Of a stretch of 40,337 nucleotides of DNA, positions 1 to 40,337 are shown in pieces. The DNA is from a virus. The stretch is from positions 1-40,337 of IMG/VR virus record IMGVR_UViG_3300040810_001185; one strand, written 5' to 3'. Each line of letters starts with the position of its first letter. The first letter of the stretch is position 1. A program made the position numbers and the translations under genes. A model generated the notes under the pieces. It saw only the letters and a list, made by a program, of their open reading frames with translations. It was not told the DNA's origin and ran no database searches.

Positions 1-127
1 CCTTGTGGGCCGGTTGCACCATCGGCACCATCTGCGCCATCAGCACCGGCTGGTCCGGCAGGTCCTTGTGGGCCGGTTGCACCAGCTGGGCCTTGAGGCC
101 CTACCAAGCTGACAGCAGTGATTCCGG
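1..127. repeat. Left copy of 127-bp terminal direct repeat
   Basis: Bases 1-127 are identical to 40211-40337 and also to 271-397. Identical contig ends of 127 bp are typical of a circular or circularly permuted molecule assembled with a k-mer of that length. The internal third copy means a repeat-induced contig break is also possible. Confidence 0.9.
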
Positions 128-540
128 TCCAGCTACCAGGCGTAACTGACCCTTTATCATATCGGATCGTATCTGCTGATGTGTCGATATAGCTGTCTCC
201 ATCATTGCCTAATGTGTCGGATGGAGTGCCTGTACCATATAGAATGGAAATACCATCAGCACCGGCAGACCCTTGTGGGCCGGTTGCACCATCGGCACCA
301 TCTGCGCCATCAGCACCGGCTGGTCCGGCAGGTCCTTGTGGGCCGGTTGCACCAGCTGGGCCTTGAGGCCCTACCAAGCTGACAGCAGTGATTCCGGTCC
401 AGCTACCAGGCGTAACTGATCCTTTATCATATCGGATCGTATCTGCTGATGTGTCGATATAGCTGTCTCCATCATTGCCTAATGTGTCGGATGGAGCGCC
501 TGTACCGTATCGAATCATGATACCGTCCTGACCATCAGCG
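1..540. repeat. 270-bp tandem duplication inside the tail-fibre gene
   Basis: Bases 1 to about 250 match 271 to about 520 almost perfectly. The first differences are C/T at 140 versus 410, then divergence after about 230 versus 500. The period of 270 bp equals 90 codons, so the frame is preserved. The unit encodes a collagen-like stretch plus the GNDGDSYIDTSADTIRYDKG module. The near identity suggests a recent duplication or ongoing recombination. Confidence 0.9.
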
Positions 541-614
541 CCTGCAGCACCCGCCAGCCCATTAAATTCGACAGTCAATGGGGATGCTGTTTTAAATTCT
601 ACTTGTAATGCCAT
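1..614 (-). CDS. Collagen-like tail fibre, N-terminal part (gene continues across the window ends)
   Basis: The reading frame opens with ATG at 614 and stays open to base 1. It encodes a short N-terminal segment, then a roughly 90-residue module containing GNDGDSYIDTSADTIRYDKG, then Gly-X-Y collagen-like triplets ([13 protein letters not shown]). The module occurs twice in tandem with nearly identical DNA. If base 128 is joined to base 40337, removing the 127-bp overlap, the frame continues exactly into the fibre reading at 39505-40337, giving about 439 residues. Collagen-like fibres are common phage trimeric tail or side fibres, so a host-contact role is inferred. The start lies 1 nt after the stop of the BppU-like gene (616-981), which suggests translational coupling. 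Copy number of the repeat module is uncertain because of the assembly ends. Confidence 0.85.
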   Translation of the reverse strand, partial: MALQVEFKTASPLTVEFNGLAGAAGADGQDGIMIRYGTGAPSDTLGNDGDSYIDTSADTIRYDKGSVTPGSWTGITAVSLVGPQGPAGATGPQGPAGPAGADGADGADGATGPQGSAGADGISILYGTGTPSDTLGNDGDSYIDTSADTIRYDKGSVTPGSWTGITAVSLVGPQGPAGATGPQGPAGPAGADGADGADGATGPQ

Positions 615-615
615 A

Positions 616-981
616 TTAAACAGATTTTGAGGCCATTTGGATTTCTCCGACTACAATTGTGTATTTGCGACTTGTGGCAGTAATAAATTGCATTCCATAC
701 CAGTAAGTCTCATTTTCATCTAAATCTTCAGTGTCTGATGGTGTTAGCTCAAAGTTAAATGTAGCTTCTCCTAGTGTAGCTGTGTCTAGTGTAGGATTCT
801 TTGATATCAAAATCTCATCAGAACTCTCATTGTTTTTAATAACAATAGTCACTGAAGATCCTGTGAAGTCTGTACCAGTTTCCTTAAAAGTAATAGGGTC
901 TGGTCCCAATGTGTCCCCTACACGTCCGTTGTAGTTCCTTGTGGCAGGGTTTTGTGTAACATCTATTATTTTTGTGCTCAT
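616..981 (-). CDS. BppU-like N-terminal domain tail/baseplate protein
   Basis: 121 residues. It has the pattern of a small Ig-like beta domain seen in baseplate upper proteins (BppU N-terminal family): a GDTLGPDPITF start, alternating beta strands (SSVTIVIKNNE), a GEATFNFELTPSDTEDL stretch, a YWYGMQF strand and an ending KYTIVVGEIQMASK. In phages this domain usually attaches receptor-binding proteins to the tail. It is the first gene of the fibre cassette, ending 1 nt before the collagen-like fibre starts at 614, which fits that role. A perfect terminator-like hairpin with an uninterrupted U tract ends only 6 nt before its ATG, which is odd. Family assignment is by pattern only. Confidence 0.6.
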   Translation of the reverse strand: MSTKIIDVTQNPATRNYNGRVGDTLGPDPITFKETGTDFTGSSVTIVIKNNESSDEILISKNPTLDTATLGEATFNFELTPSDTEDLDENETYWYGMQFITATSRKYTIVVGEIQMASKSV

Positions 982-986
982 GGTTC

Positions 987-1017
987 AAAAAAAAAAACCT
1001 ACCCAAAATAGGGTAGG
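987..1017 (-). terminator. Terminator-like hairpin 6 nt before a start codon
   Basis: On the minus strand CCTACCC (1017-1011), loop of 6, GGGTAGG (1004-998), then an uninterrupted U tract down to 987. The ATG of the BppU-like gene is at 981. It may end the transcript of 1072-1488 or act as a readthrough-controlled leader. TGTCCTA (1020-1014) overlaps the 5' arm. Confidence 0.8.
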
Positions 1018-1071
1018 ACATAAGTGAAAATGGTTTTGATGAAGATTGTTGTTTTGATAGTTGAGCAAGGT

Positions 1072-1488
1072 TTATTCCTCTAACCACTCTCTCAAATCTT
1101 CTATTACATCAGTTCGTGTCACCTTATACATTCCCCCTGACGCATAATAAAGTTTTGGACATTCTTTTTTGAACTTTTCAAAATCAAAGCAAGCTTTCGC
1201 AAGTTCTGTTATTTCATGTACTTCTGACTCATATCCAAACTCAGAAAATCTATGCTCTCCCATTTCTTCAAAATGGGTAGCTAGTATATCAGCATCTATT
1301 TTTATGATAGGTTCAAGTTCTGCGCCCTGGATTTCTATACTCCAATTATCTGGCAAGTTTATGCCCTCTTCTGTATCATCTTCATTAAACTGGCTCTCTG
1401 CCAGTTCCTGTATAAGATCATCATGACCCCTTATGAAGCGATCTCCCCAGAAGAAAAATTCTTTTTTGTAGTCTTTATATTCTTTCAT
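1072..1488 (-). CDS. Hypothetical acidic protein
   Basis: 138 residues, family not recognised. The sequence is acidic and aromatic-rich (MKEYKDYKKEFFFWGDRF at the N-terminus; RTDVIEDLREWLEE at the C-terminus), apparently soluble and helical, with no signal peptide or membrane segment. It sits at the downstream end of the accessory gene run after the primase, 23 bp from the DUF3307-like gene, and has the same A-rich start region as its neighbours. It is probably an early accessory protein. No function can be assigned from the sequence. Confidence 0.7.
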   Translation of the reverse strand: MKEYKDYKKEFFFWGDRFIRGHDDLIQELAESQFNEDDTEEGINLPDNWSIEIQGAELEPIIKIDADILATHFEEMGEHRFSEFGYESEVHEITELAKACFDFEKFKKECPKLYYASGGMYKVTRTDVIEDLREWLEE

Positions 1489-1511
1489 CGGTGTTATGAT
1501 TTAAGGAAGCC

Positions 1512-1889
1512 CTAGCTAAATGAAAGCCAAATAGCAATTGTGTTAAAAATTAAATGAAACGTGTTGTCTATAATTATCATGAGCCATACACTCATCCAAA
1601 TAGGCTTTTCTGACCCATATCCAAAATTGGTGCTGCTCCAATTCCAGTTTGCAAGTTTAATCCAATAAACCGCTAATCTGTACCTATCAATCAAATAATG
1701 AGTTACATACACAATAGGCCAAAACTCAATATCAGTGATAAAGAGAAAAGGAAGACTGTAAATAGTGGCATGGATGAACGCCGGCAAAAAAGCCTTTGTT
1801 TTATTCTGTGCCATCCAATCGTTTTGCATCAAGTAATCACCTATTACATGAAACAGGAACCCTAATACTAATGCTGTTGCTAATGTCAT
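1512..1889 (-). CDS. DUF3307-like membrane protein
   Basis: 125 residues, with three or four hydrophobic segments (about 1-20, 36-58, 60-75 and 95-122). The N-terminal pattern GDYLMQNDWMAQNKTK followed by an FIHATIYSLPF histidine-containing helix and HYLIDRYR matches my recollection of the DUF3307 family, small inner-membrane proteins of unknown role found in phages and bacteria. It would sit in the host cytoplasmic membrane. Neighbours are two soluble small proteins; there is no lysis gene beside it. A role in superinfection control or membrane remodelling would be speculation. Confidence 0.65.
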   Translation of the reverse strand: MTLATALVLGFLFHVIGDYLMQNDWMAQNKTKAFLPAFIHATIYSLPFLFITDIEFWPIVYVTHYLIDRYRLAVYWIKLANWNWSSTNFGYGSEKPIWMSVWLMIIIDNTFHLIFNTIAIWLSFS

Positions 1890-1922
1890 TTTCTTGTTAT
1901 GATTAAATTGTTAAAACCAAAC

Positions 1923-2489
1923 TCAAAAAGGCAATTCGTCATCATCCTTTTTTTCAAAATTTGCTAGTGTAAGTTCTTTTGCTTCATAAATGAATTTACA
2001 ATCAGGTTGGGCACTTACCATAAAGTGTTTTATTGTAGATTCTTTTTTGACTGCAATTCGAATATCACGCATGACAAGATCATAACCACTATGAAAATTG
2101 GCTATTCCTGCATAAACAAGCGCAGCATGTTCAAAACTATCAGCTTGAACAGTCCTATCAAATTCGTCTTGTATAAGGTCAAGATGTTTAATTTGAAAAT
2201 CAAATTTACCTGGTTCACTGATGTTTATTTGAAAGTCATGGAAATGGACGGTTTTGGGGTCTTGTCTTTTGGGAATACCTCCCAACTTAACTAGCCTATT
2301 TTCATCCTGTAATTTAAAATGTAAATAATCCTTGTTTTTGCATTTCATTTCTTTTTGACAAGAGAAAGGGCCGTAAATACTTAACCCAACCATTGGGTCA
2401 AAGGCTGCAAATGGGGTTGGGGAGTCAGACTCATGAAATGAGTCAATAGCTGTTCCGCAAAACGGGCAAAATTTTATTTCATTTTTCAT
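1923..2489 (-). CDS. Zinc-ribbon protein with SSB-like C-terminal tip
   Basis: 188 residues. The N-terminus carries a CPFCG knuckle (C8, C11) and a second cysteine set at CQKEMKC (about residues 44-50), consistent with a zinc ribbon. The middle is beta-rich (FQINISEPGKFDFQIK). The last residues are KKDDDELPF, closely resembling the acidic Asp/Glu-Pro-Phe tip that bacterial SSB uses to recruit PriA, RecO, exonuclease I and others. Either it is a phage DNA-binding protein that recruits host replication proteins, or it mimics SSB to titrate them. The upstream primase ends EEAVPF, a similar tip. The start at 2489 is the only reasonable ATG before the zinc motif. Confidence 0.7.
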   Translation of the reverse strand: MKNEIKFCPFCGTAIDSFHESDSPTPFAAFDPMVGLSIYGPFSCQKEMKCKNKDYLHFKLQDENRLVKLGGIPKRQDPKTVHFHDFQINISEPGKFDFQIKHLDLIQDEFDRTVQADSFEHAALVYAGIANFHSGYDLVMRDIRIAVKKESTIKHFMVSAQPDCKFIYEAKELTLANFEKKDDDELPF

Positions 2490-2510
2490 CTGTTCTGTTT
2501 TTGTAAGCCC

Positions 2511-2684
2511 TTACGAGCAAATAATTTTAGCTAATCTCCATGCAGTAGAAAAACCAAATCTAGTTTTCCATAAATGGGGCTTTCTTGTCAGTCCTTCTTC
2601 CTGGCCTGTTTCATCCCAAGCATAATGATTTTGATGACCAAACCAGCGAAAGAAACAGGATATAAATTGAATTGATTTTTTCAT
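2511..2684 (-). CDS. Small hypothetical protein (57 aa)
   Basis: ATG at 2684, stop at 2511, 57 residues, basic and aromatic: starts MKKSIQFISCFFRWFG and ends AWRLAKIICS. The N-terminal part is hydrophobic but short, possibly an amphipathic or membrane-associated helix. It lies 21 bp upstream of the zinc-ribbon gene and follows the 58-residue basic protein in the same direction, which supports it as part of the small-gene run. No family was recognised. Coding status rests on position and codon continuity. Confidence 0.5.
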   Translation of the reverse strand: MKKSIQFISCFFRWFGHQNHYAWDETGQEEGLTRKPHLWKTRFGFSTAWRLAKIICS

Positions 2685-2710
2685 GATTGCGTTTTGTTAT
2701 TAGCCAAGGT

Positions 2711-2887
2711 TCACTCTCGAACCTCGATGTTAAATTTCTTTGATAAGCCAGATATCTCCAGCCTAAGATCTCTTACTCTCTGCTCCTGGGAGGACGTCAT
2801 GATATGCTCACCCTCATGAGTCAGGTTAAAGATTATTCTCTGGCTTCTCCTGATCCGTTTTATTGCTCGACGTTTTTTAAATGACAT
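2711..2887 (-). CDS. Small basic protein (58 aa)
   Basis: The frame is open from 2950, but the ATG at 2887 is preferred: it gives a highly basic N-terminus (MSFKKRRAIKRIRRSQRI), and upstream codons look non-coding. 58 residues. The second half (SSQEQRVRDLRLEISGLSKKF) is a likely helix or short coiled coil. Basic charge suggests nucleic-acid binding. It is one of the run of micro-genes after the primase. No family was recognised. Confidence 0.55.
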   Translation of the reverse strand: MSFKKRRAIKRIRRSQRIIFNLTHEGEHIMTSSQEQRVRDLRLEISGLSKKFNIEVRE

Positions 2888-2907
2888 TGTTATATTATTA
2901 GAGTATC

Positions 2908-3042
2908 CTAAGGGGAAACCAGTGGTTTGAAATTGGGTGTAGACTCCCAATCTTCATACCGACCATTAAGGCTGCCTGCTCTCGGTGAAAAAAATATTAA
3001 GAAAGAACTTGTCTTGGTTTCTAAGAAGTGGGGCTCTACCAT
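2908..3042 (-). CDS. Possible micro-ORF overlapping a leader repeat
   Basis: ATG at 3042, stop at 2908, 44 codons: starts MVEPHFLETKTSSFLIFFSP and ends STPNFKPLVSP. It fills the gap between two micro-genes, but its 5' end overlaps copy 1 of the hairpin leader repeat (3030-3090), and it includes a partial copy near 2999-3013. It could therefore be a chance frame through a regulatory region. Low confidence. Confidence 0.25.
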   Translation of the reverse strand: MVEPHFLETKTSSFLIFFSPRAGSLNGRYEDWESTPNFKPLVSP

Positions 3043-3090
3043 ATCGTCTAACGCTTTTGTGTAAATGGTTTTTGAAAGAACTTGAGCCCC
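3030..3090 (-). repeat. Hairpin leader repeat, copy 1 (GGGGCTC stem)
   Basis: Arms GGGGCTC (3030-3036) and GAGCCCC (3084-3090) are perfectly complementary. The minus-strand 5' part CAAGTTCTTTCAAAA matches copies 2 and 3, but the stem bases differ on both sides in a compensating way. A half copy (AAGAACTTGTC) lies near 3003-3013. Confidence 0.65.
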
Positions 3091-3119
3091 TGAAAAGAAC
3101 TGTTGAATAACGCACTACA

Positions 3120-3281
3120 TCAAGCCCGGAGGGCTGGTGTTTCTTTATTGCCCTCCTTGGCAATGAGTGTATGGATCCGATCAGTCATTTCTTTTGGCGT
3201 GCGCTTGCCATTAGCTGTCAGCTTTGCCCATCGGTCCTGGAGGGTTAAGAGTTCTGTTTTTTCTGATTTTGATAGTGCCAT
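3120..3281 (-). CDS. Small hypothetical protein (53 aa)
   Basis: ATG at 3281 preceded by an A-rich tract, stop at 3120, 53 residues: starts MALSKSEKTELLTLQDRWAK, ends GNKETPALRA. It looks like a short soluble helical hairpin (KTELLTLQDRWAKL, EMTDRIHTLIAKEG). It begins 33 nt after the 3' arm of hairpin leader repeat copy 2, the same layout as the 40-residue membrane peptide after copy 3. Function unknown. An overlapping longer minus-strand frame (2966-3163) is less protein-like. Confidence 0.55.
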   Translation of the reverse strand: MALSKSEKTELLTLQDRWAKLTANGKRTPKEMTDRIHTLIAKEGNKETPALRA

Positions 3282-3313
3282 TTTTTTTACGAATTGGAAG
3301 GGTGAATAAAAGT

Positions 3314-3367
3314 GGGGACTTGCATTATTAACCCTTGTTAAAAGATGTTTTGAAAGAACTTGTCCCC
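3314..3367 (-). repeat. Hairpin leader repeat, copy 2
   Basis: Arms GGGGAC (3314-3319) and GTCCCC (3362-3367). The minus strand carries CAAGTTCTTT near its 5' arm and GGGTTAATAATGCA near its 3' arm, both shared with copy 3. It lies about 33 nt before the ATG of the 53-residue gene. Confidence 0.75.
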
Positions 3368-3469
3368 GTTTTCTTTTTAGACCACCTTATTTGTAGGGCA
3401 GGGCAGGGCGCCAGGCGAGGAGATCTATGTATCCAAACTTGTGCGCTAAGCCCAAAGCGATGATGCCAG

Positions 3470-3703
3470 CTACAAATAGAATCTGTTATGTTTTGTTTTA
3501 ATTGCTAAGTTTCTGCCAAAAGAAAGGCATCCAAGTTGGTAGGGCAGGCACTCCTCTATTGTGTACCACTTTGTATCATTCAAATGCCTTACTTTCCCAT
3601 CCTTTATTTCTTCAACTGTAAGAGAAAATTTACTTATTATTTTTATTCCCTCAGCTTGGGTAGCAAGTAGGATTTTTTGTGCAAAGACTTCTAGTATTTT
3701 CAT
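3470..3703 (-). CDS. Small hypothetical protein (77 aa)
   Basis: 77 residues. The N-terminal half is helical/amphipathic (MKILEVFAQKILLATQAEG) and is followed by a beta-like segment (IISKFSLTVEEIKDGKVRHL) and an ending NRFYL. No family or catalytic motif was recognised. It lies 22 bp after the 75-residue gene in the same direction. Downstream, bases 3387-3480 hold an open frame without a usual start (see rejected items). It belongs to the post-primase accessory run. Confidence 0.6.
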   Translation of the reverse strand: MKILEVFAQKILLATQAEGIKIISKFSLTVEEIKDGKVRHLNDTKWYTIEECLPYQLGCLSFGRNLAIKTKHNRFYL

Positions 3704-3725
3704 TGTGTTCTTATTTTATGAAGGT

Positions 3726-3953
3726 TTAGAAATTCATTTTAGGAACCTTTGCCCATGTCAACCAATTAGGGAGATTATAAGCATTTGCAATTTTGTCGAA
3801 GAATTCGGAATCTTTTGCCTGTTCTTCTCTGTGTTGACGTTCTGCTTCATCATCCATCGGGGCACAATTTTCGTTGAATTGCTCATCATTTTTTAGGATA
3901 GCATTGCCTAAAATTTGCAAAAGGTGTTTTGCTTCTTCTTGTGTTAATTTCAT
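3726..3953 (-). CDS. Small acidic hypothetical protein (75 aa)
   Basis: 75 residues, acidic and helical: MKLTQEEAKHLLQILGNAIL at the N-terminus, a charged middle (DDEAERQHREEQAKDSE) and a C-terminus with NLPNWLTWAKVPKMNF. No membrane segment or recognised domain. It follows the HTH gene after about 54 bp. The acidic, small, soluble character is typical of phage proteins that bind a host enzyme, but no such target can be named from sequence. Confidence 0.6.
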   Translation of the reverse strand: MKLTQEEAKHLLQILGNAILKNDEQFNENCAPMDDEAERQHREEQAKDSEFFDKIANAYNLPNWLTWAKVPKMNF

Positions 3954-4007
3954 TTTTTTTGTTTTAAAGGTTATAGGTAAGGTTAAAAAAGCATTTGCTG
4001 CTTTATT

Positions 4008-4322
4008 TTATTTTGAAATCTTTTTAAGGCGGATTAACCGTTTAAATAGTTCTTTATCCGGTTCTGTGCGTCTTACTATTGCTTGAATTGTTGACTCTGA
4101 CACATTAAATAACTGGCCTAAGTCGTTATATGTTAATGCTCCTCTTTCTGTCTTTTTTCTCCCATATTTAAAATATAAAAACACAATAAGGGCATCTCGT
4201 TTGGCTGTCATCCCGGTATAGTGGCCAGCACGACGCCCTCTTCCTGACTTTTTGGGCTGCAGACTTGACTCATTTAAACCGACAGCATTTAGATAAATTT
4301 TAAATTTCTTAATCGTCAGCAT
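4008..4322 (-). CDS. Small helix-turn-helix DNA-binding protein
   Basis: The frame is open from 4379, but ATG at 4322 (MLTIKKFKIYLNAVG) is preferred because the upstream 50-codon gene ends at 4333. 104 residues. The C-terminal half contains a clear helix-turn-helix pattern, LTYNDLGQLFNVSESTIQAI (about residues 66-85), followed by a basic tail. The middle is basic (KKSGRGRRAGHYTG). It probably regulates transcription of this or a neighbouring operon. It resembles Fis/homeodomain-like HTH segments of transposase or sigma-like proteins more than a classic phage repressor. Target sites are unknown. Confidence 0.65.
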   Translation of the reverse strand: MLTIKKFKIYLNAVGLNESSLQPKKSGRGRRAGHYTGMTAKRDALIVFLYFKYGRKKTERGALTYNDLGQLFNVSESTIQAIVRRTEPDKELFKRLIRLKKISK

Positions 4323-4332
4323 ATTTTTTTCA

Positions 4333-4485
4333 TTATAATTTTTTAAAAGATTTCTCGACACTTTCTTCTGATTTGTCAAGTTTATAAAAGGTTATCCGAT
4401 ACCCCCAGCCAGTGGGAGTATGATGTCTCAGGTATTTGTCAATCCTGTTGATTGTGTGTATCAAAAATGGTGTGATTAATTTCAT
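4333..4485 (-). CDS. Small hypothetical protein (50 aa)
   Basis: ATG at 4485, stop at 4333, 50 residues: MKLITPFLIHTINRIDKYLR, then HHTPTGWGYRITFYKLDKSE and a basic end. It stops 10 nt before the preferred ATG of the HTH gene, so the two may be coupled. Coding status is inferred from tight packing and reasonable amino-acid composition. No family recognised. Confidence 0.4.
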   Translation of the reverse strand: MKLITPFLIHTINRIDKYLRHHTPTGWGYRITFYKLDKSEESVEKSFKKL

Positions 4486-4500
4486 GTTACTTTATTTAAT

Positions 4501-4527
4501 AGCTGGGAGGCATACTACCTCCCAGCT
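4501..4527. terminator. Strong hairpin between micro-genes
   Basis: AGCTGGGAGG (4501-4510) and CCTCCCAGCT (4518-4527) form a perfect 10-bp stem with a 7-nt loop. There is no clear U tract on the minus strand, so it may be a weak terminator or RNA stabiliser after the lipoprotein gene. Confidence 0.5.
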
Positions 4528-4586
4528 TCTTTCCAAATTTCCCATGTAATTCCAGATGCTGTCTGCACCCAGTTTAACATTTCGGT

Positions 4587-4718
4587 CTATTCAGGCTGTT
4601 GCTTTTCAAGCTTTACAGATACACCATTATCGTAGGTGTTTGGATATGGAGTTGTACATGAGGATACTGAAAGTGTAAAAAGCAATGTGATTAGAATAAT
4701 CAGTTTTCTTTTAGTCAT
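4587..4718 (-). CDS. Small lipoprotein (43 aa), possible outer-membrane spanin
   Basis: ATG at 4718, stop at 4587, 43 residues. It has a clear lipoprotein signal: basic start MTKRK, a hydrophobic core (LIILITLLFTL) and a lipobox SVSSC with cysteine at about residue 22. The mature part of some 20 residues is polar (TTPYPNTYDNGVSVKLEKQQ). It is far too short for an enzyme. Small phage lipoproteins are known as outer-membrane spanin subunits (Rz1 type) or superinfection-exclusion/entry-blocking lipoproteins. The spanin-like inner-membrane candidate lies far away (36345-36653), so either role is possible. It lies 25 bp after a 40-residue membrane peptide. Confidence 0.65.
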   Translation of the reverse strand: MTKRKLIILITLLFTLSVSSCTTPYPNTYDNGVSVKLEKQQPE

Positions 4719-4743
4719 TTTTTTACGATTTAGATGGTTATAA

Positions 4744-4866
4744 TTAATTATAATAGTTCCAGATCACGATGATAGAGACGATCGCCACGATCATGCTCAT
4801 TAAGCCTGGAGGACTAAGTGCTACAGCAATCAATCTCCGCAGTTTCTTGTTTTTGATGTTTATCAT
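4744..4866 (-). CDS. Single-pass membrane micro-peptide (40 aa)
   Basis: ATG at 4866 preceded by an A tract, stop at 4744, 40 residues: basic N-terminus (MINIKNKKLRRL) and one transmembrane helix (MSMIVAIVSIIVIWNYY). Topology by the positive-inside rule puts the N-terminus in the cytoplasm. It starts 25 nt after hairpin leader repeat copy 3 and precedes the lipoprotein gene, so the two may form an envelope-acting pair (lysis, or host-takeover or exclusion function). No family recognised. Confidence 0.5.
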   Translation of the reverse strand: MINIKNKKLRRLIAVALSPPGLMSMIVAIVSIIVIWNYYN

Positions 4867-4891
4867 TTTTTTTGGTGTTGTGGTTAAAAAA

Positions 4892-4949
4892 GGGGACCTG
4901 CATTATTAACCCGGTGAAAAATGTTTACCCATTTAAAGAACTTGTCCCC
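4892..4949 (-). repeat. Hairpin leader repeat, copy 3, with U tract
   Basis: Arms GGGGAC (4892-4897) and GTCCCC (4944-4949), followed on the minus strand by about six U (4891-4886). It shares CAAGTTCTTT and GGGTTAATAATGCA with copy 2. It lies 21 bp after the primase stop and about 25 nt before the micro-peptide ATG, so it can act as primase terminator and/or leader. Confidence 0.75.
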
Positions 4950-4970
4950 CCTTTGTATTATTAGAAGACC

Positions 4971-7900
4971 CTAAAATGGGACTGCTTCTTCTGTATGAGA
5001 TACTATAGATCCATTTATATCAGGAGTAGGGGGTGATGGAGCCGGTGCCATCGCAGCATCAGGCTCCAAGCCATTGACATCATCCCAAGGAAATACTGGC
5101 TGACGTAGTTCAAGATTCAATTTAGATGCATCGAATACATATCCACTGGTAAGGGTGTTGCGAATACCCTCGCCATATACTGTGGCGATGATACCTTCCT
5201 GGTTCTTTCGCTCATATTGCTTCCTCACATAGTTACCATTGGTATCTTTCCGATATCCAAACCACACGCCTGACTTCTTCGCCCCAATGAAAGCTGGATG
5301 GCTTTTGAATCTTCTGACCAGGTCAGTACGGGTCACATTCTCAATGTTGGGAGCCACACGCTTGATGTACTGCTCAAACTTGATGTAGAGCCCTTTCAGC
5401 TTGATGTTGAGATGCCCTTTGGAGTGGTCGTGCCATACCAGGTGATCATAAATCTCATAGGAGCGATCCCAGTAATAAGCAGAAAGGAAGTCCCAGAACA
5501 TCTCCAACACACCTTTGCTGATCATGTGGCCTGCCTGTGCCTTGATCTGCCTTGCCGCATATTCCAACATCTCTTTGTTAGATAGGGGATACGTGAGCTT
5601 TCCTTTGGTGGTCAGGATCCATACAGAACTGAGTGCTACTGACCAGTTGTAGAACAAGCGACCATCGATGGCATGAGATGAGCCATTGCCAAACAGGCGG
5701 TCAATTTCATCCTTTAATTCCTTGTGAAGGAAGGTGGCTGTCTCTGCGAAATTGGCTTTGACCAGTGGACGGTGAGAAATAAATTCCGCTGTGATATGTC
5801 CCAATCCTGCTTTGTGTTTCTTCTTCAGCTCATCCCACCTTTTGGCTTCTTCTGCAGTATATTTCTCCTTATTACAGTGAAGCACTACACACCTGGTACT
5901 GATAGCCTCCTGCTGATAGATCGTGGGTTCCTGCCCCATGATCAATACAGCACTATTCACCTCACCATAATCAATCTCCTTTGTGTTGGGGCCTTTCATC
6001 CTTGCCCTGGTCTGGTTATCATAAGCACCTTTGAATCCGGTCACCATCCAGCCTGGAATGGAGGAAGGATTGCACTCATTGAACACTGCAAAAGCATTCC
6101 GATACTGAGCAAAATGGTATCTGTATGAGCTGGATGTGGGGCCTTCATTCAGGCCCAATATCTTCACCTTGCCGAATGGAGCACACAGAGACTCCTGGAG
6201 GGTTCCCTTTCCTGCGTTCTTTGGTCCCAACAGGAAAAGGTGAGGGATCCTTTCATCGTAAGTCTCCAGGATGATGTCCCTGTATAATGCCATGAGATAG
6301 AAGAAGAAAGAGGCATCAGCATTCTCCCCATGAGTCAAGCGGAAATGATCCAGCCACTTACGAAACTCAATATGACTCTCTTTGTATGAGAAGTTGATCT
6401 CTCTTTCATACTTCGATGTGTGATTGTCGGCTGTCCTGATGTTGGAATGGGCAGGCAGGAAGTAGGTCTCTCCATCATAGTTGACAAGGCCTTGCTCATC
6501 CACTGGGAGGAATTTACCTTCCTCATTGATCAGGCCATTTCCCTGCACATAAAAGCCCGGTTTATTGCCCTGATACCGGTAAGGCTTATACCATCCCAAT
6601 GTGTGCTCAAGTGGCTCTGCCTCCGGGGCCTGCTGGATGGCATTGGCTTGAATTTCCAGACAGTCCTGGGTGGTTCCTTTGAACCATGCTTTGAGGCCTC
6701 TTTGGCGTCTGATGCAGGCAATGAATTTGGTACGGTCGGTAAATTCCTTGTCAGGGATGATAGTCACCTGAACAGCTCCTGTATCTCTTGATCTGATTTT
6801 GTACAGGTTAAAGCTTTCTTGGGCCTTGACTTCCAATAAACACTCCAAAGTGAAATTGGAGATCTCTTTCCAGCCACCATTCCTTTGTCTGGAATAATAG
6901 GCGCCATCTTCGATCTTGACATCAGGATCCTGTTGCCCCTTCTTGAGGGTGACAGCACCAGACTTCACATCTACTTCAAAGAGTTTGCCTTTGAAGCGAA
7001 ACTCAGCGCCCAGTTGATCAGCGTAGTAGTCATAGAAATCCTGAGCATTGTCAATCTTCAAAAACTTCTCTAGGCGCTCCGTTCTTGAATAGGAGATGTC
7101 AGTGATGGAAAAATAGGAACTCTCCTGGCCTGCAAAAAATCCCAGGATTTCATCTTTGGGGTCTTTGCCTGTTGTGCGAATCTTTTGAAAAACAGATTCC
7201 AACCAAAGATCATCATCAAGGTGACCATGGCCTGGACGCTGTGCCATGAAATAACTGGTGATTTCCAAATCTTTCAATGTGACATTGAAAGAAGTCAATG
7301 CATTGACAAATTTCTGACCTGTATGAGCGAGATCAGCATCCTTGGCTTCAGGTAGGCTCCATGCTTCTCCTGGAAGCACATATATGATGTTCTTGAAATT
7401 GTAGGCCTTGACTACTTTTTCAACCAACTGGTGCAGCTCCTTTTGGCCTTTGTTTCTGGCGAATCCCAAATAGTTATTCATGCCAATCGCAGGGATGCCA
7501 AAAGAAACCATCAATGCTGCAGTGATCTCATCCTGTACCAGGAAAAGGGGAAGAGGATAGCCATACTTTTGAAATTCAGCTTCTTCCTTGGCGAGGGGTA
7601 GGGCAGGGAGCAATCCCCACTCTTTTTCCTCCGGATCAGTCAGGCGCAAATGAGGATGGATGTAGACTGCATTGGGGCGATCATAAGCAGTGGTAGTCCT
7701 GGTGGCTTCCACTGATGCCCGATTCTTCCTTACTTTGAAAGGGCTGCCATCCAACTTGTGATATGAAATCTGAATGAATCCTCCATCAGTTCTGGTGAAA
7801 TCATCATTGACTGACAGACCAAACAGATCACAGAGATCAAGATACTCCTCCCAGCTCCTGCGAAAACCATTTTTTGAGATAGCTGCAGTTTGGCTCTTGA

Positions 7901-9113
7901 CTAGCTGAAAGCCTAGCTCTTTGGCCATGATTTTCATATCAATGCCCAGTATCTGAGCAGCTTCCTTTGCATACTCCTGCTGTGTGATCTGATCAGGAAT
8001 GGTCTGTATGTATTCCACGACCATCTTCATCAGCTCAGTACGCTTCTTGATTGGAACAATGATCTCGCCTGTGTCTTCATCGATCTGACCATGCTTGGTT
8101 ATGTAGTAACCCTGCAGGAATGAAATCCATGATTTTGCATGACCGATGTGCTTTTGGAGGGCTTCCTTGCCTTCCTTCTGAAGGTAGTCATCAGGGTCCT
8201 GGCCATTGGGGAGTGTAAATGCCCTCGGATGGATCCCAGCTGCCAACAGTACCTTGATATCTCTCAAGGTAGCCTGCTGGCCAGCCGGATCTCCATCACG
8301 AAGGATTACAACCTCATCTACCACGTATGCGAGACTCTTTGCCTGGTAGGGGGTGAGGGCGGTACCACATGAAGCCACAGTCATGGTGAACCCATGCTGG
8401 TGACACATAAGGGTGTCCATATATCCCTCAGTCAATAGCGCGTAACCTGCATTTGAGGCTGATTCACGTGCTAAGTGCCAAGCATATAATGTCTTTGACT
8501 TATCATACAGGTCAGACTCTGTACTGTTGGTATATTTTGCTTCATTATCTGAAAGTGATCTGCCACCAAAAGCGATGGGATTGCCAAACTGATCACAGAT
8601 AGGAAAGATGATTCTGCCTTTGAATATTGATGGGTCTTTCTCTGGAGCATATCCTAGCTGAAATAGCTTTGATGTTGCAACGTTTATTCCTCTTTCTGCA
8701 ATAAATCCGGATAGTTTTTTTGATTTTGAGGCAGCATAATAGGCCGCTGCCTGCTTTACTTTGACCTTCTCATCCTGAAGCTTTTTATCCTTTGCCGCTT
8801 GTTCCTTGGTAGGAGCAGGAATGATAATTCCCGCAAAATCTGCCAGCCATCGGCAAGCATCAGGAAAGTTCATTTTTTTGACATCCTGTACAAGCTTGAT
8901 AGGGCCTCTACCACCTTTATGAGTTGCATGGCATTTATAAAATCCTTTTCGATTGTGTATTGTAAATGAGGGCGTGTTCTCTTGTTTGAAAGGGGAAAGC
9001 GTCCACCACTGGCCCCCTTTATTTTTCCATTCACCTGGAATTATTGCCTTTGCGACACTGAGCAAGTCTACTTTATATAAATCTTCTATCGTTTTTTCAG
9101 GAATTAATGGCAT
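4971..9113 (-). CDS. Multidomain DNA primase-helicase (CHC2-like, TOPRIM, second TOPRIM-like, AAA+ ATPase)
   Basis: 1380 residues. The N-terminus follows the DnaG/CHC2 layout, but SPFK (40-43) replaces CPFH and KCHATH keeps only C61, so most zinc ligands are lost. A TOPRIM catalytic domain follows: TEGYMD (about 227-232) and RDGDPAG (about 271-277). Around 518-640 a second, degenerate TOPRIM-like region (VQDEITAALMVSFGIPAIGM, HLDDDLW) resembles DUF3854. The C-terminal ATPase has Walker A GPKNAGKGT (about 958-966), Walker B AFAVFNECN (about 1003-1011) and a sensor-like IMGQEP. It ends TEEAVPF, similar to an SSB tip. It likely opens and primes phage DNA and is the only replication enzyme seen. 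A 9-bp hairpin sits just before its ATG. Confidence 0.85.
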   Translation of the reverse strand: MPLIPEKTIEDLYKVDLLSVAKAIIPGEWKNKGGQWWTLSPFKQENTPSFTIHNRKGFYKCHATHKGGRGPIKLVQDVKKMNFPDACRWLADFAGIIIPAPTKEQAAKDKKLQDEKVKVKQAAAYYAASKSKKLSGFIAERGINVATSKLFQLGYAPEKDPSIFKGRIIFPICDQFGNPIAFGGRSLSDNEAKYTNSTESDLYDKSKTLYAWHLARESASNAGYALLTEGYMDTLMCHQHGFTMTVASCGTALTPYQAKSLAYVVDEVVILRDGDPAGQQATLRDIKVLLAAGIHPRAFTLPNGQDPDDYLQKEGKEALQKHIGHAKSWISFLQGYYITKHGQIDEDTGEIIVPIKKRTELMKMVVEYIQTIPDQITQQEYAKEAAQILGIDMKIMAKELGFQLVKSQTAAISKNGFRRSWEEYLDLCDLFGLSVNDDFTRTDGGFIQISYHKLDGSPFKVRKNRASVEATRTTTAYDRPNAVYIHPHLRLTDPEEKEWGLLPALPLAKEEAEFQKYGYPLPLFLVQDEITAALMVSFGIPAIGMNNYLGFARNKGQKELHQLVEKVVKAYNFKNIIYVLPGEAWSLPEAKDADLAHTGQKFVNALTSFNVTLKDLEITSYFMAQRPGHGHLDDDLWLESVFQKIRTTGKDPKDEILGFFAGQESSYFSITDISYSRTERLEKFLKIDNAQDFYDYYADQLGAEFRFKGKLFEVDVKSGAVTLKKGQQDPDVKIEDGAYYSRQRNGGWKEISNFTLECLLEVKAQESFNLYKIRSRDTGAVQVTIIPDKEFTDRTKFIACIRRQRGLKAWFKGTTQDCLEIQANAIQQAPEAEPLEHTLGWYKPYRYQGNKPGFYVQGNGLINEEGKFLPVDEQGLVNYDGETYFLPAHSNIRTADNHTSKYEREINFSYKESHIEFRKWLDHFRLTHGENADASFFFYLMALYRDIILETYDERIPHLFLLGPKNAGKGTLQESLCAPFGKVKILGLNEGPTSSSYRYHFAQYRNAFAVFNECNPSSIPGWMVTGFKGAYDNQTRARMKGPNTKEIDYGEVNSAVLIMGQEPTIYQQEAISTRCVVLHCNKEKYTAEEAKRWDELKKKHKAGLGHITAEFISHRPLVKANFAETATFLHKELKDEIDRLFGNGSSHAIDGRLFYNWSVALSSVWILTTKGKLTYPLSNKEMLEYAARQIKAQAGHMISKGVLEMFWDFLSAYYWDRSYEIYDHLVWHDHSKGHLNIKLKGLYIKFEQYIKRVAPNIENVTRTDLVRRFKSHPAFIGAKKSGVWFGYRKDTNGNYVRKQYERKNQEGIIATVYGEGIRNTLTSGYVFDASKLNLELRQPVFPWDDVNGLEPDAAMAPAPSPPTPDINGSIVSHTEEAVPF

Positions 9114-9132
9114 GTCTTCTGCTTTTAAAATC

Positions 9133-9156
9133 CCCCAAGGCGCTCTGGCCTCGGGG
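9133..9156 (-). promoter_or_regulatory. Hairpin in the primase leader
   Basis: Minus-strand CCCCGAGGC (9156-9148), loop of 6, GCCTTGGGG (9141-9133): a 9-bp stem with one G-U pair, then GATTTTAAAAG before the ATG at 9113. It may be a weak attenuator controlling the large primase gene. Confidence 0.5.
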
Positions 9157-9173
9157 TAGGGGAAATCGAAAAA

Positions 9174-9530
9174 TTAAAAAGAACGGGTTATTTGTTGCTC
9201 AATGATGTATGTGCTTCTTCCCATCATTCTGCTTCGCTCCGGATGCTCGCGAGCAACTATTCCTGAGCGATTAAGCTGATCCATGCTAAGGCTTGACATC
9301 ACCCCATCTAAAAACACAACCATATTAGGAGAGGTGTACACCATGGCCCTCTGCCTGGTATTCTCTTTTGTTTCTTGGGGTAGGGTTACAGTGTCGTTTG
9401 GAGTGACTATTGTCACTGATTTGTACCTGGTGTCGCAGATGACAATTGAGAATCCTGCTTTCAGCAGGATTCTCTTTTGAGAAAGAGTGATGGGCAGTGG
9501 TGCTTTTCTTTGTTTTGAAATAGTTTTCAT
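9174..9530 (-). CDS. Hypothetical protein (118 aa)
   Basis: 118 residues, basic, probably a small beta-rich fold (FSIVICDTRYKSVTIVTPNDTVTL) followed by a linker and helix (VMSSLSMDQLNRSG). No signal, membrane segment or recognised motif. It is the last gene before the primase, 60 bp upstream, in the early leftward operon. An overlapping minus-strand frame starting at 9546 has poor composition and is taken as a shadow. A replication-accessory role is possible only by position. Confidence 0.6.
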   Translation of the reverse strand: MKTISKQRKAPLPITLSQKRILLKAGFSIVICDTRYKSVTIVTPNDTVTLPQETKENTRQRAMVYTSPNMVVFLDGVMSSLSMDQLNRSGIVAREHPERSRMMGRSTYIIEQQITRSF

Positions 9531-9551
9531 CGTGTAGGGGTCTCAAAAACT

Positions 9552-9569
9552 CCTGCCCCTAAGGGCAGG
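9552..9569 (-). terminator. Probable intrinsic terminator
   Basis: Minus-strand CCTGCCC (9569-9563), loop TTAG, GGGCAGG (9558-9552), then AGTTTTTGAG. It lies between the 88-residue gene (ends 9602) and the 118-residue gene (starts 9530), so it can split or attenuate the early operon. Confidence 0.7.
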
Positions 9570-9601
9570 AATTCACTATTAATCACAATATTCGAAAAGG
9601 G

Positions 9602-9868
9602 TTAGGCTTTTTTGATAAGCAAGAGCGCGTAAACTGTGCGCCCATGATATAGATGCTGTATCTGTTCCCAGGGTCTCCCCTGAAAGGCTTCTAGCTCGGC
9701 ACGAACTGGGTCCCAAAGCGGCCGGTGTGTGTCTCTTCCTTCAAATACAATCCCGCTTTCGATTGTTCCTTTGACAGATGGGAAGCTGATAAAATTTCCC
9801 TGAACAAGCAGGGCAGGATTGGAATAGGTACACACCTTGGAGAAGCCTGGTTTGTCAGGCCACAGCAC
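9602..9868 (-). CDS. Hypothetical protein (88 aa)
   Basis: 88 residues. It starts MLWPDKPGFSKVCTY and contains a mixed beta segment (LVQGNFISFPSVKGTIESGIVF) and a C-terminal helix (YHGRTVYALLLIKKA). It overlaps the end of the upstream 86-residue gene by 14 nt, a typical phage early-operon arrangement with coupled translation. No family recognised; no catalytic motif seen. Probable early protein. Confidence 0.55.
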   Translation of the reverse strand: MLWPDKPGFSKVCTYSNPALLVQGNFISFPSVKGTIESGIVFEGRDTHRPLWDPVRAELEAFQGRPWEQIQHLYHGRTVYALLLIKKA

Positions 9869-10115
9869 GTCGCTTAGCTGGAAATTTACTGATCACTTTC
9901 AGCCTGGCATCCAGATATCGCTCCCTGCTGATAGGGGAGTAGATGTATGCTAGTAAACACTCTGCATGGTTCCAGTAGGGTAGGCGAGAGATCAGATCCT
10001 TGGGACGGGACTCATCAACAAGCTCAATGTATCTTTCGCGGGGAGAGACACAAATATACTCTGGCTGGGTGCCAGGTTCTCCTGGGCAAATAAAATAACT
10101 TCTTTCTGTGCTCAT
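9855..10115 (-). CDS. Hypothetical protein (86 aa)
   Basis: 86 residues, with two arginine-rich helical stretches (SPRERYIELVDESRPKDLISRL and SPISRERYLDARLKVISKF) and aromatic residues between them (LPYWNHAECLLAYIY). Its ATG overlaps the stop of the 60-residue gene (ATGA-type), and its own end overlaps the next gene, supporting a coupled operon. No family recognised. The basic ends would suit nucleic-acid or protein binding. Confidence 0.6.
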   Translation of the reverse strand: MSTERSYFICPGEPGTQPEYICVSPRERYIELVDESRPKDLISRLPYWNHAECLLAYIYSPISRERYLDARLKVISKFPAKRRAVA

Positions 10116-10294
10116 GATAAAGAAACAGTTAGAGGTGAAACATCAAGAGCAAACATAGGATCCAGCTTTACAAGCTGATAGGACGATGAAAAGGAGAGGA
10201 GAGAGGGGTCCTGGAGTGGCTGCCCTACGAGAGGGCAGCCGCCAGGAGGATGGATTGGCACGAATGCCGCGTCATTTGTTTTACGAGTTGTCAT
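10112..10294 (-). CDS. Small hypothetical protein (60 aa), low complexity
   Basis: 60 residues, proline/leucine/serine-rich, disordered-looking (HPPGGCPLVGQPLQDPSLL). Support comes from the ATGA overlap with the 86-residue gene and the tight position after the 71-residue gene. Against it, composition is unusual and a perfect 9-bp palindrome (10218-10240) runs through it, which could mean the region acts as RNA. Uncertain. Confidence 0.4.
   Translation of the reverse strand: MTTRKTNDAAFVPIHPPGGCPLVGQPLQDPSLLSFSSSYQLVKLDPMFALDVSPLTVSLS
10218..10240. repeat. Perfect hairpin inside the early leader region
   Basis: GGCTGCCCT (10218-10226), loop ACGAG, AGGGCAGCC (10232-10240): 9 bp, GC-rich, no U tract on either side. 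It is inside a doubtful 60-codon frame. It could be an RNA structural or antitermination element of the early operon. Confidence 0.5.
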
Positions 10295-10320
10295 TTTGTT
10301 TACGAATTTTTAAATTTCTT

Positions 10321-10536
10321 TTAGGCTGCGTCTTTTGTGATAACAAGATAGTCTGAGAATATGCTCCGGAGCTTGGAATGGTCCTTTTCTGGAAATCCAT
10401 CTTTCAATCTTTCATGAAGCGTACTCCATCCATACCTTAATTCAGACATCATTCGCCCTTTTACAGTCCGTTTTTGATGAGCTGTCAACTTGCTCATCCA
10501 GAACTCAATTTTTTGGGGTGTAATAATTGGCAACAT
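10321..10536 (-). CDS. First gene of the early leftward operon (71 aa)
   Basis: 71 residues, basic and helical: MLPIITPQKIEFWMSKLTAH, then QKRTVKGRMMSELRYGWSTL and a C-terminus ending YLVITKDAA. It is transcribed divergently from the plus-strand regulator at 10672, the classic place of a cro-like or early activator gene. The basic helical character is compatible with DNA binding, but no clean helix-turn-helix consensus is visible. Its transcript would start in the 10537-10671 region, which holds palindromic operator-like sites. Confidence 0.6.
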   Translation of the reverse strand: MLPIITPQKIEFWMSKLTAHQKRTVKGRMMSELRYGWSTLHERLKDGFPEKDHSKLRSIFSDYLVITKDAA

Positions 10537-10671
10537 GTCAATTTTTGAGATATAATTTTTGATATTATGAAGGTCGATACCGTATTTGTATGACTACCAT
10601 ACTGCAATAGTATAAATAGTGGTTATCAAATGCAAATTTGATAACATCAAAATCAATTTAAATAATATCAA
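10537..10671. promoter_or_regulatory. Divergent promoter/operator region (genetic switch candidate)
   Basis: AT-rich 135 bp between divergent genes. It contains the 24-bp perfect palindrome at 10622-10645, a smaller inverted repeat ATACT/AGTAT (10599-10613), a TTTTTGATATTA half site near 10555-10566 and a TATCAAATG half site at 10666-10674 over the regulator start codon. Confidence 0.7.
10622..10645. promoter_or_regulatory. Perfect 24-bp palindrome, operator candidate
   Basis: GTTATCAAAT (10622-10631), spacer GCAA, ATTTGATAAC (10636-10645): perfect 10-bp arms, 27 bp upstream of the plus-strand regulator ATG. A further half site (TATCAAATG, 10666-10674) overlaps that start codon, which fits autoregulation by a dimeric DNA-binding protein. 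Confidence 0.75.
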
Positions 10672-11082
10672 ATGAGTAACGAATACGAGCTATCCACCTT
10701 ACCCTCAGTCCTTTACGATAAAATGAAAAAAAACAACAAAATTGATATCACTAAAGTGCCATCCAGGGCACTAGGCATCAGTTATCCTTCATTCTTAAAA
10801 AGAGCGAGGTCAAACCGGCTACTATTTTCTGAAGTGTCAAAAGTTGCCACTTTATATGGCTATAAAGTACACATACAGATTGAGGAATTGGATTTTGTAA
10901 ACACGAAAAAAAGCATATCAAAAGGCAAGCCTGACAGTTCAAATTCTTCCCAAAATGACCTGTACAAAATCATTGATTTGACAGAGGAAATAGGAGCATT
11001 AAGGCTTGAAAATCAGCGCCTTACATACGAAAATGAGAGGCTAAAAGAGCAGCTAGGTGGGGGGAATGGCAAAAAGAAGTAG
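10672..11082 (+). CDS. Putative phage regulator: N-terminal DNA-binding-like, C-terminal coiled coil
   Basis: 136 residues. The first 70 or so are helical and basic with a segment that could be a divergent helix-turn-helix (ITKVPSRALGISYPSFLKRA). Residues about 100-136 form a leucine-zipper-like coiled coil (EEIGALRLENQRLTYENERL). A polar linker joins them. It is transcribed toward the integrase, divergently from the early operon, and its start overlaps an operator half site, so a repressor of the lytic operon is the best guess. No protease-type (LexA/CI) C-terminal domain is present, so induction would differ from lambda. Confidence 0.6.
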   Translation: MSNEYELSTLPSVLYDKMKKNNKIDITKVPSRALGISYPSFLKRARSNRLLFSEVSKVATLYGYKVHIQIEELDFVNTKKSISKGKPDSSNSSQNDLYKIIDLTEEIGALRLENQRLTYENERLKEQLGGGNGKKK

Positions 11083-11087
11083 GTGGG

Positions 11088-11101
11088 ATTGCATCACCAA
11101 A
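11088..11101. repeat. 14-bp direct repeat, copy 1
   Basis: ATTGCATCACCAAA, identical to 11273-11286, 185 bp apart, just after the regulator stop codon. Confidence 0.8.
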
Positions 11102-11186
11102 ATTAGGTCGATTTGTTTTATTTGCCTGATTACCAGATAGATATGACAATATTTAAAAGGCCGGGTGGGCCCACTTTATACGGTAC

Positions 11187-11214
11187 AAAAGCTTCCTCTT
11201 GCGGGGAAGCTTTT
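11187..11214. terminator. Bidirectional terminator after the regulator
   Basis: AAAAGCTTCC (11187-11196), 8-nt loop, GGAAGCTTTT (11205-11214), followed by GGTTT on the plus strand. It separates the regulator transcript from the integrase. Confidence 0.75.
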
Positions 11215-11272
11215 GGTTTCCAGAGACTTAGGGAATATTGAAAATGAGTAGTTTAGCGGACTTGTAGGTACA

Positions 11273-11286
11273 ATTGCATCACCAAA
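11273..11286. repeat. 14-bp direct repeat, copy 2, next to integrase start
   Basis: ATTGCATCACCAAA ends 3 nt before the integrase ATG (11290). It is identical to 11088-11101. Its position suggests integrase binding that would also repress integrase expression. Confidence 0.8.
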
Positions 11287-11289
11287 CCT

Positions 11290-12546
11290 ATGGCTAACCC
11301 AAAATTGATACTAAGGAGAGACAGGCAGCATAATGATGGGAAATGCCCGATCATTTTGCAGCTATACATAAAAAGAATAAAAGTGGCTATCACTTTGTCC
11401 AACATGGAGATAGATCCAAAAGACTGGGATGAAGCCAAACAACAGGTAAAAAAGAGTCATCCTGATTACAAAGACAGGAACCTTGAACTGCAAAGCAACA
11501 TTGGGAAAGCCATTGAAATCCTAAAAGAATATCGTCTGGCTGGCAGCACGATCACACCAGCTGCCTTCAAAAGAGAATTCAGGAGTAATGCCACCAGGCA
11601 GGATTTCATTGCCTACATGAGGGCGAAGATTGAGAATGAATACCAAAGGCACATTATTTCACCAGCGACTAAAGTCATCCATCTGAACTCAGCAGCAAAA
11701 CTGGAGGCCTATGCTGGCCGGGTGATGTTTGCTGATATCAGCAGAGAATGGATAGAGAACTTTGACGCCTGGCATGCCAAGCTCCAGGAGCGAAAAGGAA
11801 ATGAGGGATTGAGAGCGAGAGAGAAAGTCTTCAAAACTGTCAGGAAATATCTGAAGATGGCAGAAGGAGATGGGAAAAAGTTTAAGGATCCTTTCAATGG
11901 CTTGGTGTGGCCACGGTCAAAGAGCAGACCGGTGTTCCTGACTCAGGATGAGTTGATGCACTTGATACACTGCTTTAGGTACCCAGACTTTATAGAGAGG
12001 GAGTGCATAAGAAAGGCGAAAGAGAGAAAGCTATCTGATCATCATGCGAGCCAATATCTGGAGTATGCTATCAATAGAATACATAATACACTCAGATGTT
12101 TTCTCTGGCAGTGCCTGACCGGGATGAGATATGATGATGCCAGAACGATCAGGCATCGGGATATAGAAACTGATGGGAAGCATCGATATCTGGTCTTTGT
12201 TCCTAAAAAGACAGAGAACACATCTGGAGTAGAAGTGCGGATGTTAATTACTGATGTGATCGCTGAATTGATCCAGGGTAGGGTAGGGGCGATCCTGGAC
12301 ACGCCTCCCAATGCAAAATACAATCTCCGGTTGAAGGAGATGGCTGATGTGTTGGGGATATCCAAACACCTGACCACGCATGTAGGCCGGCACACCTTTG
12401 CTACTGTATCCCTCGAAAGGGGAATGAGTGTAGAAGTGTTGATGGAGCTGATGGGATTGACCAAGCTGGACACCCTGATGGTATATGTGCATCTCACTTC
12501 CAAAAGAAGGGATGAAGAGATGAATGATACCTGGATAGGGATATAA
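11290..12546 (+). CDS. int: Tyrosine recombinase / phage integrase (Bacteroidetes type)
   Basis: 418 residues. The N-terminus has a beta-stranded arm-DNA-binding-like region (NPKLILRRDRQHNDGKCPII) and a SAM-like core-binding domain (about 100-210). The catalytic domain carries the expected set: LTGMRYDDA (R about 279), a lysine in VPKKTENTSG (about 307), HVGRH (H and R about 363-367) and the tyrosine in LMVYVHL (about 398). It catalyses site-specific recombination between attP and a host attB, making the element temperate or integrative. No excisionase was recognised; the 71-residue early protein could serve. It converges with the structural operon, with a terminator between them. Confidence 0.92.
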   Translation: MANPKLILRRDRQHNDGKCPIILQLYIKRIKVAITLSNMEIDPKDWDEAKQQVKKSHPDYKDRNLELQSNIGKAIEILKEYRLAGSTITPAAFKREFRSNATRQDFIAYMRAKIENEYQRHIISPATKVIHLNSAAKLEAYAGRVMFADISREWIENFDAWHAKLQERKGNEGLRAREKVFKTVRKYLKMAEGDGKKFKDPFNGLVWPRSKSRPVFLTQDELMHLIHCFRYPDFIERECIRKAKERKLSDHHASQYLEYAINRIHNTLRCFLWQCLTGMRYDDARTIRHRDIETDGKHRYLVFVPKKTENTSGVEVRMLITDVIAELIQGRVGAILDTPPNAKYNLRLKEMADVLGISKHLTTHVGRHTFATVSLERGMSVEVLMELMGLTKLDTLMVYVHLTSKRRDEEMNDTWIGI

Positions 12547-12547
12547 T

Positions 12548-12573
12548 AAAAGCGACCTCCCAGGAGGCCGCTT
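12548..12573. terminator. Terminator between integrase and structural operon
   Basis: AAAGCG-CCTCC and GGAGG-CGCTTT arms with a 2-nt loop and an A/C bulge pair; A and T tracts on both sides allow action in both directions. It sits between convergent genes. Confidence 0.75.
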
Positions 12574-12609
12574 TATGAATGTTTCACTACGATTTCCGAG
12601 CTACTATTA

Positions 12610-12831
12610 TTATGACTTCGCTGAAGTCTTTGCTGGCGTGTTTTTCACCACTTCAAAATAGGGATTGAAGTTATCAGGTGCCAGAAAAGCCTGAACAGTT
12701 GCGTCTGAAACGCGGGTCAGGTTATTCAGGTTGATACTGTGTGTCCCTTTTTTGATCACTGGCTTATTACCATTCACCAATGCAATGTTGAGCGCTTGTT
12801 GGCCGTAGTCTGTCAATTTGATTTTAGCCAT
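12610..12831 (-). CDS. Hypothetical protein at the end of the capsid operon (73 aa)
   Basis: 73 residues: MAKIKLTDYGQQALNIALVN, then a beta-like centre (KPVIKKGTHSINLNNLTRVSD) and a disordered lysine/threonine tail. It lies 12 bp after the tail-tube candidate and is the last gene before the terminator. It could be a small head or tail decoration or completion protein by position. No family recognised. Confidence 0.6.
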   Translation of the reverse strand: MAKIKLTDYGQQALNIALVNGNKPVIKKGTHSINLNNLTRVSDATVQAFLAPDNFNPYFEVVKNTPAKTSAKS

Positions 12832-12843
12832 GATTTATATGGA

Positions 12844-13419
12844 TTAGGCGGTGATAGTTGGGATAGTACCGGTATAGTAGGCAAATGGATTGTTGTGGTT
12901 TGGAGTACCAATCTGGAGTTCATAGCCTACAGAATCAGTACCTGTCAGCCCAGTGACTTCCTTTACACCTGATAGAAGGTAGCATGGAAATTCAGGACTG
13001 CCCAAAATACGCCATTTGTCACTATTGTAACGATACAGCACAAATAGTTCTTTGTTAGTTACCTGTCCAAGTAGGTAACTCATCATGGCATTGTTGCCAG
13101 GTGCAAAAGCAGTCATGGTAGACTTCCAGTTGAGTGAGCCAATGTCACCCTGGAGTTCTGACTCGAAGCCTGCTTTTTCAGGTGATGTGTACCACTGAGC
13201 CCATACTGCATCTGCATAGGTTACGGTGTCCAAAGTTATATCTGTGCTGATGGTGTTCGGGTCGCCGGTCGTAGGGTAGTCATCCAATGCAGGCCAGGTA
13301 TCCAGCCATTCAGCGAAGGTGACAATAATGTTCGGGGAGATACCCGGTGCAGCTGTACTACACTGATCGAATGTCCAGGATTCCAGCTTTTTGGGGGTTG
13401 AGCATGCGTATGCTGCCAT
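12844..13419 (-). CDS. Putative major tail tube protein
   Basis: 191 residues, beta-rich. The second half has a pattern I associate with tail-tube or tail-like proteins of Bacteroidetes phages: KWRILGSPEFPCYL, then a TGLTGTDSVGYELQIG segment and NPFAYYTG near the end. The position after protease, major capsid and a small connector-like gene is canonical for the tail tube. In a siphovirus it would polymerise into the tail tube around the tape measure. An alternative is a capsid decoration protein. The tape measure gene lies far upstream in transcription rather than just downstream, which is unusual. Confidence 0.55.
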   Translation of the reverse strand: MAAYACSTPKKLESWTFDQCSTAAPGISPNIIVTFAEWLDTWPALDDYPTTGDPNTISTDITLDTVTYADAVWAQWYTSPEKAGFESELQGDIGSLNWKSTMTAFAPGNNAMMSYLLGQVTNKELFVLYRYNSDKWRILGSPEFPCYLLSGVKEVTGLTGTDSVGYELQIGTPNHNNPFAYYTGTIPTITA

Positions 13420-13453
13420 GTCTTTCTTTTGTTAAAAGGTTAAAAAACTGTTA

Positions 13454-13780
13454 TCAAGTCACATCATTGAAGAAATTAGTATTCATCAATGTAGCAGCGT
13501 AGTCAATCTCCTTGCCGGAAAGATATGTACTAGGGTAGTCATTTCCCTCAGTGTCTTGCACGATACCGGAGCTATAGACATAATCTGTCTTGATAGATTC
13601 TGTAGTGTCAACTCCTAGTCCTACGACAGCCTGGATGTTGGTTTGTTCGCTGTTCGCGTTTGCGATGATTTCAGCAGCTGTATATGTGACCACTTGGCCA
13701 CCTACACGAAGTTTTACACTGACATTGGTTTCATCTACCAGGTTCAATGTTCGGCTATTTATACTTATTGCTGTTGGCAT
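13454..13780 (-). CDS. Small virion protein candidate (108 aa)
   Basis: 108 residues, no lysine-rich tail, mostly beta with threonine, valine and aspartate repeats: MPTAISINSRTLNLVDETNV, SVKLRVGGQVVTYTAAEI, ending MNTNFFNDVT. It lies between major capsid and tail-tube candidates, separated by 34-38 bp gaps, where head-closure or decoration proteins are usually encoded. No family recognised. Function inferred from order only. Confidence 0.55.
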   Translation of the reverse strand: MPTAISINSRTLNLVDETNVSVKLRVGGQVVTYTAAEIIANANSEQTNIQAVVGLGVDTTESIKTDYVYSSGIVQDTEGNDYPSTYLSGKEIDYAATLMNTNFFNDVT

Positions 13781-13818
13781 TTTTTCTGATTGTTAAAAGT
13801 TAAACTCAGGAACTATAA

Positions 13819-14745
13819 TTAGATCCACTCATTTACATAGAGTTCTGCAGTAGAAGCATATTGCATTCCATACTTCCAATCTATCTCTACTTTTAGCTCG
13901 CGGCTTTCGTAGTCAAGATTGATCACTGGAGCTCCATCAAAACCTACAAAAAGGTTGTCAGGACGACACATTAACAGACCACTTCCTGAGATTCCATCTT
14001 GAGCAACCAAAAAAGCATTTGTACCATGTATGCGGGTCAAGCTATATGCTTCATCTGCGTGTCTGTATGGGCCAATGCTGTCCTCATAATTTTCCTGGTA
14101 CGCATCAACTGTATCCTGAGAACAGTAGACATAATGCAAGCGAGCACGCTTACTTGCAGTATCCAGCTGGTCTTTCACAAAATAGCGAATCCCATCAAGA
14201 GCATTGGAAGAAGTAAATTGACCGGTCAAATATGGAGATAGATTGCCTGCAGTGATATCTTGACGCACTAACTCGCGGTAACCGTCAGCGGTGTCTGATG
14301 GGTTGTTAGGGGCTCCGGAAATAGCTCCCATGTGCACACCATTCCATAAAACATCAAGAGAAAAGTCTTCATACATCTGATTCATGATCATTTCAATCAC
14401 AAATGCCTGAAACGGAAATTCTTTGGGGTCTAGGTTGCCTGCAAAAAGGTAAGCATGATAGGCTTCCTCACTAAATTTCACAGTGTCGAAAGTCTGGTCA
14501 GCTTTGACTCCTCTCATGTCGAGCTGTCGAGCATTGAGGGTAACGGATCCTTTTTTGTGGTGGCCAGCCTGTCGAGACTGCAGAACGCTGGTAGAGCTTG
14601 CACTCTGTAGCATCAGTTTGTCTGTTGCTGTCACGTTGATGAAGTTGCTCATCATCGGAGTTGCGAAGGTTTTTGTATAAAATCCTTCTTGGTGGGTCAG
14701 GTAGTAATCCTGAATATTGGCTACTGTACCTTTATTGAGTGCCAT
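13819..14745 (-). CDS. Putative major capsid protein
   Basis: 308 residues, the usual size of an HK97-fold capsid subunit. It lies immediately after the prohead protease/scaffold gene with start and stop sharing one base (14745), the standard pairing. Features include an N-terminal arm (MALNKGTVANIQDYYLTHQE), a long spine-helix-like stretch (FPFQAFVIEMIMNQMYEDFS), and a C-terminal domain with LLMCRPDNLFVGFDGAPVI and YGMQYASTAELYVNEW. Assignment to the HK97 fold is by context and pattern; no alignment was run. It would form the icosahedral shell. Confidence 0.8.
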   Translation of the reverse strand: MALNKGTVANIQDYYLTHQEGFYTKTFATPMMSNFINVTATDKLMLQSASSTSVLQSRQAGHHKKGSVTLNARQLDMRGVKADQTFDTVKFSEEAYHAYLFAGNLDPKEFPFQAFVIEMIMNQMYEDFSLDVLWNGVHMGAISGAPNNPSDTADGYRELVRQDITAGNLSPYLTGQFTSSNALDGIRYFVKDQLDTASKRARLHYVYCSQDTVDAYQENYEDSIGPYRHADEAYSLTRIHGTNAFLVAQDGISGSGLLMCRPDNLFVGFDGAPVINLDYESRELKVEIDWKYGMQYASTAELYVNEWI

Positions 14746-15674
14746 TACTTGTCAGATTTAATGTGTAAAAATTTCGCTTGTGCGCGTGCATTGAGATCAG
14801 CAAATGGATCATTGTCCTCTGTGGTCTTGCTGTCTTCTTTTGGGGCAGGAGCAGGAGTCTTCTCGGCTGGCTGGCCAGCGAGCTTCTTGACCTCGTTTTT
14901 CAATTCGATCACTTCTTCCTTCACCGTCTTGAGTTCCTTTGCATTATCTGCCTTCAACATGTCAAGCGCTGCTTCATGGTCTTTTTTCAGCTGAGCGATC
15001 TCTGCATCCTTGTTGGAGAGAGTAGCTTTAAGCTGGGATACCTCAGGAGAGTCATCCTGTGGTTCAGGGTCGTTTTGGTTTTGTTGCTGGTCATCAGCAG
15101 GCTTTCCAGAAAGCTTCTGGAGAATCTTATCTGCTTTGGCATTGAGCTTATCCAGCAATCCTTTTTTCTCTTCAGATTGATGATCTTTCATGAGTTCTGT
15201 ATTGGGGTTTAATGCGAGGTGCAAAGCGTTTGCATCGCTCAGATCAATTGCATCACCCTTTCCATTGTAGAGCCTGACAGCATTGGTATTGGAAGGCATA
15301 GGGACGATAGAGGCCTCATACAAAAGGCATTTCGTGACGGTGGGGCCTGTCTGTCCAGGAAGCATGTCATCAGGATCTTCTGATGTTGCCAGTATCTGGA
15401 TACCAATAGATGCAGCGTTCAGGACTTTGCGATCATATTTGCCGGCTATCTGTGCAGCCTTTTCATCCTCCATATCGAAAATCGGTTCGGCTGTCAGCTG
15501 GTCACCTTCCACGCGATGAGAGCCCCATGTGCCAATAGGCAAAAAGGAATAAGACCGGTGATCGTAAAGCATCACTGGGTTTTTCTCAAATGCACTCAGG
15601 TCTATGCCTGCTGTCAACACACGAAATCCGTATGAGTTGATCGACTCATCGGAAAGTATAATGCGATCTGCCAT
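14745..15674 (-). CDS. HK97-type prohead protease fused to a scaffold-like coiled coil
   Basis: 309 residues. The N-terminal domain (about 1-150) matches the S78/U35 prohead protease: LYDHRSY (H39), LNAASIGIQI (S89) and YEASIVPMPSN (E120 area) form the likely catalytic set. Residues about 165-290 are a charged linker (PADDQQQNQNDPEPQDDSPE) and a long coiled coil (AEIAQLKKDHEAALDMLKAD) typical of a scaffold or delta domain. The protein would assemble the procapsid, then cleave itself and the scaffold. The ATG follows a 14-bp perfect hairpin with U tract by 44 nt. Confidence 0.85.
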   Translation of the reverse strand: MADRIILSDESINSYGFRVLTAGIDLSAFEKNPVMLYDHRSYSFLPIGTWGSHRVEGDQLTAEPIFDMEDEKAAQIAGKYDRKVLNAASIGIQILATSEDPDDMLPGQTGPTVTKCLLYEASIVPMPSNTNAVRLYNGKGDAIDLSDANALHLALNPNTELMKDHQSEEKKGLLDKLNAKADKILQKLSGKPADDQQQNQNDPEPQDDSPEVSQLKATLSNKDAEIAQLKKDHEAALDMLKADNAKELKTVKEEVIELKNEVKKLAGQPAEKTPAPAPKEDSKTTEDNDPFADLNARAQAKFLHIKSDK

Positions 15675-15718
15675 AATACCAGCAATGTCTTACTGGTACC
15701 CATCAGAAAGTAGGACAC

Positions 15719-15760
15719 AAAAAAGGCGTTAATCACACTAAAAATCAGTGTGATTAACGC
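15719..15760 (-). terminator. Strong terminator hairpin before the protease gene
   Basis: Perfect 14-bp stem (15726-15739 with 15747-15760, loop of 7), then six U on the minus strand and the sequence GTGTCCTA. It ends the upstream operon after the LRR gene, 44 nt before the protease ATG. The 14-mer TTTTTTGTGTCCTA recurs before the tape measure gene. Confidence 0.85.
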
Positions 15761-15779
15761 ACTTACCTCAAGTACTGAT

Positions 15780-17501
15780 TTAATAATTCACCGTCCATGA
15801 ATAATTCGCCACCAATCCCTCTCCAGCATAAGCACCTGTGCCATTAATCCGGGCAATGGAGTCAGCAGAAAGCGACCCTGTATTGTTTCGGAGATCAATG
15901 GTAGGTGTGCCAGTCACATCATCCCGCATTTCCCAAAGCTCCACTATGATAGCATCCAGCTCAGCGCTATCCAGATCATTATACTCTACATCAAAAATGC
16001 TGAGATTAGGCTTGCTACTGCCCAAAGTAATTGAAGTGAGAGAATTATTACTCAGATAAACCTGGCCTAAGTTGGGCAGGATCGTTAGATCGATGCTTCC
16101 TGCCAGAGAATTGTCATCAAGATTCACATCCTGCAGGTTGGCATTGGCCTTATAGTCTATATCGGTGATCTGTGCTGATGGAGCCGCGAAGGTCACCAGG
16201 TTGGGGAAGGAGCGAAGGCTGAATGAGCCCAGATCATGAGAACCACCGGAACTGAAGGAAAGTACCCTGAGTCGGTTGGCTTTGCCTCCGGATCCTACCA
16301 GACCAGTGAAAGATGGTGTGGCCAGCGTAAGATTGTCCAGACTGGATGGATCAGAGAACATCTGAAATTTATGATCATCAGATGTGCCGGCATCCACTGT
16401 CACCGGTGTCAAAACACCTTCTGCTACCACCATGGCTTCTTTGGTGGGGCCTGCCTGGAACATTGCACTACAATCTGTGCGACTGTAATAAATGGCTCCG
16501 ACTGTCTGACCGGTGAAGGTTCCAGAGAGTGAAATGGATTTGAAAAATCTGATTTTTGATGATGCGATGTTGCCATAGACACTTTGATCTACGATCTCGG
16601 CATGCACATCTATGAAGTTACCTGCATGCACTGACTCCAAAAGCTTTGCATTGAAGTACAGAGATACACCGGTGGCTGTGGCTTCCATCTCATCCACGAT
16701 ATTGGTTTCAAACTCTCCGGAGGTACCGGTACCTGATATGAAGGTCCAATCTGCAATATCAGTAGGGTCACCATCTGGTCCGATGGAAGCCCTGTACAGC
16801 GGATTTTTGAAATTGCCAAAGGTGTAGACGATCTGAACATCTACACCCGGGGTGATCGGTGTCACCAGATCACCATTACTTCTGCGGGATAGGGGAGCGA
16901 TGGTGACAAGAGCCGGTAGGCATTCGTTTGGGCGTACTACATTAATAAAGGTATATGGCTGGCTGTTGGCACTGGTGGGAATGATAGTCCCTGATGCAAC
17001 GAAGCATGCAGGGCATTTGGCTTTTCTAAAAAAGCCCAGGTCCGCGCTCGTTGTGTCAGACTGAGCCCGGCCTGAGCTGTCACCTGCGAGAGAGGTGACA
17101 AGGGGATTCGATGGATTACCTATGATGCGGGTGCTACCGGCATAGAGATCTACAATCGCAACAGTGTGCTGATTGTTGATTCTACAAAGTTCCTGTATCA
17201 CATCGGCATCAATTCCATGTCTTTGTATTTCTATTCGTTGCTCAAAGTAGTCACCATGCTTGTCTTCCTTCTTGTTTTCGGAGAAGATAGCCTGATTGAG
17301 CTTGAAGTAATATGTCTTAAATCCGGTGCCTGGCTTCATGGCGAGCTCACCACTGATCTCATGATCATCATTGCAGCAGTCCGGATCCCCAAGCAGATGG
17401 GAGGCCGTGGCAATGCGTAGGCATTTGATGCTACCTATTTGAGTCTCGCACTGGCCTGGCCAGCCTTGCAGGGTGCATTTGTCTATGAGTTCTGTGTTCA
17501 T
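15780..17501 (-). CDS. Leucine-rich-repeat protein in the capsid cassette
   Basis: 573 residues from ATG 17501 (the open frame extends to 17552, but the added 17 residues overlap the upstream gene and look untranslated). The first 130 residues are cysteine-rich (CLRIATASHLLGDPDCCNDD) without a signal peptide. The middle (about 190-370) is beta-rich, Ig-like. The C-terminal 170 residues hold four or five leucine-rich repeats (LQDVNLDDNSLAGSIDL, LGQVYLSNNSLTSITL, LSIFDVEYNDLDSAEL). LRRs mediate protein binding and are rare in virion proteins. Placement just before the protease and capsid genes suggests a head-associated or surface protein. The terminator at 15719-15760 follows it. Confidence 0.75.
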   Translation of the reverse strand: MNTELIDKCTLQGWPGQCETQIGSIKCLRIATASHLLGDPDCCNDDHEISGELAMKPGTGFKTYYFKLNQAIFSENKKEDKHGDYFEQRIEIQRHGIDADVIQELCRINNQHTVAIVDLYAGSTRIIGNPSNPLVTSLAGDSSGRAQSDTTSADLGFFRKAKCPACFVASGTIIPTSANSQPYTFINVVRPNECLPALVTIAPLSRRSNGDLVTPITPGVDVQIVYTFGNFKNPLYRASIGPDGDPTDIADWTFISGTGTSGEFETNIVDEMEATATGVSLYFNAKLLESVHAGNFIDVHAEIVDQSVYGNIASSKIRFFKSISLSGTFTGQTVGAIYYSRTDCSAMFQAGPTKEAMVVAEGVLTPVTVDAGTSDDHKFQMFSDPSSLDNLTLATPSFTGLVGSGGKANRLRVLSFSSGGSHDLGSFSLRSFPNLVTFAAPSAQITDIDYKANANLQDVNLDDNSLAGSIDLTILPNLGQVYLSNNSLTSITLGSSKPNLSIFDVEYNDLDSAELDAIIVELWEMRDDVTGTPTIDLRNNTGSLSADSIARINGTGAYAGEGLVANYSWTVNY

Positions 17502-17541
17502 GCAACAAATAAAAAAGGTACTTATATAAAGGAGTAGGGCT

Positions 17542-17841
17542 TTAAGCGGCATTTTGTAAAGGGGTTAAAGGGGTGGCTAATAGCTGCATCACTTTTCCAA
17601 GTGTCTCCAGAGGAGTCTCACCTCTGACTTCTTCTTTTAGCAGGTCCTCAGGGATTTGGTCTATCACTTCCCGTCTGGTCAGCAGCCACTTTTCCAACAC
17701 TATAAACACACGTTCGCCAACTTCTTCAAGCCTGGCGATGATGCCACCTTTTTCGATGGCAAGCCCTAACCGGTTTGAGGGGCTTGCTGGGTTGACAAGA
17801 ATGATGAATGGACCAAAGTCCCTGATGGTTACCTGATTCAT
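17542..17841 (-). CDS. Hypothetical protein (99 aa)
   Basis: 99 residues: a beta-hairpin-like N-terminus (VTIRDFGPFIILVNPASPSN), then GGIIARLEEVGERVFIVLEKWL and an acidic helical end (EEVRGETPLETLGKVMQLLA). The start lies 5 nt after the YodC-like gene stop. No family recognised. It is part of the block of small proteins upstream of the LRR gene and is probably co-translated with them. Confidence 0.6.
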   Translation of the reverse strand: MNQVTIRDFGPFIILVNPASPSNRLGLAIEKGGIIARLEEVGERVFIVLEKWLLTRREVIDQIPEDLLKEEVRGETPLETLGKVMQLLATPLTPLQNAA

Positions 17842-17846
17842 GGGTG

Positions 17847-18239
17847 TTATCTTCTTTTCCTGGGCATCTGCATCTTAGGAGATGCCAGGCCAATTCTGTT
17901 TTTTTGAATTTCATTCTCAAAGCCTTCTAGCTTCTTGATCTGAAGCTTGAGGTTGAGTTGTGTCAGCAGCTGCTGATTGACATGCTGTTCATTGTCAGAA
18001 GCATGTTCCAGTATCTCTGATGGGAAAGCATGTACATGTAAGTCTCCAGATGGAGTCATCCAAATACATTCAATCGAACTCAGCCCACTACTTTTGCCAA
18101 CTGTCATAGGTAAGCTGCCACTTTTGAGCAAAACCGTATCACCAGTCACAAATTCCTGTGGAGTCTCTGCCTTGTCATTTTCCTTGATGGTGCCAAAGTC
18201 TCCCATCAATCTTCCAAGATCACTTTTGGGATCAGTCAT
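17847..18239 (-). CDS. YodC-like (DUF2158) domain protein with C-terminal helix
   Basis: 130 residues. Residues about 29-76 match the YodC/DUF2158 pattern: FVTGDTVLLKSGSLPMTVGK, then IECIWMTPSGDLHVHAFPSE. This is a small SH3-like beta domain of unknown biochemical role that bacteria and phages carry. The C-terminal 50 residues form a helix (LLTQLNLKLQIKKLEGFENE) and a basic tail (MPRKRR). The start overlaps the membrane-protein gene by 8 nt. Function in the phage is unknown. Confidence 0.65.
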   Translation of the reverse strand: MTDPKSDLGRLMGDFGTIKENDKAETPQEFVTGDTVLLKSGSLPMTVGKSSGLSSIECIWMTPSGDLHVHAFPSEILEHASDNEQHVNQQLLTQLNLKLQIKKLEGFENEIQKNRIGLASPKMQMPRKRR

Positions 18240-18894
18240 TTTCCTGTCCTCCTTCCTTTTTCTTCCTGAAGTTCATCCAGGCGAGAGCGCCCAGCGTCAC
18301 CAAGAAGGTAATCGACATGATGATGTCACCCAAGAAGGTGGTATCTCCATCCGTGGATGAATAACGGGGGTCAAGCAGATTGAGCGCTTCCGCAGCGCCA
18401 ATCCAAAAGAAGAATAGGGGGAGTACAACGATGACGGCTTTGCCAAAGTTCATCTCGTACATGTAGTTCTGGAGTCTTTTCCAAAAATTCATACTTAATA
18501 GGTTTGTGTAAAAAATGTGGAAGCTGCCAGCCATGATGGCCTTATACAAAAGAACGTCCAAGAGCAGCCTTACCAAAGGATAATCATTGACAGCTTCGAA
18601 TGAGCCAATGGGTAAGTAATTAACCAGAGAAAGGTTAAGAGCAAGAGCTATGTATATACAGAGGAGTTGTATCTCTTTGAAGAAATGCCAGCTATCTGTT
18701 AAAAAGACCAAGATGCTGGAGGAAAAGGGTAGGGGAGAATTGTGCTTGTTTCTCCATGTATGTGTGCGAGGCCCCCACCATTTGGATCTGAAGCTTCGGA
18801 ATACACTCAGGTAGAATTCACCTGCTGTACTGTGCCGATCCATAACAGCAGTCATGATCCCGGCAAGGGATAGAAGTATAATAGTGAGTATCAT
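18232..18894 (-). CDS. Multi-pass membrane protein (220 aa)
   Basis: 220 residues with about five hydrophobic segments: 1-18 (ILTIILLSLAGIMTAVMD), about 78-100 (IQLLCIYIALALNLSLVNYL), about 115-140 (LLLDVLLYKAIMAGSFHIFY), about 155-175 (AVIVVLPLFFFWIGAAEAL) and about 190-212 (DIIMSITFLVTLGALAWMNF). The C-terminus is charged (RKKKEGGQEND), cytoplasmic by the positive-inside rule. Not recognised. A membrane protein in the late structural block could be a holin or an exclusion protein, but it is long for a holin. It overlaps its upstream gene by an ATGA junction. Confidence 0.65.
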   Translation of the reverse strand: MILTIILLSLAGIMTAVMDRHSTAGEFYLSVFRSFRSKWWGPRTHTWRNKHNSPLPFSSSILVFLTDSWHFFKEIQLLCIYIALALNLSLVNYLPIGSFEAVNDYPLVRLLLDVLLYKAIMAGSFHIFYTNLLSMNFWKRLQNYMYEMNFGKAVIVVLPLFFFWIGAAEALNLLDPRYSSTDGDTTFLGDIIMSITFLVTLGALAWMNFRKKKEGGQEND

Positions 18895-19604
18895 GATACG
18901 GTGTAGCCTTTGATTAAGAAGTCATTGATGATCGTCATGGCTGTTTTTGTGTAGCCTAGCCAGTCACCTTTCTTGATTAATTTTTGAGGAATGTAGTGGG
19001 AACATCTCCTCATATCCTGTTGAGACCTGGAATAGCACCAAAAAATAATTCTATTTCTTTTTCCAATTGACACAGAACAGAGTCTAAAACACTCATTATC
19101 AGATGCTCTAAATTCAAACATTGTGCTCACTTTCTGAGCTAACTCAGAAAAATCGGCCTGCTCCATGCGATTATGCTGGCGATAGGCCGAAAAAAAGTCG
19201 TAGCTGGCCGGGTCTACATTGTGTTCTTTGAGAAACTGATCGATCGCCCACTTCTTATTCCATGAACTGGGTCCGATGTTGAGAGATTTGGCAAGTGCTT
19301 CCTGAGCTCTGACATATCCTCTCATGGCTCGCATGAATTCTCCCTGGAAGAAGTGACCGGCTTTGAGAAAGGGGCGGTTGTATTCGTAGGCCCGGAGCAG
19401 GCTGTGATCCTTGCCCAGGTCGATGACTACATAGTGACCATGCTTGATACGTGGCCAAAACTCTACTCCCATCCACATGTAGGAGAAAGCCATCCTGAGA
19501 TCATTCCGGTGTGAGTGGGTGAGATCGTAGGGGGAAGGTCCATACCTGGTAGCCAGATATGCGTGTACATAGGGTGTAACAGATACCCTGATTTTTGTCT
19601 GCAT
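18891..19604 (-). CDS. Conserved-looking hypothetical protein (237 aa)
   Basis: 237 residues, soluble and basic-aromatic. It starts MQTKIRVSVTPYVHAYLATR. The centre (WAIDQFLKEHNVDPASYDFF and AYRQHNRMEQ) resembles an architecture I have seen in uncharacterised Bacteroidetes mobile-element proteins, with an N-terminal beta region and a helical FLxEHxI-type motif, but I cannot name the family. It is the first gene leftward of the 676-bp non-coding island, transcribed away from it, and couples to the membrane gene. It may act on DNA or control this late block. Confidence 0.6.
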   Translation of the reverse strand: MQTKIRVSVTPYVHAYLATRYGPSPYDLTHSHRNDLRMAFSYMWMGVEFWPRIKHGHYVVIDLGKDHSLLRAYEYNRPFLKAGHFFQGEFMRAMRGYVRAQEALAKSLNIGPSSWNKKWAIDQFLKEHNVDPASYDFFSAYRQHNRMEQADFSELAQKVSTMFEFRASDNECFRLCSVSIGKRNRIIFWCYSRSQQDMRRCSHYIPQKLIKKGDWLGYTKTAMTIINDFLIKGYTVS

Positions 19605-19746
19605 AGACGATGATCGTACTTAGTCAGATTGTTCCCCGTCTTGGAACATACAAAAATCAATCCAATTTTATTAGTATTTCAGCTAATTATTGGGCAATCT
19701 AGCTAAAAATATTACATCTACTCCTGATCGGAGGCCGAAAATGGTC

Positions 19747-20090
19747 AAAATGTTACCAGGTCTTTCGCAAAAAGGTACCCCCCCCTATTTTAGGGGGTAA
19801 CTTTTCACAAAATCCCAAAGCTCCCAAAAAACAACCCTTAACATATTGAATATCAATCACTTAAATGGTGTGAAAAAATCATATTAGGTGTGAAAAAGTC
19901 CCATGGTTTTGGGACTTTTTTTTTCGTTGTGAAAAGTTGGGGATTTTTTGGGAGTTCTTTGGGACTTTTTTTACAACTTTTCACACCACTAAAGCCACTG
20001 ACTATCAGTGATTTATATGATGTTTTGGGAAAATATGATTATTTTCACAACTACCCATCTCTGAAAAACGCGCAGACCTGGTAACATTTT
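19747..20090. repeat. Inverted-end element with iteron-like octamers
   Basis: Ends AAAATGTTACCAGGTCT (19747-19763) and its perfect inverse (20074-20090). Inside are six copies of TGTGAAAA: plus orientation at 19869, 19889 and 19928; minus at 19802, 19978 and 20042. An extended imperfect inverted repeat (CCCAAAGCTCCCAAAAAAC around 19813-19831 with TTTTTTGGGAGTTCTTTGGG around 19945-19964) adds symmetry. ATGGT occurs at 19741-19745 and 20091-20095, a possible 5-bp target duplication offset by one base. It resembles a MITE-like insertion or an iteron/origin locus. Confidence 0.7.
19893..19923. terminator. Terminator hairpin inside the inverted-end element
   Basis: AAAGTCCC and GGGACTTT arms around ATGGTTTT, followed by a long T run on the plus strand and a shorter one on the minus strand. 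It can stop transcription through the element. Confidence 0.7.
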
Positions 20091-20126
20091 ATGGTATAAA
20101 CGAAAGAAAATTTCGTAGATTTCTGG

Positions 20127-20246
20127 TGCTAAACGATTCTCTGACAAAACTGGAATACTATGAATTCAACTCAAATTATGGCTTGGCCCCCGTGGATAGA
20201 TTGTAATGGTCTATTCAACGTATTCTGGTTTTGGAATCGTTTAGCA
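20127..20246 (+). ncRNA. Long imperfect hairpin upstream of the lone plus-strand gene
   Basis: TGCTAAACGATTC (20127-20139) is perfectly complementary to 20234-20246. A second inner stem pairs CAAAACTGGAATAC with GTATTCTGGTTTTG (12 of 14). It ends 34 nt before the ATG at 20281, so it could be a structured 5' leader. A DNA-level role (recombination or protein binding) is also possible. Confidence 0.55.
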
Positions 20247-20280
20247 GCGGGTCAGCCAAGCCTATTAAAATTTATTTCTT

Positions 20281-20547
20281 ATGCTAAGAAAAAACCAAAA
20301 CCACACCGATCTCTCTAACCTGTCGAGAGATCAATTGATCAATCTAATTGATCAGCAGAATCAAGAGCAGTCAGCTCTATTTGACAATTATCTGAAAGCC
20401 TATAAGGCGAGCACCCTCTACTGGGTGATGCAGGATATCCTTGCTTTGCGAGCGATCACTGATCCCATTCATTACATTGACCAGGTGCAGGTGCTGAGTC
20501 GGCGGTATGCTAGTTGGGGAGAGAAGTGTGATGTTCAACCTTTTTAA
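20281..20547 (+). CDS. Isolated plus-strand small protein (88 aa)
   Basis: 88 residues: polar N-terminus (MLRKNQNHTD), then a helical segment LSNLSRDQLINLIDQQNQEQ, and an aromatic helix LYWVMQDILALRAI. No signal peptide or catalytic motif. The LSRDQLINLI start resembles coiled-coil N-termini of some transposase-associated proteins, but this is weak. It is the only plus-strand gene among more than 27 kb of leftward late genes, preceded by a long hairpin and followed by a terminator at 20631-20662. This layout is typical of a separately expressed moron or of a mobile-element cargo gene. Confidence 0.6.
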   Translation: MLRKNQNHTDLSNLSRDQLINLIDQQNQEQSALFDNYLKAYKASTLYWVMQDILALRAITDPIHYIDQVQVLSRRYASWGEKCDVQPF

Positions 20548-20630
20548 AAGAAAAAATTATGTCTAATAAGAATTCAATATGTCGAATCTGACAGTTTTAA
20601 ACTCCTGCAAATGGTGGGTTTTTAACAGCA

Positions 20631-20662
20631 AAGGCCAGACAGCATCATCACTGTCAGGCCTT
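20631..20662. terminator. Bidirectional terminator between convergent genes
   Basis: AAGGCC-A-GACAG and CTGTC-A-GGCCTT arms with an 8-nt loop. The plus strand continues TTTTCCTTTGTCC; the minus strand has TTTGCTG. It separates the plus-strand 88-residue gene from the 338-residue minus-strand gene. Confidence 0.8.
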
Positions 20663-20693
20663 TTCCTTTGTCCTATGTTTGCGGTCTATGTAT

Positions 20694-21710
20694 TTACAAG
20701 AATGATACCACATTGTAGGTACGGCCATTGTCATCCTCCTGGCTTGGCTCTGGAGCCGGTGTCTTGGTGTCTGTGTAGTTAGGGAAGGAATCAGCATTGT
20801 TATCGAGGAAAGTTTTGAGATCGAGCAGGAAGCGCTTGCCAGCCTCCTGGATCGACATCCAGAGACCGGATACAGCCTGCTGACTGGCTGGCTTTTCTTT
20901 ACCGATACCATTCTCCATGGCTGGCTCTATGATCCCCAGTTCATTAAATTTTAGTCTAAAAAATGGGACTGCATAATTTAGCATCCATTCTGCCAGTGCT
21001 AATCTTATTTTATCTAGTAATTCTGCCTGTGCTATGGTGAAATTGGAGGCTGGAGTGGTAAGCATGTTTTTCATTTGGTCAAATAATGCTTCTCCAAGCA
21101 CTGGCTTAATATAATGCAGTTCTGCTTTGTTGATAGCAGGTCTTAATCTGCTGTATATCGCCCGGCCTCCATCGAGTGGAATATAGTTTGCCAATATTGT
21201 AGCATTTGGAATAAATAGTCCAACCTCTTTGCAATAGGCAGCTGATTTATACCAGGTACTGTATTCAATTTCATTCTTCTCTAGGTATCTGAGGGCTTCT
21301 TCTAGCTTTTTGTATCCGTTGCGAAAGGCTTGCTGTCTTCCTGCCTCTGAGACCCATTTTCTAGGGAATAACCATCTACCTTCGCTGTCTACAGCTTCAG
21401 CTGGTCCCATTTCTGAAACTGATAGCGCCAGTCCTATCAGCGTTTTTTCAAAAGTAAACCATGCCACTGCCGGCCTAAGTACTGCAATGGCTGCAATCTG
21501 TGCTGCTGTGGGTGTGCCTGCCAGTGCTGTGATGAGCTCATCATAAAATTCATCCCCCAATACTGGCTTGATGTATTCCGCTTCTGCATCTTCTACAAAA
21601 GGCAAAACTTTCTCCCAGCTCATATTGGTGCTAAAAGCCGGACAGTATCTATAAAGTGATGCTGTCTGGTCTGAGCTTGTATTGTTATATACGTAATTAA
21701 AAAGAGGCAT
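20694..21710 (-). CDS. Head-tail connector candidate with internally duplicated domain (DUF6712-like)
   Basis: 338 residues. Two homologous helical halves are visible: AEAEYIKPVLGDEFYDELIT near residue 45 and AELHYIKPVLGEALFDQMKN near residue 205, each followed by an AQ(I)AxLxxxRxAxAxW helix. I recall this duplicated helical architecture as DUF6712 in Bacteroidetes phages. It directly follows the portal gene (shared base at 21710), the usual position of a head-tail adaptor of the gp6/gp15 type. The C-terminus is a disordered acidic/proline linker ending TYNVVSFL. Function inferred from position. Confidence 0.6.
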   Translation of the reverse strand: MPLFNYVYNNTSSDQTASLYRYCPAFSTNMSWEKVLPFVEDAEAEYIKPVLGDEFYDELITALAGTPTAAQIAAIAVLRPAVAWFTFEKTLIGLALSVSEMGPAEAVDSEGRWLFPRKWVSEAGRQQAFRNGYKKLEEALRYLEKNEIEYSTWYKSAAYCKEVGLFIPNATILANYIPLDGGRAIYSRLRPAINKAELHYIKPVLGEALFDQMKNMLTTPASNFTIAQAELLDKIRLALAEWMLNYAVPFFRLKFNELGIIEPAMENGIGKEKPASQQAVSGLWMSIQEAGKRFLLDLKTFLDNNADSFPNYTDTKTPAPEPSQEDDNGRTYNVVSFL

Positions 21711-23116
21711 TATTCTTCTTCTGTTGTGGCTACAGGCTCTGCGTTAGCTGGTTCTGTTTGCCCTGTTTTGGAAATGTCTTTGGTCACAAGTTTAGGGTTT
21801 TCAAATCCCCAGTAGATTCCAGGGTATTCAGAATCCCAACTATTAAAGCGGTGAATAAAGTTAAGTACTTCTAGCACCTTAGATCTTTCGTAGTTGGCTT
21901 TGGCATCAGCGATGTTCCAGGCTTGTGTCTGCTCGGATCCGGATGACATGCCTTTGGTGGTGATGACATTGGCGAGGCTTGGATTGACATCAAAAGCAGA
22001 GGTAAAGAAGCTATTCATGGCTTCACTAATTTTGACATATGCTTCATCTTTAATTGTCACCTCAATATTTTCAATTATAAAATCACGCTGAGGATCCTTT
22101 CCTCCTGGCTCCATGTAATAGGTGTCAAGAAGTACCTTGCCTACGTTTTGGGGATTGGTGCAGTAATTATGAAACTTTTCTGTAAGCTCCTTATTGATCT
22201 CATCGGCTGTATAATTCTTGCCTGTAGCCTGGTTGATTTTTTGGAGTTTAGTGTTGATGTACTCTTGGTTGACGCTTACACGCATCCTAATTCCCCACAT
22301 GTTTATGATATTGGCTATGTGCCAATGTGGTATCTCATTTTGGAGCTCACCCGTTTTCCGGGCTCCATACCATCGGGGAAGACCATAGTGTGGGAAGCCC
22401 GGAAAAGGTCGCCTGCCATGTGCCAGTACCCTGGAGGTCTTTGCTTCCCCTGGTACAAATTCCATGGTGCTGTGGTCAAAGTAATCTCTCCAGTTAAAGG
22501 CCTTGAAGCGGGTGTGCTCTGTGGTCATGGTGAAGTCTTTCCAAAGACTAGCTACGATGTATTCTTTGATCGCCTGCCCTTTCTTGGCGTTGGGCTTGAT
22601 GGCTCTGACAGTTGTTGGGTCCAGGCGGTTGATGCGTACTACCTTTCTGGGGGCTTCTACCAGTTTGGAGCCTTTGCTGAAGGTCATGCTGGTGAAGAAA
22701 TTGCCAAGCATTTCGAAGTCCATGAAGCAGGCATAAGCCCAGTCATTAAGGCTGTTGTACTCATAGAATCTCCGGATCTCCTCAGGCCACTGCTCTGGCT
22801 TCAGTCTGATCATGCCTTGCTCGCTGTCCTGATACAGTCCCAGACCGGTACCATGCAGGATGGCCACCTTGGTACCGATCAGGCCTAAGGCGATGGGGTT
22901 ATCTATCACCAGCTTGATCAGGTATTCAGGCTCATTATTGGAGCCTTTGTACCAGGGCAGGATCTCTTTGGGTTCGCTGTTTTTGGGGATATCGATCAGG
23001 CCAGCTGAGTAGATGTTGTTGACCGGTGCAGCTCCCCGGTCTCTGTCAGCTCTGAGGGTGACACTCTGACTATCCTTGTCAAAGTCGAAATCCATTACGG
23101 TGTAGTTCTCTCTCAT
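21710..23116 (-). CDS. Portal protein
   Basis: 468 residues, normal for a portal. Characteristic features are a substrate-like N-terminus with GLIDIPKNSEPKEILPWYKG, a stem/wing region (YLIKLVIDNPIALGLIGTKV), helical crown sequence near the C-terminus (KANYERSKVLEVLNFIHRFN) and an acidic tail (TEEE). It lies after the large terminase subunit with one small gene between, the standard place. It would form the dodecameric DNA channel of the capsid. It shares a base with both neighbours (23116 and 21710). Confidence 0.75.
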   Translation of the reverse strand: MRENYTVMDFDFDKDSQSVTLRADRDRGAAPVNNIYSAGLIDIPKNSEPKEILPWYKGSNNEPEYLIKLVIDNPIALGLIGTKVAILHGTGLGLYQDSEQGMIRLKPEQWPEEIRRFYEYNSLNDWAYACFMDFEMLGNFFTSMTFSKGSKLVEAPRKVVRINRLDPTTVRAIKPNAKKGQAIKEYIVASLWKDFTMTTEHTRFKAFNWRDYFDHSTMEFVPGEAKTSRVLAHGRRPFPGFPHYGLPRWYGARKTGELQNEIPHWHIANIINMWGIRMRVSVNQEYINTKLQKINQATGKNYTADEINKELTEKFHNYCTNPQNVGKVLLDTYYMEPGGKDPQRDFIIENIEVTIKDEAYVKISEAMNSFFTSAFDVNPSLANVITTKGMSSGSEQTQAWNIADAKANYERSKVLEVLNFIHRFNSWDSEYPGIYWGFENPKLVTKDISKTGQTEPANAEPVATTEEE

Positions 23117-23424
23117 TAGTGCCTTACTCTGTATCCGTTGTATTCAATGATGGTGTAAAGGGGAACATTAATGGTCTGATTGGCATCCCGATCATATAAG
23201 CGCAGGAGTTTGCGTCTTTTGATCATGGGTTGGAGTCTGTTGCTTTTCCCTTCCTGCTTTTTCCGCTTGTCAGTACCGGCCTTGATGCAGCGGTGTACCT
23301 TTTTGAAGGTTCCTTGCTTGGGGCCTCGGGTCGTTCTGATCCAGCCTATACTGAATTCTCTTGCCTGATTGCCCTCAATTGGCGTGTTGATTTCATCCAA
23401 TACGCGAGTGATAGATACTTCCAT
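23116..23424 (-). CDS. Small basic protein between terminase and portal (102 aa)
   Basis: 102 residues, very basic and apparently beta-rich: MEVSITRVLDEINTPIEGNQ, then REFSIGWIRTTRGPKQGTFK, KRKKQEGKSNRLQPMIKRRK and a C-terminal strand VPLYTIIEYNGYRVRH. Charge suggests DNA or RNA contact, possibly with packaged DNA or the terminase. It directly precedes the portal gene. No family recognised. Its upstream gap (23425-23627) is a candidate packaging site. Confidence 0.6.
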   Translation of the reverse strand: MEVSITRVLDEINTPIEGNQAREFSIGWIRTTRGPKQGTFKKVHRCIKAGTDKRKKQEGKSNRLQPMIKRRKLLRLYDRDANQTINVPLYTIIEYNGYRVRH

Positions 23425-23627
23425 AGAACAAAAATGAGGGCAATAGAGGGATATTTATAGGACAAAGAGAGGGTCTTTGAATTAATGTTGTAACTTTCTT
23501 TTAATCAGATAATTAGACGAGTCTAAAAATATATTTAGAGTGAATTTGTCACGCGAAATCGCGCGCCCATTGACGAAAAGCAAAAAACAGATTTGCAAAA
23601 TCATGAAATATGCACGTAAATCATTGA
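23425..23627. other. 203-bp gap between terminase and portal block; packaging-site candidate
   Basis: No gene seen. It contains TTAGAC-GA-GTCTAA (23513-23526), a CGCG-AAAT-CGCG hairpin near 23552-23563, a weak CAAAGA/TCTTTG hairpin near 23461-23479 and TGTCCTA on the minus strand (23464-23458). cos or pac sites often lie near terminase genes; none can be proven here. It likely also holds a promoter for the 102-residue and portal genes. Confidence 0.45.
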
Positions 23628-25079
23628 TTACCAAGCAGTTCGACTACCCGATTTAAACAGCCTTCTGAATTTCGCATAGTACCAATTGTCGAAGGTGTCG
23701 CTGAAATGGGTCGCGTGTTCCTGTGCGATCTTGAGTGATCGTTCGCTTCGCTTGTCCTTTTTGAGTCCATCTTTGATGGGTGCTCGCTTGATGGAGATGA
23801 TTACATTCTTACATCTAACCTGGTGAAATCGTATGCGGGGAAGCGTTGGCACGTCTTCCTTCATTGCAGCAGATAGTAGCAGATGTTTGTCTGCATGGTT
23901 TGGGTCCAGGCCTTTGACCATGTTGACTGCTCTCCATCCTGCCTTGGTGAGGCGTTCGATGATCTCTTCATAGTAAGTCTTCTTACTATCCGCGCGGCTG
24001 TTGTTGCCATTACGGTCACCATATACATAGATCTCTTTCCTGTTGTGGGCCTTGTATTTCTTTACGAATTGATCAACCAGGTCTAAGATGGTTCCATTCT
24101 TCACATAGAGACTATCTATCCCGGCCGCAATCATATCTATCTCCTGGTAGATGGTAACACTGTTGAACCTGCCAAAGTCAAAGCTTAGATCTATGGGGAG
24201 GTCAGGATCATAGTGGTCATCCATGGTGGTATGTGTAGCATCCCTGAAGTTGGGGTAGAATCCATCAGGCAACTGCTCTATGTTCTCATTCATCACCTCT
24301 ACCCTGAACTCAAGATCATCCATCTCATCCTTGAGGTCTTTGATGTACTGCTCTCCTAATACCTCAATATTGTCATAAGGTGTAGACTCTATGAAGAAGT
24401 AGTCAGGGTCTTCCTTGGTCTTGAGTATCCACTTGCCTTCTTCCAGGAAGGGCATGGAGGTAACATTGAGGAATGACCGATATAGGGGGCACTGCTCATA
24501 CATATACCTCCAGTATATCCCTGTACCTATCTCCTTTATCTCACCAAATGGCACATCCTGCCAGCTGTCTAGCTCATGCAGTACAGTGGCATGTCTGTAT
24601 CCTCGCATAGCTGGCCTGATATTCTGTGTGAATCTTGAACGCTTAATAAACCCCATCTCATCACCTGCACCCCATTGGAGGGATAGGCCACGGCCTGCAC
24701 GCTCAGCATAGAGGCTGATCAGGTAGACTACTGTCCCATTCTGGAAGCTGATAACATTATCAAACTTCTTCACCTTTCTGTATGGCTCCTCAAAATGGGA
24801 TGGGGGTTTCTTAAATAGTACAAAGTCCTCATCTTCCTCTAATCCATAGGCCTCCCACCTGGTGACTACTTCAGGCAGGGTACTGCCCTTTAATATCTCC
24901 ATGGTAGGTGCCCAAAGGGCTCCGGAGGATTTTGGAAGCATATCCATGCAGTCATAAGAATAGTCGCCGATCACCACGGTCTTTCCGGATCCCCGGCCTC
25001 CTACAAAAGAGCGTTTCTTTTTGTCGGTGGCTAACACGGCCTCTTGCTTCTTATTTGTGTACAGATACTTAGTCTGCAT
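23628..25079 (-). CDS. terL: Terminase large subunit
   Basis: 483 residues. ATPase domain: Walker A GGRGSGKT (27-34) and an acidic Walker-B-like segment LQWGAGDEMG (about 134-143). Nuclease domain: the RNase-H-like acidic set in LSFDFGRF (D about 301), VYGDRNG (D about 353) and HFSDTFDNW (D about 461). It pumps DNA into the procapsid through the portal and cuts it. Its start overlaps the small subunit gene by 11 nt, which supports the pair. Length is typical. Confidence 0.93.
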   Translation of the reverse strand: MQTKYLYTNKKQEAVLATDKKKRSFVGGRGSGKTVVIGDYSYDCMDMLPKSSGALWAPTMEILKGSTLPEVVTRWEAYGLEEDEDFVLFKKPPSHFEEPYRKVKKFDNVISFQNGTVVYLISLYAERAGRGLSLQWGAGDEMGFIKRSRFTQNIRPAMRGYRHATVLHELDSWQDVPFGEIKEIGTGIYWRYMYEQCPLYRSFLNVTSMPFLEEGKWILKTKEDPDYFFIESTPYDNIEVLGEQYIKDLKDEMDDLEFRVEVMNENIEQLPDGFYPNFRDATHTTMDDHYDPDLPIDLSFDFGRFNSVTIYQEIDMIAAGIDSLYVKNGTILDLVDQFVKKYKAHNRKEIYVYGDRNGNNSRADSKKTYYEEIIERLTKAGWRAVNMVKGLDPNHADKHLLLSAAMKEDVPTLPRIRFHQVRCKNVIISIKRAPIKDGLKKDKRSERSLKIAQEHATHFSDTFDNWYYAKFRRLFKSGSRTAW

Positions 25080-25605
25080 ATTCCTCCATCTCTATGGCTT
25101 CCAGCACTTTGGGGTCAGTGGTCCTGACTACTCTCACGCGCTTTTTCACCCGGTTCTCATTCTCCTCTATCCGGTTGGCGCCTGATACATCGATGTAGAG
25201 TTTCATGATTCTGATCTGCTGATCCATATCAGCAGTATCCAGCATCTTCATGAGTCGCTGAATAATGACAAACCTGTGAGCCTTTGCGGTCATCAGGTCT
25301 ATTCTACCAAAAAAGTCCAGTGCTTTTTGCCCCCACACATAAGCATTGGCCATGGAGCAGCCCAGTGATTTGGCAATGATTTTATATGCCTGAGTCGATG
25401 GGTATTTTTGCAGCACTGCTGCACTTTGGGTGATTTTTTGGAATGTGACTTCTTCTGTTTTACTCAGAATCTCTTTGGCCACGATCTTTTTGATCAGGCC
25501 ATCCAATTCTTCAAAATCGACCTTTTTTTTTGCGAGCCTTGTGTTTTTTCGCTCGTTCCGGGTCATTTGATTGAGATCCGCAAATGAGGGAATGACTTTA
25601 GGCAT
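25069..25605 (-). CDS. terS: Terminase small subunit
   Basis: 178 residues. The N-terminal third is basic and helical (RNERKNTRLAKKKVDFEELD). Residues about 73-105 contain a helix-turn-helix (STQAYKIIAKSLGCSMANAY) that would bind the packaging site. The C-terminal half is a helical oligomerisation region (RFVIIQRLMKMLDTADMDQQ) ending acidic (EAIEMEEYAD). The position immediately before the large subunit, with overlap, is canonical. It should form a ring that recognises phage DNA. Confidence 0.8.
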   Translation of the reverse strand: MPKVIPSFADLNQMTRNERKNTRLAKKKVDFEELDGLIKKIVAKEILSKTEEVTFQKITQSAAVLQKYPSTQAYKIIAKSLGCSMANAYVWGQKALDFFGRIDLMTAKAHRFVIIQRLMKMLDTADMDQQIRIMKLYIDVSGANRIEENENRVKKRVRVVRTTDPKVLEAIEMEEYAD

Positions 25606-26395
25606 TTTGAGCGATTTTGAGGTCAGCGATTACACGTTCTATCACAGCAGAAGCATGCGTGATTTGCTTCATCACCCTTTTAGCCTTCACCTTTGAGGCT
25701 GGCTTTTTGTAGGTGTCTATTCTATTAGTGAGATTGAGGTATTTGACATTGAGTCTTGATTTGAGGCTTCCCAAATCAGGTACAGTCATCTCATAGAGAT
25801 CATTCAACCGAAAAGAGCCAATTTTGGCATCTTCGAAGATGACTGGATTATCCTCCTTAGGCTTTTCCTTCTCAAGCTTCTTCAATTCCTCAATTTTCTC
25901 CTCAAGTGGCTGCTGCTGAGCCACAGATTCCATGATCTCTTCTACCAATTGCTTATTCTGCTCAATCTTTCGAGCATTGCCTCCTGGTGCTTCAGGTGCC
26001 AATTTGTTGGCAAGACTCGCCCGTTTTTGAGCCAATTGGCGATTTTGTTGGATGAGTTCTTCCAAATTATCGCTCAAAGTCTCCGGAGCTTTGAGATCGA
26101 TATTAATTGGAGCCTTGATAGTTCCTTTTGTGATGTTCTTTCGGGCTTCATCTGTGGCATGCTCCTGGGCTGTTAGCCTGACATCTCTCAATCCTAATTT
26201 ATTGAGCTGATGCTCCAGGTGTCCCCAGTGTTTGGTCTGTGGATTGGCTTGCCCTCTGCTCAACAGGCGTCTAAGATTGCTTTTTCCTCCAAAATTGAGG
26301 AAGATATCCAGCCCCTTGTCATAGAGTTTCTGGGTGCGAGGGAACCGCTTTTCCAGTTCCTTATAATTCAGTAATTCTTTGTGTAGTAAGTTCAT
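25598..26395 (-). CDS. Coiled-coil protein between tape measure and terminase (265 aa)
   Basis: 265 residues, highly charged and helical. It starts NLLHKELLNYKELEKRFPRT. The middle is coiled coil (LEELIQQNRQLAQKRASLAN and QLVEEIMESVAQQQPLEEKI). The C-terminal 60 residues are basic helices (SRLNVKYLNLTNRIDTYKKP). No recognised family. It overlaps the small terminase by 8 nt and follows the tape measure by 12 bp, so all are co-transcribed. Possible roles are packaging accessory or virion internal protein; neither is shown. Confidence 0.6.
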   Translation of the reverse strand: MNLLHKELLNYKELEKRFPRTQKLYDKGLDIFLNFGGKSNLRRLLSRGQANPQTKHWGHLEHQLNKLGLRDVRLTAQEHATDEARKNITKGTIKAPINIDLKAPETLSDNLEELIQQNRQLAQKRASLANKLAPEAPGGNARKIEQNKQLVEEIMESVAQQQPLEEKIEELKKLEKEKPKEDNPVIFEDAKIGSFRLNDLYEMTVPDLGSLKSRLNVKYLNLTNRIDTYKKPASKVKAKRVMKQITHASAVIERVIADLKIAQNA

Positions 26396-26407
26396 TTTGA
26401 TTTTTTG

Positions 26408-29400
26408 TTAAATCCCACCGGTGCTGGAGCGCTGTTGCCAGGCATCATATACTTCAGCATTCATCAATGCTTCCTTTTCTCCCCAGACAGTGATGTATTT
26501 CATTGTGGCCATGTCTTGCCTGAGCAACTTTAATTCTGCGATAATCGCATCATTGGAGGCTGTGGCATTTTGGACATTTACTGCAGTATCGGCTGGTGTG
26601 GTCGCTCCTCCTACTGCGAATCCCCTTACTCTTACTTTTTCCAGTTCCTGGATGATGGGAGAATATTTGGTGCTGGTCATCATCCAATTCGGTGCTACCC
26701 ACTCAGCTCCTTTCTCTCCGATCACGCCAATAGATCCCTGCCTTACATGACCACCGGTGGCAAAGCTTTCTCTTTGGTTGAGCTTTTGGCCTTGGTAGAA
26801 GTAGTTTTTGCCATCGGTTTGGACTGTGGCTCCACCTTCTTCGAATGGTTGAGCCTGGATGGCTTGTATCTGCTTGGCACCTATGGCCGCTGCAATTACT
26901 TGAAATGGAATAGCAGCAGGATATCCTATGGTCGCGGCTGTTTTTACAATAGATTGAGCGGTGTTAATGATCGTTTGAGCGATTGATATGGCTTTTTGCC
27001 TTTTTGCTGCTTTGGCCTCAGCTGCTTCTTTTTGTTTAGCAAACTTCTCTTCAATGCTTCGCTTTTTGGCTTCATTGTCACCAGCTGCATCTAATTCTTT
27101 CTTTTTGTTAGATTCAATCTTGTTCAGATCTGCATCCAATGCCGCCTGATTTAACTCCGAAACCTGATTTACCAAGTCTCCAATCATCTGGAGCGATTTC
27201 ATTATCTTTTTGAGTCGCTCATTCTCAGCTTCCAGCAATTCTTCTTCTGACTTCTTCTGCTTCTCTGTTCTTTTCAGAGTAGCGTCCATTTTCTTCTTCT
27301 CAATCTCCTTTTGGGTAGCAACACTATCTACTCCAAATTTGTCTTCTAATGCTTTCTTTTCGGCAAGTAACTTCTCATTGAGTGCCAAAAGCTCATCATT
27401 CAGCTGTTCCTGAACTTCCTTTTGGTCTTCTCCATCTTCCAACCTTTTAACCGCATTTTGAATGGCAAAAAGTTCTTCCTGCCCATATCGTTGCTGAATT
27501 TGATTCAGCTCATCATCAAATTGCTTTTGCTGTGAGTCAGCACTTGACTTCCTGATATCAGCCATGGCCGCTGCCTGTTTGGCTTTGGCGCTGGTTTGGA
27601 TTTGGGTGATCTCATTAGTCATTCTCTGCTCCGACTCTTTGATCTGGGCTTCCATCTCGGCGGTGATAGTATCACTGTCACCTATGATGATTTGCTTTCG
27701 GGCAGCTGCCTGGTCTTTGATGAGCTGTATCTGCTCATCAAGGTTTTGGTTTACTGTATCATTGATTTGCTTCCCGGCATCCAGCTCAATCTGGAGTCTT
27801 TGAGCCTGAATCTCTTCAGATGTACCGGTGAGTGCATCAATTTTGGCTTGTGCCTGAGCTTTGATGTCTTCAAGCTCCTTATCAGCAGATTGATTCCTGA
27901 TCACTTCAAGCTGTTCCAGGTACTGGGCTTCCAGCAGCTTTTGCTGAGCAGCTATTTGCTCCACGCTGCCTTTGAGCGCGGCTTTCTTTTGGTCTGTCTG
28001 TAGGCGTAGCTGAGCGATCTGTTTTTCTTCTCCTTCCTGCATGAGATCAACCATCAGTTTATTGATCTCCATCTCAGCCTTGGCGTAAACTTCAGCCTGT
28101 TTTTTGAGTTCTTTGGTGGTCAGGTTGCGCTCAGCGTCCAGGGTATTTTGCCTTTCCTTGAGGCGTGTGCTTCTGGTTGCTTGCTCTTGCCGCTGAGCCG
28201 CTTGCTTGCGCTTGATCTCTTGAGCCTTCTCAAAGTCTTCTCTCTGCTTTGCTACTTTATCCTGGAGCTGTTGTTTCAGGTCTTCACTACTTACTTCCAC
28301 ATCGATAGTGAGATCAATATTCTCAATCTCTTTGATGCCCAATAGGCCATTGATGGCATTGATTGCAGTGAAAAGGTTATTGACCAGGTTAGAGAGAGCT
28401 CTGAGCACTACATTGATGGACTCAGCAGCCTGTACCCTGAATATCTTGAAATTATCTACCAGGTACCTGATAGATGTGGATGCTCTTGCGATGCCCTGAA
28501 GTATAAAGGTCTTCACCCTTTTGGTCACTACTCCAAACCAATGACCAACACCACTCAGGCTCATGCTGATTTCTTCCTGAGCAGCTGTGAGCTCCTTCTC
28601 AACTTCCAATTGCTCAATCTGTCTTTGGATGTAGATATTGGAAGTGTCCACCACTTCATCCATTGAGCCTTTGATATTTTGCAGGCCAATGATGAAATCA
28701 GCTCCCACATCTTCACCGGGTCCTCCAAAGAGGTTACTGATAACAGCTTGTGTCTCGGCACTGTCAGCGCCCAGCTCTCCCATCTTGCCACCAATCTCAT
28801 TAAGGGCTTCAATGCTGGTCTTTTCGCCAGTTTTGATACCATTGACAATGTTGTTGGTGAAGTCAACGCCAAAGCTTTTTTCTAGCACTTCGCGCTGACC
28901 ATTGGTGAGGTCCTTTATCCTTACATTGAATTCTTTGATGGCATCCGGGATCTTGTCCTGGAAGGCTCCATCGACAATGCCTGAAGCGATGACTGCATAA
29001 GCTTCTTCCTGCTCCAGGCCTGCGGCCTTGAGTGCTGGTGCATATTCCTTGATCTGGTCAAGAAACTCCTGACCCTGATGGCCTGTAGCGAGTAGGCCTT
29101 TTTCAATCAGGTCCAGGGTCTCGGTCATTTCTGTGCCGAATACATTGGCATTTGCAGAGCCCGTTCTCAGAACTTCATTGAAATCCTGCTCAAAAGTTCT
29201 GCTGATGGCCATGATCTGAGCATTGACTTCACTCAATCCCTCGCCTGTCAGATCAGTGAATTTGCTTACTTCTTCCCGGGCATTCTCAAACTCCTGTGAC
29301 ATCACAAAGAGCTCTTTGGCGCCTGCGACTATGCCCGTTATCCCGGTGATCACCAAGCCCAAGGGGCCTAATAGCTTTGAGATAGAACCACCAATGGCCC

Positions 29401-29719
29401 CACCTACCTTTCCAAATACTCCAGGAAGTTTTGAGAATCGGGCTGAAAGTTGATTGGCATTTTGCTTGCCCTTTTTGCCAATTTGGTCTTGCTCATCGGC
29501 TAATCCCCGGGCTGCTTTTCGGGTTTTTTTGAGTTCTTCTTCCAGCTTCTTGATCTCAAGCGCCTTTTTGTTAAACTCTTCACTACCTGCCTCCAGATGT
29601 TTGATCTCTCCTCTCAGCTTTCGGTAAGCCTTTTCCATGTCACCCAGTGTCCTTTTTACCGGTTCACCGTTGATTTCTATCTCAATCTGGACTTTATCAC
29701 TTCTTACTGATCCTGCCAT
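26408..29719 (-). CDS. Tail tape measure protein
   Basis: 1103 residues. The N-terminus is coiled coil (YRKLRGEIKHLEAGSEEFNK), then a glycine-rich hydrophobic region (GKVGGAIGGSISKLLGPLGL, about 105-135), the TMP core (FENAREEVSKFTDLTGEGLS, AYAVIASGIVDGAFQDKIPD), long coiled coils from about 470 to 900, a second hydrophobic segment (YPAAIPFQVIAAAIGAKQIQ) and the usual FATGGHVRQGSIGVIGEKGA C-terminal region. It sets tail length and may help DNA entry; a length of 1103 residues suits a long tail. It is preceded by a hairpin with U tract 41 nt before the ATG. Confidence 0.9.
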   Translation of the reverse strand: MAGSVRSDKVQIEIEINGEPVKRTLGDMEKAYRKLRGEIKHLEAGSEEFNKKALEIKKLEEELKKTRKAARGLADEQDQIGKKGKQNANQLSARFSKLPGVFGKVGGAIGGSISKLLGPLGLVITGITGIVAGAKELFVMSQEFENAREEVSKFTDLTGEGLSEVNAQIMAISRTFEQDFNEVLRTGSANANVFGTEMTETLDLIEKGLLATGHQGQEFLDQIKEYAPALKAAGLEQEEAYAVIASGIVDGAFQDKIPDAIKEFNVRIKDLTNGQREVLEKSFGVDFTNNIVNGIKTGEKTSIEALNEIGGKMGELGADSAETQAVISNLFGGPGEDVGADFIIGLQNIKGSMDEVVDTSNIYIQRQIEQLEVEKELTAAQEEISMSLSGVGHWFGVVTKRVKTFILQGIARASTSIRYLVDNFKIFRVQAAESINVVLRALSNLVNNLFTAINAINGLLGIKEIENIDLTIDVEVSSEDLKQQLQDKVAKQREDFEKAQEIKRKQAAQRQEQATRSTRLKERQNTLDAERNLTTKELKKQAEVYAKAEMEINKLMVDLMQEGEEKQIAQLRLQTDQKKAALKGSVEQIAAQQKLLEAQYLEQLEVIRNQSADKELEDIKAQAQAKIDALTGTSEEIQAQRLQIELDAGKQINDTVNQNLDEQIQLIKDQAAARKQIIIGDSDTITAEMEAQIKESEQRMTNEITQIQTSAKAKQAAAMADIRKSSADSQQKQFDDELNQIQQRYGQEELFAIQNAVKRLEDGEDQKEVQEQLNDELLALNEKLLAEKKALEDKFGVDSVATQKEIEKKKMDATLKRTEKQKKSEEELLEAENERLKKIMKSLQMIGDLVNQVSELNQAALDADLNKIESNKKKELDAAGDNEAKKRSIEEKFAKQKEAAEAKAAKRQKAISIAQTIINTAQSIVKTAATIGYPAAIPFQVIAAAIGAKQIQAIQAQPFEEGGATVQTDGKNYFYQGQKLNQRESFATGGHVRQGSIGVIGEKGAEWVAPNWMMTSTKYSPIIQELEKVRVRGFAVGGATTPADTAVNVQNATASNDAIIAELKLLRQDMATMKYITVWGEKEALMNAEVYDAWQQRSSTGGI

Positions 29720-29760
29720 GAAACAAAAATATCAGGATCAATACATGATATATAGGACAC

Positions 29761-29787
29761 AAAAAACCGGTAGCTGTGAGCTACCGG
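29761..29787 (-). terminator. Hairpin with U tract 41 nt before the tape measure ATG
   Basis: CCGGTAGCT (29767-29775) and AGCTACCGG (29779-29787), loop GTG; on the minus strand it is followed by TTTTTTGTGTCCTA, identical to the sequence after the hairpin before the protease gene. Confidence 0.85.
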
Positions 29788-29913
29788 CCTACCTTGCATT
29801 TCACTGAGAAATTAGTACAGAAAACCTCTGTCCTACCTCTTCAAAAAAAGCTTTCTTTTTTCAATTATAATATATGTATCAATTTTTGATATACAAAATT
29901 CTGGTACCCAAAT

Positions 29914-29942
29914 AAAAAAAGCGACTATCTCTAGTCGCTTTT
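29914..29942 (-). terminator. Terminator after the 80-residue gene
   Basis: AAAAGCGACTA (29917-29927) and TAGTCGCTTTT (29932-29942), loop TCTC, with A7 on the plus side giving U7 on the minus strand. It ends the 80-codon transcript 33 nt after its stop. Confidence 0.85.
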
Positions 29943-29974
29943 AGCCCTATACAGGAGAATTGAAGTCTCCTTAC

Positions 29975-30217
29975 TTACTTATTCTCAATATCAGAAATTA
30001 TCCCATTTATGTCAAAATTTGATACATCTACTTCTTCACTATGTTTGAATACCTGTGAAATAATTCGCTGGTATCGTTTTGGCTTCCAAAGCACCTTCAA
30101 GAGGTTGCAGAGTAGCCATAGCCGGAAATTGGCCTTTTGGAGTTGAATTTCCTGAGAAATTACATGGGTTTCTAACTGTTGGATGACAGTTCCTTGGGTT
30201 TGATCGGTGTGTAGCAT
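29975..30217 (-). CDS. Small protein under a structured leader (80 aa)
   Basis: 80 residues: polar N-terminal helix (MLHTDQTQGTVIQQLETHVI), aromatic/basic middle (FRLWLLCNLLKVLWKPKRYQ) and an acidic end (DVSNFDINGIISDIENK). No family recognised; the middle could be an amphipathic or membrane-bound helix. It forms its own unit: a structured leader ending in a U tract lies 27 nt upstream and a strong terminator lies downstream. Its first codons (ATGCTACACAC) are complementary to a strand within the leader, so translation may be gated. Confidence 0.6.
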   Translation of the reverse strand: MLHTDQTQGTVIQQLETHVISQEIQLQKANFRLWLLCNLLKVLWKPKRYQRIISQVFKHSEEVDVSNFDINGIISDIENK

Positions 30218-30239
30218 AACTCAATCATCAAAATGTTTA

Positions 30240-30385
30240 GCATAAAAAAACGGCTTAGAAAGGCGCTGCTACACACTATACTGTCCCCAGTAAGTATATC
30301 AGGGGGATTGCTCCGTCCCTACACCTATTCTAAGCCTTATTTTGTAAGTGTTAATAGGGGCCCAATACGTGTGTAGCAGTGCAAT
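30240..30385 (-). ncRNA. Highly structured switch-like leader RNA candidate
   Basis: Read on the minus strand it contains CACTGCTACACAC (30381-30369) pairing with GTGTGTAGCAGCG (30276-30264, one G-U), CCTATT with AATAGG (30358-30353 with 30330-30325), and GGCTTAGAA style arms (TTCTAAGCC at 30328-30336 and GGCTTAGAA at 30252-30260 on the plus strand) closing just before seven U (30250-30244). TATACT/AGTATA with GGGG in its loop can pair with upstream CCCC, a pseudoknot. The same GTGTGTAGCA strand can alternatively pair with TGCTACACAC at the downstream start codon (30216-30207). Confidence 0.6.
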
Positions 30386-30722
30386 GATAACAAAAAAGGG
30401 CTACCTGAACAATCTTGTAGTCCTGTTGACCCAAATGAAGGATTTAAAATCAAATTAAGCTATTACAATTTTTGCCGTGCTTCCGTTTTTGACGGCACCT
30501 GTTTTTAAAGGAGGAAGCCCAGAAACATAGCTATTTTTCAGTCAAAAGCACTTCGATATTTCCTTTATTCCTCTCTACTAGAAAAAATCTACTCAAATTC
30601 AATTACAATTTTTAATGTACTTCCGTTTTTAATCAGCAAAAATAGCTTATGTTTAAATGTCTTTATGTCAAAAGACATAAGGCACGTGTTGACTCTGGCT
30701 GTGACAGGCCAGGGTTTTTTTG
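30386..30722 (+). ncRNA. Possible plus-strand non-coding transcript ending in a terminator
   Basis: The region lacks long frames, apart from a 24-codon plus-strand frame starting at 30384. It contains a 29-nt imperfect direct repeat (30462-30490 and 30602-30630), a TGCCGT/ACGGCA hairpin (30473-30497), competing GCTTCC/GGAAGC arms (30479-30518) and TTATGTC-AAAA-GACATAA (30663-30680). A plus-strand terminator closes it although no plus-strand gene precedes it. A small RNA antisense to the end of 30723-31301 or acting in trans is possible. Confidence 0.45.
30693..30721 (+). terminator. Plus-strand intrinsic terminator without an obvious gene
   Basis: CTCTGGC (30693-30699), 8-nt loop, GCCAGGG (30708-30714), then seven T (30715-30721). 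There is no U tract on the minus strand. It abuts the stop codon of the minus-strand gene at 30723. Confidence 0.75.
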
Positions 30723-31301
30723 TTACAGATTCATATTCCCACCAAATGCTTTCTTCTTGATATCATCTCCTAGTTCTTTTGCGAAGAAATCAGCCTGATT
30801 CTTACTTAATCGCTCAATGAGTCGGATGATAAGCTTGTAAATGGTGCGATTGTACCAGGCACCTCTCCTCCTTCGCTTGTATGAAGGTTTGGGTGTGGCT
30901 GCAATGATCGCTGAAGCAAAGCGCTCCATTTTTTCATCTTCGCTCAGGTTTTTGGCTTTCCCGTCTTTGTAGCCTGGTACTTTCTTCATGTATTTTCTTC
31001 CCCTACCCCTTGCCCATTTCAACATAAAGTTTTCCTGTGTGGTGATGGGCCTTTTTGTCCATTTGATTGATCGCGGCCTGATGTCTACCATCCTGGAAGC
31101 ATCGGCAAAGCTGAGCCGGTATCCTGTAAAGGTAGCGCCAGCTGCCTGGAACAGATCATGTCTGAGATCGTCCGCTGTTCCTTCAGGGATATGTCTCTCT
31201 CGCTTGGCGATGGCTGCCCGGAGTGTCGGATCTACATCCTCCCTTATCCACAAGCGGATTTCCCTCTCTATAAACTTATTTTGCTCTGCTATGCTGATCA
31301 T
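30723..31301 (-). CDS. Basic tail-associated protein (192 aa)
   Basis: 192 residues, strongly basic: EREIRLWIREDVDPTLRAAI at the N-terminus, KWARGRGRKYMKKVPGYKDG mid-protein, YKRRRRGAWYNRTIYKLIIR and a helical C-terminus. Its ATG overlaps the stop of the 636-residue tail gene. The size, basic charge and N-terminal helix resemble tail-completion or neck proteins, but the family was not recognised. It is the last gene of the distal-tail operon in transcription order. Confidence 0.55.
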   Translation of the reverse strand: MISIAEQNKFIEREIRLWIREDVDPTLRAAIAKRERHIPEGTADDLRHDLFQAAGATFTGYRLSFADASRMVDIRPRSIKWTKRPITTQENFMLKWARGRGRKYMKKVPGYKDGKAKNLSEDEKMERFASAIIAATPKPSYKRRRRGAWYNRTIYKLIIRLIERLSKNQADFFAKELGDDIKKKAFGGNMNL

Positions 31302-33208
31302 GTCAGGTAGTTTTCGGCTGTGGCTTTTATCGGAAATCGCTCACCCACCCTCAATGGCAGTGAAAGCTTCTTGATGATGGCCTGGTGATTTCCATGCAAG
31401 TCCCTGAAATCGTATGCCCCTGTAAAGTCTAGACTTAGGATGTCTACCAGGTTGATCAAAAATGCCTGGTTGATGTGCCGGGTTGGATACAGGAATGGTT
31501 CAAAGTCTTCGTGCTGCTGAGCATAGAGCCCTTTGGTGCCTGTCCATTCAAGTGAAGGTGTGATGAGCTGGGTGCCAGCATAGTCCTTGCCTTCACTTGA
31601 TCCCAGTGGATAGGTTAATGATATATCATTGTCTTGTAGGCCATGGAAGTACACATATCTGGCATTGAAAGCAACAGGCTCCAATCCTCCCACATTTGTA
31701 TATCCCTGCTGTCTGATCGCAGGAGTCAACCATTGTTCATCATGTTCCGGATCTCTGGTAATCATCTGGAACATGGGCCCATGTGCTACCTCTATGTGAT
31801 GTTTGGCATTGCCTGGGTCTATTTCTTCAAATGCTGCCCCATCTTCAAAGAATTTGTCTTTGTCGTCAATAGCATAGCTGTATTTGACGGCCTTTGCATC
31901 GGCATAGGCAATGGTATAATCAGCTAGGCTTTTGGCCTTCCAGTTCTTGACATTGGAGGTGATAGCTTCTTTCCGTTCTACAAAATCAATGGTCCCCAAT
32001 ACAGTATCTACAATAATGGCCAGATTGAACATGTCATCCAGGTCGCGGAATATATCCCCCAATGTCATCTCCGGAGGGACATGGTTTGTGAGGTTAAACT
32101 GATTGTTGAAGTAGCCTGTATATCCTGTACTGGAGTCGCTGGCTTCCCCTTCAAAAATGCCCTCATTTATGACTGGTACATTGTTATAGAGGTGTAGTGC
32201 CTCATATTTGGCTGTACTTGTGAAGGTACTGATATCTCGCAGGCCTAAGGAGCGGAGTCCTTGCTCTACCAGGTACTTTACTGAAGGCAGCGGTGTACAA
32301 ACTGAATAATATCCCCCTTCTGCATTGTTAAAGGGCCCTATGTGTCCTGTCCCCGGTTCATAGGAGTTGACAAATCCTGAATAGTCATCCCCAACAGCAT
32401 CTCCAAAAAACAGCGGATTGTATATGGTTGGGAAAGCATAATCATAGCTACCTACTGCAGCTCCGCTGACAGTATCCATGTGGTCAATCATGGCATCCTG
32501 CTTGTTTTGGTGGCTGCTCAGGTAACTCATTTCATACCATTGGATATCTGTGGCTCCTATATCATAAAGCACCTGGAAGGGATCATCAGGATCTATGGGA
32601 GAGATGACCAGCTGCCAGTTTGATCCATTTGCCTGTGTGGTGGCTGTGGCATTTATATTGGTATCTGCGTTGATCAGGTCTTTGAGTTCATCAACCAGCT
32701 CTTGTTTGGTATTGCCTAGTGTGCTGGTATAACTGTATAGGGTCTCGTTGACCTGTATGGCGATCACTTCAGTAGGCCCCGCAGCAACACGAATTTCAAA
32801 GGTGCCTCCTACTGTTCCGGTGGTGGCGATGGTCCGATCGCCGCCAAGATTAAGGCTGGACAGTTTGATGGTATTGACTTTGTCGGCCAGCCAGCTTGTA
32901 TCCAGGTTGAAGGCTACGCTCACTTTTTGAGTTATGGGTGCTACATTGATGACTTTGAGGGTACCGGTCTTCCAGAAATTACCCCCCAAAAGTACTTCTA
33001 CCTCTATTTCATTGCTATATGAGGTAATGGATAAGTGATCCCGAAAGCCTAAAAGGCGTCTGTTTTTGGCATTGAGCGGCACAGAAAAAGACAGGCTATG
33101 TGAACCATATCCAATCTCCCTGCTAAAAAGGGGATTGACCAGGGTCAGATTAATCTGCATCCCCACTTCTACATCCAAAAGCTCTGTGCCAATTCTAAAT
33201 GCTATCAT
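31298..33208 (-). CDS. Large distal-tail/baseplate hub candidate (636 aa)
   Basis: 636 residues, beta-rich. The N-terminus (AFRIGTELLDVEVGMQINLT and SREIGYGSHSLSFSVPLNAK) and LSITSYSNEIEVEVLLGGNF look like the hub-type barrel seen in distal tail and gp27-like proteins. A long insertion with calcium-like or flexible loops follows (about 200-330), and a second beta region contains MTLGDIFRDLDDMFNLAIIV and TLGTIDFVERKE, similar to phage tail hub proteins that sit under the tape measure. No peptidase motif was seen. Overlaps both neighbours by 4 nt, so translation is coupled. Role inferred. Confidence 0.55.
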   Translation of the reverse strand: MIAFRIGTELLDVEVGMQINLTLVNPLFSREIGYGSHSLSFSVPLNAKNRRLLGFRDHLSITSYSNEIEVEVLLGGNFWKTGTLKVINVAPITQKVSVAFNLDTSWLADKVNTIKLSSLNLGGDRTIATTGTVGGTFEIRVAAGPTEVIAIQVNETLYSYTSTLGNTKQELVDELKDLINADTNINATATTQANGSNWQLVISPIDPDDPFQVLYDIGATDIQWYEMSYLSSHQNKQDAMIDHMDTVSGAAVGSYDYAFPTIYNPLFFGDAVGDDYSGFVNSYEPGTGHIGPFNNAEGGYYSVCTPLPSVKYLVEQGLRSLGLRDISTFTSTAKYEALHLYNNVPVINEGIFEGEASDSSTGYTGYFNNQFNLTNHVPPEMTLGDIFRDLDDMFNLAIIVDTVLGTIDFVERKEAITSNVKNWKAKSLADYTIAYADAKAVKYSYAIDDKDKFFEDGAAFEEIDPGNAKHHIEVAHGPMFQMITRDPEHDEQWLTPAIRQQGYTNVGGLEPVAFNARYVYFHGLQDNDISLTYPLGSSEGKDYAGTQLITPSLEWTGTKGLYAQQHEDFEPFLYPTRHINQAFLINLVDILSLDFTGAYDFRDLHGNHQAIIKKLSLPLRVGERFPIKATAENYLT

Positions 33209-34395
33209 GTGCCGTGCTGGTAGTAGGCTTCTTCATAAGAGAAGCTTAATGGGTTCAAAAATTCATTGTCTTTGAGGATCATGGTGTCACCTTTTTTGAT
33301 GGAGATGGGAACCCAATCTCCTTCAGCCTCAATATTGGGTGTGGCTGTATCGCCCACTCTCCAAGCAGTGGTGGTGCGAATGAGCTCTCGGAGCCAAAGT
33401 TGCTCCTCTTGCGTTTGCTGCCCAATGGGTTGCTCCACTTGTTGCCGGTGCCTGATGGCATAGTCCAGAATCGTCCTGGTGACAGATGTCCTGAATGGGT
33501 CTGGAATGCGTTGGGCTTGCTGGCCTGTCACATCTATTTTTGTTTCGCTTTTGCCTGAGGTGATCACTGTATCTATGGCTCCATAGGTATTCTCAAAGCA
33601 GAAGTATCTGGTGAGCGGTGTACACTCACAACCATCAAAGCGATATTCCATCACATCAGATATCTCTGTGCCACCGGTGGTCTCATCTATCCAAATCTTA
33701 TATCCTACCACACTCTCATCTGTGGGTGGGGTAATATTTTGGAGTCCCAACATGTTGTAGCCAGCATGAAACTGAATGATATCACCGGGCTGGTATGCAA
33801 TCTGTGGGCCTGAGAACTCACTGCTCTCACTACCATCTGTGTACATCACCACTGCTTTCATCTGTGCTGTGGCTGCTGTGGCTGTGGTGGGGATCCCCAA
33901 TGACAGATACTCTGGAGCATAAGCTGTGGTTTGCTTGATCCGGGGTTGGTTGGTGAGAAACAGTTGATTGTTGATTTGATCTTCAATCGCCTGGCCTTTT
34001 TGCTCGCTCATCCCTGCCTTGATCACATGGTATCCTGAGAAGGTTGTGCCTAGTTGATAGATGCCATTTCCACTTTCCTGAAAGGAGATGGCGTATCGCT
34101 TATTGACATCTGTCACCGTCCTGACTGTGCTCACAGATGGCTTCATGGTCTCCGGAACCAGAGAAGACAGGATATCAGAGATATCAAATTCAATGATGTT
34201 ATCATCATCCGGCCGTTTCTCAAGTGTCAGAAATTGAGAAAATACACCTGATTGGTGGTAGGTTTCCTCAAAAATCTTGCAGGTCACTTTGTAGGCTGCA
34301 TCTGATCTCCATGAGGCAGTAGCAGCAAACTTCCAGCCTATTGGATTTCTGCTCGCTGCCATTTGGGGTGGTATGTTTATCTGGATGAGTGGCAT
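33205..34395 (-). CDS. Tail structural protein (396 aa)
   Basis: 396 residues, beta-rich, with fibronectin/Ig-like stretches (RYAISFQESGNGIYQLGTTF; TAATAQMKAVVMYTDGSESS; SVVGYKIWIDETTGGTEISD). Two closely spaced cysteines (GCECTPLTRYFCFEN) are unusual. It ends with a helix and beta region FLNPLSFSYEEAYYQHGT. It overlaps the 636-residue gene by 4 nt and shares a base with the 252-residue gene. It probably belongs to the tail tip or Dit-like assembly, but no family could be named. Confidence 0.55.
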   Translation of the reverse strand: MPLIQINIPPQMAASRNPIGWKFAATASWRSDAAYKVTCKIFEETYHQSGVFSQFLTLEKRPDDDNIIEFDISDILSSLVPETMKPSVSTVRTVTDVNKRYAISFQESGNGIYQLGTTFSGYHVIKAGMSEQKGQAIEDQINNQLFLTNQPRIKQTTAYAPEYLSLGIPTTATAATAQMKAVVMYTDGSESSEFSGPQIAYQPGDIIQFHAGYNMLGLQNITPPTDESVVGYKIWIDETTGGTEISDVMEYRFDGCECTPLTRYFCFENTYGAIDTVITSGKSETKIDVTGQQAQRIPDPFRTSVTRTILDYAIRHRQQVEQPIGQQTQEEQLWLRELIRTTTAWRVGDTATPNIEAEGDWVPISIKKGDTMILKDNEFLNPLSFSYEEAYYQHGT

Positions 34396-35153
34396 TATTG
34401 ATACAATTGGGTGAATGTGTGTTGCCCGGCTGTGAGGGTGATTAATGGAGGGTCATTAAGGGTTTTGGATTTGAGGTAGAGATACTGCTCATCAGTGTAG
34501 GCCACTACATCAGCACTGTTATCCTGATTGATTTGATTGGCTATACCAACAAGCATGTGAGCCTGCTGACTTATGTCAGTCCAGTCATAGAAATATTCTG
34601 TGCTATCGATGGTAATACTGATCCTTGTTTCGTCTGTGACAAAGGTTGGTTCCCAGGCAGAAACAGAATACCTACTCTCTTCATCTGCCTTACAAAAGTT
34701 CTGGGCATACACACTGATGTGGACTATGAATGACCATCCCCAGGCATTTTCACCTTCTCCCACTTGTGCCTGGCTGGCATTGAGGCGAGGAAATTCAAAC
34801 CTGATCCGGTTTTCTCTGTGCTCTTCAATCAAAAATCGGATAAAGTCCATCATGATCCCATGAGCATCATCCAGTTGAGTCTCCTCCTTGTCTGTGGCTC
34901 CTCTGGGTGCATTCCCTGCTATCTCAATATGGAGACTCCAATTAAATTGGATGTTACTGTGCCCAGTTGTAGAGCTGCCCAGCCATTCCGCTTCTCTTAC
35001 CCAAAAAAATGGATAGATAGCTTTGCTCACAGCTTTATCTATCACCCTTTTGCTCTCTCCCCAGATGAAGCCATCGTCAGCGATTCGAGGATCACCTTTC
35101 ACATAGTTGGTGATATAGCCACGGATAGATTGATATGATTTAAGGTCTAGCAT
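34395..35153 (-). CDS. Tail completion/tail-tip candidate (252 aa)
   Basis: 252 residues. The N-terminal 170 residues have a helix-strand layout (KSYQSIRGYITNYVKGDPRI; GIMMDFIRFLIEEHRENRIR; GWSFIVHISVYAQNFCKADE) that could be a tail-terminator-like fold. The remaining part resembles the small embedded beta domain also seen in the 636-residue protein (ITIDSTEYFYDWTDISQQAH; VAYTDEQYLYLKSKTLND versus VIAIQVNETLYSYTSTLGNT). The start overlaps the upstream gene by 14 nt. Role by context: tail assembly. Confidence 0.55.
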   Translation of the reverse strand: MLDLKSYQSIRGYITNYVKGDPRIADDGFIWGESKRVIDKAVSKAIYPFFWVREAEWLGSSTTGHSNIQFNWSLHIEIAGNAPRGATDKEETQLDDAHGIMMDFIRFLIEEHRENRIRFEFPRLNASQAQVGEGENAWGWSFIVHISVYAQNFCKADEESRYSVSAWEPTFVTDETRISITIDSTEYFYDWTDISQQAHMLVGIANQINQDNSADVVAYTDEQYLYLKSKTLNDPPLITLTAGQHTFTQLYQ

Positions 35154-35973
35154 TTTTTTTCCTGATTTGTTCTAGTTCTTCCTCATGTCGCTTTTGATCC
35201 AGGATCTTTCTGGTGGCATATACACAGATGGTATGAAGGCTCTCCTGCTCTACTTCCCTGGCTTTGCCATAGGTGCCGGTCTCAGCGATATTCATCACCA
35301 TTCCCAGCCACCCAAAGTTGGGTCCACCGCTTTTTTCTCCGGAGAAGATCACCTCATATCTCTTATGTATCATCAGCTGAGCCCTCAGACAGAAGTCATA
35401 GACATTCCACAATAGCCACTCCGGAGCCTCTTTGAATCTTTCAACATCAATCTTTTCTGGGTTGAAATGTATTCTCGGCTGGCCATTGTAGGTATTTTTT
35501 TCTCTTTCCTTCTTTGACTTCAGTGGTCTGCAAATCAATGCTGCCAATCCATAGACAGCTTCAGCATCACCTTCAGCGATCATATCCAGATACATGTTGA
35601 TGTATGCGAACTCATTGATGATGACATCATCAAAGTTGGGTAATGGCAAGAGATAGCGCTTACGCTTGTATTTGAATTCCTGTACCCAGGGCTCAATATG
35701 ACTTTGACCGGTTATTTCATATCTCTTCCAAATCCATCCTATCAGCTCCCCTAGTTTCATTAAGGCATAAGGGTCAATGAATCCGGTTTTGAAGATTTTT
35801 AGTTGTTTCCTCTTCATCTGGATAGCAATCAGCCTCATGATGATTTTACCCCTTAAAGAAGGAGAATCTCCCTGCATGAGAAGCCCTGAGATTCTTTTAT
35901 AAGTATCTATGCTCAGCTCTTGCTGGTTTTGGGGGATTCTCAATGGATATTTTCCGACTTTAATAGGCGTCAT
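35140..35973 (-). CDS. Tail-cassette protein of unknown function (277 aa)
   Basis: The frame opens at 36012, but ATG at 35973 (MTPIKVGKYPLRIPQNQQEL) reduces overlap with the cupin gene from 53 to 14 nt and gives a better start. 277 residues, helical and basic: YKRISGLLMQGDSPSLRGKI, KTGFIDPYALMKLGELIGWI, DVIINEFAYINMYLDMIAEG and a C-terminal helix EEELEQIRKKNARP. It may be a tail assembly chaperone by its place in the tail cassette, but it is long for that and no frameshift site was recognised. No family named. Confidence 0.55.
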   Translation of the reverse strand: MTPIKVGKYPLRIPQNQQELSIDTYKRISGLLMQGDSPSLRGKIIMRLIAIQMKRKQLKIFKTGFIDPYALMKLGELIGWIWKRYEITGQSHIEPWVQEFKYKRKRYLLPLPNFDDVIINEFAYINMYLDMIAEGDAEAVYGLAALICRPLKSKKEREKNTYNGQPRIHFNPEKIDVERFKEAPEWLLWNVYDFCLRAQLMIHKRYEVIFSGEKSGGPNFGWLGMVMNIAETGTYGKAREVEQESLHTICVYATRKILDQKRHEEELEQIRKKNARP

Positions 35974-36406
35974 CGCGTGTAAAAAGGATGTAAAGGATGG
36001 TGTAATGATCAAGTGACTTGATATTGTGAATCACATCCGGAGCTAATTTTAACTCATCTCCTTCCTCATATATCTTCCCTGTTTCTAGGTCAATAAAGGC
36101 TCCTCTCTCAACGGTAATGTGTTCAAAGCAATCATGCTTATGAGCCCCCAGTTCTGACTCTTTTTGAAAATCAACCTGAAAATAGATACCGGAATCTGGA
36201 GGCATGGGCAGGCGTTTTGTGTGAATGCCTACATCTAGCATACTCCTTAATAGGATGGGGAAGGAGTTTAAGTCATCATATTTAACCAGTTGCCCCTGGC
36301 TGAATTTTGCAGACAGTCTCTGAAAGAGGGCTCTAATCTTTTCATCATTTTTCAGGATTAGAGCCCTCATTTCCATTGACATCTCTTGCGTTGGGTAAAT
36401 TGTCAT
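35960..36406 (-). CDS. Cupin-fold protein in the tail/lysis cassette
   Basis: 148 residues. The C-terminal 90 residues match the cupin pattern: GIYFQVDFQKESELGAHKHD, then FEHITVERGAFIDLETGKIY, EEGDELKLAPDVIHNIKSLD, with candidate metal ligands in HKHDCFEH and VIH. The N-terminal 55 residues are helical. Cupins bind metals or small ligands and can be sugar isomerases or sensors; a structural use of the beta barrel is also possible. The gene overlaps the preceding gene by 62 nt in another frame (a start at Met11 or Met13 would shorten this) and the next gene by 14 nt. Confidence 0.7.
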   Translation of the reverse strand: MTIYPTQEMSMEMRALILKNDEKIRALFQRLSAKFSQGQLVKYDDLNSFPILLRSMLDVGIHTKRLPMPPDSGIYFQVDFQKESELGAHKHDCFEHITVERGAFIDLETGKIYEEGDELKLAPDVIHNIKSLDHYTILYILFTRDDAY

Positions 36407-36653
36407 TTTTCAGTTTTGCTTCGTACCGGATTGTGAGGAGTTCAAACTCCATCAGCTTCCTTTCTTGTTGTACATATAGCTTCCTCAGGTCTGTGAGCTC
36501 CTTGTAACATTTGTCATTTGACTCTTTCAGCATCTCTGTGCTTTCCACTTCTTCCTTCACCTGATCTGTCATCCGTTTACGCTTGTTCAGGTAAAGGTTG
36601 ACGATAAAGGGTATGAGCCCAATGATGCCTGATATGAGATGTGTCCAATCCAT
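36345..36653 (-). CDS. Membrane-anchored coiled-coil protein (holin or inner spanin candidate)
   Basis: ATG at 36653 (MDWTHLISGIIGLIPFIVNL) is preferred over a GTG at 36674. 102 residues: one N-terminal membrane helix (about 6-22), a basic stop (NKRKRMTDQ), and a long coiled coil (EEVESTEMLKESNDKCYKEL, LYVQQERKLMEFELL) with a polar tail. This resembles inner-membrane spanins (Rz-like) and short holin-like phage proteins with one segment and a coiled coil. No endolysin is adjacent. Its tail codes in a second frame with the cupin start. Confidence 0.6.
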   Translation of the reverse strand: MDWTHLISGIIGLIPFIVNLYLNKRKRMTDQVKEEVESTEMLKESNDKCYKELTDLRKLYVQQERKLMEFELLTIRYEAKLKNDNLPNARDVNGNEGSNPEK

Positions 36654-36740
36654 ATCAGCAAATATGAATTGCACAATATTTCACAAATAGGACATTTAGT
36701 ATTTCCGAAATCCCCACGTAAGTCCTTGATTTCTTACACC

Positions 36741-36772
36741 AAAAAAAAGCGCCCTAACTCATAAGAAGTAGG
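36741..36772 (-). terminator. Terminator-like hairpin after the 452-residue gene
   Basis: Minus-strand CCTACTTC (36772-36765), loop TTAT, GAGTTAGG (36760-36753) with one mismatch, then GCGC and eight U. TGTCCTA (36775-36769) overlaps the 5' arm, as in the hairpin at 987-1017. Confidence 0.65.
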
Positions 36773-36805
36773 ACACCTGCTAAACAATTCAAATTCAAAC
36801 CGCTA

Positions 36806-38164
36806 TTAATTTTCTTTGATCATATCAAGGTATTTTTTTGCTGTTGCCCAGCTCATATCGGTCGCCTTGGCGATGGCATTGGCACTAGGCTCCTTACCAG
36901 TCTCTTCAATTATCTTTTTTCTGGCCTTTGTGACCTTTGTGAGTTGACGCTTCTCAGCCTTACTCATATCATATTTCTTCCCCAGGTTATAAGGAGTGTT
37001 ATTTGAGAGGTAAATTGTGGAGCTGGAATGAGATGCCTCAGGCCTCTCAAAACTCTCAATCTTTCCCGTATTTTTGAGAGTTTCACCTCTCATTTCTTTC
37101 TCCATTTCAGCTCTCAATTCTTCTCTGATTTCAGCTCTCATTTCAGCAGTGATTTTTGAGAGGTCATTGGGATTCTCTCCCCTTTGTTGATGGAAGCCAA
37201 TGGCAGTTTTAGGCAGAGCTCCAAATCCTACTGAATGATTTTGGCTACTATGCGAAGGCTTATTCACCTTCCTTCCCAGGAACAATTGAACATCATAGAG
37301 AAAGTGAGCATTGAAAATTGATATCCCCAGCCCGATTGGATAAATGAGAAAAACTATCAGCCTGATTGCTGTGGTCGCTTTTTCCTTTTTGTGTGCATGT
37401 TTCTTTGATTTCCTGTTGAAACTTGCTGTCTCTGTGTTCAGCCTTGTCTGGTAAGTTGCATCCAAAGCAGCGATGGCTAGTTCTCTATCTGCTTCCTTTT
37501 GCTCCTTTTTTTGCAGGAGATCTGCGATCAATGCCCTGCCATAAGGAGTCTTCTTTCCCTTCCAATAGGCATTTCCTCTCTTTCCATTATATCTCCCCTG
37601 TTCAGTAGTCGTTCCATTTTCAGCAGCTGCAAGGCGCGCCTCTAGCTTGGCGATTTCATTATCATACTTCAGGGTGGTTTTTTCTTTTTCTGCAGTCCAC
37701 TCAGCTGTTGTGCTAACCAATGGAGCATCATCAACTATGATTTGAGAATCGGCATGTCTTTCAGCTGCTTGCTGGGCGCCCTGGATGTTTGCGAGGATGG
37801 AGATCCCAGCAAAACATAGATAAAGCCCTGCTGCGATATAGCCAGCAAAGCGTAGGCTATCAGAAAGCTGCTCTGGGCTGTTGATGCTTTTTCTATATGC
37901 GACAAAAGCATAGGCGATCACACCAACTGATACTGTCGCTGCCATCGCAAACGAAACTGATAATATCAGCCCAGGCACATCTCCTGCAGATCCTATGTAT
38001 GAAAGATAGTCTGCAAAAACAGAGTAGCTGATCCAGCTATCAAAAGTAAAAGCACCAATGAGAAGAAGGGTAAAAACGAACCAAGCCCAGAAGCGAGCTT
38101 GTAAGTCAGGCGACTTGGCGAAGCCACCGGTGAGACCCGTGGCGAAGATTTTTAAAACTTTCAT
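36806..38164 (-). CDS. Multi-pass membrane protein with C-terminal helix-turn-helix (452 aa)
   Basis: 452 residues. Three membrane helices lie near the N-terminus (about 27-47 WAWFVFTLLLIGAF; 60-88 LILSVSFAMAATVSVGVIAY; 103-125 AGYIAAGLYLCFAGISIL). A long charged helical region (about 155-250) follows, then one more membrane helix (about 265-290 IRLIVFLIYPIGLGISIF). The C-terminal third is cytoplasmic-like, with a coiled segment (EMRAEIREELRAEMEKEMRG) and a final helix-turn-helix (KEPSANAIAKATDMSWATAK). A membrane-tethered DNA-binding domain is unusual and could anchor DNA to the membrane or sense the envelope. A structured leader lies upstream (38188-38243). Function unknown. Confidence 0.7.
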   Translation of the reverse strand: MKVLKIFATGLTGGFAKSPDLQARFWAWFVFTLLLIGAFTFDSWISYSVFADYLSYIGSAGDVPGLILSVSFAMAATVSVGVIAYAFVAYRKSINSPEQLSDSLRFAGYIAAGLYLCFAGISILANIQGAQQAAERHADSQIIVDDAPLVSTTAEWTAEKEKTTLKYDNEIAKLEARLAAAENGTTTEQGRYNGKRGNAYWKGKKTPYGRALIADLLQKKEQKEADRELAIAALDATYQTRLNTETASFNRKSKKHAHKKEKATTAIRLIVFLIYPIGLGISIFNAHFLYDVQLFLGRKVNKPSHSSQNHSVGFGALPKTAIGFHQQRGENPNDLSKITAEMRAEIREELRAEMEKEMRGETLKNTGKIESFERPEASHSSSTIYLSNNTPYNLGKKYDMSKAEKRQLTKVTKARKKIIEETGKEPSANAIAKATDMSWATAKKYLDMIKEN

Positions 38165-38187
38165 GTGTCATTTGGTTTACGATAAAT

Positions 38188-38243
38188 AAAAAAGCACCAG
38201 GCCTTAGTGCTCGTAACCGGTGACTGCCGGTTTGTGGTGCTTT
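38188..38243 (-). promoter_or_regulatory. Leader hairpin with U tract before the membrane/HTH gene (attenuator candidate)
   Basis: AAAGCACCA (38191-38199) pairs with TGGTGCTTT (38235-38243) and is followed on the minus strand by U6, 24 nt before the ATG. An inner AACCGG/CCGGTT hairpin (38215-38232) sits in the loop. AGCAC (38193-38197) could instead pair with GTGCT (38207-38211), giving a competing shorter stem. Confidence 0.65.
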
Positions 38244-38358
38244 CGCATACAGCACACACATAGCCTGGAATTCTTGGCTATATCTAAATGGAGATAAAAA
38301 TTGGAGTTGTCATTTGTTTTACGATATGTCAAATCTAAGACAAAAATTTGTTTATGAC

Positions 38359-38389
38359 AAAAAACCTCAAGCGCTTCCAACACTTGAGG
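38359..38389 (-). terminator. Terminator after the LamG-like gene
   Basis: CCTCAAG (38365-38371) and CTTGAGG (38383-38389) arms, followed by U6 on the minus strand. It ends the fibre cassette. Confidence 0.8.
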
Positions 38390-38456
38390 TATTTTATAAT
38401 ACAGACCAGAAAATATGAATATTTAACTGGCGCGGTAGGTAAATGTAAAAAAATAC

Positions 38457-39503
38457 TTACATAAACCAAATTGGTTGCATGGGTTTCGTTGTGCTGAGTG
38501 ATGCACCACTTATATCTGTTACAGTGTAAAATGTGGATGTGTCGTTTTGGTTGTTGTATGATGTTTCAATCCAGTCGGAACTTCTTGCATCTTGACGCAT
38601 CCTTATCTCTGAAATGCTGCCATGGAAATAATTCGATCCATAAGCCAATCTTGCAATTAAAATATCTTCTGTTGTATTTAGTCCGCTTTTAGCCAAAGTA
38701 CCTGAATCTGCTAATGATCCATTTATATAAGATTTATAATTGTTACCATCCCTGACCATAGCGATATGGCTCCACCCATCAGCTACATTAACCCTGTTTG
38801 AAGAATTTGGCACAAAGTCAGCACCTCCCGGCCCATTATCGAGCTGCATACATAACCCATTACTACTCGCCAATCTATTAATCCAAATCCAATATCCAGG
38901 CGCATTAATGATATTTGATCCTGTGGCTAATATAGGCGAAGGGTTTTGGTCAACATCCATTTTTATCCATGCGTGTAATGTATAATCATTGTTAACATTA
39001 AGGTTGTTCGCATTTGTATTAATGTATTGACTAGATCCATTAAAGTTAGTTCCCACTCCAGTAGGGGCAGTCACCCCCCCCGATGTTGGAGATCCTACGG
39101 CTGAAAAGGTATGTTGCCCCGTTGAGTCAGCCGTTGCCCCACCATCATGGTTAACCATTTCCCAGTCGGTCCACACATTGTTTCTACCATAAGTGGCTGT
39201 CAAAGCATAGTCCGATGACGTTCCATCTGCATGAATTTTTACAATTGTATTGGAGGAGCTTGATAGAGTCCCAGTATATTTAAAGTGAAGCACCCCAGTT
39301 TTAGTCGCAGTATCACAACTTACAACCTCCCTGGCTAGTTCCGTCACTCCATCATCTTTATAAACACGGATATCCCCACCACCATTGGCAACGGTATTCC
39401 AGAAAGGAGCGCCTAAATCCGACAAATCAACGTAAACATCGTAATCTGTCAGATCGCCAGCCACCTTCGCTGACTGAATGGTTATGTTTGCTACGTGTGC
39501 CAT
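38457..39503 (-). CDS. DUF2341/LamG-like receptor-binding protein candidate
   Basis: 348 residues. The N-terminal part (about 1-115) matches the DUF2341 pattern: TDYDVYVDLSDLGAPFWNTV, GGDIRVYKDDGVTELAREVV, HFKYTGTLSSSSNTIVKIHA. The C-terminal part (about 150-310) is a concanavalin-like LamG domain: YINTNANNLNVNNDYTLHAW, GWSHIAMVRDGNNYKSYING, YFHGSISEIRMRQDARSSDW. These domains bind glycans or proteins at cell surfaces. It starts right after the fibre stop, so it is likely the distal part or partner of the collagen fibre, acting as receptor binder. No signal peptide. Confidence 0.8.
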   Translation of the reverse strand: MAHVANITIQSAKVAGDLTDYDVYVDLSDLGAPFWNTVANGGGDIRVYKDDGVTELAREVVSCDTATKTGVLHFKYTGTLSSSSNTIVKIHADGTSSDYALTATYGRNNVWTDWEMVNHDGGATADSTGQHTFSAVGSPTSGGVTAPTGVGTNFNGSSQYINTNANNLNVNNDYTLHAWIKMDVDQNPSPILATGSNIINAPGYWIWINRLASSNGLCMQLDNGPGGADFVPNSSNRVNVADGWSHIAMVRDGNNYKSYINGSLADSGTLAKSGLNTTEDILIARLAYGSNYFHGSISEIRMRQDARSSDWIETSYNNQNDTSTFYTVTDISGASLSTTKPMQPIWFM

Positions 39504-39504
39504 A

Positions 39505-40337
39505 TTAACTAATTACAACATAAACTGTCAAGCCCTGGGGTGCTGTTCCGCCTGTAGGAGTGCCAGTAAGATTAAGTTTTAATAAATCCCATTCCTCTAC
39601 ATCATCATTTGATGTATTTATCACTGCTGGTGTAGACGCTGTCCCAGAATGTGCTTCATTCGCATCAATAGTTAAGATTGTAGAGAGGATGGCAACGGTT
39701 GTGCCGTTTCGCTCTCTTTCTATCTCTATATCTATTGTTCCTGTTGTGCCAATTCCATCTGTGCCCACTTTTGCTCCTATATGGGTAATGTCTCCCGTGA
39801 TTCCGTGAGGGATTAATATCAACCCTTTTCCGTCTGCTTCCTCGGCTGCTGCTACATCTGTGCCGGCAGCTATAAGCTGACACGATAATTTGTGGTGGGT
39901 CGGGCCTACTAATGAGGTACCACTTCCCCATGATCCACCTGTTTTCGGGCCGAAAATAGTGTTGTTAGATGTATTTATATAGAAATCACCGTCTACCCCT
40001 TCCGTTGTTGGGTCGATACTTCCGTTTAATACGGTTGCGCCATCGGCACCATCTGAGCCATTAGCACCGGCTGGTCCGGCAGGTCCTTGTGGGCCGGTTG
40101 CGCCATCGGCACCATCTGCGCCATCAGCACCGGCTGGTCCGGCAGGTCCTTGTGGGCCGGTTGCGCCATCGGCACCATCTGCGCCATCAGCACCGGCTGG
40201 TCCGGCAGGTCCTTGTGGGCCGGTTGCACCATCGGCACCATCTGCGCCATCAGCACCGGCTGGTCCGGCAGGTCCTTGTGGGCCGGTTGCACCAGCTGGG
40301 CCTTGAGGCCCTACCAAGCTGACAGCAGTGATTCCGG
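39505..40337 (-). CDS. Collagen-like tail fibre, C-terminal part (5' end lies at 1-614)
   Basis: The frame is open from the window end to a stop at 39505. An internal TTG at 40317 could be mistaken for a start, but the frame extends to the window edge and matches the gene that starts at 614. It begins with four or more 21-residue collagen-like units ([20 protein letters not shown]). These are followed by a non-repetitive C-terminal domain of about 150 residues, starting near [10 protein letters not shown] and ending TVYVVIS, which looks like a small beta-rich trimerisation or adhesion head. The next gene (LamG-like, start 39503) begins right after the stop, so the two are probably co-translated. 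Function as a receptor-contacting fibre is inferred. Confidence 0.85.
40022..40300. repeat. 63-bp tandem repeats coding for collagen-like units
   Basis: Units start at 40085, 40148, 40211 and 40274 (the last partial), with a diverged unit before 40085. Each full unit is 63 bp and encodes 21 residues of Gly-X-Y triplets on the minus strand. Such repeats change copy number easily by slippage. Confidence 0.9.
40211..40337. repeat. Right copy of 127-bp terminal direct repeat
   Basis: Identical to bases 1-127. Merging the two copies keeps the minus-strand tail-fibre frame intact (codon at 128/40337/40336), which supports circularity. It does not prove the exact repeat number at the junction. Confidence 0.9.

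Follow-up and report, generated by a model that had tools for sequence, protein, structure and literature searches.

The leader of the hok/mok/sok mRNA combines an occluded start region with an overlapping upstream open reading frame (ORF) and alternative long-range pairing. In the timPR type I toxin-antitoxin system, the timP mRNA leader adopts mutually exclusive conformations, one of them pseudoknotted, that gate the start of a small ORF, and the coupling of hok and mok is cited in the same work (PMC11228461). Little of the cis-regulatory RNA repertoire of Bacteroidota phages has been mapped. Here we describe a putative RNA leader encoded at positions 30200-30385 (minus strand) of a 40,337-nt virus record from IMG/VR, IMGVR_UViG_3300040810_001185, which was analysed at its full length and is called the window below. 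Judged from its repeats and pairings, this region probably acts in cis as an RNA switch for small accessory cassettes, of a kind outside Rfam.

The phage and its relative

The window encodes a tyrosine integrase, a DnaG-like primase, a match to prohead protease/major head proteins, a large terminase and a tape measure gene, and its protein matches are largely to Bacteroidota phages. By this gene set and these matches, the phage is classed as temperate, or as derived from a temperate phage. The sole close relative found is a 21-kb record (G001) that aligns to positions 3979-23537 of the window at approximately 76-97% DNA identity. This alignment stops short of 30 kb and the 30200-30385 leader falls outside its coverage. 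The two ends of the window record are identical over 127 nt (1-127 and 40211-40337), within a gene for a collagen-repeat tail fibre, and could mean that the genome is circular or that a repeat has produced an artefact.

Repeats and predicted folds of the leader

The strands of the minus-strand RNA are named a, b, a', b' and c (Table 1). An earlier sequence-only reading of this DNA had reported a 10-nt sequence occurring three times, and all of its coordinates are right: GTGTGTAGCA lies at 30207-30216 and 30369-30378 on the plus strand and TGCTACACAC at 30267-30276, with the three copies inside 186 nt and no further exact copy of either sequence in the 40,337-nt record. The closing stem that it described at 30252-30260/30328-30336 is likewise exact (GGCTTAGAA/TTCTAAGCC). 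It can be lengthened to 16 nt at 88%, and seven U come after it at 30250-30244, which gives the G+C-rich stem and U tract of an intrinsic terminator. Allowing one mismatch, the upstream pair a-a' reaches 14 nt (30263-30276/30369-30382), and the order a-b-a'-b' has the pseudoknot topology that had been claimed for it.

Such an arrangement seldom arises by chance. Among 300 simulated genomes matched in size and composition, one had a mixed-orientation 10-mer triple within 180 nt, and the 9-nt exact complement to b that forms P2 was reached in 27 of 3000 shuffles. A further scan sought any ATG under a 9-mer that has its complement upstream and another direct copy above that. The window has one such ATG (30217) and the relative also has one (3732, the start of the g1 gene described below), and 18 of 1000 simulated genomes contained any. 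The terminator hairpin has z-scores of -4.3 to -5.1, and its stability alone is unremarkable because about 20 other minus-strand stretches of 120 nt score equally well or better.

Three mutually exclusive nested folds of a 221-nt RNA compete, with computed energies of -53.6 kcal/mol for a-a', -52.3 kcal/mol for the b-b' terminator and -49.4 kcal/mol for a'-c; the energy model leaves out pseudoknots, and a-a' and b-b' could coexist. For most transcripts that include strand a, the ensemble calculation assigns a-a' a probability of approximately 0.9 and leaves a few percent for the terminator and approximately zero for a'-c, and for a transcript beginning below strand a the terminator is formed at 98%. 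Because the close contest is between a-a' and the terminator, and a'-c is the weakest fold, the leader taken alone resembles, in these models, a pairing of antiterminator and terminator more than a switch at the start codon.

This outcome bears on three proposals of the sequence-only reading. The choice of a' between a and the start copy c is upheld in so far as the complementarity is exact and the same contest recurs with other letters in the leaders w2 and g1 described below, but here a'-c ranks last in stability, and the start-codon pairing is the weakest state in w2 as well. The terminator is also partly upheld: its stem and U7 are present, but a U-tract terminator is missing from both w2 and g1, and therefore it is not a conserved part of the element. 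The same reading took competing stems over a start codon as the hallmark of a riboswitch or other cis-acting RNA regulator, and the riboswitch part of this finds no such backing. That label is unsupported because no ligand is indicated, no ligand-pathway gene adjoins the leader, and the Rfam classes do not match, in agreement with the remark in the same reading that no known riboswitch class is recognised.

Table 1. Coordinates of the parts of the 30200-30385 leader and its cassette, and of the second leader, w2, in the window
Feature	Positions	Strand	Remarks
Strand a, upstream copy with TGCTACACAC	30369-30382	-	P1 partner of a'; extended by 30357-30368; P1 duplex -30.9 kcal/mol
Strand b (GGCTTAGAA at 30336-30328)	30326-30343	-	5' arm of P2/branched terminator
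P3 hairpin GGGACGGAGCAATCCC, between b and a'	30304-30319	-	GGA/UCC part forms in computed folds
Strand a' (GTGTGTAGCA core at 30276-30267)	30263-30285	-	Common to both alternative pairings
Strand b' (TTCTAAGCC at 30260-30252)	30245-30260	-	Closes terminator stem
Seven-U tract, intrinsic-terminator-like	30244-30250	-	Directly 3' of branched hairpin; from sequence
c1 ATGCTAAAC	30221-30243	-	ATG matched by covariance model to w2/g1 starts; 23-codon ORF; 9/10 nt pair with a'
c ATGCTACACAC	30207-30217	-	80-codon ORF start; repeats a exactly; can pair with a'
80-codon ORF, putative regulated gene	29975-30217	-	Predicted all-helical, pLDDT 69
Intrinsic terminator 3' of 80-codon ORF	29917-29942	-	
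w2 strand a (TGCTAAACGATTC) and distal P1 strand CAAAACTGGAATAC	20127-20158	+	
w2 strand b (GGCTTGG..CCCGT)	20180-20193	+	
w2 P3 hairpin GGATAGA/TCTATTC (orthologue GGATACA/TGTATCC)	20194-20216	+	
w2 a' strand, distal GTATTCTGGTTTTG, proximal GAATCGTTTAGCA	20220-20246	+	
w2 b' strand (GCGGG..CCAAGCC)	20247-20262	+	Without a U tract after it
w2 c, ATGCTAA...CCAAAACCA, start region complementary to a'	20281-20303	+	
88-codon gene behind w2 leader	20281-20547	+	75% identical in relative; purifying selection

A second leader and its orthologue

When the phage was searched for similar inverted repeats, only two other places were returned, one of them at approximately 20120-20250 on the plus strand. 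This is the leader w2 (20116-20303), which lies ahead of an 88-codon gene and has an orthologue, g1, in the relative (L011 3894-3710). Both follow the order of elements seen in the 30200-30385 leader: a, b, a hairpin, a' and b', then c over an ATG. In w2, b' is followed by TTATGCTAA, which is the beginning of the 88-codon ORF. Between w2 and g1, the gene differs at 27 of 55 synonymous and 36 of 209 nonsynonymous sites and is thus under purifying selection.

All 29 pairs in the four helices (P1, both parts of P2, and P3, pseudoknot included) form in both w2 and g1. Five of these pairs vary and every one is kept, two with both sides changed and three with a change on one side. The one-sided changes give G-U on the sense strand and A-C on the other, which favours a sense RNA over a DNA cruciform. 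When the partners are slid by 1-3 columns, pairing falls to 28-45%, and differences between the two sequences occur in 7 of 58 paired columns compared to 51 of 130 unpaired ones. A shuffle control (118/500) is low in power because the covariation comes from two sequences. Given these results, we take w2/g1 to be a genuine structured RNA ahead of a genuine gene, on a test carried by only two sequences. A peptide encoded in the w2/g1 leader, MAWPPWI[D/H]CNG, was considered as a stalling peptide and rejected; it is without protein-level selection (5 of 22 synonymous and 23 of 89 nonsynonymous sites differ) and is missing from the 30200-30385 leader.

In its distal part, P1 has different letters in w2, g1 and the 30200-30385 leader, yet is complementary within each. 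The a'-c pairing is a perfect 22 nt in g1 (duplex -33.6 kcal/mol), 6+9 nt in w2 and 10 nt in the 30200-30385 leader. The preferred fold differs between copies, with g1 favouring a'-c (-72.1 versus -61.7 kcal/mol) and the other two favouring P1, and only the competition, not the resting state, can therefore be called conserved. Compensatory changes are seen in P1, P2 and P3 of w2/g1, and a'-c is kept with different letters in all three leaders, but the relation of the 30200-30385 copy to the others is marginal.

Relationship among the three leaders

Local alignment of the 30200-30385 leader scores above 300 of 300 shuffles against w2 and 297 of 300 against g1. A covariance model trained on w2 and g1 only, with P1 and P3 included (R1), ranks this leader first and at full length both within the window and across 283 kb of phage DNA, when the training elements and their own complements are excluded. 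Its E-value is marginal (0.05-0.4), and the reverse complement of w2 scores 17.1 bits compared to 17.7 bits for the leader. P2 and a'-c, which are not part of R1, are present in the leader, and the distance from a to c is similar over the three (162, 155 and 152 nt). A three-sequence alignment has two-sided changes in 4 of 17 pairs and zero unpaired cells, although it was fitted to the model structure and is biased towards it. Models that omit P1, whether sequence-only or built on the start-codon helix, fail to recover the 30200-30385 leader. We consider kinship with w2/g1 likely, above an even chance, rather than proven because the sequence-only model misses this copy.

No homologue of the 30200-30385 leader itself was returned by Rfam, BLAST or tblastn. 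Rfam gave no gathering-level match in the window, and permissive scans of 29600-30800 and 19990-20360 produced matches far below curated scores only. Apart from the one relative, no close DNA or protein homologues of the leader or its neighbours were found in IMG/VR, INPHARED, PLSDB or GTDB contigs at the sensitivities used. Since no orthologue of this copy was found, the orthologous covariation speaks only for the helices of w2/g1. A DNA-pattern scan for TGCTACACAC(80-105)GTGTGTAGCA matched one unrelated viral contig (L014), which carries an A/T-rich hairpin there and was taken as a chance match.

The 80-codon ORF and its start

The 80-codon ORF has no detectable homologue in protein searches, and its codon usage is intermediate: 12.5% of true gene pieces score lower and 11.7% of wrong-frame pieces score higher. 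With no homologue and ambiguous codon usage, its status as a gene is unproven. An ORF of 80 codons arises in 8% of shuffles of regions of this length. No sequence similarity is detectable between it and the 88-codon gene, neither protein has a convincing Pfam, PHROG or PDB-fold match, and a structure search with the 88-residue model gave nothing significant. Both products are predicted to be helical, which lends the ORF weak support.

The choice of start is a further consideration. The ATG at 30217 lies under the exact third repeat, with 10 of 10 nt complementary to a', and a second ATGCTA at 30243, with 9 of 10, rivals it as the start that matches those of w2 and g1 but opens only a 23-codon ORF.

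Other repeated and structured elements of the phage

Several further elements were recorded. A 17-mer, TCGTAAAACAAATGACA, occurs with small variations at 10260-10293, 38153-38184 and 38295-38331, and in the relative at L011 13786-13822. It resembles a repressor operator. Its tandem copies lie close to the divergent early region and on either side of the leader that precedes gene 36806-38164. The heptamer TGTCCTA (29759, 23464, 15717 and 1020 on the minus strand; L011 86 and 8297) lies 39-43 nt 5' of the start codons of four genes in the window (tape measure, prohead protease and two others) and two in the relative, twice directly after a hairpin and TTTTTTG. It looks like a late promoter of the phage, and it is not present ahead of the 80-codon ORF. 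The Bacteroidota promoter motif TAnnTTTG was rejected as a guide; its sites are uninformative because they are near-equal on the two strands (15 and 14) despite nearly all genes being on one.

A hairpin element of approximately 65 nt, closed by GGGGAC/GTCCCC and with inner AAGTTCTTT and TTAATAATGCA, is present at 3307-3372 and 4885-4949 and at L011 19129-19198. A structured element of approximately 100 nt at 38356-38455 is 83% identical to L011 11444-11540; it adjoins the integrase in the relative and lies 26 kb away from it in the window, as if moved. The stretch 5' of the w2 leader (19780-20060) holds many copies of GTGTGAAAA/TTTTCACAC, where the relative (approximately L011 4210-3980) has TTGGGAAAA/TTTTCCCAA, and these repeats have changed in concert. 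Inside the primase gene, 8201-8340 is predicted to fold very stably (-63.6 kcal/mol for the 140 nt, z approximately -10) and belongs to a stretch unusually conserved between the window and the relative.

A proposed switch and its alternatives

We propose that, in a temperate Bacteroidota phage, a small and self-contained accessory cassette of moron-like type sits between tail genes and has this region as its 5' leader. Terminators flank both this cassette and that of w2, which runs against its neighbours; the relative ends before 30 kb. In one state, a would hold a' as P1 and leave the ATG region c free, and in the other a' would pair with c and cover the start codon. During synthesis a could capture a' before c is made, and release of a' would then allow a'-c to close the start. 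The b-b' helix interleaves with P1, and in this copy, where it ends in U7, it could halt transcription before the ORF. If the RNA is made and its states exchange, translation of the small ORF would be set by them, with order of synthesis, an antisense RNA, a bound protein and translation through the leader as possible triggers. A bistable leader of an accessory cassette, as a diverged member of the w2/g1 set, appears to be the best explanation of the whole, and we would place it slightly on the favourable side of even.

The region could instead be read as an ordinary branched intrinsic terminator (30337-30244) that ends an upstream minus-strand transcript, with TGCTACACAC as the operator of a phage or host regulator and the ORF start falling in the site since such sites cluster at promoters. 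The hairpin with U7 is stable, other strong terminators stand just before genes (29790-29764, ahead of the tape measure gene, and 38242-38192, a branched one ahead of 36806-38164), and the phage has other repeated operator-like motifs. However, one site would be expected for the regulator of a single phage, and the arms instead are TGCTAAACGA in w2 and TGCTACACAC here, each complementary within its own leader. The w2/g1 changes are also compensatory, with G-U on one strand, and the other two leaders have no terminator, and thus we find this account unlikely. Sheer coincidence, in which chance inverted repeats sit beside a spurious ORF, would draw on the frequency of 80-codon ORFs in shuffled regions, on the marginal covariance-model match and on a pattern chosen post hoc. 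The rarity of the triple, the ATG triple and P2 in the simulations and shuffles above, and the same pattern at the g1 start, make it highly improbable.

A small mobile palindromic DNA element (MITE or REP-like) could owe such structure to mobility. Short hairpin elements are indeed present in the phage and its relative, at intergenic positions that differ, and the leader has approximately 120 bp bounded by P1 with 14-nt inverted ends. This we judge quite improbable, as no second copy of the leader occurs in the record or the relative, w2 and g1 share the same place, no target duplication is seen, and conservation reaches into the start codon of a selected gene. A type I toxin-antitoxin-like locus, with a hok/mok- or timP-like mRNA whose translation is blocked by the fold of the mRNA together with an antisense RNA, has a similar pseudoknot, occluded start, overlapping upstream ORFs and cassette layout (PMC11228461). 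The encoded proteins, however, are predicted helical products of 80-88 residues and not short hydrophobic membrane peptides, and the leader ORF is without protein-level selection. The antisense promoter is only putative; the one exact TAnnTTTG site that might serve, at 30040 on the plus strand, belongs to a motif about equally frequent on both strands. Such a locus is in our view improbable.

Returning to the bistable leader, we advance tentatively, and with slightly less than even expectation, that the three copies define a new phage leader RNA family absent from Rfam. Its members would share a pseudoknotted core in which one strand has two possible partners, one upstream and the other at the start codon of a small accessory gene. 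The three strands would change in concert without loss of the competition, and one phage would have two unlike copies. If true, a family of bistable leaders would preside over uncharacterised accessory genes of temperate phages. Its discovery depended on comparing two unlike copies and one orthologue, and the three covarying strands offer direct and cheap mutational tests.

Comparison with known systems

Like attenuators and the expression platforms of riboswitches, the 30200-30385 leader places one strand in two exclusive helices and has a terminator hairpin with a U tract. It differs from them in that no aptamer or ligand was identified and Rfam gave no match, and w2 and g1 are without the terminator. 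Functionally, the element seems to work like a translational attenuator; its status as a riboswitch or toxin-antitoxin locus is not established. With hok/mok/sok, the phage leaders share an occluded start, an overlapping upstream ORF and alternative long-range pairing, whereas antisense RNA and mRNA processing are features of hok/mok/sok, the leader ORF of w2/g1 is not conserved as a protein and the encoded protein is another one. The timP leader resembles the 30200-30385 leader in its mutually exclusive folds, its pseudoknot and its control of access to a small-ORF start (PMC11228461). It differs in being enterobacterial, in encoding a short membrane toxin, in sequestering the SD, in its antisense RNA TimR and in forming its pseudoknot between two stem-loops (PMC11228461), and the likeness to the leader is one of arrangement, with no sequence relation shown. 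By this analogy of parts and proposed action, timP and hok/mok appear to be the nearest working analogues of the phage leader.
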